A DNA stretch of 64,000 nucleotides from Amphiura filiformis (Eukaryota > Echinodermata > Ophiuroidea > Amphilepidida > Amphiuridae), in assembly GCF_039555335.1 (NCBI RefSeq), contig NC_092636.1:56227706-56291705 (forward strand). The letters are read 5' to 3'. The position numbers were made by a program, and so were the translations under genes. This document shows positions 1 through 64,000 of the stretch, piece after piece; positions within the stretch are counted from its first letter, which is position 1, and every line of letters starts with the position of its first letter. The notes under the pieces are model-generated. The model made no database searches and was not told the origin of the DNA. It was given only the letters and a program-made list of their open reading frames with translations.

Positions 1-371
1 TGAAATTTAGAGAAGTATTACTCAACAATGACCAAGATGATTAAAAAAAAAGATAAATCTGTTTTGTATGGAAATATCATGTGTCACAAAACAGACAAGA
101 AATTTGATATAAAATGCAGAACACTAATTTTAGTTTAAATGCAATTTTATCAAACTTTTAGTTTATATAAGAATATATTTATTATTTACCGGTAATAAAG
201 AATTTGTCTGTATGCAAACATTTGAGCACCATAACTAGTATTACAAATGTCAGGTTCAGGATTCAGCTTAAAACATTAAACTGATGAATCTTATCTCCAT
301 AAGCTTAAACGATATTTTACTAAACAATTGTGATATGTACTATGTAATGTTTTAATTTATTTTCGCTACAG

Positions 372-1826
372 TGTCCATTCCAAATAACCGACCAAACGCC
401 TATGAGTACTGTTGTTGATATGTTTAGAAAGTTGGGTTTAAGAACTTGTCTTGTTACACATAATGGGTAAGTATAAACACACAGGGACAATTTTTACATT
501 TATCTTGCTATGTATAAAACAAGTATCCATTACATGCACCTTATCCTTTACTGTGGGATATATCCTTTACTGTGAGCAGCCAAAAAGACTGATTTTCATT
601 GTCTAAATCAATATATTATTGAAAAATAACACCTTGATGTTATGCAGAAGTACAGTCTACAAATCAAATACTTTGAAAATTTGTGTGATTTATTGTTGTC
701 AATGAGTTATGTACATTTTACAAGGGTGAAATGGTTTCAGCCCTCTTTACAACATAACTCAAGAACTACAGGACCTACAAAAGTTTATCTGTGATATTTG
801 AATTCTTCTACATGCTCGCTATGAAATGATCAAAGCAATTTTTGCCAAAGCTCACTACCATTCGTAGAATGCTGCTGCAAATGACCAAATCGCAACAGTT
901 GCAAATAGTTAACCTAACCTTAAGTGGATCATAATATTAGCTCTTGCCCTTTGATAGAAATTGGATTTCTAAAGGGTTGACAAGGTATTGTTGGTCGAAG
1001 CAATCTAAAAATCGATTTTTATTATATAGATCAATATATTATTGAAAATTCACACCTTGATGTTTTGCAAAAGTTCAGTCTACAAATTGTATACTTTGCA
1101 AACTTGCTTAATTTATTGTTGTTAATGAGATGATGTACGTTTTACAAAAGTGTTGTTGTTTCAGCCCTCTTCACAACGTAACTCAAGAACCGCAGCACCT
1201 AAAAAAGTATATCTGTGATATTTTAATTCTCCTACATGCTCGCTATGAATTGAGCAATGCAGTTTTTGCCAAAGCTCACAACCATTCATATGATACTGTG
1301 AACTACCAAATCACAACAGTTTAAAATAATTAATAACCTTAATGTATACAGTTTAATCACATGTTGCTGTGCAGCCAAGGTCAAAGATCTTACTTTCCAT
1401 ATGATATTTGGCGTTGTCTGAGACTGAAGTTGGGGAAAAAATAGTCGCTCCTGTTACCCAGGCATGAGAATTTTCAGTTTTAAAACTGAATTCAGGTATT
1501 TTTAGTCGAAGTTTCCGCAACTTTATTTAATTTCAGCCTAGTTTTGGTACTTTTTGCGGTTGCCCAATTTCACACACATTTTCAGTTTTTTCAGAAAATT
1601 GCAGTCTCATGCCTGAACTTACCCGGAAAGGTAAAAATGTAGTGAATGCTTATAAAATGCTTGACTCATTAATTGAACATGTTTTTTCTAGCTCAATTTG
1701 TAACAAATTTGTTCTGTTTTCTTTCTTGTTTTCAGGAGACTATTAGGCATTATCACAAAGAAAGATGTACTGCGTCATATAGCTTTATTAGACAACCAAG
1801 ATCCCGACTCAATTATGTTTCATTGA
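372..1826 (+). CDS. CLCN3/5-like: CLC-3/4/5-type chloride/proton exchanger, 3' end (last two coding exons)
   Basis: C-terminal end of an intracellular CLC antiporter; this subfamily exchanges chloride for protons in endosomes and lysosomes, and the part seen here is the second cytoplasmic CBS domain. Exon 372-466 follows an acag acceptor and reads [20 protein letters not shown] then TCLVTHNG, ending at a gtaagt donor. Exon 1736-1826 follows ttttcag, completes the split Gly codon and reads [20 protein letters not shown], then QDPDSIMFH and stop. The [13 protein letters not shown] core and the short QDP-SIMF tail are hallmarks of CLC-3/4/5 rather than CLC-1/2/7. Phase is consistent across the intron. 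Upstream exons (transmembrane core, CBS1) lie outside the window. The 3' UTR end was not determined. Which of the three vertebrate paralogues is closest cannot be said; invertebrates usually have one pro-orthologue. Confidence 0.93.
606..1340. repeat. Tandem duplication (~420 bp period) in the CLCN-like last intron
   Basis: The stretch 606-920 (ATATATTATTGAAAA, then ACACCTTGATGTT, GTCTACAAAT, TTTCAGCCCTCTT, TACATGCTCGCTATGAA, TTTGCCAAAGCTCAC) recurs in the same order and orientation at 1028-1340 with scattered substitutions. The short ORF at 1130-1324 lies in the second copy; the first copy is interrupted in that frame, so it is unlikely to code. Confidence 0.75.
1459..1615. mobile_element. 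hAT-like MITE (CAGGCATGAGA ends)
   Basis: The element starts CAGGCATGAGA and ends TCTCATGCCTG, a short terminal inverted repeat with the CAG/CTG ends common in hAT elements. Flanking octamers CTGTTACC (1451-1458) and AACTTACC (1616-1623) agree at six of eight positions, compatible with a decayed 8 bp target duplication. 157 bp, non-coding. Confidence 0.6.
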
Positions 1827-3032
1827 CCCCGCCTGATCACCGGTAGTAGTGTCGTCATTGTATAGTACCTATTGTTTGATACACCTAATATGATGTGTGA
1901 TGTGGTTATCCAACTTACTGCAACTTAGACTGAAGAGATCTAGAACAGCTTCAATACTGATGTCATAGTTTGCATGACTTAACTGATGCCAGTGGGCATC
2001 ATTTGGGCCTGGTTTTACTGGGACAATTGTGAGTTTCTTAGCCCAAAATCAAGGTGGAATTTTTATTTTATTTACAGGGTCAATTTTCAGTTTTACACTA
2101 TTTTGGCCCAAAATACAGGTTTTTATAAAATTTGAAAATTGATTCACAGGGCAATGCAAGCTGTTTTCTGCCTGTAGATGGAGCTAGCCAGTCAGGTGAA
2201 TGCTGTCTAAGTGGGCACTATGCACACCGACACCGCCTGGCTAATAATTATTTGGTGCAGAAGGGACACTAAAATGAATACACGGGATCGATACACGTGA
2301 ATTGCTATGCACGATTTTGATATCAGACGAAAATCTTCTGATACCGGGTTAGAAAATGATGAATATCTCCGTCATGATTTTTTTTTCTCAAGAAACCAGA
2401 TTTGGTCTCATAAACTTGGAAATACGTGTTGAACAGATATGATAGTCGCTAGAATGCGCTTTGAAAATTGGCCGTGCGCTTTGAACTCAAAATTTGACCA
2501 TTTTATATTGCGTTGGTCCTGTTATGGACTACAGCGTGCAGCGTGTAGTACAGCTGCACTCACTGTAGGCAGTATAAAAGTCGATGACCATTGACCTCAA
2601 TGGGGTATACAAGCTTAATCACGCACAACCAAGATCGATTACCCGGCTATTGTGAGTAGCTTTAGTTATGTCCCTCGACTAATTATTAGTTTAAAAGAGC
2701 TTTAAAGGTTTGAACCAAATGGCTAATCGTGGCTGTGGATTTAACCTACCATGGCGATTCCTGCCATGAAGATATAGGGTCGATGACACTGTGCTATGCC
2801 TGCTGTACCAAGGTTGAAGGTCATAAATCATACTAGCAGTCACAGTGATTGTGAAGACAAATCACTGAGTGATCAGATGATGGTGCAGTCTCAGCCAAAG
2901 TCACAGAGTGATGTGTGATTGAGTTGCCTTAATTCAACTGATAGTGCTGATGGTATCTTTGTGACTGCTGATTGATATATCTATATCTCTTGATATATGG
3001 TTAGTCCCTTTCCTGATATACTTTTGTTTGTC

Positions 3033-3199
3033 TTGGTGAATCAATGACATCAACACATTGAGGCAGCTGTCCCTCTCTTTCGCACATCTATGTGTCATCT
3101 TAAACATGTGCTTGTGTATGCCAGCGCTTTAAGCTAATGCTTATGATTTGAAGCAGTGCCCAATGAAATGTGTACTGACGTCGCTGACTCGCCAAGATG
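3033..3199. mobile_element. MITE of the TGACGTCA-end family, copy 1
   Basis: Starts CTTGGTGAATCAATGACATC and ends ACTGACGTCGCTGACTCGCC AAG as an imperfect inverted pair. Inner words (GCCCAATGAAATG, TTTAAGC) are shared with copies at about 6970-7105 and 46663-46818. No coding capacity. Confidence 0.55.
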
Positions 3200-3316
3200 A
3201 AAAATAATACAGAACGGACTGAGTGTAGAAGTCATCAAGCATATAGGCCTAACCCATCAGTAATCCAACCATGACAAGAATAAGTAAACCAAAGCTACTG
3301 TTGAGCCTTCTATTGA

Positions 3317-3505
3317 GAACACAGAGTGAGCTCCAGTACTATCAACATAGAGACATGGAATGTCAGAGAACACAGAGTGATGAGCTCCATACTATCAACA
3401 TAGAGACTTGGAATGTCAGAGCCCTGAAGAAGGCAGAATACTAGGAAATGCTTCTTGAATAGTCCAGGAGATTTGATACAGATATCCTTGGCTCTGTGAG
3501 ACCGC
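3317..3505 (+). pseudogene. LINE endonuclease fragment, internally duplicated
   Basis: A ~50 bp unit (CACAGAGTGA, GAGCTCCA, TACTATCAACATAGAGAC, TGGAATGTCAGAG) occurs twice in tandem. The second copy continues in a frame reading TINIETWNVRALKKAEY, stop, EMLLE, stop, SRRFDTDILGS. WNVR followed by DILG is the N-terminal signature of the APE-type endonuclease of non-LTR retrotransposons. Two stops and the short length make it a dead relic. Confidence 0.55.
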
Positions 3506-3666
3506 TGACAGACAGGGATATGGATTTATAGAATGTTTGAATATCTCTATTAGATAGCTTTTAATATTACATCTCATGTCAATGTTCCTTATTTTCATGA
3601 CTGCTTACATGAAGGTAGAACATGTTTTCCCCCCAACAACAGTAATTTCTTTCAATTTTTGACATA

Positions 3667-3918
3667 TGTGATGCAATCAAGCAAAATCAGTCGGAACTCT
3701 GGAATATTGATTTCGAGATATAGCCAAACACAGGAAATATTTCCTTTTGTTTCCTTTTGTTTTGGAAACTCTTTAATTGCTCTTATCTTTGGAACTGGCT
3801 GTTCAATTTCAATGGATGTTCTGCAAAATGCACCTTTGTATATGCTTTTTACTATCCTGTAAGAAACTGAAAATTTAATATTTCTGAGTTCCGACTGATT
3901 TTGCTTGATCGCATCACA
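3667..3918. mobile_element. MITE with ~33 bp inverted repeats (TGTGATGCRATCAAGC), copy 1
   Basis: Left end TGTGATGCAATCAAGCAAAA then TCAGTCGGAACTC; right end GAGTTCCGACTGA then TTTTGCTTGATCGCATCACA. The flanks are TA on both sides (3665-3666 and 3919-3920), fitting a Tc1/mariner-type target duplication. A second copy lies inverted at 17376-17610. Confidence 0.75.
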
Positions 3919-4648
3919 TACATGTTTTTTATAACATTATAGTTTATTTGTGCTATTCCAATACCAATATTATGGGCTTTCTTTTTTTATGTCATGCCAT
4001 TTTAAAATAATGATTTCTTTGACCAAAATTGAATTTTATGCAAAATTTCATCTGTAGAGACACAATCTCACATAGTTTTCCACACTTTATTAATACTTCC
4101 ATACAGCTGTAGTATGGTAGCAGAGAGCAAGGTTAGATACATTTTGCTAGTTAGTCTTTTCCTATCTCCTTTTTGAGATTTGCTTTTGGTGTGTACAAAA
4201 TGGACACCTGTTGGGTGTAAATTAGCCTAATTCACACACTCATTCTAACTGATGTAGCCAAATAAACAGAATAATTGATATGTAAGTGATAAATTGAGCA
4301 AGTAACTTAGGGTTTTTTTAATCAAAAGAAGTAATTACCAATTTGAGATTGTTACCTAAATCGGCATCATGAGAGACACAAGCTATAAAGTGGTGTGCAC
4401 CAAATCAACACAATAATTACCAGTCAAGCAAGCAAGTTTTAAATTTTTCTTAAAACTAGTAAATATTACTTGGGCAATTATTTATGCACTGTGTAATCAA
4501 GCATAATATTACTGAAACCCTCCCATGGGTAGGCAGGTATTTGCTTATACACACATGTTATCATATTGGTTTATATGGTATTCCTCTTTGTAACCCACAA
4601 AATGGCTTGTTGTTAAGTTAATTATATTCTTTATTAATTTACTATTTG

Positions 4649-4790
4649 CCGTAGAAATAGTGATGTAACAGGATTAATTACCTTAGCAATGGGTTTACAA
4701 TTTTTTTTTTTTAATGTATTGCCCTGCATTCAAAAATAGTGTAAACCCATTGCTCTGGTAATTGATCTTATTACATCACTACTTCTACAG
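4649..4790. mobile_element. Foldback/MITE, ~50 bp arms
   Basis: GTAGAAATAGTGATGTAACA with AATTACC and GCAATGGGTTTACA on the left is mirrored by TGTAAACCCATTGC-like, GGTAATT and TTACATCACTACTTCTAC on the right, around a T-run and a short loop. Non-coding. Confidence 0.65.
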
Positions 4791-4989
4791 TGAATATGAA
4801 CAGTTGTCAAATATTTGTTGATTTATTCATTTAAACAAGATCAGGTAGTTTGTATTAAGACTTTATAACATAGCTACAGGTGTATATGTGAACAGTATAG
4901 AGATTTATATATTCCCACTTGTACATAAATTATTTGATAATGTATAATATTTGCTGATAATTATTGATACAAATTGATTGTAAATTAGG

Positions 4990-5265
4990 CTAATCCATTT
5001 ACAGTCCACACTCCCCCTGTGGAAATTCTTTTGTAAATATCTTGCACAGGGAGTATGAATTTCAAATGGAATTAGCACATTAACCAACTTTATTTGAAAC
5101 TCATCCTCCCTCATGGAAGATTAAGGTTGAATCTTTCCCAGAGGGTGTATGAAATTCAAATGGAGCTGCCTAATGAGTTCATTCCATTTGAAATTCATAC
5201 TCCCCTGTTGAAGACATTTCTAATATCTTCCACAGGGAAAGTGTGTATTTTAAATGTAGCAGCTC
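4990..5265. mobile_element. MITE cluster, CCATTTGAAATTCATACTCC family
   Basis: Alternating CATTTGAAATTCATACTCCC and its reverse complement GGGAGTATGAATTTCAAATG occur several times. This looks like two or more related elements stacked together. Related ends (AGTTGAAATCCATACACCC) flank 10150-10306, 12682-12745 (one end only) and 52880-52968. Confidence 0.6.
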
Positions 5266-5846
5266 ATTATGTGTATTAATTGAATTATTTTGTGCAATAC
5301 CCAACAGTCACTTATCTTGTTTGATAATTCTTATGTATATTTGAAAAAAAATATTGTCCACCTCACTCTTGTTAAAGATATGTTTAGAATTCATTGTATA
5401 CTTTAGCAGAAATATTTACAAGCTTTAGTTAAGTTGCAGAGTGTATGCACAGGGTTGTAGCCACTGCACTCTGCACATGACAACTGACAAATACATAGTG
5501 CACCCAATCAGCACCTGAACTAAAGCTTGCTGTGTCAAATAATCCGGTACTAATATCCAAAATTGTAGATGACAAATTTATTGTTCTCATTTCCAGGTTG
5601 CCTAATACTTTTCCAGCAGGGAATTATGAATACTCATGATGCCACAGACTTGAAAGAATTTGGAGTTTTGAATTTTGGGATTTGGATTTGTAATTTTGGA
5701 TATTAGAAGCTACAACGATACAAATGCATCCATTGTTCTTCCTTATTCGAGTATATAGAGTGTTAATGTTATTGACAACGACCACATTATTTGATGTATA
5801 ACAGTAAATGTTTTATTTTGCAACTGGCTTCTCTACCATCAAAGTA

Positions 5847-6029
5847 CAGGGGTGCAATTTTGTTACAACTTGGAATCAATTTTGATTTTCATGACATAAT
5901 TTTGTAAGAAGTAATTGATTCTCATCTAATTACCCTTAAATTTTACACTCAATTTTGATTCTCGCAAACAAATTTCAGGGGAATCATTGTGAGAATGATT
6001 CTCCGATTGTTGCCGAAATTGCACCCCTG
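5847..6029. mobile_element. hAT-like MITE (CAGGGGTGCAATTT ends)
   Basis: Begins CAGGGGTGCAATTTTG and ends GAAATTGCACCCCTG, 183 bp, terminal inverted repeat of about 15 bp. CAGGGGTG ends are typical of hAT-derived MITEs. I do not see a clean 8 bp target duplication. Confidence 0.6.
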
Positions 6030-6375
6030 AAACATTCCATAAATCGAGTTGAAGATAAATCTATCAGGCTAGTGTTGACTTGGTTCAAGTCTTCATAACA
6101 GATGTTGTAACTCCTATCGTTAGATTATTAAATGGTGTATATTATGCCTAGGCTTTATTGTCAATTCTTTTGTTGAAGTCCAAATTTGACTGACAGCTCT
6201 ATTTTGTGGACTTGGGGTTTTCTCTATTCAGATCTGACTGATCATTGCAATTAAGGATTCTTGTGATGGCTCAGCGGCACAAAGACGTATGTCCATTAGT
6301 GTATGAGTGCATGTAATATGCTTTTTTGTACATGCATACATGTAGATATCACAGGGCAATCATACATACAGCAGC

Positions 6376-6790
6376 TAATGGACATGTGACGTGGTATATC
6401 GAAAGCAGACCCTTTTGGGCAGGATCGTAAATGAAGAATAGCAAAAAATCTGCCCGGGTGTGATTTTTTCACAATTTGCGAATTTGTGATGTTACTAATG
6501 TTTAAAATATTGTCTGATAGTTTCAGACCGGAGACTTTGAGACATTTGTCAAGGTAATTCCTACTCGCAACATAGTCAATAATATTTTAAAGGCCAAAAT
6601 CTCAATTTCCAATTTTATAATACCATAACTCAATATCTTCGCTTAGGAATGTCCAATTTCATTGGGGAAAAGGGTGTTTTGGAGCAAAATATCTCTATGT
6701 TTAAGATATGTAAAAACCTCAAAATTGATAACCTGCCCAAAAGCGTCTGTTTTTGACATGATATGTCCATGTGCTGCTGAGCGATCACTT
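6376..6790. mobile_element. Imperfect foldback element
   Basis: AGCAGACCCTTTTGGGCAGG (about 6402-6421) is mirrored by CCTGCCCAAAAGCGTCTG (about 6732-6749); beyond it GGACATGTGACGTGGTATAT pairs loosely with GACATGATATGTCCATG. An outer pair, TGATGGCTCAGCGGCAC near 6264 and GTGCTGCTGAGCGATCA near 6771, may mark the true ends. Interior non-coding. Confidence 0.45.
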
Positions 6791-6969
6791 AGTCGTTGCT
6801 TTGCAAAGAACAATCCAATTCATTAGTTATAAACCAGTTGCTCATCATTGATGGTGAAGAAATACAGCTCTATAATAAGCACTTTATATTAGCAAAATAA
6901 AATATCCATAGAAATAACATATTTGACTACGTCTTGAAACTGGGCGTTCCTTATACTATTTTGTTAGTC

Positions 6970-7105
6970 TTGGTGAGGCAGTGACGTCAACGTGTTGAGG
7001 CAGCTGTTTCGCATGTAGCATCTTTAAATGTGTGTGTGTGTGCAACTGCGATTTTAAGCAGTGCCCAATGATATGCGCACTGACGTCCATCACTGCAGCG
7101 CCAAG
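6970..7105. mobile_element. MITE of the TGACGTCA-end family, copy 2
   Basis: TTGGTGAGGCAGTGACGTCA on the left and ACTGACGTCCATCACTGC then GCGCCAAGG on the right, with a (GT)n tract and TTTTAAGCAGTGCCCAATG inside, matching the copy at 3033-3199. Confidence 0.6.
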
Positions 7106-8560
7106 GTAAATAATGGTATAGTTCCAGTTTATTGCTTAGGGACCCAGCAGATTTCTAAATGTATTTTACAGAAAGTGTGTTAACATTGAAATTCACATGA
7201 TTTTGCTTGAAATATATTCCTGCCTATATACAACTACCCTGAATTCCTTAAACCATAGTTATATGTGTGTTTTTATACAACATTTGTGTGTAATTAAATG
7301 ACCTAAATTATAAGAGAAAATTATATTATTATATTGTGTAATTTTAACCATGAACCTCTCCCTTCTTAATATAACACAAGAGATTATGTTGAATATGTAA
7401 TGCAGCCATAGTGGTCAAATTGTGCATCCTATATTACCTGTATAGCTGTTACTGAACCTATTCTGAGTTTTCTTCAACCACTGTGATTGACTGATAAAAT
7501 AGGGGAACACACACCAAAACAATCCCATCAAAAGTTTTACCCTTCTCAGGTTTATCTTTGTACCATGTTTACAAATGTCTTTGTAACCATGGGGATAACT
7601 ATCCCCTATAAAAGTTAGTTTCCCTAGTACTGATGTGACCTATTCCATTCTTTTGCAAGTCATTATCACTATCATTATATTCAGTTCCAAAGACACCCTG
7701 TTTTTTGCTTGTTTGCCCAACCCCATATACCGGTCCCATATATTTTGTGTTTTCCTTTCAAACACCTACTTTTTTTCCCCAAAGACCTACTTTTTTCCAC
7801 AAAGACTACACATATTTCTTGTTTTCCCTTGAAAGGTCAATTTTTGTGGAAAATTCCTTGTTACAACGTCCTGGGGCTTCAATAAAGAACAAATGATTAC
7901 CGGTAATTGTGTTTTCAACTGATTGAATGTCGACCCAGGTTAAAGAGGAAATATAACAAACAAACAAACAAACAAACATCCCCAAAACTGTTTTTAAGCC
8001 TTTGTTTTGTGTTACTTGGAAGAATATACATAACAATATAGGATGCACTTCTTTGCCATAAGGACTGGTTATAAAATCCTAGCACTTGGCTTCTGTTGTT
8101 TAACAATAAATTATGTTAACAAAGAAGTTTAATGACTGCTGTTGTCTTCTTGTGTGGTTTTATCTTGTGTCCAGCAATTTATACAACTCATCTCAATCCC
8201 ATCATATTTTGTGAAATTACCTCAAAGTTGCAGCATCATTTATTGCGTAAAAGGATACTTTTCAATGTGTATCGACCGTACAAAATGCTCTCCGGGTTGA
8301 AAAGACAGAGTGATGCCATACACAGAGTGTTACAGAGTGATGCCATACACTGACCACCACTGTAAGGAGAACATGTTAGCCTATGCAATTTCACATCGCA
8401 TAATACTTGAATTTGCAACTTTTCATTAGCACACAATATCAAACTAACAAAATTCTAATGTTGATATCAGTTGCTTTTATTTAAGTATGTTCCTGTATAA
8501 GACCACCCAATCAAGTAGGAGCTTTTTTTTTGATGGGCTTATTTGAATTGACCTTATGCG

Positions 8561-8730
8561 GTGAATCCCATAAGCCTTTGCGAGTACATCCGAGAACTCG
8601 TCATTTGACGTCACGCCGATCTACGCTGATGCACACATCGTTTATCGAACATCGTTACTGTGCATTACAGATCAGTGCTATGTCAAGTGAAGAATTCTCA
8701 GGTGTATTCGCAAAGGCTTATGGGATTTAC
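8561..8730. mobile_element. Palindromic MITE (GTGAATCCCATAAGCC ends)
   Basis: GTGAATCCCATAAGCCTTTG CGA at the left is mirrored by TCGCAAAGGCTTATGGGATT TAC at the right; inner parts GAGAACTC and GAATTCTC continue the symmetry. The 73 aa frame across it is a by-product of the palindrome. Confidence 0.65.
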
Positions 8731-9469
8731 CAAAAAAGTCAATCACCATAATGAAAAACTTATTGGCTGTATGAAATATTTTAAGATTTTTCAAGGGTTC
8801 TGTGATATTGTAGTCATTTAGCCTCTTCCATAACAAAAACAAACTATTAGTCTAACTATATTCATCCATAGAGGTGATGAAACTGAATTACTCAGCCCAC
8901 ACCAACTATTGTAACAAGTCAAGCTCAACAGAGACGGGGGCCGGGATCTTCCAAGGATTTACGACTGTCTTCTAGAAACACCAAAATCATCCATGTGTGA
9001 AGAAGACAGTCAGCCAGTCATTACTGCCTGAGGATTGTAACTGTTAGCTATCAAAAATATTAACAGGTAAATATTTTCTTGGTTAACTATTGGAATATTG
9101 ATGATGACACTCCAAGCAAAACACAATAAGACTTGCGGACACATAGAAGTACAAATATCTTTGTCTTTATTAAGTATATTCAGTCAAGAAATGATCCATT
9201 AGAAAACTGAAGCATGTTCCCAATCAGTCTTTATAAAAAAGTTGGAAGCTGTAACATTTCATTGGATGGCAATACAGCCCAAGGACTGTATGTGCACCTG
9301 GTTTAATGTGAAAGTACTTAGTTCAGAATGTATTAACTCGGGAATGCAAACCTTACGGTGCAATTATATTATAATTACCAAATATAAAAGAACTTTCCTT
9401 TCGGCTCTCTTCATCAGTAGATAAATGTTAAAGGTATATAATTTTGGGCATTATTTTGATCGTCATAAT

Positions 9470-10107
9470 CTATATAATAATACTGGTAGTCTGTCTGTGA
9501 CTCTGTCTGTCTGTCTGTCCGCCTATTTTCTCGGAGACTAGGGGTCGCACGTTCCTCAAACTTGGTGGGTGGGTGCAGCTTGACCCCAGACAGAACAAGT
9601 TTGTATTGGTTAGTGGGTCAAGGTCACCCGAGGTCATCCAGGGGTCAAATGAGTAAAAACGGTTTTTCGCAGAGACTGGGGTTCGCACGATTAGTAAAAA
9701 CTGTCGTATGGGCATGAAACTTGGTGGGTACAGTCAACTTATAAAGTCAAATTTTGGACGGTCATTTTGGGGTTATCCAGGGGTCATCCGAGGTCAAAAT
9801 AGTAAAAAATGTCGTATGGGCATGAAACTTGGTGGGTACAGTCAACTCTTAAGAGTCAAATTTTTTACGGTCATTTTGGGGTCATCCCAAGGTCAAATTA
9901 GTAAAAACTGTCGTATGGGCATGAAACGTGGTGGGTACAGTCAACATTTAAAGCCAAATTTTGGAAGGTCATTTTGAGGTCACAAGGGGTCATCTGAGGT
10001 CAAATGAGTAAAACTGTCCTATGGGCATAAAACTTGGTGGGTACAGTCACCATCAGCCAGGTAATCGCGACAGCCGAGAACCGCCAAATACGGGTAACCG
10101 CCTAGTT
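9470..10107 (-). mobile_element. Pearl/Helentron-like element, short-core copy
   Basis: Read on the minus strand, one end is CTAGGCGGTTACCCGTATTT followed by a GCGGTTCTCGGCT word. The middle has about four ~105 bp tandem units, each containing ATGGGCATGAAACTTGGTGG and GGTCATTTTG. The other end has GACTAGGGGTCGCACG-type sequence (given here on +: GAGACTAGGGGTCGCACG) next to a GTCT tetranucleotide run (9488-9518). The element at 54844-56400 has both ends in common but different core units. Conserved flank, tandem core and tetranucleotide tail is the plan of pearl/DINE-like non-autonomous Helitron relatives; no protein is encoded. Confidence 0.6.
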
Positions 10108-10149
10108 ATATATTATTTTAGTACTATCATTATCTTTAGAGATGTACTA

Positions 10150-10306
10150 CAAATGGGCTATTCCAGTTGAAATCCATACACCCTATGGAAGACATGACCT
10201 TAATCTCCCACACAGGAGGTGCAAATTTTAAATGGTGTCACAATGGTGATAATTAAGGTCATGGCTTCCATAGGAGGCATATGGATTTCAACTGGAATTC
10301 GTCAGC
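10150..10306. mobile_element. MITE, TTCCAGTTGAAATCCATA family
   Basis: GGGCTATTCCAGTTGAAATC then CATACACC at the left and GGATTTCAACTGGAATTCGT at the right, with inner mirrored GACATGACCTTAAT and ATTAAGGTCATGGC. Related to copies at 12682-12745 and 52880-52968. Confidence 0.7.
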
Positions 10307-10468
10307 GAAGTGTTACATGTAATCCGATTATCACCATGTCAACTGGATCACGCTTTTGAGTTGTGCACCATGATCGAAATGATCGCAACACAAACTCTTT
10401 GGCATGTTATGTAAGTAGTTATGTAATCACTTCACTGGCGAATAGGAATGAACCAATATCCGTTTTCA

Positions 10469-13400
10469 TCAACTCTGCTTCGCATGATCAATCTTAGCAC
10501 CTCTTTGCAATGTCCTTTTATAGAACACCAGCCATGTGTACAAGACTCCTAGGGCACAATATACAGATGTCAACATCAGTGGGAAAAATGATAGTCTCTC
10601 CCCAAGACCTAGTAAATCATGGATGATATCAGTGTATATGTACAAGGGTAGTAGACCAAGGATGTAGAGAGATTCCAGTGGGTTGAGTAATGGGAGATGT
10701 GGTAGAATGGCATCTGGATGCGGTGATCTGGAGAGAAAATATAATACAACACAAAAAATCTCTTTAATTACAAAGTTCATGTGTCAATTAAGATTTAATT
10801 TAAATCTGGTCAACCAGACATACCTATTTTGACGGACGAACCGACGTTGCGACTGAAACCTTCAGTCTTCAGCTGGTATGTCTGGTAAATAGGTATGTCT
10901 GGTTGACCAGATTTAAATTAAATCTTAATTTCAACATACCCAGATGAACGAGAGTCTACACAGTTTGATTCATGTGTCAATGTTTATGAACATGCAAACA
11001 ACACTGTGAGTTTGGAACAGTTAGGGGTTTAGTAGCTTACTCTCTCTTGCGAGATATGTGTACATGTGCACAGGACCAATGTCCCCTCCTAAAGATGGTG
11101 TACTCTCATGATTCATTTACTCAATTCCAAATACACCATGGGGAGAGCGGAATTCTGATGTTTATTTACAGAAGCTGGCAATTAAATTCATTATTATGTT
11201 TTGATGAATCCAAGTGTGTGAAAATATTGGATCCAAACATAATAATGATACAATTGGATGCTCTACGCCCAATATTTATTGGTCTCGCTATGAGTTTTAA
11301 AATATGGGCTCAATCTATCCAATTTTATATCAGATTTTTCTTTATAATATATGCATTTTGTTTTTCCTACATTTATTGTATACTTACTGATAAAGGCCTT
11401 GTAGTGCACAGAATGAAAATATTGTGAAGAACAGCATCATACAAACTTTGATGGGGGTTTCTGTTGATACAAAGCATGATGGAAAAAAAAATCAAGATTC
11501 ACATCCTCATCTGTCTGATGTGTATCTTACATAAAGTCTGCACAAAAAGTAACTCAGCTGTTATAAATACGCCTATACATTCAGAACTAATAATTGTTTT
11601 CACAATATTTCAACATAGCGAGAAGGATGATTTATTTACACGCATTTTGATACCCCATTCGTCAAATGTCGTTTCAATATTAACAACACAGTAGTGCTTT
11701 TACAGAAAAATACCCGAATTTAAAAGTTGCAGTTTACAGCGATCAATGGTTATAATGCCAGCACTGTAAACATGAAAAGCCCGCCATTATCTTCGCGGTT
11801 ACTTCAAATCAATACAAATAACTGCAACTTTTAAATTGGGGTATTTTTCCCTCAAAACACTGCTGTATTGTCAATATTAAACAAAATTGGACAAATGGGG
11901 TATCAAAATGCGTGTAAATAAATCATCCTTCTTTTTATGTTGAAATATTGTGAAAACAATTATTAGTTCTGAATCTATAGGCATATTTATAACAGCTGAG
12001 TTACTTTTTGTGCAGACTTTAGATGGGTTTCCTTATCATTGGAAACATATTATAAACTCATTCCCCCAGAAATGTTGACATATTTGTATCAGAAACATTC
12101 AATTCCATAATGTATGTACAGTTGTACACATTCTTACAGATTCGGTCGTTGTTTGCCAAACAAATTCTCTCATTTATATTTACATTTCAGGCTGCGCCTA
12201 ATGAATGTGCACTGATGTCACTGCCACATCAGCTGGGATGTGAGACTTACTCTTTTCAGCTGATTTCCTCGTTTTTGTTGCCAAAATTTACATGTTTTCA
12301 TTTATTTTTAACCCATATTTGACATTTTTACCCTGATTTTACACTAGTTTTTCAGCTTTTTTGTAATATTTTTTGTTTTTGGTCTGTGGCCTCTCACACC
12401 CCAGATTGGGTGAAAATGGTATAGTTTTTGATCAAGCTTGATCTTACCTGGTTGAGTGTATAGCAATGGAAACAGTGAATAATGTCCTACTGTAGATAAT
12501 AATAGAAACACCTGGGCATCATTGTAACTCCATACTGATAATATACTGTGGGGAAAACAAAACAGAAAACAGGAAATGAAATCAAACAGTATTTCCACAC
12601 AATTCAAATTAAATTGGAACAAAAGTGATGAAACATTGACATAGAACTGATTTACTTATTACAATAAATGGATATGTCATTGGACTATTCCATTGGAAAT
12701 CCATACACCCCCTATGGAAGACATGGCATTAATATCCCACACAGTATAGCCCAGTTAGGGTTGATACACTGAAAGAATGAGCACACAGTACAGCTGTTAA
12801 CTTTTTTTTTCCAAATCTTCACTTCATGGAACTCGCATTGAATTTAGGGTTTTACATGCACGAGTATCAAGAAAATGGTAATTAAACCTATAGTTACAGA
12901 TTTCACATATTTAAGCATTTAGTATTGAACGCTGATACAATAAATAATCCTCCAAAACATAAATGATTGATGCCTCTGTGTCATGACACAAATATTGAAC
13001 AAATCCTCTTGTACCTACCTTAATGGTATAATAATGAGAAGTATGGCTTTTTCATGAACATGCCAGCCAAATATGAAAGAGCCAAAAGCACATAGAACTA
13101 AGCATCTGAGAAATCCTCTTGGGCCACTTGGATATCTCCATAGATGTATCACAGCTGGCTGCAAAAGATAAATATTGAAGTAATACAAAGATGTCAATGA
13201 TGGAAGTCGATCTCTGACAAGCAAGTTCATTATGTTGTGACAATTCATTTAGATTCTCGCTGAAAAATTTACAAGAATCTATTGATTCACTCACCAAAAT
13301 TGACAGCCCTGTCAGCACAAATGTTGCAATAGGAGGCACAGATGGTAATGTTGTGTGTTGGAATTCCTGTACCAAACCCCCTGTCATTGAAGCTTGGCTC

Positions 13401-16400
13401 TGGGTTGTGTTTACTGTGAGAAGGTCTGCTTTGACACCTGTTGTTAAGAAACAAAACAAATAGTAACACAGAAGCTATAAATAAAACTTGAAGATACAGG
13501 AATAATTAGAGAACAAAGTTATTGTTTTTAGCCACTATTGTGCATCTATTGTCTCATGGTTTACACCAATGATGTCGCCCGTGTTAAATGAGACAATAGA
13601 CGCACGACAGCAGTTAAAAAAATACCTTTATTCTCATTCTTAAAATAAACACTCAAATTATATCCTAAATTTCCAAAGGAATTACCTGGGGCTTACAATC
13701 GATCAGTCCCATTGTTGCTATGATTGGGGTTCAAATAGTGTGTACGAGTATCGCGTCGACGCACACACGCTGAACCGTGTTATATTGTGTCATATAACTC
13801 AGCTAATAACCAATAAGATTGCAGAAACTTTTTCTCAAGTGTTTAAGAATAAATGTTAATGCACATTTGAATGTTACCAATTGTGCGGGAAAAAGAGCTA
13901 ACTTAATCTTACTTTGACCAAATTAAATATCAACTGATTGTACAAACTCCTGGTAATTACAGGTTCTTGTTCTTTGACTGGGGCATGCACCTCATAACAT
14001 ACCAATTTGTTCTGCATAGTGTTACTGTCCAGTATCTACACACTCCATGATAATAACTGATTTGGTTATTTCTAATTGTTTAATCATTACTCACCTATAA
14101 TAGTAACTGCTTTATCAGCTACATTGTAAAAAGCCCAGAAGTTAGGTGCCCAATAGGCATGACATAATCCTCTCTTGAATGGAAACAACCTGGATATAAC
14201 CTGAGCTATCTCTCCCTGAAATGACAAGATTTATTCATCAGGATAAGTATTTATTCTTATGTATAAATATTAGGATTTTATTTTGAAAGAGGGAAGGGAG
14301 AGACATACAGACAGACAACAAAACATTACAGCAGAAATTGATACAGAAAGGAGAGGATTTAGACAGAGAAAGATAGAGATAGTTGGAGCAGTGGCGTAGC
14401 TGACAGGAGGCAGGCAGAACAACCCATGCAAATTGCCCATTTGGGCCACGCCACTCCATGCAGTTGTAAACTTGTTTCTTTGTAACTTTTTTGGCTGGTT
14501 AGTTTTGAGGGCATGCCCCTGCCACTGAACTTGGAACCCCAAGACAAAAATCCTACCTTTGTCACTGAGTTGGAGAGCACAGCACACTCTGACAAAGATA
14601 TTTTAACATGGAGAGGGGCATAGAGAGAAAAAGACAGAGAGTGTGAAACTAAGATAGATGATGACATTGTTATGTAACTTACCATAGCAATAAATGGTCC
14701 AAATGAGAGAGCAAACACAGATATGACAACTAAACCAAGACTGATGAGTCTGGTGATGGAAAAACTTGTCCACATCACACTGCCATCTATACACCAAAAT
14801 CATAAAAAAAAGGTTTAGATCAAATTGTGCAATTTAATGATGATGTATTCAGTTTAGAATATGCTGTACCAATAATCTTAGTACAAAGGTAACTACAGTC
14901 CAACTACAGTCCAACTATCTAGCCATGATTGCGACCACAAACATTAGCCTGATAAATAAAAAAAATCTGGATAAGTGAAATATGTGTATGTAATTCTGCA
15001 TTGAATGTCTGAAGTGATTAAATTTGAACAAAGAAAGATTACTCAGTATGATTGGGGTAATAACACTGAAAGATGGTATTTTAGTGCTGTATGCAATATC
15101 CATACGTGTGTCCTAAATGCTTCAGTGCATGAGATTAAGGTGCCAAGCATTAAAAACATTCCTCTTCATATGAAGATCACATGTGCGGGTAACAGAGAGA
15201 TCTGTATTTGAGAGGTTCGGATAAAAGAGGTTGGGCTGTACACACAATTTGCTGGTGTCCTAATTATTGACACCAGCCTGTCCTACTAAAGGCTAAAGAC
15301 CCATTCAGCGATTTACTGAACCAGAATAACCCTAAAATTCATCAAAGATTTTTGCATATTTGGAACAAGCATAGATGTGCTACTGAAATGGACAAATGGC
15401 AGATGAATACTTATACTTAAGTACAAGAACACTACAAGATTCCAAGGTACATGTACCTGACTGGTGCCCCCAAAGTACCTACATAGTACCAATGATGTTA
15501 CTGCACAGAACCCACCAGCAGTGGTACTGCACTGTACTACACTGGTACTCCTCTGGTACTGCACAGTACCGGCCAAATATCTTGACGACAGTGTACATGT
15601 GCAGGAATATTGTAGTGTATTTACTTCTGTTTTTTTCTTGTCGCACAACAATGCTGTAGAATTCGGCATGATATAAGGCTAGCAGTAGACATAAGCAAGC
15701 ACCAAGGATAGCATTTTACATTTTCAGAGCAGATTATTTACATTTTTATGCAACAGACATGATATATTGTGATCAAATCGGCATATAATTGAAGACAGAA
15801 TTAAAATGACTAGTTTGCATCTGCCATCAGGGCAAAGGCGTTGCGTGATTGGTTGCTGACTTGCAAAGTACAGCATTTTAGGTCTGGTTGCCAGGACGTC
15901 ACACGCAAACTAGTCTTTTTAATTCGGTCTTCAATTATATTTACATACATAATTGTTGATCGTTTGGTGATGCAGTTAGAGTTAGACAAAATATTTTGTA
16001 CAGAAAATCTCTGAATAAGCCTTCACAAAGGTACACCTATAAAATGAAAGAGAACTGTTTGAATTAACTTAATATCAATTATCAGGATTATGTAGGGTCC
16101 ATCTTACCTTTGTGTGACTGTGTAAAACAGTAAGACCTCAATAAATACATGAAATATGCAGGAGCAACATAGATGTAAATATGCTTGAAATTCAGGAGCA
16201 CTGCAAACCAAAATCCACCTTCCAAGTTCCTTCCCTAAATTCAAGAACACGAAAAAGAGAGCAGTATAATCTCATGCATCACAAGTAAAGAAATACCATT
16301 CTTAACCCCTTATGTGTGAGGTCATGTGCTTTCCAATCACATTGCTCCTTAGTTGATTCATACAAAACACACATGAGATCCTACAATGACCCATGTGTGC

Positions 16401-19400
16401 AATGTATATAGGAGGGATCATGTGACACAATGTCTTCCACATGCTGGCAACAGAACAGTTCACATTGCTCCAGCATGGCTTATACTTTATTAGCGTACTC
16501 AAGTAACAATAGGCCAGGACGGAGCTACGTCATGCCGATGAAAACAACCAAGTGCCAGTGAAAACAACTTGCGCAGATCAATCAAATTCACTGGACCGTG
16601 CGCCGACTGCGCATCACAAGCGTTACACTTTGCGCCGAGTACGTGCTTGGAATGTCTTGTTTTTGAGCTGCAAGTTCCCAGGGAAATTTGCTAAAAATAA
16701 CCCAAGTTCGCTCTCTCATATACAGTCCAACCTCCAGACTCCTCCAGATATCTCTGTTATCTGGCCATGGGATCTTCATATGAGAACACATTTTTAACGC
16801 TTTTACACCTTCACTTCATGCTCTGAAGCATTTACAGGACAAATCTATGTTAAATTAAGTCCACAAATGCCATCATCTTTTTAGTCTCTAGTATTGAGTA
16901 AATTAATCTTTTCTTGTCCTAACACTAATATGTGGGCCGTCATATCAAAAGGGACCTCTTTGCGGCACTGGGCATTTTGAGATACAGGCCGTTGAAGTTT
17001 ACACATACTCAAAATTATGTCCGATGTTGATTTTTTAATTTCTACATAAACATAAACTTTGAAGTGGATATTTTAAGAAAATCAATATGAAATACCCAGA
17101 ATATTAATAAATTTGCACAAATGTAAGAATAAATTACCCATGTCAATTCACTTCTTATGTAAACCTTTATTTTAAAACCGGTTTTTCTCAAAAACATTAT
17201 TTTCAAGTTTGGGCATGTTTCTATTTGATTTTTTAATAATTTTTCGAGAATGGTACATCCGATACCCATAAAAATGGTGTCATTTTAAAGCTAAGATAAT
17301 CAGCTTTCATCTTGTATGAATAACTCAATTTTTATTTTCCCCTCCAAGAGGTCCCTTTTGATGTGATGGCACACATGTGATGCGATCAAGCAAAATCAGT
17401 GGGAACTCGGAAATAAAAATTTGTCAGTTTCTTATAAGAAAGTAAAAAGCATTTACAAAGCTGCATTTTGCAGAAACCCTCATTTAAATTAAACAACCAG
17501 TTCCAAAGATTTGAGCAATTAAAGAGTTTCCAAAACAAGAGGAAACATTTGGCTATATTTCAAAATCAATATTTCAGAGTTCCGTCTGATTTTGCTTGAT
17601 CGCATCACATACAAGCACTTTAGTTTTTCAATGAAGAAGCACATGTAATTTACTTTTCCATATTTTTTTGGCTAGTGCTTGCTTATGTCATGGCTGGATA
17701 AAAGCAGTTGGACTGTATGTATGGTTTGACCACATACATGTATATGAGATTCAAGTGCGTATTACCTGAAATAGTCTTGCAATGGAAAGTAGCAATAACC
17801 CGAATAGAAATCCATTATACTGAAAGTGAATATCTAAATTAATCAATATTGTCAAGGATATATATGTATGTTGTGACAAATGGATGCAAACTGTTTATGA
17901 TTACAGTGAGCAGCAACATACACTGTTATCTGTTTACATTCTGTGATCCTGTATAATATTGGTATCCAGAATTCATCCATGAACAGTCTTACAATTCTCT
18001 CAGAAAAATGCTACCTTCAATACAGCCAGCAGGCCCAGCGTAAAGCAAGTCCACAACACACACACCCCCACACAATGTGTACTGTAACCACCAGCATACA
18101 AGGATGTGAACAACATGATGAGTTCTTATTTCCTAATTCGCAAGCTCAATCGGAAATAAATCATTTCCAATTGCGCCTACTTCTCTAGGATCTATCAACC
18201 TGCAAAACAAACACACAATGATACAGTTTATCTTACCAGGGAATATTGTTCGTCAGCCGCGAACTCACGGACGGACATCGAGACGGTCAGACCCGCCTAT
18301 AACGGGTGTAACTTCGAAGAAGCTAGAAGACCTACTGATAGGTCTGCGATTCATAAAGAATAGTATAACAAGACCTATATGCTAGGTCCAATTATCCTTC
18401 ACTATGCTCTGCTCAAGAAATCGTTTCTTCATTGAAGGCCTAATATAGGCATAGCCTTAAACCATATAACGCCTGTCAACATAGATAATATTTCTATGCA
18501 GAAAGCAGAAAACATTTACGTCACATGTGTTTATTATAACATAAACTTAAACATTGTTAAACAAATCAATCTATGCCATGCGAATAAGAATAACAATTCT
18601 TTAGCCCTAAGGAACCAAAGTCCTAACAATCAGAGGATTCAATTATCTGAATTCTGAGCATCAAACATCTCCCATCTACCCAAATTACTGGACGGACTGT
18701 GACACGGATCAGACACAACCCAAGCTATCACAATTATCATCAAGCATGTCCCATAGGGCCTAGGCCATACGCCATTGGACATGTTGCACACAATCCAAAA
18801 AGAGATAACTGAACACAAGTTTTAATAAGCCTACGGAAAATTAGACGTCCGTAGTCCTCGGTGCTGGCAACAATCAATGCCTTGATCACACCACGCAGTA
18901 CACAATTCATGCGTACCGCTGAATTGACCATTACGTAATCCTCGATCCGCAGGCCTCCAAAGGAAATGTATATTATTTCCTAATTCGCAAGCTCAATCGG
19001 AAATAAATCATTTCCAATTGCGCCTACTTCTCTAGGATCTATCAACCTGCAAAACAAACACACAATGATACAGTTTATCTTACCAGGGGAATATTGTTCG
19101 TCAGCGCGAACTACCCCTTATCAAGATATAAAGAACGGGCGGGCAAACGGTCCACACTGAATAATAGCTATGCTGAGCTCAAACTAATCTGGAATAATTT
19201 ATTCCGAGCTACAAAGCCCCTCGATGAATGTGATACTCCTATATATAGACATTATGCTACTAGTTCTTATTTCCCCGCTCGCACCAGCCCTCAAACATTG
19301 TCAAAACAAAAACAAATCACATTTCCCTTAGTCCTGATCCCAGGACCTCGGGCCCCCTCGGCCCTGAATCGCCAAATAAATTGCCACCTCAGTACTGAGA

Positions 19401-22400
19401 CTGTAAAAACCAATACTCTTTTGGCTAAAATAAAAGATGCCTATATATATATTAACTATATACATGAAAATCACCAGCGTTTAGCATGTTTAGTGTAAGC
19501 ACAGATCTGTGGTGTAAGCATCCAACATATTTATAACATACAACATTGCACTAATGTACAGAGCTTGGACCAATAAAGTCACTTTGACTCTCTGTAAAAA
19601 TATGTAAATATCTCGTCTAATCAAAGACCCTATGGTCTCATTTAATAAGAACCACTAACACGAAGAAACTCAAACGCTTCTGCCAAACTGACAATTTCAA
19701 CAGGTTCATGAACTCCGAACGCATACAGATACTTGTGTAACAGCAGAAGGTCTATAACTCAGTACAAGAAGCTATTGCAGCTTTATTACTGCCTTGAGTG
19801 TAGTCACAAAGGCAGATGCAACGTCTGATGAATTTTGTCGCATCTCACAAATTTACTTACTGAAATACTAGTTACTGGTGAAACATGAACACATATATGC
19901 CTAATATGAAGAGCAGAACCGCAACTAAATATGTGGATATTCAGATCCAAGTGCTTCTATGAATAAAATAAATTCTGACATTTTACTTTCACAAAACACT
20001 GCCCTTGTCACATACGATATCCTTAAGATATATATAGAAAAATACCTGTAGACCTATATAGTAAACGTAAATCTAGCTCAGTCGTGCATACTACATGTAC
20101 TATAACTATGCATAAGCAAACCAAAAATGGACATCCATGAATAATATAATGAGAATACTCTCCGAAATGCTCACGTCTGACTTCAGGAATAATCCAATTA
20201 CTGAACCTTGAAAAACAAACCAAAACACCGTACCTATTATAATGTATTCTTTAAGGAATACGTTAACATCTACTCAGCTAGGAATACCTCGTGAACATGG
20301 AGAAGGCCTATATAGAAATCTCAAAAAACCAACTTGGTGAAGCTGTACATATCATAAACGTCAAAAAACATGAACAGACTCGAATATCCATCTCCAATAC
20401 CTCTCTTAACCCATGCACGAAACTTACGAATTTCTACCTTCCATGATCTTCATGATCTTTGATAATAATAAGCAGAAACCCAGCATGTCTTCGAAGACAC
20501 ACATATTCACTGCTAATTATACAACATGCATGTATATATTCTAATCATGAAGGTAATGCTGTTGAAATGCGTATCCATATCCCAAATCCATGCCGCTGGT
20601 AATACAGTATAATCCATTTCATCCGTTTACCCCTACAAGTGATGCACTTCCAAAATCTTTCATGACGACACAATTATGGTATAGAACACATTGCTATAAA
20701 TGCTTAGCTTGCTCATCTCTATTATGATCATGATGAGGTGTACCCAAGACTACCCGCTACGAAGTAAAGTTCATTAACAGTCACCCAAATATCGAGATAT
20801 TAGCCCTAGTTTAACCGGCTGAGGGACAAATCAATTGATTTAGTCTATGGTCTATTAGAACCTACATTTACTATTGTCACATTCTTCCAAGTCCACGATC
20901 CATGTCATGTAAATACTCTTGCATTGCCACGTCCATGGAAAAGCTCCAACAGAGATCTTTCATATCCATGAGACTGTCCTTTATCAATGGAAAGCTCCCA
21001 GTATAAATCTGAAGGAATGCTTCCTTCTATACTCTATCATCCATTCTGCTCATTCCGAATGGCCTCATCCATTATGCACAGAAAAAACCAAACCAACCGG
21101 AACTTTAATGGGAATGATCAAATTCCATTAAACACATCCTCTGCTCCATACACCTCAATAGGAAATTCCATACACATCGATGATACTGCTCCTAAATAGG
21201 CCTAGACACATCCATATGGGAATGCTCATATAAAATAATGTTATGTTATACGCAACCTTTGGGACCTTGCTCCCATACACATCTACAGCCAGGATCCATG
21301 AGAATACTCCCATCCACGTCCGTGGGAAAAACTCCCATACAAACCCATGTGATGCTCCCATATATGCACCCATGGGATGCTCCCATCCACGAGATACTCG
21401 ATCCCATACACATTCATCCCAATGCTCCAATACACATTCATGGAAAAACTCCCGACGCATTATGTAAATGCTCCCATGCACGTTCATGGGAATGCTCCCA
21501 TACAATGCACTCGTTCATTGGAATGCTCTCCATAGACTCTCCCATGAGAATGCTCCTATGTATACCAAATTCATGGGAATGCTCCTATAGACATTCATGG
21601 AATGTTCCCAGACACATTCATGTGAATTCTCCCATACACTTAATATTCAAAAGCTCCCATATACATTTTATAGAAATGCTCACATACACTCTGCGTGATG
21701 TTCTAAATAGAGCTTATCACATGCCAAACCGAGACACCGCACATTCATGATAAACATAAATTGCTCCCAAACTCATTCAAGGGAATGCTCCCATACACAA
21801 TCATGTGAATGCTCCCATACACGTCCATGGAATGCTCCCATACACCTTCATGGGAATGCTCCCATATACACTCATGTACGTTCATGGGAAATCTCCCATA
21901 TATAATCATGCGTCTGCTACCAAGCATGCACATCCTCACATACATTCCGTGAGAAATCTCCAATACGTCTCTGGGAAGCTGCCTTTACCCACAGTAAGTA
22001 CTTAACTCATCCACGGGAATGCTCCCAAGATCAGAAAGCTCTAGCCTCTGCAAACCTCAGAAATTATGCGAATCTACATTTTCCTGTAGGAATACTCCCA
22101 TGGTAATACAAATCCATATATTCATATTGCCCACATAACAAACATATTCATGCCAAGCTCATTAATTTCTTATTTACTCGAAATTTTTTAAGACCACGTT
22201 CGTGGTAAGGCGACAATGCTCACGCCCATGGAAAAGCTCCTATATGTCTCAATGAATCCACGTGAGAGGAATGATCTCATAAAGGCCAATATTGAATTCC
22301 TCCTAAATAGCCTAACAACACTGGTAATCGTCTATCCTAAGCAAAAACCGAAAATGACGAAAATGTTGAAAAACATCCTGAAGCATATAGGCTTAATAAG

Positions 22401-25400
22401 TACCTACATTCTTATGCGACATTACCATAAGCATAATCAGAATGAATTTGCATTCTACTTCTACACAAAAGCTTCAAATTAACGTTCTTATATTAAAGTG
22501 CCCGCTTTGAGGCCCAAGGCCAACGAAAGGCCAAACTGAACACAGCCATGCAAGCTGACATGATAAAGCAGCGTTCCCTGACATGTGCAGCGTTCTGTAT
22601 AACGGCCCTTCTTGATCTCAATCTCGTAATCCATCGAGCTTCAAACTGGTATGAAACTAATCAATCGTAAGCCAGGTGTTATTCTGGATCAAATTTAATT
22701 TAGAAAATTTTGAATAAATTAATACATGCGAAAATCAATACTTGCGCGAGAAAAATATATCTGTGCGTTTCCAACGGCAAAATTAATCATGTAACGTACT
22801 AAAAGTATGACAAAAGCTTGCAAGAAATCGAGATGTCAATACCATTAAACCAATCTACAATCTCTATTATGACTACTACTCTATCGCAGTCGAGATTGAA
22901 ACCTATGTATGATCTGATAAAAGGGGTAACGTGAACAACCTCTCTGCCTGACAGCACAACTGCATTTATGTCATATTAAATATGATATAACAATTATTAG
23001 AAGATAACGTATAACAAGAATTTATTAAAAACGTACACAGGTATTATCTATGGTTTTATACTTTATCCATATTGATTTGGAGACCTCGTCAAGCGAGTCT
23101 CGTACAAATAGAACCCCGGGATAGAACCCCCAAAATCAAATGAAAGCAAAACCATATTAAGTACCCGCATCGATCACACGATATGATAATGATGCCTATT
23201 TATTTATCTGATCAATCAATATACAATCACAATGCGTTCACTAAGCAGTCTTGTACCCAGACTAACTGTAGCCCATCGTAAAGATAACGACAGAAAATCC
23301 GGCTGTGACGGAGACCACATAAAACCGTTCATGCCAGAAATTGGCGACCCAGGGATGGCGACAATTACTATACTGATAATAGACATGGTGTATAACCACC
23401 ATTTATGTTTGATACCATCCTAAATGTTGATACCAACTCCTATGCAATTCACATCCAATGTACTGGCCATGAGTCATTTCAGTAAGGCCTATCCAGGGAT
23501 CCATAGCCCCATAGGCCTCCAAGGCCTATGTATTTTGAGGAATAAATCACCTACCTCCTTACATCTGTTACTTCTTGTCAATCAAAAACATCTTACCAGG
23601 TCTCACAAGCAACCGCCATACATACCATAGATACTTTTCAAACCCCGATTCCAACTTGGCCTACAACAAGCTTGATAGTAATATTTTACTAGGCTCATAT
23701 CTGTTTTATCTGAACTAAATACGCCATCCTTATACAATTTGACCAAAAGGTGTACACAAAGTACAGCGCTGAAAATTAGACGTCCGTAGTCCTCGGTGCT
23801 GGCAACAATCAATGCCTTGATCACACCACGCAGTACACAATTCATGCGTACCGCTGAATTGACCATTACGTAATCCTCGATCCGCAGGCCTCCAAAGGAA
23901 ATGTATATTACTATCTAACTGCACACACACACACCCACTTGCGTAGGCAGGAAAACGAGGACCTCATTTTTCACTTGATTTAAAACATACTAACCGAGGA
24001 CTCACACATCCGTTCTTAATCGCCATACCGTGGATGGACCTCACTCACACACACCAGACCACTTACTATCCAACCGTGGCCCGTCCTATACCACCCATAG
24101 GTGGACCCGTTTTAAATGCATTTTTACGTTATTTGCGATGTCCTGGATATATTTAAAAGACCGAGGACGTCCACGGTCACCGGGTGTCCTCATTTGTCAT
24201 GTGTGTATCCTTGTGTGTGTCCTCGTTTGCCTGGCTACATAAACACACACACACACACCCACATGATTAACATTTTACTATCCAAGTGTGGACTAACATA
24301 CAGGCAATTGTGGTCATAAGCTATAATGCTTTCTATGGCATTTTACATCTACACATATGTATAAACACCACCTAGGAACCGTGGACATCCACAGTTCTTG
24401 TTTGTCTACTGTTGTAGTGTACACAGATTTCTCATGTTTGTGTCCGTGTTTAGAAACACTCGCTCACTCTTACAAAAATGTATATATCTCTCTTTCATGA
24501 TTTTACATTTTCAAGTTCTCAATAGAAAGGATACGGTCCACAAGCAGTAGTCCCATGTTTGTTAAGAGAAGTACAGCCAACACAAATGCAGGTTGTGATA
24601 TCAGGTCCTCATACTCCTGTTTATTATTGGATTTGGCAATGCAGGCACAGCATCTAAACAACAAATAACATAGAAAACATTGTATAATCCTTCACATAAT
24701 AACTTCATTTCTTTTGCAAAGTAAAATGGCAACATAATGAGAGTGTAAAATCCAGAAAAAGATACATGATATACATTTTCATGTTCCCCTCCAATAATAT
24801 GATCGGATATGCCAACTTTGAAAAATACAAAATCATATTTTCACACCTCAAAAACTATATTTTTACAGAAAAAACATATTTTTGCATGACTGTACACCTT
24901 TCTGGTCAAACTATCAGACAGTGACGCAGTGCTCAGGTTCTCATATTTAGCAGGCGCTAAAAACACATTCTGTGACTGAGAAAACTATACTTTGATCAGC
25001 TCGTAATCGGCGGGAATTTTAACATCGCGGATTAATATCAATATATTTTATTTAGAAAATTATCTTGTGACACCTCGCCAGAAAAATCACAAATTATTAA
25101 TTCAAGTCATATACTTGCCTACTTTCTTTAACATGCACATTGTAGATCTTCCAGATGAACAATAGCACTCTTAACGTGGATCTACTTTTTCGGCGTAGTG
25201 GTAAAAACCTAACAATTCCCGCCGATTACGAGCTGATCAAAGTATATACGCCCATATTTTGCCATATTTTCCATACAAAATATGGCAAAACCATACTAGT
25301 TGGCATGTCTGTTTGAAGTATTTCTACAACTTCAGAGCACAATCTTTTCACAACAGTGCAGTACAGTGGAGTGGTACATGGGTGCCAATAGTCAGCCCTG

Positions 25401-28400
25401 CTGTGGTACACAACCAAAGCCACGCAAGAATATTTTCATGAATTTGACACAATACAAACAGTAAGATTTTCAGTTGTCACTGCAAGCCTGCACAGTCGTA
25501 GATGGCTGAAGGATTTAGTCTACCCTGACCCTTACTCTAACCACAAGTGGATGGAATGGAATGTGGAAAACCTTCACACTCAGCATGGAATGCTTAACAC
25601 TTACTCTTTCACTGCATATGCTAACAGAAAATCTGTTATGATGACAGATAACCTCTGGAAGACAATAGTTTGAGTTGAGGCATAGTTGAGATTAGTGACT
25701 TCTAGCATGGCAGGATCAACAAACTGAGCAATCTGAGACAAGCCAAACTCAAACCAAGCAAAAAATGGTGGGTAGTCTAATGTCCATTCTGATGTGCTCT
25801 GGAACATAACATATAGTATACAAAAAATGAAATTGAAAGACTTTATAGCTTAAAATATTTTCTAATTTGCTACAAGGTTAAGGTAAGATAAGATATCATA
25901 TCAAAATTCTATATCACTCTACACTGTACTCTACATCAGGCCCGTACGCATGATTTTTTTTGGGGGGGTGCTGATTTTGAAAAAGTGGACCTTTTTTTTC
26001 TAAGGGGGGGGGGCGATTTTGTAAAAAGTGGACTATTCCTCACAAATTTGAACCTTTTTTGGCCAGAAAAGTGTAAAAACCTCAACGGGCCTGCTCTACA
26101 TTTTAGATCAAATTCCAAAGTCAGGTCTTTTACAATTATACTTAACACTTTGAAAACTTTTCTGCAAAATAATTTCTTTGCAATATTTTATGAAATACTA
26201 GGCATGAGTGATTGTAATCAAATTGACTTATTTATGGTTTTTGATTACTTGGTGGAGCAGTTTATAATTAGACAAAACATTTTATATAAATAAATCTGAT
26301 TGTCCCTATAACTTTAATGATCAAACATTTTAGATGAACTTTGACAAATGTTTTCAAGATAAATTAGAAGTAATAACTTACCTCGAAATACCATTTTGAT
26401 ATGGGTAGTGAATGGGTTAGAGCCAGCCAATTCCTATGCACTTCAAAATCTGTGGAACGACTGTAAAAAACGCACCATCAGGTGAGTGTGATAGACTTCA
26501 GATTTAGAGAGAATATTGTGACTCTATGGATCTATACACAAAGTTAATTAAGGAGAACAAACGTACCACATTGTATTATGTATTGACATACAAATTGGAC
26601 AATGTCTTTGTCAAACAACAGAATCTGAGGGTTATGTGCACATAATAATAATATAGTCATGTTCATTGACATATCCTAACATACAGGTGTAGTCAAAGCA
26701 CTAAAACAGGTGATATAAAATGAATATCAAAAACATTCTTTATAGGGTCTATGATATAATATATTCAACGAAAAGTATGGTAGCACCGATGCAAATGTCA
26801 AAAGCAGCGTTTATGAATGTAGATACCATTTTTATAACACCGATAATACTCATCTTTAAAGCCATCCATAAAAATAGATTTATAGCATTTCTTTTCTACA
26901 AAATGTTAGCTTTTACTGTCAGATATCTCCCCTATTAATGTTGAGCCGAACAATCGAAGTAAAGCAAAGAAAATTGGAATTTACTACCAACGCTGATATC
27001 GCAAATGCGTGTCACTCTGTCGGTTGTGTTATGGTACGATCCTTTGATGTGTGTATGATCGCCCCGCTGCCCCCGCACACCATGTACATACTGTGTTATG
27101 ATGGACATAGCATCCATGTTTGCTAATATTATATTTCCATTGTAATAATTAAACAATGGTTCCTGTGTTTTATTCAAAATCTTGGATTTTGACAAAACTA
27201 CAGCACATGAGATTGAGAGTCTTCATTTTTGCAGGGTATGTTAGTTTAAGGGGTACTACACCCCTGGCCAATTTTTGGGCCTATTTTTTCTTTTTCTCAA
27301 AAATATAGCACATTGGTGACAAGTAAGATATGGATATTATAGGGGCAAGGACTACAACTACTGCACTGAAAATTCAGCAACTCAAGGCAAGTAGTTATTG
27401 ATTTATTGATCAAATATTGGTTTTCCCTCATTTTTGACTGAAACTCCACAACTCTTGTCTGTGTTGAAATAAAATTTCCAGTGCAATAGTTGTAGTCCTG
27501 CCCCTATAATATACATATCTTACTTGGCACCAATGCGCTATAATTTTTGAGAAAAAGGCAAAAATAGGCACAAAATTGGGCAGGGGTGTAGTACCCCCTT
27601 AATAACTTAAGTACATTTATATAATCATGTAAAAAACAGAGTTGGGAAAAATATTAATTATTTATTTATTTATGGGCATCCTTCTCAGCAAATATGACTT
27701 TAACCTGAGAAAATAATATTTGTCTAGTAATATATCAAGAGCTTTTAAAATCTCATAAGAAAATGAAATTCATTTTCACTTTCATTTTAGATCACATAAT
27801 CTGTTTTCATGTGGAATTCTTGGATTCATGTGGTGACCCTTGGGTATATACAACAAGGAACTTATATACGATGTCCTCATTCACAAACTGATACTATCTG
27901 TCCATCATATAAGACTGTTACTGTGTTGAAGGAATATTACACAGTCAAGAATAGGCTCCATCACTTTTTTATTCGGATCCCTCACAGTCTCCCAAAACAT
28001 CAAAACATCAAAAGTGTTGCACGTATATAAAAATGTACTTACTTAAGACTGTCCTTTTTCACATAACGCAGACAAAGTAGGGCCAACTTGCCTAGAAATG
28101 GTCAAATTTTGGCAAAAAATATCTCTGTAATCCTATGTAAGTCCCACATCACATCGTTATCGGCGATCATGTTTTTTTCCCTGAAGTTTGGCTGGTACCT
28201 ACCAGCGTCATGCATGTGACACAGCTAAAATATTGACCGGGAATCGGGGATCATTAAAACGTCAACCGTTTCAAAATACACAATGACAGTAAACTTATTG
28301 GCGAGCGGTCCGAATTTTGAGCCATACAAGTTTACGTGGTGAACTAACCCTTGGGTATGCACAGATATTTGCGTCCAGTGTACTATGTACGCAAGACCAC

Positions 28401-30078
28401 ACGCTTTACCATCGTGACCATGCTTTACTGTACAGAGCACATCTTTTGAGAATTGAACAATCACGGTCTTAAAGGAGGATTTTGTGATCCTAGCATCCTC
28501 TTTTTATGACATTTTCAGTAGATATCCACGAAAAAAGCTTAGGCCTATTTCCAAAATTTCAGTTGATTCCGATTTTGCATTTGCGAGTTATGCATGATTA
28601 TGTTTATTGCACTGCTCCATAGGCCACTGTGTGTTATTTCGTTCTGGTATACCAAACCAGAACAAAATTCAAATTTGGCGATATTTTTGCTATTACGAAT
28701 TAATCTGCAAGAAATATTTGGTACATAAACATTATGTAGCCAGAGGTAGCCTATCCAGTGGTATAAAATCTCAACTTTTTTTGAGAAAAATGGGGGGATG
28801 AGGCTGTTGATCACGAAATGCTCTTTTTTAGTTAGGAACAGGCACATCTGAGCAAGGGCGCTATTTATTTACTTGATAAAATGCCACTGAAAACACCATT
28901 TTTGGAGAAAATGATAAATAAAACCAAAATTAATCTTCTTCAGATGCTCTAGTTTGCATTGACAACAGATTCAATGCTTTAGGAACCAGAATGCAACATT
29001 GGCTTCAATTTTCAGTATTTTTTTCCGTAAGATCATGCCCTGGGAATTATCATCATGTCATGGGTCAAAAAGGGGCATTTTTGGGAAAAACAGTCAATTT
29101 TGACCCAAAATTCATCTTCTGACAAAAGGGAGACATGGTTTGACAAAAACTTTCACCCTTTTCACATAACAATTCCAGTTTACTTATTTCCTGGGATAAT
29201 GCACTTTTTGTTATCGCTTGGACTTTTGGTAAAAATCATGGTTTTGGGCTAAAATGGCCGAAAAATGGCAAAATTTGAATTTTCATACAAAATCTCACAG
29301 TCTGCACAGATGTGTTGAAAATGATATAAATATAATATTCAACAAAAATTAGGTTAAATTACAATGAAAACAAAAAATTGACAGGGGGGCACAAAAATTA
29401 TCACTTGAGTCCCCCATCTCATTGACTCATGGGCCTCTCATGCTCAGGCTCTCATGATCGAGAATAAATCATGCCTGGCCATGAAACTTGACAAAAGTTG
29501 ATACTGATACTCAAATTGCGAGACGTCTAGTTGTAAAGTTGGTTTTTTTAAACTTCCGTGGTCCGGGCCGGGGGTCCGGGTACGCGCTGGTGAATTGCGA
29601 TCGTGTAGAAGTGACAAGGTCGCCTACTACGCGCCGCGCCGAAGACCAATGGGTCAACCGTCTTGTTGTCAAGTGCGTTGATCAGCCAATCAGCGTGATT
29701 GTTAATTGCTTTTGCATAAATTTACGCTCGTGTACGCGATACGCACAGGCACGACCACGGAAGTTTTAAAAAAAAAACTTTAGTAACTACAAATTTGGAA
29801 CGAGCCGTGAGTTCCAATTATTGGAACTAGAGCGCCCGGCTAGAGCAACGTCCACTTTCTGTAAAGTTTTTAGTTTGAGTAAGCTTAATTTAACTCACTG
29901 AACTAATACATACACATGTTACACCTCAAAACTCACTACTTTGATAGCACACACAGTATTTAACAACAAGATACCTACTATGTTGGAATCAACAGCAATT
30001 TGAAGGCGGAAATCACTGCAAAAACAGGCCAAAAAGGCACACGCTGTAAGCCTACAGCAGTGAAGAGTAAAACCCCAT
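10469..30078 (-). CDS. ALG8: ALG8, dolichyl-P-Glc:Glc1Man9GlcNAc2-PP-Dol alpha-1,3-glucosyltransferase
   Basis: ER multipass GT57 enzyme that adds the second glucose to the lipid-linked N-glycan precursor. Thirteen exons on the minus strand: 29979-30078, 26382-26460, 25605-25798, 24535-24653, 17766-17833, 16108-16234, 14683-14786, 14095-14215, 13295-13437, 13019-13158, 12448-12545, 11388-11460, 10469-10727. All junctions are GT-AG with consistent phase, giving about 540 aa (human 526). Diagnostic stretches are [39 protein letters not shown] (lumenal catalytic loop), [62 protein letters not shown] and [11 protein letters not shown]-like LTSVYCALG. The stop is at 10469-10471. Oddity: exon 1 is open in the right frame up to ATG only if one extra base is present in the G-run after the ATG (see findings); an alternative is an unseen upstream exon spliced at 30043. 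The 24535 donor is gtatcc, weaker than the rest. Confidence 0.95.
10787..10929. mobile_element. MITE with 43 bp near-perfect inverted repeats
   Basis: ATTAAGATTTAATTTAAATC, TGGTCAACCAGACATACC, TATTT at the left is mirrored essentially without mismatch at the right end. The short core is CpG-rich. It lies in the ALG8 intron just upstream of the terminal exon, 60 bp from its acceptor. Confidence 0.8.
11532..12022. mobile_element. Foldback element with ~200 bp inverted arms
   Basis: TAAAGTCTGCACAAAAAGTA, ACTCAGCTGTTATAAATA, AACTAATAATTGTTTTCACA and AAGGATGATTTATTTACACG in the left arm recur inverted in the right arm (11820-12022) with few changes; the central ~90 bp is unique. In the ALG8 intron 11388/12545. 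Confidence 0.8.
12682..12745. mobile_element. Solo end of the TTCCAGTTGAAATCCATA MITE family
   Basis: GGACTATTCCATTGGAAATC then CATACACCCCCTATGGAAGA matches the left part of 10150-10306; the other end is missing, so this is a truncated copy. Confidence 0.55.
13539..13608. repeat. Short palindromic element in an ALG8 intron
   Basis: TTGTGCATCTATTGTCTCAT and its inverted partner ATGAGACAATAGACGCACGA enclose a 30 bp spacer; 18 of 20 positions pair. Could be a tiny MITE or a structured intron element. Confidence 0.6.
15784..15940. mobile_element. MITE with ~37 bp inverted repeats
   Basis: ATATAATTGAAGACAGAATT, AAAATGACTAGTTTGC at the left is mirrored by GCAAACTAGTCTTTTT, AATTCGGTCTTCAATTATAT. 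Two mismatches. 157 bp, CpG-containing core. Confidence 0.75.
16931..17375. mobile_element. MITE with 30 bp inverted repeats (ATCAAAAGGGACCTCTT)
   Basis: TGTGGGCCGTCATATCAAAA then GGGACCTCTT at the left; AAGAGGTCCCTTTTGATGTG then ATGGCACACA at the right. It abuts the next element at 17376 without spacer. Interior is AT-rich, no gene. Confidence 0.7.
17376..17610. mobile_element. MITE (TGTGATGCRATCAAGC ends), copy 2, inverted relative to copy 1
   Basis: Same ends as 3667-3918, and the interior matches that copy when reverse-complemented (ATATAGCCAAA, TTTGGAAACTCTTTAATTGC, AACTGG). About 235 bp. Located just downstream of ALG8 exon 17766-17833 in transcript order. Confidence 0.75.
18126..23910 (-). 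mobile_element. Split-direct-repeat element (DIRS/PAT/Ngaro-like architecture), non-autonomous
   Basis: Two distinct ~140 bp sequences each occur twice, all in the same orientation. R1 is at 18126-18265 and 18973-19112; R2 is at 18836-18975 and 23771-23910. The inner R2 and R1 are fused, overlapping by TTA. On the minus strand the order is R2 (A1), 4.66 kb interior, R1-R2 (B1A2), 570 bp, R1 (B2). The R2 copies look identical and the R1 copies differ by two single-base indels, so the insertion is recent. A1-ORFs-B1A2-B2 split repeats are known from tyrosine-recombinase retroelements. I see no reverse transcriptase, RNase H or recombinase frame, so this copy would be non-autonomous. R2 has a minus frame [20 protein letters not shown], unrecognised. 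An alternative is two overlapping units with unrelated interiors. Confidence 0.6.
20900..22240. repeat. Degenerate ~25-28 bp minisatellite
   Basis: Dozens of imperfect head-to-tail units around GGAATGCTCCCATACACATT, many with a CATGGGAATGCTCCCAT palindrome. It sits in the interior of the split-repeat element. The 170 aa (21238-21750) and neighbouring frames are repeat translation (PIHIHGNAP-like), not a gene. The densest part is 21280-21900. Confidence 0.75.
23924..24262. repeat. CA-rich stretch with inverted GTCCTCGTTT words
   Basis: (AC)n tracts at about 23924-23936 and 24241-24258 flank an inverted pair: GTAGGCAGGAAAACGAGGAC at 23944 and GTCCTCGTTTGCCTGGCTAC at 24219. GTGTGTCCTCG words repeat between them. 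Possibly a small element just outside the split-repeat insertion. Confidence 0.4.
24986..25246. mobile_element. MITE with ~31 bp inverted repeats (GATCAGCTCGTAATCGGC)
   Basis: TATACTTTGATCAGCTCGTA then ATCGGCGGGAATT at left; AATTCCCGCCGATTACGAGC then TGATCAAAGTATA at right, essentially perfect. Interior is non-coding. In the ALG8 intron 24654-25604. Confidence 0.8.
25937..26093. mobile_element. hAT MITE with perfect 8 bp target duplication
   Basis: Starts CAGGCCCGTACGC and ends AACGGGCCTG. It is directly flanked by CTCTACAT on both sides (25929-25936 and 26094-26101). CAGG ends plus an 8 bp duplication identify the hAT superfamily. G-run and T-run interior gives spurious ORFs. In the ALG8 intron between exons 25605 and 26460. 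Confidence 0.85.
27246..27602. mobile_element. TTAA-flanked element with ~120 bp inverted repeats
   Basis: TTAAGGGGTACTACACCCCT at the left and AGGGGTGTAGTACCCCCTTAA (21 positions, ending at 27602) at the right; arms continue inward through CTCAAAAAT, GCACATTGGTG, AAGTAAGATAT and GACTACAACTA. A TTAA target and GGGGTACTACACCCC ends fit piggyBac/Kolobok-type non-autonomous elements. Confidence 0.8.
28031..29530. other. ALG8 intron 1 stretch without recognisable features
   Basis: About 1.5 kb of AT-rich sequence with short spurious frames on both strands. I see no exon, no inverted repeat of note and no known element. Confidence 0.5.
29534..29783. mobile_element. MITE with AAACTTCCGTGGTC inverted repeats, GC-rich core
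   Basis: Left TAAAGTT, T-run, AAACTTCCGTGGTC; right GACCACGGAAGTTT, A-run, AACTTTA. The core is unusually CpG-rich for this window and gives a 93 aa frame with no recognisable content. It lies 200 bp beyond the ALG8 first exon donor. Confidence 0.7.
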
Positions 30079-31368
30079 GATGCTTTGCGAGTAAAGCATA
30101 TTATCGAATGAGTAGCAACTCTGACGTCATCATTTTCATGTTGGTCCTCAAAGGGTAAAGACCATTCTCTCACATGTGACTTCATCATTTTTGGATGGGG
30201 TATAAACCTAAAATGTTGAGTTGATTTGTGGAAGGAAATTATACTTAAAAGCAAAGATTCATGAAAAGTACTTGCAATGTATCATTAATCATCAACATTG
30301 GAATCAGTAGTTTCTTTTTTACAAATAAAATCAATTCGCCACATGACCATTATCAACCACATCTAACATTTCTCAAACCCTACACCCCTGTATTGGGCGA
30401 TACCATTTTACGCAAGAAATATTTCTATTGAGACCTCAAACAAAACAAGGTTGAATTTAGCCCTATTTATAGAAAATATTTAATATGAGGCTAAAACTTT
30501 GATATGAAATAAAGAACCAGGAATTAAACTTCCATTTATTGATGGGATCGTGATGACGGCTAAAACTCTGTGAGTATTGCAAACCTGAGCAAAGCCATGG
30601 AATGCACCAGCGTGTCAATGCACTGTGTAATGCCTGAGCACAACAAATGATTACAAACATGACGAGTCGAGGCTCAAACTAGAACGAAATTAAACACATA
30701 TACTGGCCTTATCTGGACATAAACGTTAATATATATGTAAATAAATTGTGTATCTTCCGGGAACTGGAGTAAAAATGACGTTGTGTAGGCAGAAGTGTGA
30801 TAAAATAAAATGATTCTGCCCTGTATTTTATTAATTCACACAGTACAGTATTCAGTGTATGTTGTTGTACACGAGTGCACGAGTCGACAATCATGACTCA
30901 TGCAGTACTAGTCTATGCTCTAAAGAATGTTAGCCATGTGGGCCTCAAGCGGGCGCTCATAATAAAGACTACCAGGGCAGTGCATAGCGATTTTCATCTG
31001 GGTACGAGACTAACCTGTTTCGTAAACATTTCGCTGGTTTTCATACTCCTATGGATACATACTGTTTTAATGGATAAATGATGTAAATAATGGAGCGCTT
31101 CCAACAATAAGAACCTGGTTTGCATCATCTAAACGTTATAAATCGATACAAGCAAAGAAATCTTGAAGCGCCCGTTTGTTTACATACATATTAAGCTGTT
31201 ATTAGCATGACCGTATTTGGCACGTATTTCAATGATGAGGTTCCCGGTTGTCGTTAAATGTGGAATTTTCGAAGAATTGTTCTATGGGAAGGCCCTCCTC
31301 ACTGCTGTGCTGTAAGCCAATGGGCGCTGCCATTTTGGTTCTGCAACAAAAATAGGATTCCAATAACG
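30079..31368. promoter_or_regulatory. Shared divergent promoter region, ALG8 (-) and AGK (+)
   Basis: Start codons of two housekeeping genes face away from each other across about 1.3 kb. The AGK-proximal part (31090-31370) is somewhat richer in CpG and GCGC-type words than its surroundings, consistent with a promoter. No TATA box or transcription start can be placed by eye. Bidirectional use is inferred from geometry. Confidence 0.45.
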
Positions 31369-34300
31369 ATGGCAGCGCTCATGAAGGTGTTTAGCACACT
31401 TCGAAATCATTGGAAAAAGTCAACCTTTTTCGCAGTTGCGTCAAGCTATGGTATATATTACCTTCATGATAGATATAGGTAAGATTTAGAACGTATAATT
31501 TTTGCAATATATATGTGTTACAGGAGTGGTAAGAGTGTTTAAATAGAGTGCTGTGAAAAGACATGATAGGGTGCAAAATTCTGCAGCGTTGACAACGTAA
31601 TAGTGGTTATTTGTGTAAGCTTACCCATATCAACACAGCCATCTACAAAAAAAAAAAAAAAAAAAAAAAAAACTTATGTGCTTATATAGGCCTAATCCTT
31701 CTGTCAATATTATGGTGCCAAGCTACTTGTAAAAAAGTTGTATGTACATGATGTATATGTCATGTATGTGTGGTTGCGGTGTGCTGAAAGTGTATACTTA
31801 CTATACATGTACTAGACTCGCTTGCCAGTCCTATATACGCCGTACCTATGTATATTGAGGACTGGCTTACGCCATTTTGGATGTCAATGGGAAATACACA
31901 CTTAACGATTTGCGCCGGTTAGAAACCTGAAAAAAAATCTTTAAAATTTCATCAATGTATATAAAAGTGGTACCAACCGTATTGTGCTTGCTAATTTAAG
32001 ACTCGGTTGAAACAAAATTAAGGATCGAAAGCATTTTAGTGTCCAAAAAGGCAAAATTATCGTCAAAGTTCTGCGAAATCGGCACCCTTGCGAAGGGTTC
32101 AGAATTGAATCGAACGAAAATATCCGATCTTCGCGATCAGAAACACAAAATTACAACTTTAAACATACTATTGGCAAAAGACATTATTACCAAACAATAC
32201 AGAATAGAAAATTTGACATCATTTTCTCAAAATATTGAAAAAATTTGCTCACTAGACATCGAAAAAGTACGCAATCCAATTCCCGTTCAAACGCGTGGGA
32301 AACAGACTTGTAGTCGAGTCACTGAAAGTCGAGTCCGAGTCGAGTCGAAGTCATCGAGCCCTCGAGTCTCGAGTCGAGTCGAGTCATGAAGCCTTCGAGT
32401 CCGAGTCGAGTCGAGTCATTTGAAGTTGTCAGTCGAGTCGAGTCGAAAGTCGAGTCAGGCCATTCTGTCGAGTCGAGTCGAGTCGAGTCGGATATATTTT
32501 GTCGAGTCATTTCGAGTCACTTCACGTTTTATATGCTCATGATACCAGCTATCAATTTGCATGAAATTGTACTTTATAAATTAAATTAAAATCCCAGTGA
32601 GAGTACATAATATTAATTTATGAATCTATGTGCTCCATCCAGTGCATTGTGGAAATCAGTAATCAGTCAGACTTGTAGTATTGCCATTAGGACCCGCCAT
32701 GAGTATGGGTGCGGGTGCGTTTCCCGGACTACGAGTACTTGTCCGGGTACGGGACCCAGGCCATGGGTACGGATTTCAGGTCATGGGTAAGGGTGCAGGC
32801 ACGGATCCCTAGCCATGAGTATTCAGTACTGGGTCCATTCCAAAATAGGGTGCGAGTGCGTGTACGGAGCCATGGGAATGCGAATGCAGTATGGGTACGG
32901 AAATTGGGACTCGAGTGCACGGGTACTGGTCCAGTAGTGGTATGGAAATTGGGATTTCAAGTACTTGTATGGGTCCTATTATGGGTATAAACAAATAAAA
33001 TTAATCAAGTACAAAAAGAGATCAAATATTGGTGGTCATTATAGTGAATCTAGCCTAAAGGTGGCATATTGCAAGTGAAAAAACTAATGTCCAAATCTAT
33101 GTAAAATGTGAAATGATTATCTAAAAATGTAAAAATAGATCTCAAATTTGTTGACTTTACTTATTTGGCCATTTTCCAAATGAATTGGGGCTGTCAAATC
33201 TGTGACCTGTTATTATTCCTACATATCCACCAAATTATTTAGATTTATCTGTCACTTAGCAGAATCATATTTTTGTTATCATTTAAAATGAAATAATTGA
33301 TAAAAATTTCTACAATGTAGACTTCTTTCATGGAACTTTCCAATCCATTAAGCTCTTGAAAGAGAAACATGCACACTGGACCATACATCTCAGCTCCCAC
33401 TCAGTAGGATAATAGTTTACATGTAATACTGCACACAGCGTATAGGTATGCCAGGCAAACCTATCTGCTAGTCAGCCAAATTTGCCTAGAACACAATACA
33501 TATTTACATAGAAATTTAAAAGAACAGGTAGGTCAAGGAAACCTACATAAATACTAGTATGTTGTCTATACTTAATTCACTTGACCCAAATATATGATTT
33601 TTTTTATGGCGATGAGACACTCGCACATGGAATTTTAGGGGGATTTTGACCCACATTTTGATTGCAGTTCCACATAGAAAAGCTGCTATCATCATGAGAC
33701 TAAGATCTAGAAACACCACCGAAATCCCAGACGAACTAGTACCTAGACCAGTGACTTTGACTCGCGTAGTGAAGCCGACACTGCTTAGCAACGACTTGAA
33801 CAAGGACGCATACCCGGACGTAAGCAAGCAGATAATGATAATACAGAACATGTTGCATTTGACGCGGCGCGGGAGATAACGGCGCAGTAACCACGCAACC
33901 GAGAGCGTCAGAATGTACGCGATTATCTCCGCACCTAGTAACCCTGTCAATCCGTCAATATCACCTTGGATACGGGGCTTCACCTCCCGCTGTGGTAAGG
34001 GATGGGCAGTCATAGGTCTAGGTGGTATGTCTATGACCGAAATGCTGTTTTGTTAGCTGATTCTTTTAGATGAAAGTCAATCTTTGACAAGATGTAACTT
34101 TGCTACAGAAAGGGCTATGACAAAACGGTTTTCAGTTTTGACTTTCTTTACTCAAGGGCTTTAATTTGATATATAAAATGATGCAGTTTGATGGCAAATT
34201 TGAATTCACCTGGCATACCTACAGCCTTGTCCCTAGGCGCAATTAAGTAACTGTGAGTTTACATGTAGTGTGCTACATCCACACACACACACAAAATACC

Positions 34301-37300
34301 CCCACATGCCTGCTGTCGGATACAGGTACTAGGTGGTCTGATACATGTAGTTTTTACCTTCAGGAGTAACCTGATGGACATGGCTTTTGAAGAAAGTGTA
34401 TAAAGGTTGGTTGGTTGAGTCAACAGTGTTGGGTGGGGTTTGGTAGAGTGGTGTGTGGTGTGATGCAGTGAGTGACCTTCTCATCACATTTCTACAATTT
34501 TATCATCAAAATGCCATAAAATTATGCGGAAACTTTAAAATTGACCTTTTCAGCAAATTTGTATTGTAAATTTTTCAAATAAGAAATAAAATATAAAATT
34601 TTGCTCCATTTTTGCAAATAATGACCCATTTTTTCAAAATGTTGTACCAAATGACCCCTTCTTTCAAAATTTTATACCCAATTACCCCTTTTTCATTTTG
34701 ATATACCCAAACTAAGCAATGCCAATATTTAGATACCTTTCAGATTAAAGTTGAATGAACCCCCCCCACCACCACCACGGGCATGGACTCTCACCCGAGT
34801 CGGACTCGAGTCCCGACTCGGGTCTTATTTTTGTTGGACTCGGACTTGGCTCGGACTCGGCACCCCTGGACTTGGACTCGAGTCCGGACTCGGACACAAA
34901 AGGACTCGGACTTGGCTCGGACTCTGATACAAATGGACTCGGCTCGGCTCGGACTCGGACAAGCTGGACTCGGGTACAAGTCTGCTAATTTCAACATTAT
35001 ATTTAGCAATGATGTAGCTTTCGAGTCTTATTATGCACATCTGGATAATTATATCCATGTTTTATTGATACTGTATTTTAAAATTCATAAACATCCCAAA
35101 TTTCATTATGGTAAGAACCTCTCTATTCATTTGACTCAGATGCACAAGCCCAAGCCTGGGCACAAGAAGTACATGTCATGATGTGGCTGGTGGAAATGCT
35201 CACACCAGTCAGTCACATTGCAATGTAGTTCTTCATGTGTGCAACATGTAGAGGAGTGTATTTGGATGGGGAATAATCAAAATGATTAATAAAAGCTATA
35301 ATAATGATATTTTAACATGATAACTTGAAATTCACCACAAAAAAGAGAGTATCTCGAAATGTTTTCCCAGTTTGCTGGTTTTTTTCTGTATTGATCAGTC
35401 ATTGTGTGAATGAGACATGTAGCATACATGTAGGGGTGTGTGCACAGGCTGTTACAATGACATGTGTGTAGCATTCATGTACATTTTGTGTAGCCAGGCT
35501 CAGCAATGATGGACAATGGACTTTTCCACCATGCAAAGTTTGAAGCATGTAAAAAAGGTGGATCCTTTAGCCAGATCGACAGGCAATCATACATGTACAT
35601 TGTACACACATACATATAATTTATATTTTAAGTTAGGCCTATTATAAAGATGCTGAGAGATAGTAAGCCCACTTTGTAAAATATAAGAATCACAATACAT
35701 TGAGATGTGTGGAAGAAAACGAGCAGGTATTATTAGAAATATTAAGGTATAATTTATTTTTCGAGTCATTTAAAAAAGTCGATTCAGCCACAGTGACTCG
35801 AGTCACAAGCCTCGAGTCATCGAAGTCGAGTCATTAAATTTCGAGTCGAAGTCGAGTCATCGATTCATCAACCCTCGAGTCGAGTCGAAGTCGTCGAGTC
35901 ACCTTGCCTCGAGTCGAGTCATCGAGTCACCAAAACTCGAGTCGAGTCGAGTCGAGTCATTTCGAGTCGAGTCACTACAAGTCTGGTGGGAAACTGAAAG
36001 TGCGATAATCGTGACTAACATGTACATGTAGTACAGTGCCGTACTATTACGCTGACTTTCCTATTCGGCGAGGAGGACGATTTCGACCTCCTCGTTTGTT
36101 TACAAACAGAGAGGTAGACAAAGGGTCTGTCAAAACTGTTCCGCTTGTCCAAATACTCTTGCTCGAGAACTCTAGCCAAGAATTTGCTCACCGATAGCTT
36201 CACATTCTAGGCTAGAGACCTTTGCATTCAAAATCTAGTCGGATTCGCTGAAGCATGACACCGTGTAAAGCAATGGAAGGTCAGAAGTAAACACAGCCGA
36301 TCACGACAGGCGATTGCATCAAAAATGTTGCTAAAATTACACTTCAGCAAATTTTTAGACTGTCCAAAATACGCAAATCTTGCTCAAAAGATACAGTTGA
36401 CTCATCGAAATAACTTTCATTCAAATTTCAACATTAACAGAATAAATAACCTCCGGTGTAAAAAATTGCACCGCTGTCCGACCGAAAACCATAGTAAAGT
36501 ACTCTAGCATCGAATGCGTAACTATCGTGTGCAAATTCGAAGCTAGCTAGAGTTCTCGAGCAAAAATACTCAAGTATCAAAAGGATGGTCCAAAATAGAG
36601 TGATTCACGCAACATGAATAGGGATTAAAAAACTGTGAAGTAGGACCATGTGCTTCTTTTGTCCACTTTGCCATCAAGATTTCGAATAGAAACAGTTCAG
36701 ACCCAGAACAGGATCATGTCAGAAATTAATATTTTGTTCTGGGTCTGATTATTCGGACTAACTATAGTATAACTATTACTATACCATTCAGCAAATTACT
36801 TCAGCGGTGTCCGTCTGCCCTGTCTGATAATTGTGTAAAAAGAACAAGGTTACACATTGCTACCAGTGAATGAGGTGCCAATGTGATAATCATAATGATA
36901 TTTCAATTAGCCAATCAGAATCCCACTTATGCCATAAACTGCATCAAATTTACCGACCGCTGAAGTTCTTTTTGCTGAAAAAAACTATATTAATTACCGT
37001 AACATGTATTCTGAATTTTTTCATCAACATCCCTATGTATACCTGTATACCTGTAGAGTTGGGCACTGCAAAAGGAAGGCTTTTTAGCCTTATAACGCCC
37101 ATCCATATTCACATGTAACTTAATGCAATAGTACTGAATGCAATGCCAATGGAAGGAGGGATAATGTGATGTGAGAGCAGGATTTATCTGGATGTCCACA
37201 CAAATTGTCCTGTGCTGAAAACCCGGAAAAGCTAAACATGTCAATATGTTTGGTTAGAAACTCATCAATACCATTCTTGAAGATGTTGGTGGATTGGGCA

Positions 37301-40300
37301 TGAACAACAGCTGAGTAGTTTATTCCACACATTACACACTCTCTGTGAGAAGCAGTTTTGCCGTAACCTCGAAGAACATATCTCTGCTTATTAAACTTCA
37401 GATCATGACCTATCAGACCTTCTACATTTCTCGTCATATCAAACATCTTCGAAACTTCAATATCTTGGAGTTCATGCAGAATCTTGTATACTTGGATGAG
37501 GTCACCCCGAAGTCTTCTATAAGCCAGTGTTGGTAGATCTAACAGCATTAATCTTGTGACATATGGCAGATCTCGTAGTGATGGAACAATTTTTGTTGCT
37601 CTGCGTTGTACTTTCTCAAGTTTATCAATATCTCTCTTCAAGTAGGGGCTCCATACACTATTCGCATACTCCAAATGCGGTCGAACCATAGACTTGTATA
37701 GTGTCTTAAATACATGCTCATCCATGTGGTCAAAAGTTCTCTTAATCACACCAACAACTCTGGTTGCCTTATTTGCTATTGTTGCTATGTGCTTGCCTCC
37801 TTCACAGCCGGTTTCTGTTGACATGTTTGCAATTGAGCCATATGCAGTTTGGGCCCTAGTCCTACATGTAGATTAGTTATACTAATAGCACTGATGTCGG
37901 ACTGACATAATTCAGAATACATGTTCATACATTAACTTGCCAAAATATTGAAGAATATATAGTAAAAATATTTCATTAGACCTATTTTCATTCATTAATT
38001 TTATTTATTATTCCCATGTTTTGTCTACAGAGCTAATTTATTAAGGACAGAATTCTGTAAAGAAGCTCAGGTATGTTAACATGTGTAGTAGTCTAATCTA
38101 ATTAATATTGATCATGCTTATGTGTATGTATGATGTAAAACATACATACGTACTAGTGCCGTACTATTACGCTGACTTTTGTATTTTGTTTACAAACAGA
38201 GAGGTAGACAAAGGGGCCTGTCAAAACTGTTCCACTTGTCCAAATACTCAAGTATCAAAAGGATGGTCCACAATAGAGACTAAATCAGTGATTCACGCAA
38301 CATGAATAGGGGATTAAAAAACTGTGAAGTAGGACCATGTGCTTCTATTGTCCAATTTGCCATCAAGATTTCGAATAAAAACAGTTCAGACCCAGGCCAG
38401 AACACGATAACGTCAGAAATTAATAATTTATTCTGGGTCTGATTATTCGGACTACATACGTACATATACATGTATGTAATCTTGTATTACCGGTACTTAT
38501 TTAACTACCGTACTGACGCGAGTATAGTCCCACCTTCGAGTAAAGTCCCACCCCCAAATTGTCGAAAAATTTCAGAAATTTAATGGACCTAGACCTAAAT
38601 GCTAGGATCATTCATGGTTGATTAAAAAAAAATATATATATATATTGCAGAATTTGTATGCATTTTGAAATCATTAATAGAGTATGACATGAGTACAAAT
38701 TTATTCAAAACACATAGGCCTACAATATATATATATTTTTTTAATCAACCATGAATGATCCTAGCATTTTGGTCTAGGTCCAGGGACACTCCAAGCCGAA
38801 AAAATAAATAAAAATTTTTTTTTTAATTCGAGTATAGTCCCACCCCCAATTTTGAAAAATGTTCACCCAAAAACGGGTGGGACTATACTATCAGTACTGG
38901 TACTATGAAGGGCTGAACCAGTTACCTAATAAAAATTCCTTTAAAAGGAATAGGGCGGGCAAATGAAAAATTGTCAAGAGAAATGAAAGAATGAGTAATC
39001 CTTCACAATTAAAAACAGGGAAAATATGACACAACATCGATTTCCAATGGGGGAATAACACAAAACATATAAACAAAGTTAAAAGACGGACAAAAGAGTT
39101 TTTAACTTTATACGTTTATGTTATTCCCCCATTGGAGGTTGTGTCATATTTTCCCTGATTTTTAATCTTATCAATTGCTTATATCCTTTGGTTCCCTGCT
39201 GCTGGTCAGTTGGAACAGATTTTCCCTGTTTTCATATCAACCCTTCACATCATAACAGAAGACGTTTTATGTTAACATTTTATATAAGACATTGTTATAA
39301 AATTTTGAATAGTTAAAACATTTTCGTAATCATACGGGGGTGGGGGGGGCACTCAACTTTGGAAGTGACGGTATGTGCCTGTCAATAGGCCCCCTCTTTT
39401 GAAGTCGACTATACCCGATGACCCCCTTTTTTTAAAAGCCATACCCGATGACCCCCCTTTTTTGTCACAAGATTTGAAAAGTAAATAGCCTATGTACACA
39501 CTGAACACAATGCACATACAAGCTGTAAAGTACATACCGAAGCTGTCAGTACTATAAAATGATATATATGACCTTCACGATGCTATTAATTTAGCCCAAA
39601 GATAGGAAAACTAGCAAAACTGGAGAACTGGTACTGTTCAAATAAAAACATCTGCAAATCTTGCTGCAATTTCCAAATAGTATTTCTATTACTTAAATAA
39701 TTATTTTTGTTATTTCTTTTAATACAAACACATTACTGCCTTTGATGACTTTATCGTATTACTTAATATCAAAATCAAGTAATAATTACAAAACTCGCCG
39801 TAAACTATCACCTCTGTAGGTTTTTGGGTATGTAACCAGCACGAATATTTTTGTGCAACACTGCATGTGAAAAAGTAGGTCAACGCTGTACCCGCCCAAA
39901 AATGAAAGTTTGAATTTTTATTGAAAAAGGCTTCCACCCAAATTTACTTTGTTTAAAAGCAGTTTGGGTGCTTAAAATGTTTTCATTCTTTGGGCAGTGC
40001 TCGATCCTGCTAGTTTTCAGTCCAGTTTGAGATTTTGGGTCAAAATAATAACATTGTATATCGTTAGAGGAAACCATCACTAACCAGTTCTTAGTAATGA
40101 AGTCTAAAGAATGTGCTTCCAAATCACAGAAATACCATAAGGCTAAAAAAATAATGCTATGTTTCAAAGCCCATGGCAGTTTCAAAAACAAATGCGGAAT
40201 GAGGTTTTTTTTAAAGATTTTTATTTTTTAACAATTTTTTTAAAACAAAATTTTGAATTAAGTTGTCATTTTCGAGAAACAAGTACACAGCATGAAATTA

Positions 40301-43300
40301 TGGTTGATTTAAACAATTGAAGTACAAATATCAAATGCAAGTATCGAATCAAGTAACTTTTCTTCCAAATTTGTATCTTTCTCTCTTGATCTGAAGCTGG
40401 ATTTAATATCTGCCATATCTGATATCAATACTCAATATCTGCCACATGCAAATTCAATTTGTAGCTCAAACTCATGTGTAATATGTCTATTGCTGTTTGT
40501 TTTATTTAAATGTATTGTTGTTTGTTTTGTTTTATGTGGGTGTGTGTATCAGTGGGGGTGTGTTCACATTTTTGATTCTTCAGACATTTTAAAGTGCAGT
40601 TTCTTAATTGGAACAAAGTAAACTTTCAGGCAGGTCTGACAATGTTTAAATCAAATAATTGTTCGAGTGGATATTCAAATAATTGTTAGTTTTTGGTGTA
40701 GTTATGCTGGTGCCATAAGAGATGATTTCTAATATAACATTTGTAACATTTGTACTTCTTCAGCTCTATGGTAAACAACTGGCAACCTTTGCAACAGAAA
40801 GACCTCGTAAAGTGACAGTATTTCTTAATCCAGCAGCTAAGAAAGGGTGAGTTTCCAAAATGAAATTCTCACTGGTACACATCAGTCTAGTCTATTTTAA
40901 ATCCCTGTATAGTGCTGCACATTCAGTTTGCATTATATTTTCTTGACATAGTTTCCTTGGCATGTGTGTCATCAATCTCACCAGGTTAGGAAATCTTCAT
41001 TTTTCTGCAAGCAGGTGAGTCTAGTCCATCACTGGTTCTTAATTGCACCAAATTGTGTATGTTTCTTATGCCAGAAAACATTTACATGCAATGATGTAAG
41101 ATGTATCTAGATTTTTGTAAAAAGGGCTATTCCAAGGATTTAGGGGCTGTCATTTTCTTTGGAAGGGGGGGGTCATGAATATACTGGGGGGGGGGGGTCA
41201 TAGAATTTTGAGACCAAAAATAGGGGGGGTTATAATTTTTTAACAACCGAAATAGGGGGGTTATAGAATTATTAAGGGTTGGTGGCTCAAACTTTTTGCA
41301 CACTGCGCACGCATTCTTTTACTTAAAAATCAAAATGAGCTCACAATCTTTAGTTATACTTGCAAGATTTTTGCATGCGGCTCCAAGATTTTGGATAGGC
41401 GGAAGGGGAGGGGGTCATAAAATTTTTCGACCCACGATGGGGGTCATAAAAAATTGACTCGGTCACCGACATATTCATGACCCCTCCCCTGCCGAAGAAA
41501 ATGACATCCCCCTTACCAGTTTTATATGAGCTTTAGGCACTGCAGGCAAATTTGATTTGGGGATCAACTATTGATGCTGCTTCGATACTTGTTATTAACG
41601 AACTGTTGACTAATTTAATTAATCAGAATTAACATAAATTTTATTGATCGAAACATTGCATACAAAGATTATACTATTACAATTAACAACAGCCAGTTAA
41701 ATGATATTTCGCAAATTACAATAAGGATTTACAAGCATCGTTCAAGAGATCAGCAAAATGTCAATTGATAACACCATTGCCAGCACAATGAGCATTACAG
41801 CTTCTTTTATATTGGGCATGTCAATGGTATTTGTAAAATTAATCCACTAAATCAGACATGCATTTTACTAACATTAGATCTTGAATGTTACACTTATATT
41901 TATATTATATTGTAGAAAAGCCAAGAAGTTGTTTGACAAGAATGCAGCACCTCTGTTGAATCTGGCAGGAATTGAAGTCGAGATCATCAAGGTATGAAGA
42001 ATTGATTTTCTTCATTTATCATCTCATTTGCCACTCTTTCTGCTATTCTTTCACTTTATATCTCAAAATTCTGTCTTTGTCACATGTGTAGTGATGTGTA
42101 TGCATGTGTGCATATGTAAACACAGTCAATCAAGGATTCACACATGAGAAATCGCTATGTGACTACATCCAGGAACCATTATCTGTGCTTAGTGGATAGA
42201 TTAGCAATGACAACAGTTAGAGAGTGTAGGGTCAGTTTGCACTTAGATAGGGAAAACTACATCTTGAAAATATGTGTCTGCAGTTAGATAGTTAAAATTC
42301 AATAGGGTAAATCGATGTCTGCGGTTGCCGGTGTTTACATGTGTTGGGGCATGTGTGGGGTGTGTATTTAAACCTTGTCTGTTTCTATTTGTCGTTTACA
42401 ATTCTGATTTCCCACAATATGACAATTTGCTCACCTCTGTAGAAATCTTTACACCATGGGGGAGTACGTAATCATGATGAGATTACTCAGATTAGGCTTT
42501 ATTTTGTATTGAACAGCATTTTGCAATGATTATGTATACCCCAATTCTCTTATCCTCAGACTGAGTATGAAGGTCATGCCAAAGACAAAGCCAGCGAGTT
42601 AGAGACAACAGATGCCATAGTAGTAGCAGGAGGTGATGGAACCGTAGGAGAAGTCATCACTGGCTTACTGAGACGTGATGATGAGAAAACACTCAGCTCC
42701 AAGTGGCCTCTAGCTGTTATACCAATTGGGACATCAAATACATTAGCTAAGATGTTATACACAGATGCAGAATCAGAAGTCAGGTTAGTCTTTAGTCCTC
42801 TTGCTTTTATACTAATTGGCACTTCAAATACATTAGCTAAGATGTTATACACAGAGATGCACAATCAGAAGTCAGGTTAGTCTTTAGTCCTACAAGCAAG
42901 ACTTCAGTCTTTATCATAATGACATCTACAGATCTTGCAGTGGTACATATCTACATCTACACAATACTCAATAACGTTGCTAAAAGCATACATAGGGTTG
43001 CACTGTATGTTTAAGAAATCCAAAATTCAAGCAGCAAGAAATATACCTAGTGCTCTTAGTGCGTGACTGCCACATGCTTTCATGAATTTATGCAATATTT
43101 TGAAGAGATCCATTTGTAGGATTGTAGAAATGGTAAATTGATTTGAATAAGCTGGACTAATCCAAAAGGAAATTTACTCCTGAACATCTGATGTCTTGAT
43201 CAAAGATGATACATTACACTGCTTTCCCTGTGATACATGATTGCTGTCACATCTTGGTTGCAGTTTTGCAAAAAAAAGTAGTGGACAATTTTTGTAGTAG

Positions 43301-46300
43301 TATAGGCCTACTGTGTGATATAGCCATCAGACAAGATGGCAAAAGCTGAGATTTGTAAGTAAATTTATTCAGTGGCCTGTCACGTGACCAGTCCAGCGAA
43401 TCATTCATCTGATGAAGTCTGGGAGTTCCAGATGCAATGTAGCAAGTTTGCAAAAGTACCTGAATTTGATTTCTTTCCAAAGTCTATTATTCAGCAAGGT
43501 TCTTAATCCTTCAATTACCAATGAAGTCTTGAAATAGAAGGATGTCAAAATCTATTGATATTTTATATTATTATCCAGGTGGATGTGCAATGCTGCAATG
43601 TCTGTCATCAGGGGGCTGACAAAGCCAGTAGATGTAATGGCTATCAAGGTATGGGTAATATGTGTACATGTATGTATACTGCGCCAAGAAAGTATCCTTA
43701 CACTTAACACCAAAAATAATCACAATTTCAAAATCCTGCACATTATGATACCACATTGAATCCAATATGACCTCAAGAAGTAAAGTTAAAAGCAATTAAA
43801 TAGACGAAGGTCCCGTTTTAAAAGTGACAAATTGGCCTATACAAGGCGCAAAAAGATTCCAACAAGCGCAACAAAGAGACTACACAGTTTCTTCAACGAA
43901 GACTTATTTAAAGCAGTATTTATTTCAGTTTTTACTGGGATCAACATGTTAGGGCAGGTCAGAGTGAGTTCTTGTTGAGTTGAGATTTACTTGATTTATT
44001 TCAGGATGAGGAAGGACGTGAGGTGTTTGCTGTGTGTGGATTGGACTGGGGAGCCTTCAGGGATGCAAATGAAAAAATGCCTAAGTAAGTTGAATTTGAC
44101 TGTTATTTGAGCAGCTCCATATGGAATATAAACTCCTCAACGAAAGTTTGGAAAGTTTTTTCAAGCATCTGTATATCCAATTATTTGTGACATATTCATA
44201 TCGTGTTGCATATCACTGGATATCTACAATACTCCCCTTTGCAATGACACACCATTGGAAACAACAACATTTTTCACGGCTGAGTACACGCCTTGTGAAT
44301 GTAGTGGGGTCTCAAAATGAATGTGCCAAATTGACCATTATTCTGTGCTCAAACAAAGCTAGCCACTAACCTCAATAGCGGGTGGAAAAACCACAGGCAG
44401 CCACAATAGTCAGGCACTTTCTCCTCATGCTGCTCACCGACCTGGTTACATGTTACTGTGGGATGGAATTCCATTCTTCCACAAGGATTCGTCGCAGGTC
44501 ATTCAATGTGGTTGCCTATGGGCTTCTTTGGCACGCACAGCACGATCAAGCTGGTCCCACAAGTTTTCAATCGGGTTGAGGTCTGGCCCCCGGGTCTGGC
44601 CTGATGGCAGGCCATTTTGACTCTACTCCCATATTCTGTAGGTAGTCGTTGACTACCGTGGCTATGTGGGGCGAGCGGTGTCATCTTGGAGGATTGCATT
44701 AGGTCCCAGATTGTGAAGTTATGGGATTGCAGCTTGCTGCACAGAATAATGGTCAATTTGGCAAATTCATTTTGAGACCCCACTACAATCACAAGGCATG
44801 TACTCAGCCGTGAAAAATGGTATTGTTTCAAATGGGGTGTCATTGTAAAGGGGAGTATTGTAGCTATCCAGTGATATGCAACACGATATGAATATGTCAC
44901 AAATAATTGGAGATACAGATGCTTAAAAAAACTTTCCAAACTTTTGTTGAGGAGTTTATAAGAATATACATAATATCAGTATCGTCTTGATGTCCCGAGG
45001 CAATTCGTCAAGAGTTTTGTTTCCTTGGACAGTCTCACTAAATAAAGTTAATCACCCAATGATTGATTCTAAACATTATATGTGGGGTGGGGTGGGCGAA
45101 AGACCTAAAACGTTATATGTGGGGTGGGGTGGGGAGGGTGTATGAGTTTTTTGTCATCAGCGGGAGACACACACATGCAACCTCACATTCCAACTGAGGA
45201 TGTAAGTTACACCGGGGAAATAAATGTGGCTGAAATGGACTGCAATTAAACCAAAACTAAATTTAATAGTATGTATAAATATGTTTCCCTCTCACAGTTG
45301 ATATATTCAGTTGTATAAATATCAAGATAGAGAAGTTTGAATGTATACATCCATGATAACATGTACAGGTGTGGAGTATGTGGGTGTGTAATTGTTTATA
45401 ATGTGCAGAATGAACATCATTGATAATCTTCACATTTTAAATAATATTCTTTCTAGATACTGGTATTTTGGACCACTGAAGAAGAAACTCACATACATCT
45501 TTCATGCACTTGGAAGGGTAAGATATTGCTAAACCTACTGAAGTCTGTGATGTGGGGGTGTTTAATTTTGCTCAGCCCCATAAGTGTTTTTGTTTTCATA
45601 ACATGGTTATTTCTGCATCATTTGCCATCCCTGATATCTCAAATCTATGAAGAAAATATCTGTGCGGTCATTATTGGCATCTTGATTTCTGAATCGACCC
45701 TCACTTTGATTCATGAACTGCCACCTCATTTATTGTACTGTCTTTATATATAAAAAATGCTTAATGTGTAGCTGTTTAAAACTGAATAAAAGAAATGTAC
45801 GAACTGCTCAACCTGTGAAAAGAAAACCACAGTATAGAGCCAAAAAGGTGGCCTGGATCTCATGTGAGATACAATACACATAGAATTCCAACAAAGTTAA
45901 ACAGGCTACTGGTTAACGACAGTTCACAAAGCTTTCAATTAAGAACTTTCACAAAGTATCTTGGTGACACCATCATAAATCAGATGCCTGATGAAGTTCA
46001 ATAGTTTCAGATGCTATGTAGCAAAGTGAATTGCAATTTTAATTCCAATATTAGATATAATTTACAAAATGAAATAATTTTCAAAAAATTTATCTAAACC
46101 TTGAACTCAATCTGAACTGTGAACTAGTGGCCTCTTTAACTTTGTTGGAATTCTGTGAAAGTCTTGAAAACCATGGACAAAAAAGATAACAGACCGCATA
46201 CAAGCAGTCAAAGTCTCAGCATCACCCAATAATAAGGGCAGTTTGTTCCATGAAATGCGACAGGCAAAACTGCTATGCACTTACCGCATATTTTTACGGT

Positions 46301-49300
46301 CTATTGCTTAATTGCGAAGGCACGCAGCGCTCTATTGTGTATACGCGAAGGCACGCAACGCTGGCGTGATTGTTAGACACGACACAATCGAAAAATCGGC
46401 CCTCATGAATATGCGAGAATTCACAGCATACAATGCACAGGAACTTTGACTGTGATACCTGGTCTGTAGTAGTCTGTGGTGAAAACATAATACCTCGGAA
46501 ATATCCCGCTATACTGTGTCTTGTCTCAGCTGCACCTTGACATGTGTGTATACACCATGCGCAATTATGTTAACATGTGTGATTCAAAACTGCCACTGTG
46601 ACATCCATCATGGTGTTACTCTCAACTTAAGACAAGACACACTAAAACATTTTCAACCCTAATGTGGCAGTGACGTCAAAGCATTGAGGCACCTGTTTCA
46701 CGCTCGCATCTATGCGGCGTCTTTAAGCGTGTGTGTGTACGCCAGCACCAGGCATGAAAATTGTCACTAGGGATTTGTAGCTACACCCAATGAAATGCGC
46801 ACTGACGTCATTGCCACATCAGGGTGGAAAATGCTTTATATACAGTGGTCATTTTTCCTCATCCACTTGTTGCGTATCTTCCACAGGGATGGCCTTCATC
46901 AGTAACAGCTCACATCTCATATAGACAGCCTATGCCAGATCCAGAGCCTGAAATAGTGGAGACACCAAGTATACTATGGAGATGGTTCTCATGGATATGG
47001 ATATCAAAGGCACAGCTTGAAGAAGAAGGTTGGTCATATATTGGATTTTTATCAGCGACTGCTTAAAATTAAATAATTGACTTTCAGTGTGCTATTAAAT
47101 TTGTGAGAAAAATATTTTTAAAAATATTATTCCTGGGCATTTTGTTCATGGAAATGCCCTTTTTTCTGGATTTCTCAAATAAAATAATGAAATAGGTGAA
47201 ATTGCTCTCAGAAATGATATGTGCAGGCCCTACAGGAAACAAACTTTTTGTTTTGTATTTTTATGGTCAGCCTAATAATCATATAAAGACACAGGCATAA
47301 TGAATTAATTGATTTTTTGCTTTAGCTGCTAGGAAAGCACAAGAAGAAAAGGAGAAGGAAGAAGCAATACCATGGTATGATCTAGATGTCAGTACACAGG
47401 AACTGTTGATAAAAACTGATAACATACAAGATACAAACAAGGTAGGTTGCAAACATATGAATTTAATTTTGTGCAGCACACATTTTTTTCCCATTGTATG
47501 GGTGGCAGCATTAAATTATTGTGGTGTTGGGTAGAAGCATTACATGATTATAGTGTCTCAAGTTGAGAGTAACGCCATGTTGGATTTCGCTGTGGCAGAT
47601 TCAAATCAATGCGTTTATGTGGTTGCTTCGCCAGCATACGGACAATTCACCCTCCTATGCATGTGTATATGCCCTGCAGGGTTAGGTTTATGCATGTGAT
47701 TCGAATCTGCCACTGCAAAATCCATGGTGCTAATCTCATCTTAAGACAAGACATGCTAGTGCTGGCTGGCTCTGCCTATGGCAGCTATAATTGACCTTTT
47801 AGTAAATCCCATGATCCTTTGCAACTGATATGCTCATCAATGTGAATATTGTTGCTGCGCACATCGTTGTTGCGCACTTTGAACTGCACAGTATTGGCAT
47901 GACATATTTAGGATTACAATGATACAATCTCATAGGTTTTCTGGATTTACCGCAGTGGTCTAACCTGGATCCTAGTTACGGGACAGACACTTATGGTAAT
48001 ATGTTTATTTCCTTTTTCTTTTCAGGATCTGTCATCGCTCAACCTGATAACAAAACCAAATGATATTACTAGGAAAAACTTTATAAAAGAAGGGTAAGGA
48101 TGGTGTATGAATGATTAGTGTGTCAGTTTCTGTGTGGAGGATGGGTGTGTGAGCTGGTAAGACGTATTAAATATGGACTTTTTCTGTTACATTCTGTTAC
48201 GATAAACTGATGAGTCCCCTATAGGGGTACAGGGTCAGTCCACAGTTTGTTAGGTGTATCTTGATTAGGTCTATCGTTTCCGAGTAAATTAGAGTCTATG
48301 TTTGCTGGTGGGGGTGTTCGTGTGTGTGTGGTGTATTTGCATGAAGGCAAAGCTAGAATTACGGAGTGAAATTAAAGATTTTTGTACCCAATTTTTATGT
48401 ATCGTGAACTTTTTATGTTTTGGCAGTCGAGATGGGGTGAGAAGCAAATGATTCTTGCTGATAACTCTTGCTAGAATCAAATTTGATTTTCACACTGTGC
48501 AACAAAAATTATGTTTGTGTGTCAGTCAGTGGGTATGTTCAGGAACAGCAATTAGAATGCCTATTTACATATTATTAGGGCACGCTTAATTTTTAGAAAT
48601 AAACTCTTAGCCCACATTTTTCATGCACTGTATATTTTACTTTCATATACTTTATCTATCAATATATTTCTTTTATCTTGCCAGGTGGAACAGGACAAGT
48701 AAGAAAAAAGATGACACACAAACCATTTTACCAACAGAATCATTAGAATTTGGTGAAATGAAACTGCAACCAGTAAAAGCAGAGGTGAGTCCATAATATC
48801 TGGCAGTATTAGGCCGACATAGAGAGTCCGGACTTCAAGTAGCCATGTGTGCATGTAATGCTGTGGTAAATATCCATCACATGGATTGTCATATATGGTT
48901 ATATTATATGGATTTCTCAATACAATCATCCCACTATTGGTGCTGTTGATACCAAACCAAACAAAAAATAGTGTGTGCAGAACATAGTCTACCTTGTTTA
49001 TGCTATTATATTTTGAAAGTATGATGCTTGAATTTTAAAGGAAGTCTCCGACAATCACAACATTATGCCTTATATTTTAGAAAAATGATTATCAAGCACG
49101 AATCACATGGTTTTATTTAAAACAAACTCATATTGACCATGAAAACAAATAAAAACGGCCGCCTCTCAACACACGATATTCAAAATTCCCAGGCACCATA
49201 TTGTCTGGGGCAATGACATCCCAGCTATACAATGAAGGCTGGCGACAAATGAGCACAAATAACCATGACGCCATTGCCCTAGACATTTTACGCACAAGAA

Positions 49301-50872
49301 TTTTGAATATCGGGTGTCGAGAGCAGGTTGTATTTATTTGTTTTCATGGTCAATATGAGTTTGTTTTAAATAAAACCATGTGATTCGTGCTTGATAATTA
49401 TTTTTCTAACATGTAAGGTTCGATGTTGTGATTGCAAGAGACTTCCATACTTAAAGCAAGTTTAACAACTGTGGTGAGACTCCCTGTAATTAGAATAATT
49501 GAGCTGATCCTGGCTGTGATGGTTATTATAGTTGTAAACACCTCAAAAGAAATAAGTCCCCCTCTGAACATGTCGTCAGAACAGCGTAAGGTTTCGTTTT
49601 GTACCAACAAAACTAACTTTGAAATAATTATATGACTGTTTACTAAGTGCTGTGTGAAAATGAGAGATTTCCATGACTTCAAGGCTGAATGAGCCTAAAT
49701 TGAAGGCAAAAAGTGCCCTTTCCAAAAGTCACAAAGTAGGCCTATGCTTGTTAACTGCAAGGCGTATTGGGACAAGGAATGGAACTGACCATCTTACAAC
49801 TCACTGTGCTGAACTCTGCACCAAGGGGATTTGCATGGCTGAATGATCAAGAATCGATACACATTACAGTAAATGTTCACTTGGTGAGGATTTTAAACTG
49901 CACTCAAACACATGGGGTTTCCATTAGTAACAAGCCATGAATCAACTTTTGTGACAAGCATAGGCCTACTTTGTGACTTTTGAAAAGGGCAGTTTTTGCC
50001 TTCAATTTAGGCTCATTCAGCCCTGAAGTCATGGAAATCTCTCATTTTCACACATCACTTAGTAAACAGTCATATAATTATTTCAAAGTTAGTTTTGTTG
50101 GTACAAAATGAAACCTTACGATGTTATGAGATTTAATGTGTATCAACAGGCCTAAATTTAAGAAATTTAGGCCTGTCTTTATCTACATTTTGTTCATTTG
50201 CTTGCTTGATTTTTGTATAAATATAATTATTGTATTTCTGTATTTTGAATCATGGTTTTTTTATTTTTTTTTTGTAGTTGATGATACCATTATACTTGTA
50301 ATACTAGTATATTGTAAATACATTGTTAATACTGTATGCTATTTTTGTAAATATTGTGTATCGTAATATATTTTGTTGCTATAACATGTATACAATGAGG
50401 GCCTGCTTGAAAAGCAGTGTTTGTCACTGAAGCAGTATTACCCTCAATAAAGAAAGAATAAATAAATAAATAAATAAATATGCACGACATGTTCAGAGGG
50501 GGACTTATTTCTTTTGAGGTGTTTAGTTTGATTAAGGTTTGCCCCTATTTAGAGAGATGATGAGATGTGTCTGTGAATTATGCTAAATGGTTGTTATGTT
50601 CTTGGTCCACAGTGGTCAGCAAAAGTCTGCTAAGGCCTGGGGATTTATGCCTGTGCATAGCACACTATAAATCACCACACTTTTTGTACTTATATAATAT
50701 TGATTTCTCATTTTTTTATTCTTGTTTTTTTGTTTAACTTCATTTACAGGGGCAGGAGAGTTGGTTTGACCTAGACAATGAGAAATTTGAAGCCATGCCG
50801 ATCCACATCAAACTATTAAGAAAGAAGCTGTACTTCTATACCAATCAACCAATGACAAGCAAAGAGACATGA
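31369..50872 (+). CDS. AGK: AGK, mitochondrial acylglycerol kinase
   Basis: Phosphorylates mono- and diacylglycerol (to LPA and PA) in mitochondria; in vertebrates it is also a TIM22 subunit. Thirteen exons: 31369-31478, 38031-38070, 40764-40846, 41916-41991, 42560-42783, 43579-43648, 44005-44084, 45457-45517, 46887-47028, 47326-47441, 48026-48093, 48685-48784, 50750-50872. They sum to 1293 nt, in frame, 430 aa (human 422). N-terminus STLRNHWKKSTFFAV with a hydrophobic segment matches the AGK membrane anchor. Then KVTVFLNPAAKKGKAKKLFD and AIVVAGGDGTVGEVITGLLR (GGDGT is the nucleotide-binding loop of the DAGK fold), IPIGTSNTLAKMLY, GLDWGAFRDA, YWYFGPLKKKL, and the C-terminal WFDLDNEKFEAMPIHIKLL block. 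Start chosen at 31369, which follows an in-frame longer reading from 31258 that lacks homology. Intron 1 is 6.5 kb. Confidence 0.96.
31647..31672 (+). repeat. A26 homopolymer
   Basis: Uninterrupted run of about 26 A in AGK intron 1. No recognisable SINE or cDNA precedes it. Confidence 0.8.
32310..32520. repeat. GAGTC/CGAGT pentanucleotide array 1
   Basis: Degenerate tandem CGAGT (GAGTCGAGTC) over about 210 bp. The SRVESRVES-type frames on both strands are repeat translation. Confidence 0.9.
32700..32990. repeat. Degenerate GGGTACGG / CATGGGTAC array
   Basis: Loose tandem words GGGTACGG, CCATGGGTAC, GGGTGCGGGTGCG with variable spacing. Its frames (93, 63, 61 aa) arise from the repeat. Confidence 0.65.
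33543..34013 (-). CDS. Unrecognised three-TM protein ORF nested in AGK intron 1
   Basis: 156 codons, antisense to AGK, the longest non-repeat frame in the window outside the LINE. I do not recognise the family. Three hydrophobic segments follow a short polar N-terminus (MTAHPLPQREVKPRIQGDID): about residues 28-45 (LLGAEIIAYILTLSVAWLL, then RRYLPRR), 53-70 (MFCIIIICLLTSGYASLF), and 98-118 (VVFLDLSLMMIAAFLCGTA). The tail is basic (HVRVSHRHKKN). Positive residues follow TM1 and TM3. Codon use is GC-richer than the flanking intron, as expected for constrained sequence. The in-frame stop TAA lies 39 nt upstream of the ATG; a weak acceptor (acaaaacag) just after it could make this a terminal exon instead. 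Could be a nested gene, a retrocopy or chance. Confidence 0.5.
   Translation of the reverse strand: MTAHPLPQREVKPRIQGDIDGLTGLLGAEIIAYILTLSVAWLLRRYLPRRVKCNMFCIIIICLLTSGYASLFKSLLSSVGFTTRVKVTGLGTSSSGISVVFLDLSLMMIAAFLCGTAIKMWVKIPLKFHVRVSHRHKKNHIFGSSELSIDNILVFM
34785..34985. repeat. GGACTC / GACTCG array 2
   Basis: Degenerate tandem GGACTCGGACT over about 200 bp, related to array 1 but in complementary orientation (CCGAGT on the minus strand). The 132 aa and 77 aa frames are repeat-derived. Confidence 0.85.
35765..35985. repeat. CGAGTCGAAGTCGAGT array 3
   Basis: Third GAGTC-rich array in the same intron, same orientation as array 1, with ATCGAGTCA variants. Confidence 0.9.
36035..36759. mobile_element. 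AGTGCCGTACTATTACG repeat, copy 1, interrupted by a MITE
   Basis: Starts AGTGCCGTACTATTACGCTG and ends GGGTCTGATTATTCGGACT. Without the 405 bp insertion and its 8 bp duplication it is about 312 bp and matches copy 2 at 38154-38453 throughout. Near the right end a CAGACCCAGAACA / TGTTCTGGGTCTG hairpin is visible. Confidence 0.75.
36159..36563. mobile_element. 405 bp MITE, 8 bp target duplication, nested
   Basis: Ends TTGCTCGAGAACTCTAGC and GCTAGAGTTCTCGAGCAA form a perfect inverted repeat. It is flanked by AAATACTC on both sides (36151-36158, 36564-36571). The related copy at 38242-38249 has a single AAATACTC, i.e. the empty site. An 8 bp duplication suggests hAT (or P/Merlin) transposition. 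The 60 aa frame inside is not recognisable. Confidence 0.9.
37120..37824 (-). pseudogene. LINE (CR1/L2/jockey-type) reverse transcriptase C-terminal fragment
   Basis: A 234-codon open frame whose first ~150 codons are the tail of non-LTR pol proteins: KHIATIANKATRVVGVIKRT, LYKSMVRPHLEYANSVWSPY, DIDKLEKVQRRATKIVPSLR, DLPYVTRLMLLDLPTLAYRR, LRGDLIQVYKIL. The catalytic RT part is absent; homology begins at about codon 10, so the copy is 5'-truncated near 37800. After the stop, the minus strand continues with GGATGGGCGTTATAAGGC, typical of LINE 3' UTRs. Antisense in AGK intron 1, 200 bp upstream of AGK exon 2. Confidence 0.88.
38154..38453. mobile_element. AGTGCCGTACTATTACG repeat, copy 2 (empty site)
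   Basis: About 300 bp, same ends and content as copy 1 minus the MITE. Directly flanked by ACATACGTAC on both sides (38144-38153 and 38454-38463), a candidate 10 bp target duplication, though the area is rich in ATACGTA words. Ends pair only loosely. Begins 83 bp after AGK exon 2. Confidence 0.7.
38510..38900. mobile_element. Nested foldbacks (AGTATAGTCCCACC outer, CCTAGACC inner)
   Basis: Outer pair: GAGTATAGTCCCACC near 38520 and GGTGGGACTATACT near 38876. Inner pair: GGACCTAGACCTAAATGCTA, GGATCATTCATGGTTGATTA at 38584 and its mirror ending GGTCTAGGTCC at 38781. (AT)n tracts sit next to the loop. Confidence 0.65.
39008..39168. mobile_element. Foldback MITE (AGGGAAAATATGACACAAC)
   Basis: ATTAAAAACAGGGAAAATAT, GACACAAC, CCAATGGGGGAATAACA at left mirrored by TGTTATTCCCCCATTGG, GTTGTGTC, ATATTTTCCCTGATTTTTAAT-like at right. 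AGK intron 2. Confidence 0.65.
41139..41520. mobile_element. G-rich MITE (GGCTGTCATTTTCTTTGG ends)
   Basis: GGGGCTGTCATTTTCTTTGG then AAGG and TCATGAATAT at left; ATATTCATGACCCCTCCCCT then GCCGAAGAAAATGACATCCC at right. Several GGGGGGTCATA words in between. AGK intron 3. Confidence 0.6.
42717..42893 (+). repeat. Partial tandem duplication of the 3' end of AGK exon 5
   Basis: The last ~70 nt of exon 5 plus its donor and ~18 nt of intron (TACCAATTGGGACATCAAAT ... CAGGTTAGTCTTTAGTCCT) recur at 42812-42893. The second copy has a two-base insertion (ACAGAGATG for ACAGATG) that breaks the coding frame but keeps an intact CAGGTTAGT donor. The minus ORF 42574-42864 only mirrors these two copies. Confidence 0.92.
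44129..44958 (-). mobile_element. Tc1/mariner-type element with ~240 bp inverted repeats and transposase remnant
   Basis: Arms begin TATAAACTCCTCAACGAAAG and end in TA, with CTCCTCAAC, AGTTTGGAAAGTTTTTT and GGGGAGTATTGTAG-type words mirrored. The interior on the minus strand, over different frames, reads DLNPIENLWDQLDRAVRAKE, the C-terminal end of Tc1-like DDE transposases. No intact frame. AGK intron 7. Confidence 0.75.
46516..46639. mobile_element. MITE of the CTCAAGTTGAGAGTAACGCC family, partial copy
   Basis: Shares TGTCTTGTCTCA at the left and CTGCCACTGTGACATCCATC, GTGTTACTCTCAACTTAAGA at the right with 47554-47750 and 54503-54709. The left arm is shortened. Confidence 0.6.
46663..46818. 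mobile_element. MITE of the TGACGTCA-end family, copy 3
   Basis: TGTGGCAGTGACGTCA at left, TGACGTCATTGCCACA at right: a clean 16 bp inverted repeat. It contains a piece of another repeat (CAGGCATGAAAATTGTC). It ends only 69 bp before AGK exon 9. Confidence 0.75.
47554..47750. mobile_element. MITE of the CTCAAGTTGAGAGTAACGCC family, copy 2
   Basis: GTCTCAAGTTGAGAGTAACG then CCATGTTGGATTT at left, AAATCCATGG and TCTCATCTTAAGACA at right; the interior TATGCATGTGTATATGCCC is shared with 54503-54709. Confidence 0.7.
49041..49446. mobile_element. Foldback with ~130 bp arms
   Basis: GAAGTCTC, AATCACAACAT, ATTATCAAGCACGAATCACA, TGGTTTTATTTAAAACAAAC, TCATATTGACCATGAAAACA run inward and are mirrored to 49446. 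The core includes TTTTGAATATCG / CGATATTCAAAA. AGK intron 12. Confidence 0.8.
49533..50526. mobile_element. Foldback with ~210 bp arms, right arm split by a LINE tail
   Basis: Left arm 49533-49750 starts AACACCTCAAAAGAAATAAG then TCCCCCTCTGAACATGTCG. The right arm is found in two pieces: 49945-50119 and 50484-50526 (CGACATGTTCAGAGGGGGAC, TTATTTCTTTTGAGGTG). The gap is filled by the element at 50120-50483. Confidence 0.8.
50120..50483 (+). mobile_element. LINE 3' end with (AATA)n tail, nested
   Basis: About 360 bp ending GGGCCTGCTTGAAAAGCAG, TGAAGCAGTATTACCCTCAA, TAAAGAAAG and an (AATA)n tail at 50455-50480. A 5'-truncated 3' UTR with an A-rich microsatellite tail is typical of CR1/L2-type LINEs. 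No coding part left. Confidence 0.7.
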
Positions 50873-53620
50873 CAAAAGTAGCATACTACATAAGACTTTG
50901 GAAGTTGTTGATCCATCAGGGCATTTTAACTGATGGAGGCTATTGGGCCCAAGATCAGTGTGAAACAAAGTTTTTGCAAACCACTCTGTTCCAACTTCAC
51001 GGGGAACTTTTAAAAAGCCAAGAAAAACACTCTGGGAGAAAACTATGAATAATCTGGAATGTTTCTCTCTAAAAAGGATGCCCAAATGTGAAACCATAAC
51101 AACTTAACTTTATGAGGAACACATAAAAATCCATGATGATTATCAAATAACATTGGCTGGAATGTTTGTCTTTAACTGGATGCCCAAATGCTTCCAATTG
51201 TACTGGCATCCAAGATTGTTGCTTTGTCCATGGACCCAAGTGGCACAGTGCTGTAAAATTGTGAGATGTAGAGCTTGTATTTTTTACATATGCCTTTTGA
51301 CCAGTGACCAAGAACAAAAAATTATGTAACCAATGCAAAGATGTTGTGTTTCAAATTAATTCTGTTATATGGCAAATCAATATCAGCTTGCTTGTTGCCA
51401 GCCATAGAGTTCAAAGACCAACCTCCTGCTTTTCTTGGTCTTGCCACAATTTAACTAATCTGATACTAAATCTGACGACAACAATTATGAGCAAGAAGAT
51501 TTCACACCACCAAATAAATCCCCATAGAGATATGTACTAAATTTGCCGCAAGAAAACGTCATTTTTTCTTCGCAAGAGCGACTCAGTTCTTAGCCATAGC
51601 TATGATGGTTGAAATTAGCCCTAGCCTGATCCCTCTGACTGGGAAAAAATATAGGTTGAACATCATTATTTTTTACGAATGGCCCTCGAAGTCTATGATG
51701 TCTGGGAATTACCTAATTTACCTCCAAAATCATGCCAGTGTTTCTGTACAGAAACGACTGCTTAAAATCATTAAAAAATACTTGATCTTTCCCATCTGTG
51801 GTACACTTGCAGGATTTGATATTACTAATCATAACCAATCCAAATTTAGCCACAGTTATGCAAATTTCTGCTCATTTTAATGCTTACTTTAGGCTATGCA
51901 TGGTTTTTTCCGAGAAATGCATTCAGGGCGCACAACGGTATAATACTATTTGGTGGTGTGAAATCAGAAAACATAAGAAATTTGATTGCACCATTGCAAC
52001 TCGGTATGCTATAGATTCATGGGGTGTCGGCATTTGAACTTATGATATTATGTTAATCTAATGATATTAATAAATCATATTTCACTGTTATCAACAGTAG
52101 ACCAAGTCGTCCAGATTGGGTTATATACAAAACTACATTTGTATTGAGATAATAGAAGCAAAATAAAGATAATATGGAACACAAAATGTTTGAAAGAATA
52201 TTTTATTCACAATGACTTTTTAATATGTGCTGATAATTACAACCTTTTGTTTGTTTTTTCGAACCTCAAAATTGGACTTGCTTTAAATCCGTACTAAATT
52301 TGTTTTAATGTCATAGTGTTAAGGTCATTTCCCTTAAAATGAATTCATTGAGCATGAAGCAGTAGAGCTTGCCAAAAAGTAGATGTAATTATTAAATGGT
52401 ATTCAACTACAATCCTAGACAAAATTGTTGAACCACTTGGGTGCTTCAAATGTGGCAACCATTCCTCCCATTCAATGTTGCAACCTATTGATTAGTCATG
52501 CCACCTGGATTACACAGTACAATGACTTTTGCGTGCACATATCCTATGCGACGGAACAGTTCGCATGCAAGCAACTCCCATATTATAAGTCTGTTCATTT
52601 TTTTTAAGCTTGAAAAATTACGGTTATCAATTAAGTTACTAACATTGCATCAGCTTTATGTTGAATATTGTGAAAAAATCTTAACATTTTGCTTTGGACA
52701 AAATGTTCCACAGGCAAAATGTTTAGATTTTTCACAATATCCTCCAAACAACTGATGTGAAGTTATTAACAAATAATAATCATGATACCATCAATCATCA
52801 TCATTATGATATATACTATATTTTGTAACTTAATAATGAAAAACACTAATATCATCTAATTATACAAAATGAGGTAATTGAATGGGTAACTCCATTTAAA
52901 ATTGACACCCCTGTGTGGTAAGGTCACGTCTTTCATAGGGGTATATGGATTTCAACAGAAATTGCCCAGTACTTGATGTATGGAATGTTTCTGAATACTC
53001 TGATGGCAGACAGATCAGCTGCAAACAAAACAATTACTAAAACTGAGAGCAATTTAGACTTACACTGCTAAATATTTTGCTCACTTTCGCCATGGTGTCA
53101 GCTGTTATTGAATGGTGTGAACCTATATCCTGGGTCTACTTGTGGCCCCTCTTATGGAGGCAAGCAAGTTATCCCAAATTGGGTACAAGTCTAGTTGTTT
53201 GTCTCTGATAATGTTTAAAATCTAATCTTGCTCTCAGTTATCTTACTTTTTCACACAAAATTGAGGTTTCAACATGGGCTAGAAAACCACATGAACACTT
53301 GTCAATGCTTGTAGAAATGTCAAAACATACTCAGCAATATTTTACATGTTATAAATTATTGGTATTTATTATTCCACATATCATGGCCAATCGGCCAAAT
53401 TACATTGTACAATTACAATTTGAACATACATATTAAAAACATTAAAAAGTTTGTGTGGTACACTTTAAGAACTTTTAAAAGACATCAAAAATTGCATCTA
53501 TCAGGGAAAAATTTATTAGGAAAGCACCAAATTGCACACAAATATTGACTTAGACCATTTGATATTAATAACAATAGCTGATAACAAGAACTTATGAGAT
53601 GTTTTTCCATCATTCAGGTG
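50873..53620. other. Tail-to-tail interval, AGK 3' and ASAH1 3'
   Basis: No conserved exon seen. For AGK (+) AATAAA occurs at 51513-51518, 52069-52074 and 52162-52167. For ASAH1 (-) the complement TTTATT occurs at 53512-53517, 53365-53370 and 52202-52207. A MITE (GGATTTCAACAGAAATTGCC end) spans about 52880-52968. Which signals are used is unknown; long UTRs could overlap. Confidence 0.5.
52880..52968. mobile_element. Short MITE, AACTCCATTTAAAATTGACA / GGATTTCAACAGAAATTG ends
   Basis: Diverged member of the family seen at 10150-10306, with an internal GTAAGGTCACGTCTTTCATA block. Confidence 0.5.
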
Positions 53621-56600
53621 TTAGAATGGATAACATGGCTGAGGACAGCGACCGATGTATGCCTCAAGGGAGCCCTCGTTGACCTGCATGAGGGCAGTAT
53701 AAGCTGTGGCCTGTAAATGATTAAAAGGTAGGCTATATGGTTAGTGTCCCTTTATATTTTGTAACAAATTTAGATAAAAGACAGAGTTTTAGTATTCCCA
53801 GAGGGTCAGCTTTGTATTCAAGGTTGATGTGCACGATCATTCCCAAAAGTCAAAATTAGTTATCCAAACCATGGAAGAAATGGATACTTACCAAATTAAG
53901 GACTGGTTTAGTCTGTAGAACATTGAAGAGACCTTCTGGGCCAAGTTTCTGCAAAAATAAAAGACGTTCCAAAAGACATAATGCCTTACTTATGCTAATA
54001 GAGTGGCAACCGTTATATGGAACAAGAAAATGGAGAAGACCTTGAACTAGATGGAGAGATTATCTTGTCAGCTACTAGGGAAAAGCAGCCTGGGCTGGAA
54101 TAATTGCAGGAGACTGAGAAATTGGCAGAATTTGGGAGAGGCCTTTGCCCAGCAGTGGGGTGATATGGGCTGATGATGATGCTAAAAGAATTGGTTTAAA
54201 GGATTTCAGTATTTCAAAGTTTTTGGTAAATATTGGCACCAGCATCAACAAAACCGAAAGTAGTATCCAAAGGATATAAATACTTTTTGTGATATTGATG
54301 GATCATGCCAGGTATATGTCTGAATCAAATTACGTCCATTAATATATATATACTTTAAAAACATAGCCACATAGACAGACTGAGAGAGACAGACAGAAAG
54401 AATTTGATCAGACAGAAAGAATTTGCCTTGTGATCTGAAGGTCGCAGGTTCAGTACCTGGATGGTCAAAGAATTTGTGATTGTGATGTGGTGACTAAAGT
54501 GTGTCTCATCTCAAGTTGAGAGTAACGCCATGTTGGATTTTGAAGAGGCAGATTCTAATCGGTGCGGTTACGTGGATGCGTCACCAGCGTACAGACAAAT
54601 CGCCCTTCTATGCATGTGTATATGCCCAGCAGGATTAGGTTAGCGTACATGATTAGAATCTGCCATGGTGAAATTCAACATGGCGTTACTCTCAACTTGA
54701 GATGAGACAGAGAGGTTGTGACTAATTTGTTCATCATATCAAGACTAAAGTTTGTTCGCCTTATGATTGGTGAAAATTATTTGGTTTTTGTTATTGCGTG
54801 CAGCAATAAAGGCCCAACTTACACCAGTCACAAATTACATAACACTAGGCGGTTACCCGTATTTCGCGGTTTTCGGCTATCATGGTTATTGGCTTTTACA
54901 GATCTCAAAATCAGGGTGTTTCCTTTTTGCTGTGATCACTTTCCTCACAGCTGAGTTCAATTACAGCTTTTTGCAATTTGACCTCACTTGCGCCTCAATT
55001 TGAAATTTGACCTGACCTTTGACCACGGATGACCTAACAAATGCAAACATGAGCTTCCTTGGCCAAAGTTACACCCACCCACAAAGTTTGAGCTCCATTA
55101 TATGAGCAGTTTGATATTTTTATGTTTTTTGACCTTTGACCTTTTAACCGTAGGTCTGACAAAAAGGTCACCATGTACACTCTAAATTTCAAGGATTTAA
55201 AATAAATCCCAAGGGACTGTGATTAGGGACCAATCAAGTGTTAGATTTAAAATTAAATCTTTAAGATTTAAAATTAAATCTTTTAGATTTAAAATTCAAA
55301 TCTATAAGATTTATTTTAAATCTAAAATTGATTGGTCCCTAACTACAGTCTTAAGGATTTATTTTTAAATCCTTGTAATTTAGAGTGTAAACCTTTGTTA
55401 GTCCAAGGTCCACTCACCCACCAAGTTTGAGCTCCATAGAGGCAATGTGAAATTTCTACCTTTTTTGACCTATGACCTCTTAACCGTAGGTCTGACAAAA
55501 AGGTCAATGTGGAAGCTTTTGTTTGTGAGTCCAAGATCCACTCACCCACCAAGTTTGAGCTCCATAGGAGCATTTTGAAATTTCTACCTTTTTTGACCTA
55601 TGACCTCCTAACCGTAGGTCTGACAAAAAAGGTCACCGTGGAAACTTTTGTTTGTGAGTCCAAGATCCACCCACTCACCAAGTTTGAGCTCCATAGGGGC
55701 ATTTTGAAATTTCTACCTTTTTGACCTATGACCTCTTAACCGTGGGTCTGACAAAAAGGTCACCGTGGAAACTTTTGTTTGTTAGTCCAAGATCCACCCA
55801 CCCACCAAGTTTGAGCTCCATAGAGGCAATTTGAAATTTCTACCTTTTTTGACCTATGACCTCTTAACCGTAGGTCTGACAAAAGGTCACCGTGGAAACT
55901 TTTGTTTGTTAGTCCAAGGTCCACTCACCCACCAAGTTTGAGCTCCATAGTGGCAATTTGAAATATCTACCTTTTTGACCTATGACCTCTTAACCGTAGG
56001 TCTGACAAAAAGGTCACCGTGGTAACTTTTGTTTGTTAGTCCAAGATCCACCCACCCACCACGTTTGAGCTCCATAGAGGCAATTTGAAATTTCTACCTT
56101 TTTTGACCTATGACCTCTTAACCGTTGGTCTGGTCACCGTGGAAACTTTTATTTATTAGTCCAAGGTCAACACACCCACCAAGTTTGAGCTCCATAGGAA
56201 CAATTTGAAATTAGAATTCAATTGGGCTTGACCCGTCGTTGACCTTTGACCTTAAAAAATATAAACTGGTTCTTTCTCATATCAAACTGCACCCACCCAC
56301 CAAGTTTGAGGAATGTGCGACCCCTAGTCTCCGAGAAAAGCTGCGGACAAACACAGACAGACAGACAGACAGACAGACAGAGATCCGGTGAATTATAGTA
56401 AGATGCCACTAGAGTAGGTGCTGCACCCAGCTGTGTAAATGCCGTTCCATATCAATCCATGATGTTATGAGTCTCATTTTATTCACCAATTATGAGCCAA
56501 ACAAACTTTAAAATATATAGGTCTACTCACAGCTTGTGTCATTTCTGTCAAGCATTTGTTGGCTGGTTTCAGTCTGTTGTCAAAGAATGGAGGCTCTTCT

Positions 56601-59600
56601 TGGTAGGAGTCATAGTTGGTTTGAGCAAGGAACCATGTACCATTGGCAGGGTTTAACCTATACACAAACAAACACACTTGTAAACAGTGTTTTAAATAAT
56701 CAGCCGAAATGTTCAAGGGTCATTTGGGCATGTACATCTAAATTCTATGGGCACTCATCATTGTGTATGGGCCAGAACTTTCAAATTTTACCCATTATAC
56801 ATGTTTCAAACAGTACACTTTTTAAGATGTCAGACTCGGAGATCAACAAATAGTAATGACATAGTAAGGGGCTGACACAACCTCTGGATAGTATACTAAA
56901 GCAACAGTGCCTGAAAGTAGGGCTAAGCAGAAGCTATAGGATTAATGTTGAAGTGGAAAACAAGTTTATCTTGCTGACTTGGATATTAAACTTTCCAGAC
57001 CCTGTGTAAGTGGTGTATTAGGGGCCGTAAGTGATTTCCACAGGCATTTGGCTGGATGGCCCATCTTATACTTTTCAAAAACATCTGCAAGGTTGTATTT
57101 GACATTCTGAACTTTGTGTAAAAACATAATAATGTATGTATTCTACTGATAACTAATTTTTAAAATTTTCTATTGCAGATTTCAACTACCATACTGATGA
57201 ATTCCATATACAAGGATATGCCTCTAAATGAGTGTGTTTTGATGAAAGAGATGAAGGCAAAAACATTACATGAGATTGGTCTTACAATAATACATGCTTG
57301 TATAGCTGTATCAGTAATATACAGTAAGCAAAAGAATTAAGGTAGCAGTTGTGTTCACCGCTGTATATTCTAAATAAAGACAATTGTGTCAAAATTAAAA
57401 CAAGCAGCCGATGCCTGTACTTTTTAGCTCTCATTTAAGACCTTATTTGTTGAAATTGGTTGAGAATTAAAGAAACGGTAGTCCAAAACCTGATGAAGAT
57501 ACAAAATAAAAAGTTGCACTTTTGTGTTCTAATCAATGAAAGCACGATGCTAGTTTTTCGTGCTAATCAATGAAAGCACAGCGCTAGTTATCTTGTTCGC
57601 GTACGCTTTGGGTACAAATCAATAGGGCATGCAATGTGGCAAACTGCAACTTTTATATTTGCATCTTCCTTGGGTTTTTGGATCGTCGTGTCTTTATTTC
57701 TTGGACAATGTCAACGAATGAGGTCTTAAATTCAAGCTGAAAGATGCAGCTATTGGCTATTGGTTCCAATTACGACATGTTTGCCTTTGTTTAGGATATA
57801 CAGGGAGTGAACGTAACTGGTACCTTAATTTTTGGCTTACTGTAGTTGCTTAAACTCCAAATAATGTTTTTGTGGAGTGTGTCTGCCTTTTATCTCTTTC
57901 GTCAAGGAGGCATGTATGCTTGTAGATGGAATTTTACCGTATTCAATCTAATTAGTATCCCTTCCCTGATTAGCAGAAAACTTTTAACTATTTCAATTTG
58001 CTGGGTGCTGCTTAGGTCCAATACGGTAACTTTACTTGGAATCTACTGAGACTTGCAAAGGGCAATTATTTGAAGTTAGATATTTTGCTCTATATAAAAC
58101 CATGGTTGTTTTTATAGATCTATATTAAGCTCTTCTTGAGCACCATATGTACAAACAAAAATATGTTACTTACATGCGAACATTTTCCAGTTTGTCCCTT
58201 GATCGTGTGATAATAGCACCCTCTCCTGATTTAGATCCACCAAGGATGAAGTATGCATTGGATAGAATCTTGTCATTCATGATGTGCTTCTTGGCCATAT
58301 CAAAGCTAGAAAAATACAATGTAAATTGTTTATATTAATCCTAACTGCCCTGAATCTGAATGCTACAAAATACTACACCCTTTCAGCAGGGTGGGCAGGG
58401 CACACATAGGGCACCTCCCACCCCACCCCACCCAGGGTGTTAGGGTTGAGTTAAACAGAAACACAATTTTGAGCAGTTGGCTCTAGACTTATGTTCTTGG
58501 AACCAATTCTGAATATCACTTATCAATGAAATCAAATGTTGCATGGGGTTGTTTAAGATCATTGAAATATCAGGAGCAGTTTACAGCTCTAGCAGCTAAA
58601 TAAGCTTAGATAGTTCATCATATACATCTTTTGAAGCATTTTACCATGGGATTAAGATTTGACACATGTCTAGTGTTTTCTGTAGATATTGAGGAACATA
58701 TTCAGTAATGAGCTGTGCAATAATTATAAGCCCCTGCGGGAGGGTAAAATTGGGGGTGGGTAAAAAATAAGCAATTTTTGTCACACCATTTGGAAATATT
58801 ACCCTTCCCCCTGGGAACCTTTACACAGATATATGGCAAACTCTCACCTTGTTGAATTCATCATGACATCTCTGTTGAAGAAGCCAGTAAACATTCTATC
58901 TCTAGCACCCAACACATACTCCAAGATTTGTAGGTAGCCTTGTAGTGTGTCACCAGATCGAGCATTCATTGCAATTGTCATCACATTCTGAAAAGTATAA
59001 AATCAAAAAGCGACTGTAATTTACTACTACATTTGTGACACGATCTGGTCCATGGGGGCCAAAGGAGGCATTTTTGAAAATTGAGTTACTGCAATAATTA
59101 CATTATACATACAATAGGCTATCATATACTGAAAACACCAAAGGTCTAGCATACTTGTTCTAAAGTTATGATAGACTATGCCATTGTCGAATTTTATTAA
59201 AAATATGTTATTATTAGTCATGATGAACCCATTTCGTTGAACTCAAAATTATACTGATGTTTATTAAAATTAAAGTATTCAATAGTAAAATGGTCATAAA
59301 GAGTTAAAAATATCAGACGATTAGTGACAATAAAAGTAATTGAATGCAACATTATCTTGCATAATTATAACGGCTCACTTTAATACTGAACAATTCTGAT
59401 TTTGGAATCTACCAGTTTATTGATAGCGAACCCGAAATTTCGACTATGAACTTTGAATTGTAAGCAGAACTTTACCCCCTGGACTTTGCTCTCTAAAAAC
59501 ACACTGTCAAGCATACTTGTTTATCAGTCCATTAACCACAAGTACTAAGCATGGACGCGCTAGATGTTTGATGAGAGATTAACTTTCGTGTCAACACAAA

Positions 59601-62600
59601 AGCGCCGCAAATACCACAGACAGTTGTTTACGGTGTAGTTAATGGTAATGGCGCGGGCCCAGACAATTTAAACCATAGCGAGGTTTAAACGACCAATCAC
59701 AAGGCAGATCCATTTAAAGATGCATTACATCATGGACAATTTTAGTTAGGCCAGAAATTGGCCTAACTCTCCATAGAGTCCCGTGTTAAAAATCTTAACC
59801 GCAAGGCAAAGTCAGTAGTCTACTTGGGAAGCTAACAAACAGAGAGAGTAGGGTGACTGATCAGATGTGAAAATCTATCAATTGTGCACACATTAATTAA
59901 ATCAGAGTTTTAAGCTTAAATACAATATCCAGAGTATGCACAATGGGCAAGTGAACTACGGGGTAGTCTGAAGTTATGAAGGTTTTTGATGTCTATTTTC
60001 TTATGTATGTGATTGTTTTTTACTCCATATTTTAACCTTTATCTCAGTTTCAAATTTGCCGCCTTTGGCCCCCATGGACCAGATTGTGTCATATTTGGAA
60101 ATCGCAATCTCTCTAATATGTTATAACCAACATTTATAGAATCAATTTTCTAATTACCTGTTTTATGCCTGTAATCACACCTATATAACCAGCAAAATGC
60201 ACACCTTTAGCAACAGTTTTTCCATTCTGTTGATATTCAACATTAGTCAAGGTGGACTTCAAATTCTCTGTCATTGTCCAGGTTTGGTCACTTGGAGTCC
60301 ATCTAGTCATAAAAACAAAGGTATTTCTCCAGTTAAAAACTGTTTTAAGGTTATCTTAAATGATGTATCAGGATGTTAATTTTAACTTCTTTTACAAGTC
60401 ACATAATGAGCACCCCGCTGGTCTACCTATAACTGGATTCATTCTGTGTGTCGTTTACCTGTTAGTGTATCATGTCTTATTTGCATTGTCTGGTCATTTG
60501 TGAGCTGCCTTTTTTTGTACCAAGCAACTTAATTATTCCACAAGCTTGCTCCCTTTAGTTTGCCTCACATCTATGTGTGTCATTTCACATTATTTGCCTT
60601 CATTATAATACCATCAGTAAGAGCTAGTAAGTTGACCAGTCTCTCTCTGATGCTCCTTTTCACATTGTCATGTTTTTTGTTCCTTGCGATTTGAGCCGAG
60701 TTGGTTTGGCTGATACAATATGGTCATGGCTCACTCTACTAACTGGCATTTTTTATTCTTCTTTATAGTTGTGAATTAACATGTTTCTTGAGTGAACGAA
60801 TGAACAAAGAAATGAACAAACAAACTTTGTGGTCAGAGTGCATGGGTCATGACTTTTGTAGTGGTGTATTAAAGTTTCCACAATTAAAAAGTTACTTTTA
60901 ACCAAATATTTTTTTTCCCATAAATCAAAATTGCCTACCCCATAAACTCGCCATAGTCCATGTTTCTTGCAGCGTAAAGTTTCCCTGCAAATCAGAAGCA
61001 ATCAGAAAATGTAATTAGTTTAGTATGCATTGGTTGATGATCATCAAATCAGATCTGGTTAAATACTTTCAGTGGTATACTGCGTTCACAATCCCATTTG
61101 TGTTGTGATCCCCAAAAGTAACATCACTTCCACTGTAATGAGAACAGGTCATTGCAGGTTACAGAATGCAACACATGTGTGCAGCCCCTTGTTGTGATTC
61201 CTACAAAATTGTAGAAAAGGAATGAGGTCCCCACAGAATGGTACACAACATATACAAATGTATCCACAAGGCACAAGGTATGAGGTTTCCTCACATACAC
61301 CATTCATATGCACACACCTGAATACTGGCTACAAACACACCCTCCCTACCCCCCCCCCCCCCACACACACACATGCACATTTACCTGTCTTATCTTGAGC
61401 TACAATAGAGGTACAGAATGGGTTGATCTCATAGAAGATGTTATACAGAACTATGTCACCTAGAAAAGGGAAACATACAGAGAATTTTAAACTTGGCATT
61501 GAGACTTATTCATGTAAACAATATCATGGTCTAGGCCCACTGTGGTATAGGCCTATAAACAAAAATATAATAAGTAACTCAGACAATTGTTTTTCCCTTT
61601 TCTTTCTTCTTTTTCTTCCTTTTTTGTGCTGTAGGTCCAATTATGCCTATACAAGAGTTCTACAAGCAGTTCCCATGATCCTATCTTCAATAATCTGTTT
61701 AGCACATACCTACAATTGTTGCTCAAAATAGTGTGATTTGACTGGGGACAAATTCCAAGTGTCATAACTAATCAAGGCAGCATTTCTGATAACTATAGAG
61801 CAAATAAAGCTTCTGGAGAGTCATTTTGTATTGGATGTCAAAATGATTCACTTTATGTGACACTTCAATATCAAAGATGTAAATACTATTTATTTTATCT
61901 ATTATGGTAGTGACTTACCAAGGTTCATATTAGCAGCCTTAGCAATACCTCTCAGCTCACTCCTGTAAGGCTCTGGGAAAGTGTCAGAAAGTGGACCCTG
62001 ACATTGACAAACAAAAATATGTAAATTATCAATCAACACGCATGGCATCGTCATCTTGTACACAATTCACTAATTGTGAATCATGAAACCAATTTTGTTT
62101 TTAGTTCTTGCTTTTTTATATAGTCTTTTTGAAGAAGTAAAAAGCAAAACATAAGGAAACAATTTAAAATTTTATTTTGCTTTGCACTTCTTGACTAAAG
62201 CTTATGATTGAAATATTTCAAAATTCACTATCCACCAAAATACAGGCCCAGGTACAGATCATACAAGCTGATGCACAGACAAAATTTTTACAAGAAAATA
62301 TAATTTCCTATTTCTTGTACTTACCAAGAGATCATCCACAATTTCAAAGAATCTTGTCTGGTTGATCACAATATTTGCTACAAAACTCTTGAACTTGGCT
62401 AGAAGATTTTGCATCTAAACAAGAAAATAAAACCATTGACCAAAGTGATTTAAATGTTATCATTGTGTCTTAAACGGGACATTCATGAATTTCAAGTCAA
62501 AATGTTCCCACAAATTTGGTTTTATGGTGTCCCTACTTACACATTTCAAGTTTGAGAAAATATCATTTTTAGCATGTCACATGGATCATAATATAGCTCA

Positions 62601-64000
62601 TCATTATTATCATTGATTGCCTTCATACTCCCTGTAGGGATTACAATCACAATTATAGCTTTTATCGGGGTTGTATTTTAGTAGCATACTGCTATGTTAT
62701 CTAGCATCAACATGAGTTTTAAACCCCATCACATAACAATACACCTACAGGTTGGGTTATAGCTGGTACATAATTATTGGACCTGATAATTTTCATAAAA
62801 TAGTAAGGTTTTGTGTAAACTTGTTTTTGTTTTTTGGTCAAAATAAAAATGTTGTTGCAACTTTTATCACGGTAAATTATGAATATACCACATCATAAAG
62901 CCAAAATATGGACATTCTATAAATTTCAGTCGACCACTCCCATGTGAATGTGCCTTTAAACATGTGAAAAACAATACACCTGTTACGTATTAGGTACATG
63001 GGCAGATAGACTTTCAATTGCAGCCTGTGGTTGTTTTTAAAGCTTTTTAAGGATTTTGTTTTGCAAACCTTACCTGTGGAGCATTTTTCTTGACCAATGG
63101 AGTCCATCTGTCTTCAGGTGCTAGGTCTAGATTCAAGACAAATGTCTGCATGTCTCTGTCTTTGGTTGGTGGGTAGGCATTCTTAATGCACTCTTTATCT
63201 GTAAACTAACAACAAAAACATAGACCTATCATTAAAGGTGCTTGACCAGATGGACTAGAATACAAAATCACTCAAGCAACAGAACTTGGAATAAAAATGT
63301 CTGAACGATGGGCCTAGATGCAAGGTAAAAAACACAGGGTAGAAAACATGATGATACATCAGGGGCTTCGTATTGCTATAATGTCTTAGTTAAGATGATA
63401 TCATATAAAAACAATGCCGACCTCATGAATAATTAATAGCAGAAAAATGATGCTGCCACCGGCAATTTAGTAAAATAGCGTATTGATATCAAGACTTATG
63501 TTCAAAAGGGTTTTCATAGGATTTTTTCAAATAAAAATAAGAAAGAAGTTATCATAACAATTATGACAATATCATAGGACTACTTCTGATGACGATGCAT
63601 GTCACAATCTCACACATCAAATAATCAAGGTTAGTTGCATTTTGTGTCCTGGAAGTCACTTTGAACCAATTCTTTTTTTTAACTCAAAGTATAGGTCTAT
63701 AGGAATGAAAAGTATTTACTATTTGCGTAGCACAGCTAAAGGCATTTATTAAAACACAAATAGTAAAACTTGCAAATTTTTATGACAGGAACAACTAAAA
63801 TAACCCTATCTGGCTATTATCAATTAGTCAACAACTATGCACCTACAACACACCCACCAAACTCCCACACTTGCACAAAACTTCAAAATCCACAGCTTTA
63901 CCATTTGATATTTTTCAAGAGTTACATAGTTGACAGGTTTTTAAAAGCTTTTCAAACTTACCGGAGGCACATCCTGAGCATACACTGCTGCAAACAGAGC
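53621..64000 (-). CDS. ASAH1: Acid ceramidase (ASAH1-like), nearly complete
   Basis: Lysosomal N-terminal-nucleophile hydrolase that splits ceramide into sphingosine and fatty acid; the precursor self-cleaves before the catalytic Cys. Exons (-): 63962-64000 (cut by the window), 63074-63205, 62325-62414, 61919-61997, 61385-61459, 60939-60984, 60158-60302, 58848-58987, 58174-58305, 56531-56657, 53892-53948, 53621-53710. They give 383 residues in frame. The edge exon reads [13 protein letters not shown], the end of a signal peptide, so only the start is missing (human 395 aa). Active-site residues by family alignment: Cys in [12 protein letters not shown] (C143), Arg and Asp in AARNMDYG (R159, D162), Asn in AQTNYD (N320), Arg in FFDNRLK (R333), all present. 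Other landmarks: [21 protein letters not shown], and a C-terminal RCPQPC pair of cysteines. The RCPQPC tail and length favour acid ceramidase over NAAA. Confidence 0.95.
53998..54181 (+). pseudogene. RTE-type LINE 3' end fragment
   Basis: Reads [20 protein letters not shown] then [11 protein letters not shown] and stop, followed by TGATGATGATG. The [11 protein letters not shown] ending directly followed by a TGA trinucleotide tail is characteristic of RTE-like LINEs. Stops occur upstream (two frames needed), so it is dead. In ASAH1, upstream of exon 53892-53948, antisense. Confidence 0.75.
54503..54709. mobile_element. MITE of the CTCAAGTTGAGAGTAACGCC family, copy 3 (best preserved)
   Basis: GTCTCATCTCAAGTTGAGAG then TAACGCCATGTTGGATTT at left and its near-perfect mirror at right, plus inner GCAGATTCTAATC / GATTAGAATCTGC. 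207 bp. Confidence 0.85.
54844..56400 (+). mobile_element. Pearl/Helentron-like element, long-core copy
   Basis: Left end CTAGGCGGTTACCCGTATTT then GCGGTTTTCGGCT. The core has about nine tandem units of ~125 bp, each with CCACCAAGTTTGAGCTCCAT, TTTGACCTATGACCTCTTAA, CCGTAGGTCTGACAAAAAGG and TCACCGTGGAAACTTTTGTT. The right end has GTGCGACCCCTAGTCTCCGA and a (CAGA)n run at 56354-56381. Both ends match the element at 9470-10107, whose core units are unrelated in detail. Interrupted by a MITE at 55175-55389. In the ASAH1 intron between exons 53948 and 56531. Confidence 0.7.
55175..55389. mobile_element. TA-flanked MITE nested in the tandem array
   Basis: TACACTCTAAATTTCAAGGA at left and ATCCTTGTAATTTAGAGTGTA-like at right (ending at 55389), with GATTTAAAATTAAATCTT repeats and GGGACCAATCA / TGATTGGTCCC mirrored inside. 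Core-repeat sequence resumes on both sides, so it inserted into an existing unit; TA is duplicated. Confidence 0.8.
57322..57842. mobile_element. Tc1/mariner-like MITE, TA duplication
   Basis: Starts CAGTAAGCAAAAGAATTAAG and ends CCTTAATTTTTGGCTTACTG; arms extend over GTTCAC and CTGTATAT to about 55 bp. TA flanks on both sides (57320-57321, 57843-57844). CAGT-AGCCAAAA-TTAAGG ends are Tc1-like. ASAH1 intron between exons 56657 and 58174. Confidence 0.8.
59031..60094. mobile_element. ~1.06 kb element with ~50 bp inverted repeats
   Basis: TGACACGATCTGGTCCATGG then GGGCCAAAGGAGGC at left, GCCGCCTTTGGCCCCCATGG then ACCAGATTGTGTCA at right. Interior has no long frame. ASAH1 intron between exons 58987 and 60158; the right end is 64 bp from exon 60158. 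Confidence 0.75.
61349..61373. repeat. C-run followed by (CA)n microsatellite
   Basis: About 14 C followed by CACACACACACA, close to the donor side of ASAH1 exon 61385-61459 (12 bp away). Confidence 0.8.

Follow-up and report, generated by a model that had tools for sequence, protein, structure and literature searches.

Retrotransposons of the PAT, Ngaro, and VIPER types carry direct repeats in the order A1/B1A2/B2, according to the parts of three papers that treat their structure (PMC4157794, PMC8547959, PMC6681497), and a length of ∼6 kb is stated for Ngaro (PMC8547959). The inner repeats are placed either downstream of the tyrosine recombinase (YR) or between the methyltransferase and the YR in the relevant portion of one of these texts (PMC4157794). 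In the description of DIRS1-like elements, the internal repeats overlap on a 3-bp circular junction and insertion occurs at an identical 3-bp target without duplication, with an NTT end triplet in 23 of 28 elements (PMC3266345). SIRE, from Trypanosoma cruzi, is described as a truncated, non-autonomous relative of VIPER that spans A2-B2 (PMC6681497).

The DNA analyzed here, referred to as the window, is a 64-kb stretch of Amphiura filiformis NC_092636.1, with coordinates counted from its start. It contains a 5785 bp insertion that we interpret, with a probability of roughly 0.6, as a single recent non-autonomous YR retrotransposon with split direct repeats (the PAT/Ngaro/VIPER/TOC architecture), mobilized in trans.

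Repeat architecture and the B1A2 junction

The features of the insertion are listed with their positions, their strand where one applies, and the basis of the assignment.

18126..23910: complete insertion of 5785 bp with TTA at both borders (repeat limits and composition)
18126..18265, plus: A1, the 140-bp R1 copy at the left end (repeat search)
18266..18835: short interior, 570 bp, without detected protein domain (six-frame Pfam and composition)
18836..18975, plus: B1, the inner 140-bp R2 copy (repeat search)
18961..18981: perfect 7-base inverted arms AGGAAAT/ATTTCCT with a 7-base spacer, proposed recombinase binding site
18962..19015: four GGAAAT/ATTTCC motifs of alternating orientation within 54 bp
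18973..18975, plus: TTA common to B1 and A2, proposed 3-base circular junction or crossover core
18973..19112, plus: A2, the inner 140-bp R1 copy (repeat search)
19113..23770: long interior, 4658 bp, without detected protein domain (Pfam, PDB, and composition)
21332..21876: minisatellite with a ∼24 bp unit and diverged copies
23771..23910, plus: B2, the 140-bp R2 copy at the right end (repeat search)

The R1 and R2 copies are all direct, and the order along the insertion is A1 - 570 bp - B1A2 - 4658 bp - B2. The R2 copies are the same at 140/140 bp, with no differences, and the R1 copies have no substitutions and are distinguished by two 1-base indels (GGG/GGGG and CC/C). The overlap between B1 and A2 is exactly TTA, since the adjoining base differs between copies (C/A before A1/A2, T/C after B1/B2), and the same triplet occupies both outer ends and the junction (18126-18128, 23908-23910, and 18973-18975). 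Target duplication longer than TTA is absent, the bases beyond this core being different. R1 and R2 have no similarity to each other on either strand, and no further copies of either were found in the 64-kb window (E up to 0.01 in both searches). Local alignment of the two interiors revealed no mutual similarity, the scores of 25 (plus) and 22 (minus) being matched by 78/100 and 90/100 dinucleotide shuffles, respectively. These results confirm what a sequence-only reading of this DNA had described: two ∼140 bp direct repeats fused through a 3-base TTA, identical R2 copies, R1 copies with two 1-base indels, and interiors of 570 bp and 4.66 kb that share nothing; they also uphold its argument that a simple tandem duplication does not explain the arrangement, which is ruled out by the unrelated interiors in the shuffled-alignment test.

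Other familiar architectures were also rejected. The left end is R1 and the right end is R2, without similarity, rather than one repeat at both termini as in an LTR retrotransposon. Ends of the DIRS1 type were not found: two pairs of inverted repeats of at least 30 nt occur in 17000-25000, neither of them at the insertion ends, and R1 and R2 are unmatched on both strands (E up to 0.01). When the joined flanks were searched against the 64-kb window, no second copy of the insertion site was found; a 29-base match across the join was seen at 42273-42301 (86%, E 0.001).

TTA at all three boundaries could be read as 3-bp duplications made by two adjoining cut-and-paste (DDE) elements, the second inserted beside the first, with ATTTCCT near the left end and AGGAAAT near the right end as possible subterminal inverted repeats. 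This is improbable: these 7-base motifs are unequally distant from the two ends, R1 and R2 are unmatched on either strand (E up to 0.01), and no inverted repeat of at least 30 nt joins the ends. Six-frame Pfam searches gave no transposase domain, and the strand-asymmetric composition described below is not expected of such a pair.

The B1A2 junction has inverted arms that resemble a recombinase site and lend modest further support to the YR reading. YR sites typically have arms of 11-13 bp and spacers of 6-8 bp, as given in the part of the Crypton literature that covers them (PMC3212892); the junction arms, at 7 perfect bases, are shorter than this, whereas the 7-base spacer is within the range. 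Arms of equal quality overlap 67 of the 8255 outside points tested, and the four-motif GGAAAT/ATTTCC cluster within 60 bp is the only one in 64 kb. Folding of 18940-19030 gave a z of -3.03, with 2/200 shuffles equally good.

The main competitor of the single-element reading is a pair of head-to-tail elements from one family with common 140 bp ends, a short one at 18126-18975 and a long one at 18973-23910, of which one integrated as a YR circle at the end of the other in a Crypton-like manner, leaving a single TTA between them. Such a tandem insertion predicts every local feature, including the single common TTA and the inverted arms, and non-autonomous Cryptons are reported from animals in the passages of the same source that concern them (PMC3212892). 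However, those passages report that no terminal repeats were found in animal Cryptons and that the non-autonomous CryptonI retains 438 bp and 260 bp of the parental ends (PMC3212892), unlike the interiors here, which lack residual similarity. The joint size and order also fit a known class without needing two events, and we consider two elements unlikely.

Composition and coding content

The A+C excess of the 5.8 kb insertion was 0.159, compared with a maximum of 0.045 among 933 outside windows. In comparisons with windows matched to each interior in length, no outside window was as high as the short interior (0.179; 0/1142, with 8/1142 equally far in the opposite direction), and none was as far in either direction as the long interior (0.159; 0/978 each way). 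The largest A+C-rich segment of the 64-kb window lies at 17966-24097 on the plus strand, with limits no more than 190 bases away from those of the repeats. The two unrelated interiors have the same strand asymmetry, and the insertion forms one compositional unit. An assembly artefact, to which the equal repeat lengths (140 bp) and the single locus might point, is very improbable: the R1 copies are not a copied overlap, because two indels separate them, and the composition shifts near the repeat limits. CpG o/e was 0.69-0.75 in the interiors vs. 0.42-0.50 in the remaining window, although one outside stretch of equal length reached 0.89, so a high value is not unique to the insertion. The nearly identical repeats and the raised interior CpG o/e suggest a young insertion, in agreement with the sequence-only reading.

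Six-frame Pfam searches of open pieces of at least 25 aa recovered no families in the insertion at E up to 1, and RT, RNase H, methyltransferase, YR, gag, and transposase were all unrecognizable by this approach, including in the open frames at 19007-19495 and 21196-21747. A 74-residue kinase-exon stretch in the same window served as a positive control (E 9.9e-20), but a likely LINE frame, spotted by eye, had no Pfam match; sensitivity to retroelement remnants was thus incomplete, and diverged RT or YR families outside Pfam could escape detection. The insertion is not an autonomous member of the PAT/Ngaro/VIPER group, because no Pfam family was found in six frames, and the earlier claim that it holds no RT, RNase H, or recombinase frame agrees with this result. 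The best PDB matches of 19007-19495 (nicotinamide riboside kinase 1, E 0.1) and of 22192-22479 (E 0.68) were taken as chance, and no relatives of the latter frame were confirmed among 16 pattern matches in IMG/VR.

The interior minisatellite that had been noted earlier is real, with its ∼24 bp unit at 21332-21876. At 184 aa, the longest open frame (21196-21750, plus strand) passes through it and is longer than those in all 200 shuffles. The minisatellite was unsupported as a structured RNA (z -0.37, 70/200 shuffles equally good), and scanning the window for tRNAs and Rfam families gave no matches. Three-base periodicity exceeded the window's 95th percentile (2.30) in 2/12 segments (2.77 at 18001 and 3.27 at 22009), the second at the level of the highest value in the whole-window grid, and a purely non-coding interior leaves this periodicity unexplained. 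The periodic segments, together with an autonomous-like size, would suit an autonomous YR retrotransposon that has decayed until its genes are past recognition; this is nevertheless quite improbable, given that each frame contains 101 to 126 stops over 18001-24000 and that the near-identical repeats make the copy look too young for such gene decay.

Proposed mobilization and its implications

The insertion fits a split-direct-repeat YR retroelement because of its repeat order, 3-base overlap, lack of a longer duplication, ∼6 kb size, and single-unit composition; on these counts the classification made in the sequence-only reading is partly supported, with both reverse transcription and recombinase action as inferred steps. 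The 3-bp junction rule is taken from DIRS1-like elements, not from PAT/Ngaro. The enzymes of an autonomous relative would turn the element RNA into DNA, with the inner B1A2 as the template by which both ends would be restored and then joined into a circle with the junction B2-TTA-A1. A YR bound to the inverted arms could then recombine a chromosomal TTA with that of the circle, so that each end would carry a single TTA and the target would not be duplicated further.

If the inner repeats lie close to the 3' end, as in the known PAT/Ngaro geometry, the RNA would correspond to the minus strand of the window. Several observations count against the preferred reading: the A+C-rich strand is the plus strand, yet the known geometry puts the RNA on the minus strand; the ends carry the triplet TTA (TAA when read on the opposite strand) instead of NTT; and the short arms, the non-unique CpG o/e, and the periodicity in 2/12 segments also count against it. 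An alternative is a large, purely non-coding split-repeat YR family in which the A+C-rich plus strand serves as the RNA, with B1A2 near the 5' end and a long A+C-rich interior kept for copying in trans rather than for coding. That version is unlikely; its B1A2 position near the 5' end would differ from the placements stated in the available text of PMC4157794.

To our knowledge, anatomy is the main support for the YR-retrotransposon circle model. A copy that lacks genes but keeps all four repeats, together with a 3-base core and arms like those of a recombinase site, presents cis sequences that may suffice for mobility, and such a copy offers a natural minimal substrate on which the circle model could be tested. 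The locus also suggests that annotation by RT or YR domains would overlook such elements, which repeat order and strand asymmetry could detect.

Comparison with known elements

Exact searches with one R1 and one R2 word (20 to 23 bases) gave no matches in IMG/VR or GTDB genomes, where diverged copies would escape, and a blastn search of phages with the whole element gave none. A 65-base stretch was similar to 4/72,556 plasmid records (78.8% identity, E 3e-3), which was taken as chance. No gene-less split-repeat element of an animal appeared among the matches listed from the openly licensed literature.

Cryptons, which are DNA transposons with a YR gene as their enzyme, have, as far as the consulted text describes them, a circle and short-core recombination in common with the proposed mechanism and include non-autonomous forms; they lack long direct repeats and an RT step, whereas the insertion has long direct repeats and no YR domain. 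DIRS1-like elements share with the insertion a 3-bp junction, a trinucleotide at both ends, and no target duplication, but their terminal repeats are inverted and accompanied by internal complementary regions where the insertion has direct repeats, and NTT is found in 23 of 28 of them where it has TTA. TOC1 of Chlamydomonas reinhardtii is reportedly ∼5.7 kb, nearly the size of the insertion, gene-less, and built with split long repeats in an unusual arrangement, and is said to contain internal tandem repeats and no long reading frame; its repeat lengths and host differ from those here. With TOC1 and SIRE as precedents, non-autonomous split-repeat elements are not a new class; the sequence-only reading had held that such a class would be notable and little described. 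SIRE, in the portion of the source that describes it, is like the insertion non-autonomous and composed of a YR retrotransposon's split repeats, but it is short (about 185 + 30 + 220 bp) and comprises A2-B2 only, compared with four repeats and a 4.7 kb interior here (PMC6681497). Autonomous PAT-like and Ngaro members encode RT-RNase H and YR, none of which was detected in the insertion; the likeness lies in the arrangement, A1/B1A2/B2 with every repeat direct, and, for Ngaro, in a size of ∼6 kb.

Repeats and limits of the insertion

A repeat search and an inverted-arm scan delimited the following features, where R1 and R2 denote the two sequences that are each present twice in the insertion (18126-23910) and B1A2 denotes their fused inner copies:

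18126-18265, direct orientation: R1, left copy (A1), 140 bp, repeat search
18836-18975, direct orientation: R2, inner copy (B1), 140 bp, repeat search
18961-18981: 7-base perfect inverted arms AGGAAAT / ATTTCCT with a 7-base spacer, in B1A2, inverted-arm scan
18973-19112, direct orientation: R1, inner copy (A2), 140 bp, repeat search
23771-23910, direct orientation: R2, right copy (B2), 140 bp, repeat search

The two repeats are unrelated in sequence and each occurs twice in the same orientation, as a sequence-only reading had claimed for repeats of ~140 bp; equally, the R2 copies show no difference, and the R1 copies carry no substitutions and differ by one G (GGG/GGGG run) and one C (CC/C run), the two 1-base indels noted in that reading. 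The fusion of the inner copies on three bases was also confirmed: TTA at 18973-18975 recurs as the first and last three bases of the insertion, and because the sequence beyond TTA diverges immediately on both sides, the overlap is exactly TTA and the insertion is bounded by it. All four copies are 140 bp long, which places A and B symmetrically around the TTA core. No further copy of R1 or R2 was found elsewhere in the 64 kb window, so the occurrence as independent short repeats that had been named as contrary evidence was not seen there. A 29-base match (86%, E 0.001) at 42273-42301 spans the join of the insertion's joined flanks and may be due to chance.

Other repeats in the window include a hairpin-like repeat at 17375-17611 (arms 17375-17422 and 17563-17610, 88% complementary) with an inverted, 82% identical copy at 3665-3919, perhaps a MITE-like family; a tandem array at 55394-56212, in which a 127 bp unit is repeated 6.5 times with 91% matches; and TCGAG/GGACTC-type short tandem repeats in three separate clusters (32327-32490, 34835-34973, and 35812-35983).

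Interiors and strand composition

Local alignment of the 570 bp interior with the 4658 bp interior, using limits within three bases of the final ones, revealed no similarity (scores of 25 on the plus and 22 on the minus strand, reached by 78/100 and 90/100 shuffles, respectively); this dissimilarity rules out a simple tandem duplication, upholding its earlier rejection. Composition is strongly asymmetric on the plus strand of the element (A 34.0%, C 24.0%, G 15.2%, T 26.8%) and nearly symmetric in the window outside it. A+C exceeds G+T by 0.159 in the whole element, compared with -0.051 to 0.045 in 933 equal-length outside windows; by 0.179 in the short interior, as high in 0/1142 outside windows and as far in the opposite direction in eight; by 0.159 in the long interior (0/978 as high); and by 0.157 (0/1079) and 0.143 (0/1098) in the parts flanking its minisatellite. 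At 140 bp and 277 bp, the single repeats and B1A2 lack the length for this test to be informative, with 120/1159 and 61/1153 outside windows as high. The top-scoring A+C-rich segment of the window, 17966-24097 (score 476), starts and stops no more than 190 bases from the repeat limits, and after masking of the element and 400 bases on each side the next scores were 56 (A+C) and 86 (G+T). We read this asymmetry as the mark of a single element with a strand-asymmetric history, of a kind common among retroelements. It could also be common to two elements of one family, and a pair of neighbouring elements with shared ends would give the same sequence at this locus.

Coding content

The claim of no visible enzyme genes was borne out, as none of the open pieces of at least 25 aa in six frames of the element matched a Pfam family at E up to 1; for sensitivity, a 74-residue stretch of a kinase exon outside the element scored E 9.9e-20. 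At 184 aa, the open frame at 21196-21750 (plus strand) is the longest; it crosses the minisatellite, which has a 24-base period able to hold a frame open, and 0/200 two-base-block shuffles reached its length. Three-base periodicity exceeded the window's 95th percentile in two of 12 segments, one at 18001, starting 125 bases outside the element, and one at 22009, equal to the top value of the whole-window grid; a 96 aa frame in the latter had no convincing relatives in PDB or IMG/VR. The element could therefore still encode a short protein of no known family.

Elsewhere in the window, the exon at 42530-42880 (plus) encodes a diacylglycerol-kinase catalytic domain (PF00781, E 9.9e-20), with IGTSNTLAKMLYT present twice in its frame. 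A 250 aa open frame at 37120-37872 (minus), without Pfam or PDB match, resembles, judged by eye, the C-terminal region of a LINE-type reverse transcriptase, and 13052-13474 (minus) weakly matches the ALG6/ALG8 glycosyltransferase family (E 5.5e-05, under the curated cut-off).

Inner junction and known relatives

In B1A2, TTA straddles the right edge of the spacer between the inverted arms, a candidate recombinase-site-like feature that is only suggestive, since equally good arms overlap 67/8255 points tested outside the element; the usual tyrosine recombinase (YR) site is described as two inverted 11-13 bp arms with a 6-8 bp spacer (PMC3212892). Four GGAAAT/ATTTCC motifs lie within 54 bp at the junction, the window's only cluster of four within 60 bp, and the 91 nt around it found an equally good fold in 2/200 shuffles.

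The sequence-only reading of a YR retroelement stands as to repeat order and triplet core; reverse transcription, circle formation, and recombination of the element we infer. The order A1, B1, A2, B2 is also that of PAT, Ngaro, and VIPER, YR retrotransposons with split direct repeats (PMC4157794, PMC8547959, PMC6681497). DIRS1-like elements are described as joining their internal repeats on a 3-bp circular junction, the triplet of which recombines at integration with an identical target triplet without duplication (PMC3266345); the present element likewise has a triplet core, although it is TTA here and NTT in most DIRS1-like elements. Because no enzyme of its own was found and its repeats are nearly identical, the element was most likely mobilised recently by the enzymes of an autonomous relative. 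Its sense strand would be minus by the published geometry, in which the inner repeats lie toward the 3′ end, and perhaps plus by the A+C-rich strand. Exact-word scans and blastn found no copies in viral and prokaryotic collections, as expected of a eukaryotic element.

The proposal of a notable, little-described class was not borne out, there being precedents in TOC1, SIRE, and reduced Ngaro copies. TOC1, ~5.7 kb and without long frames, is a non-autonomous or reduced YR-retrotransposon relative. SIRE is reported as another (PMC6681497), and in Cafeteria, Ngaro copies that lack ORF1 are described alongside solo AB repeats (PMC8547959). In what gene and repeat content suggest is an animal genome, the element would add one more to these known kinds of non-autonomous or reduced YR-retrotransposon relatives.
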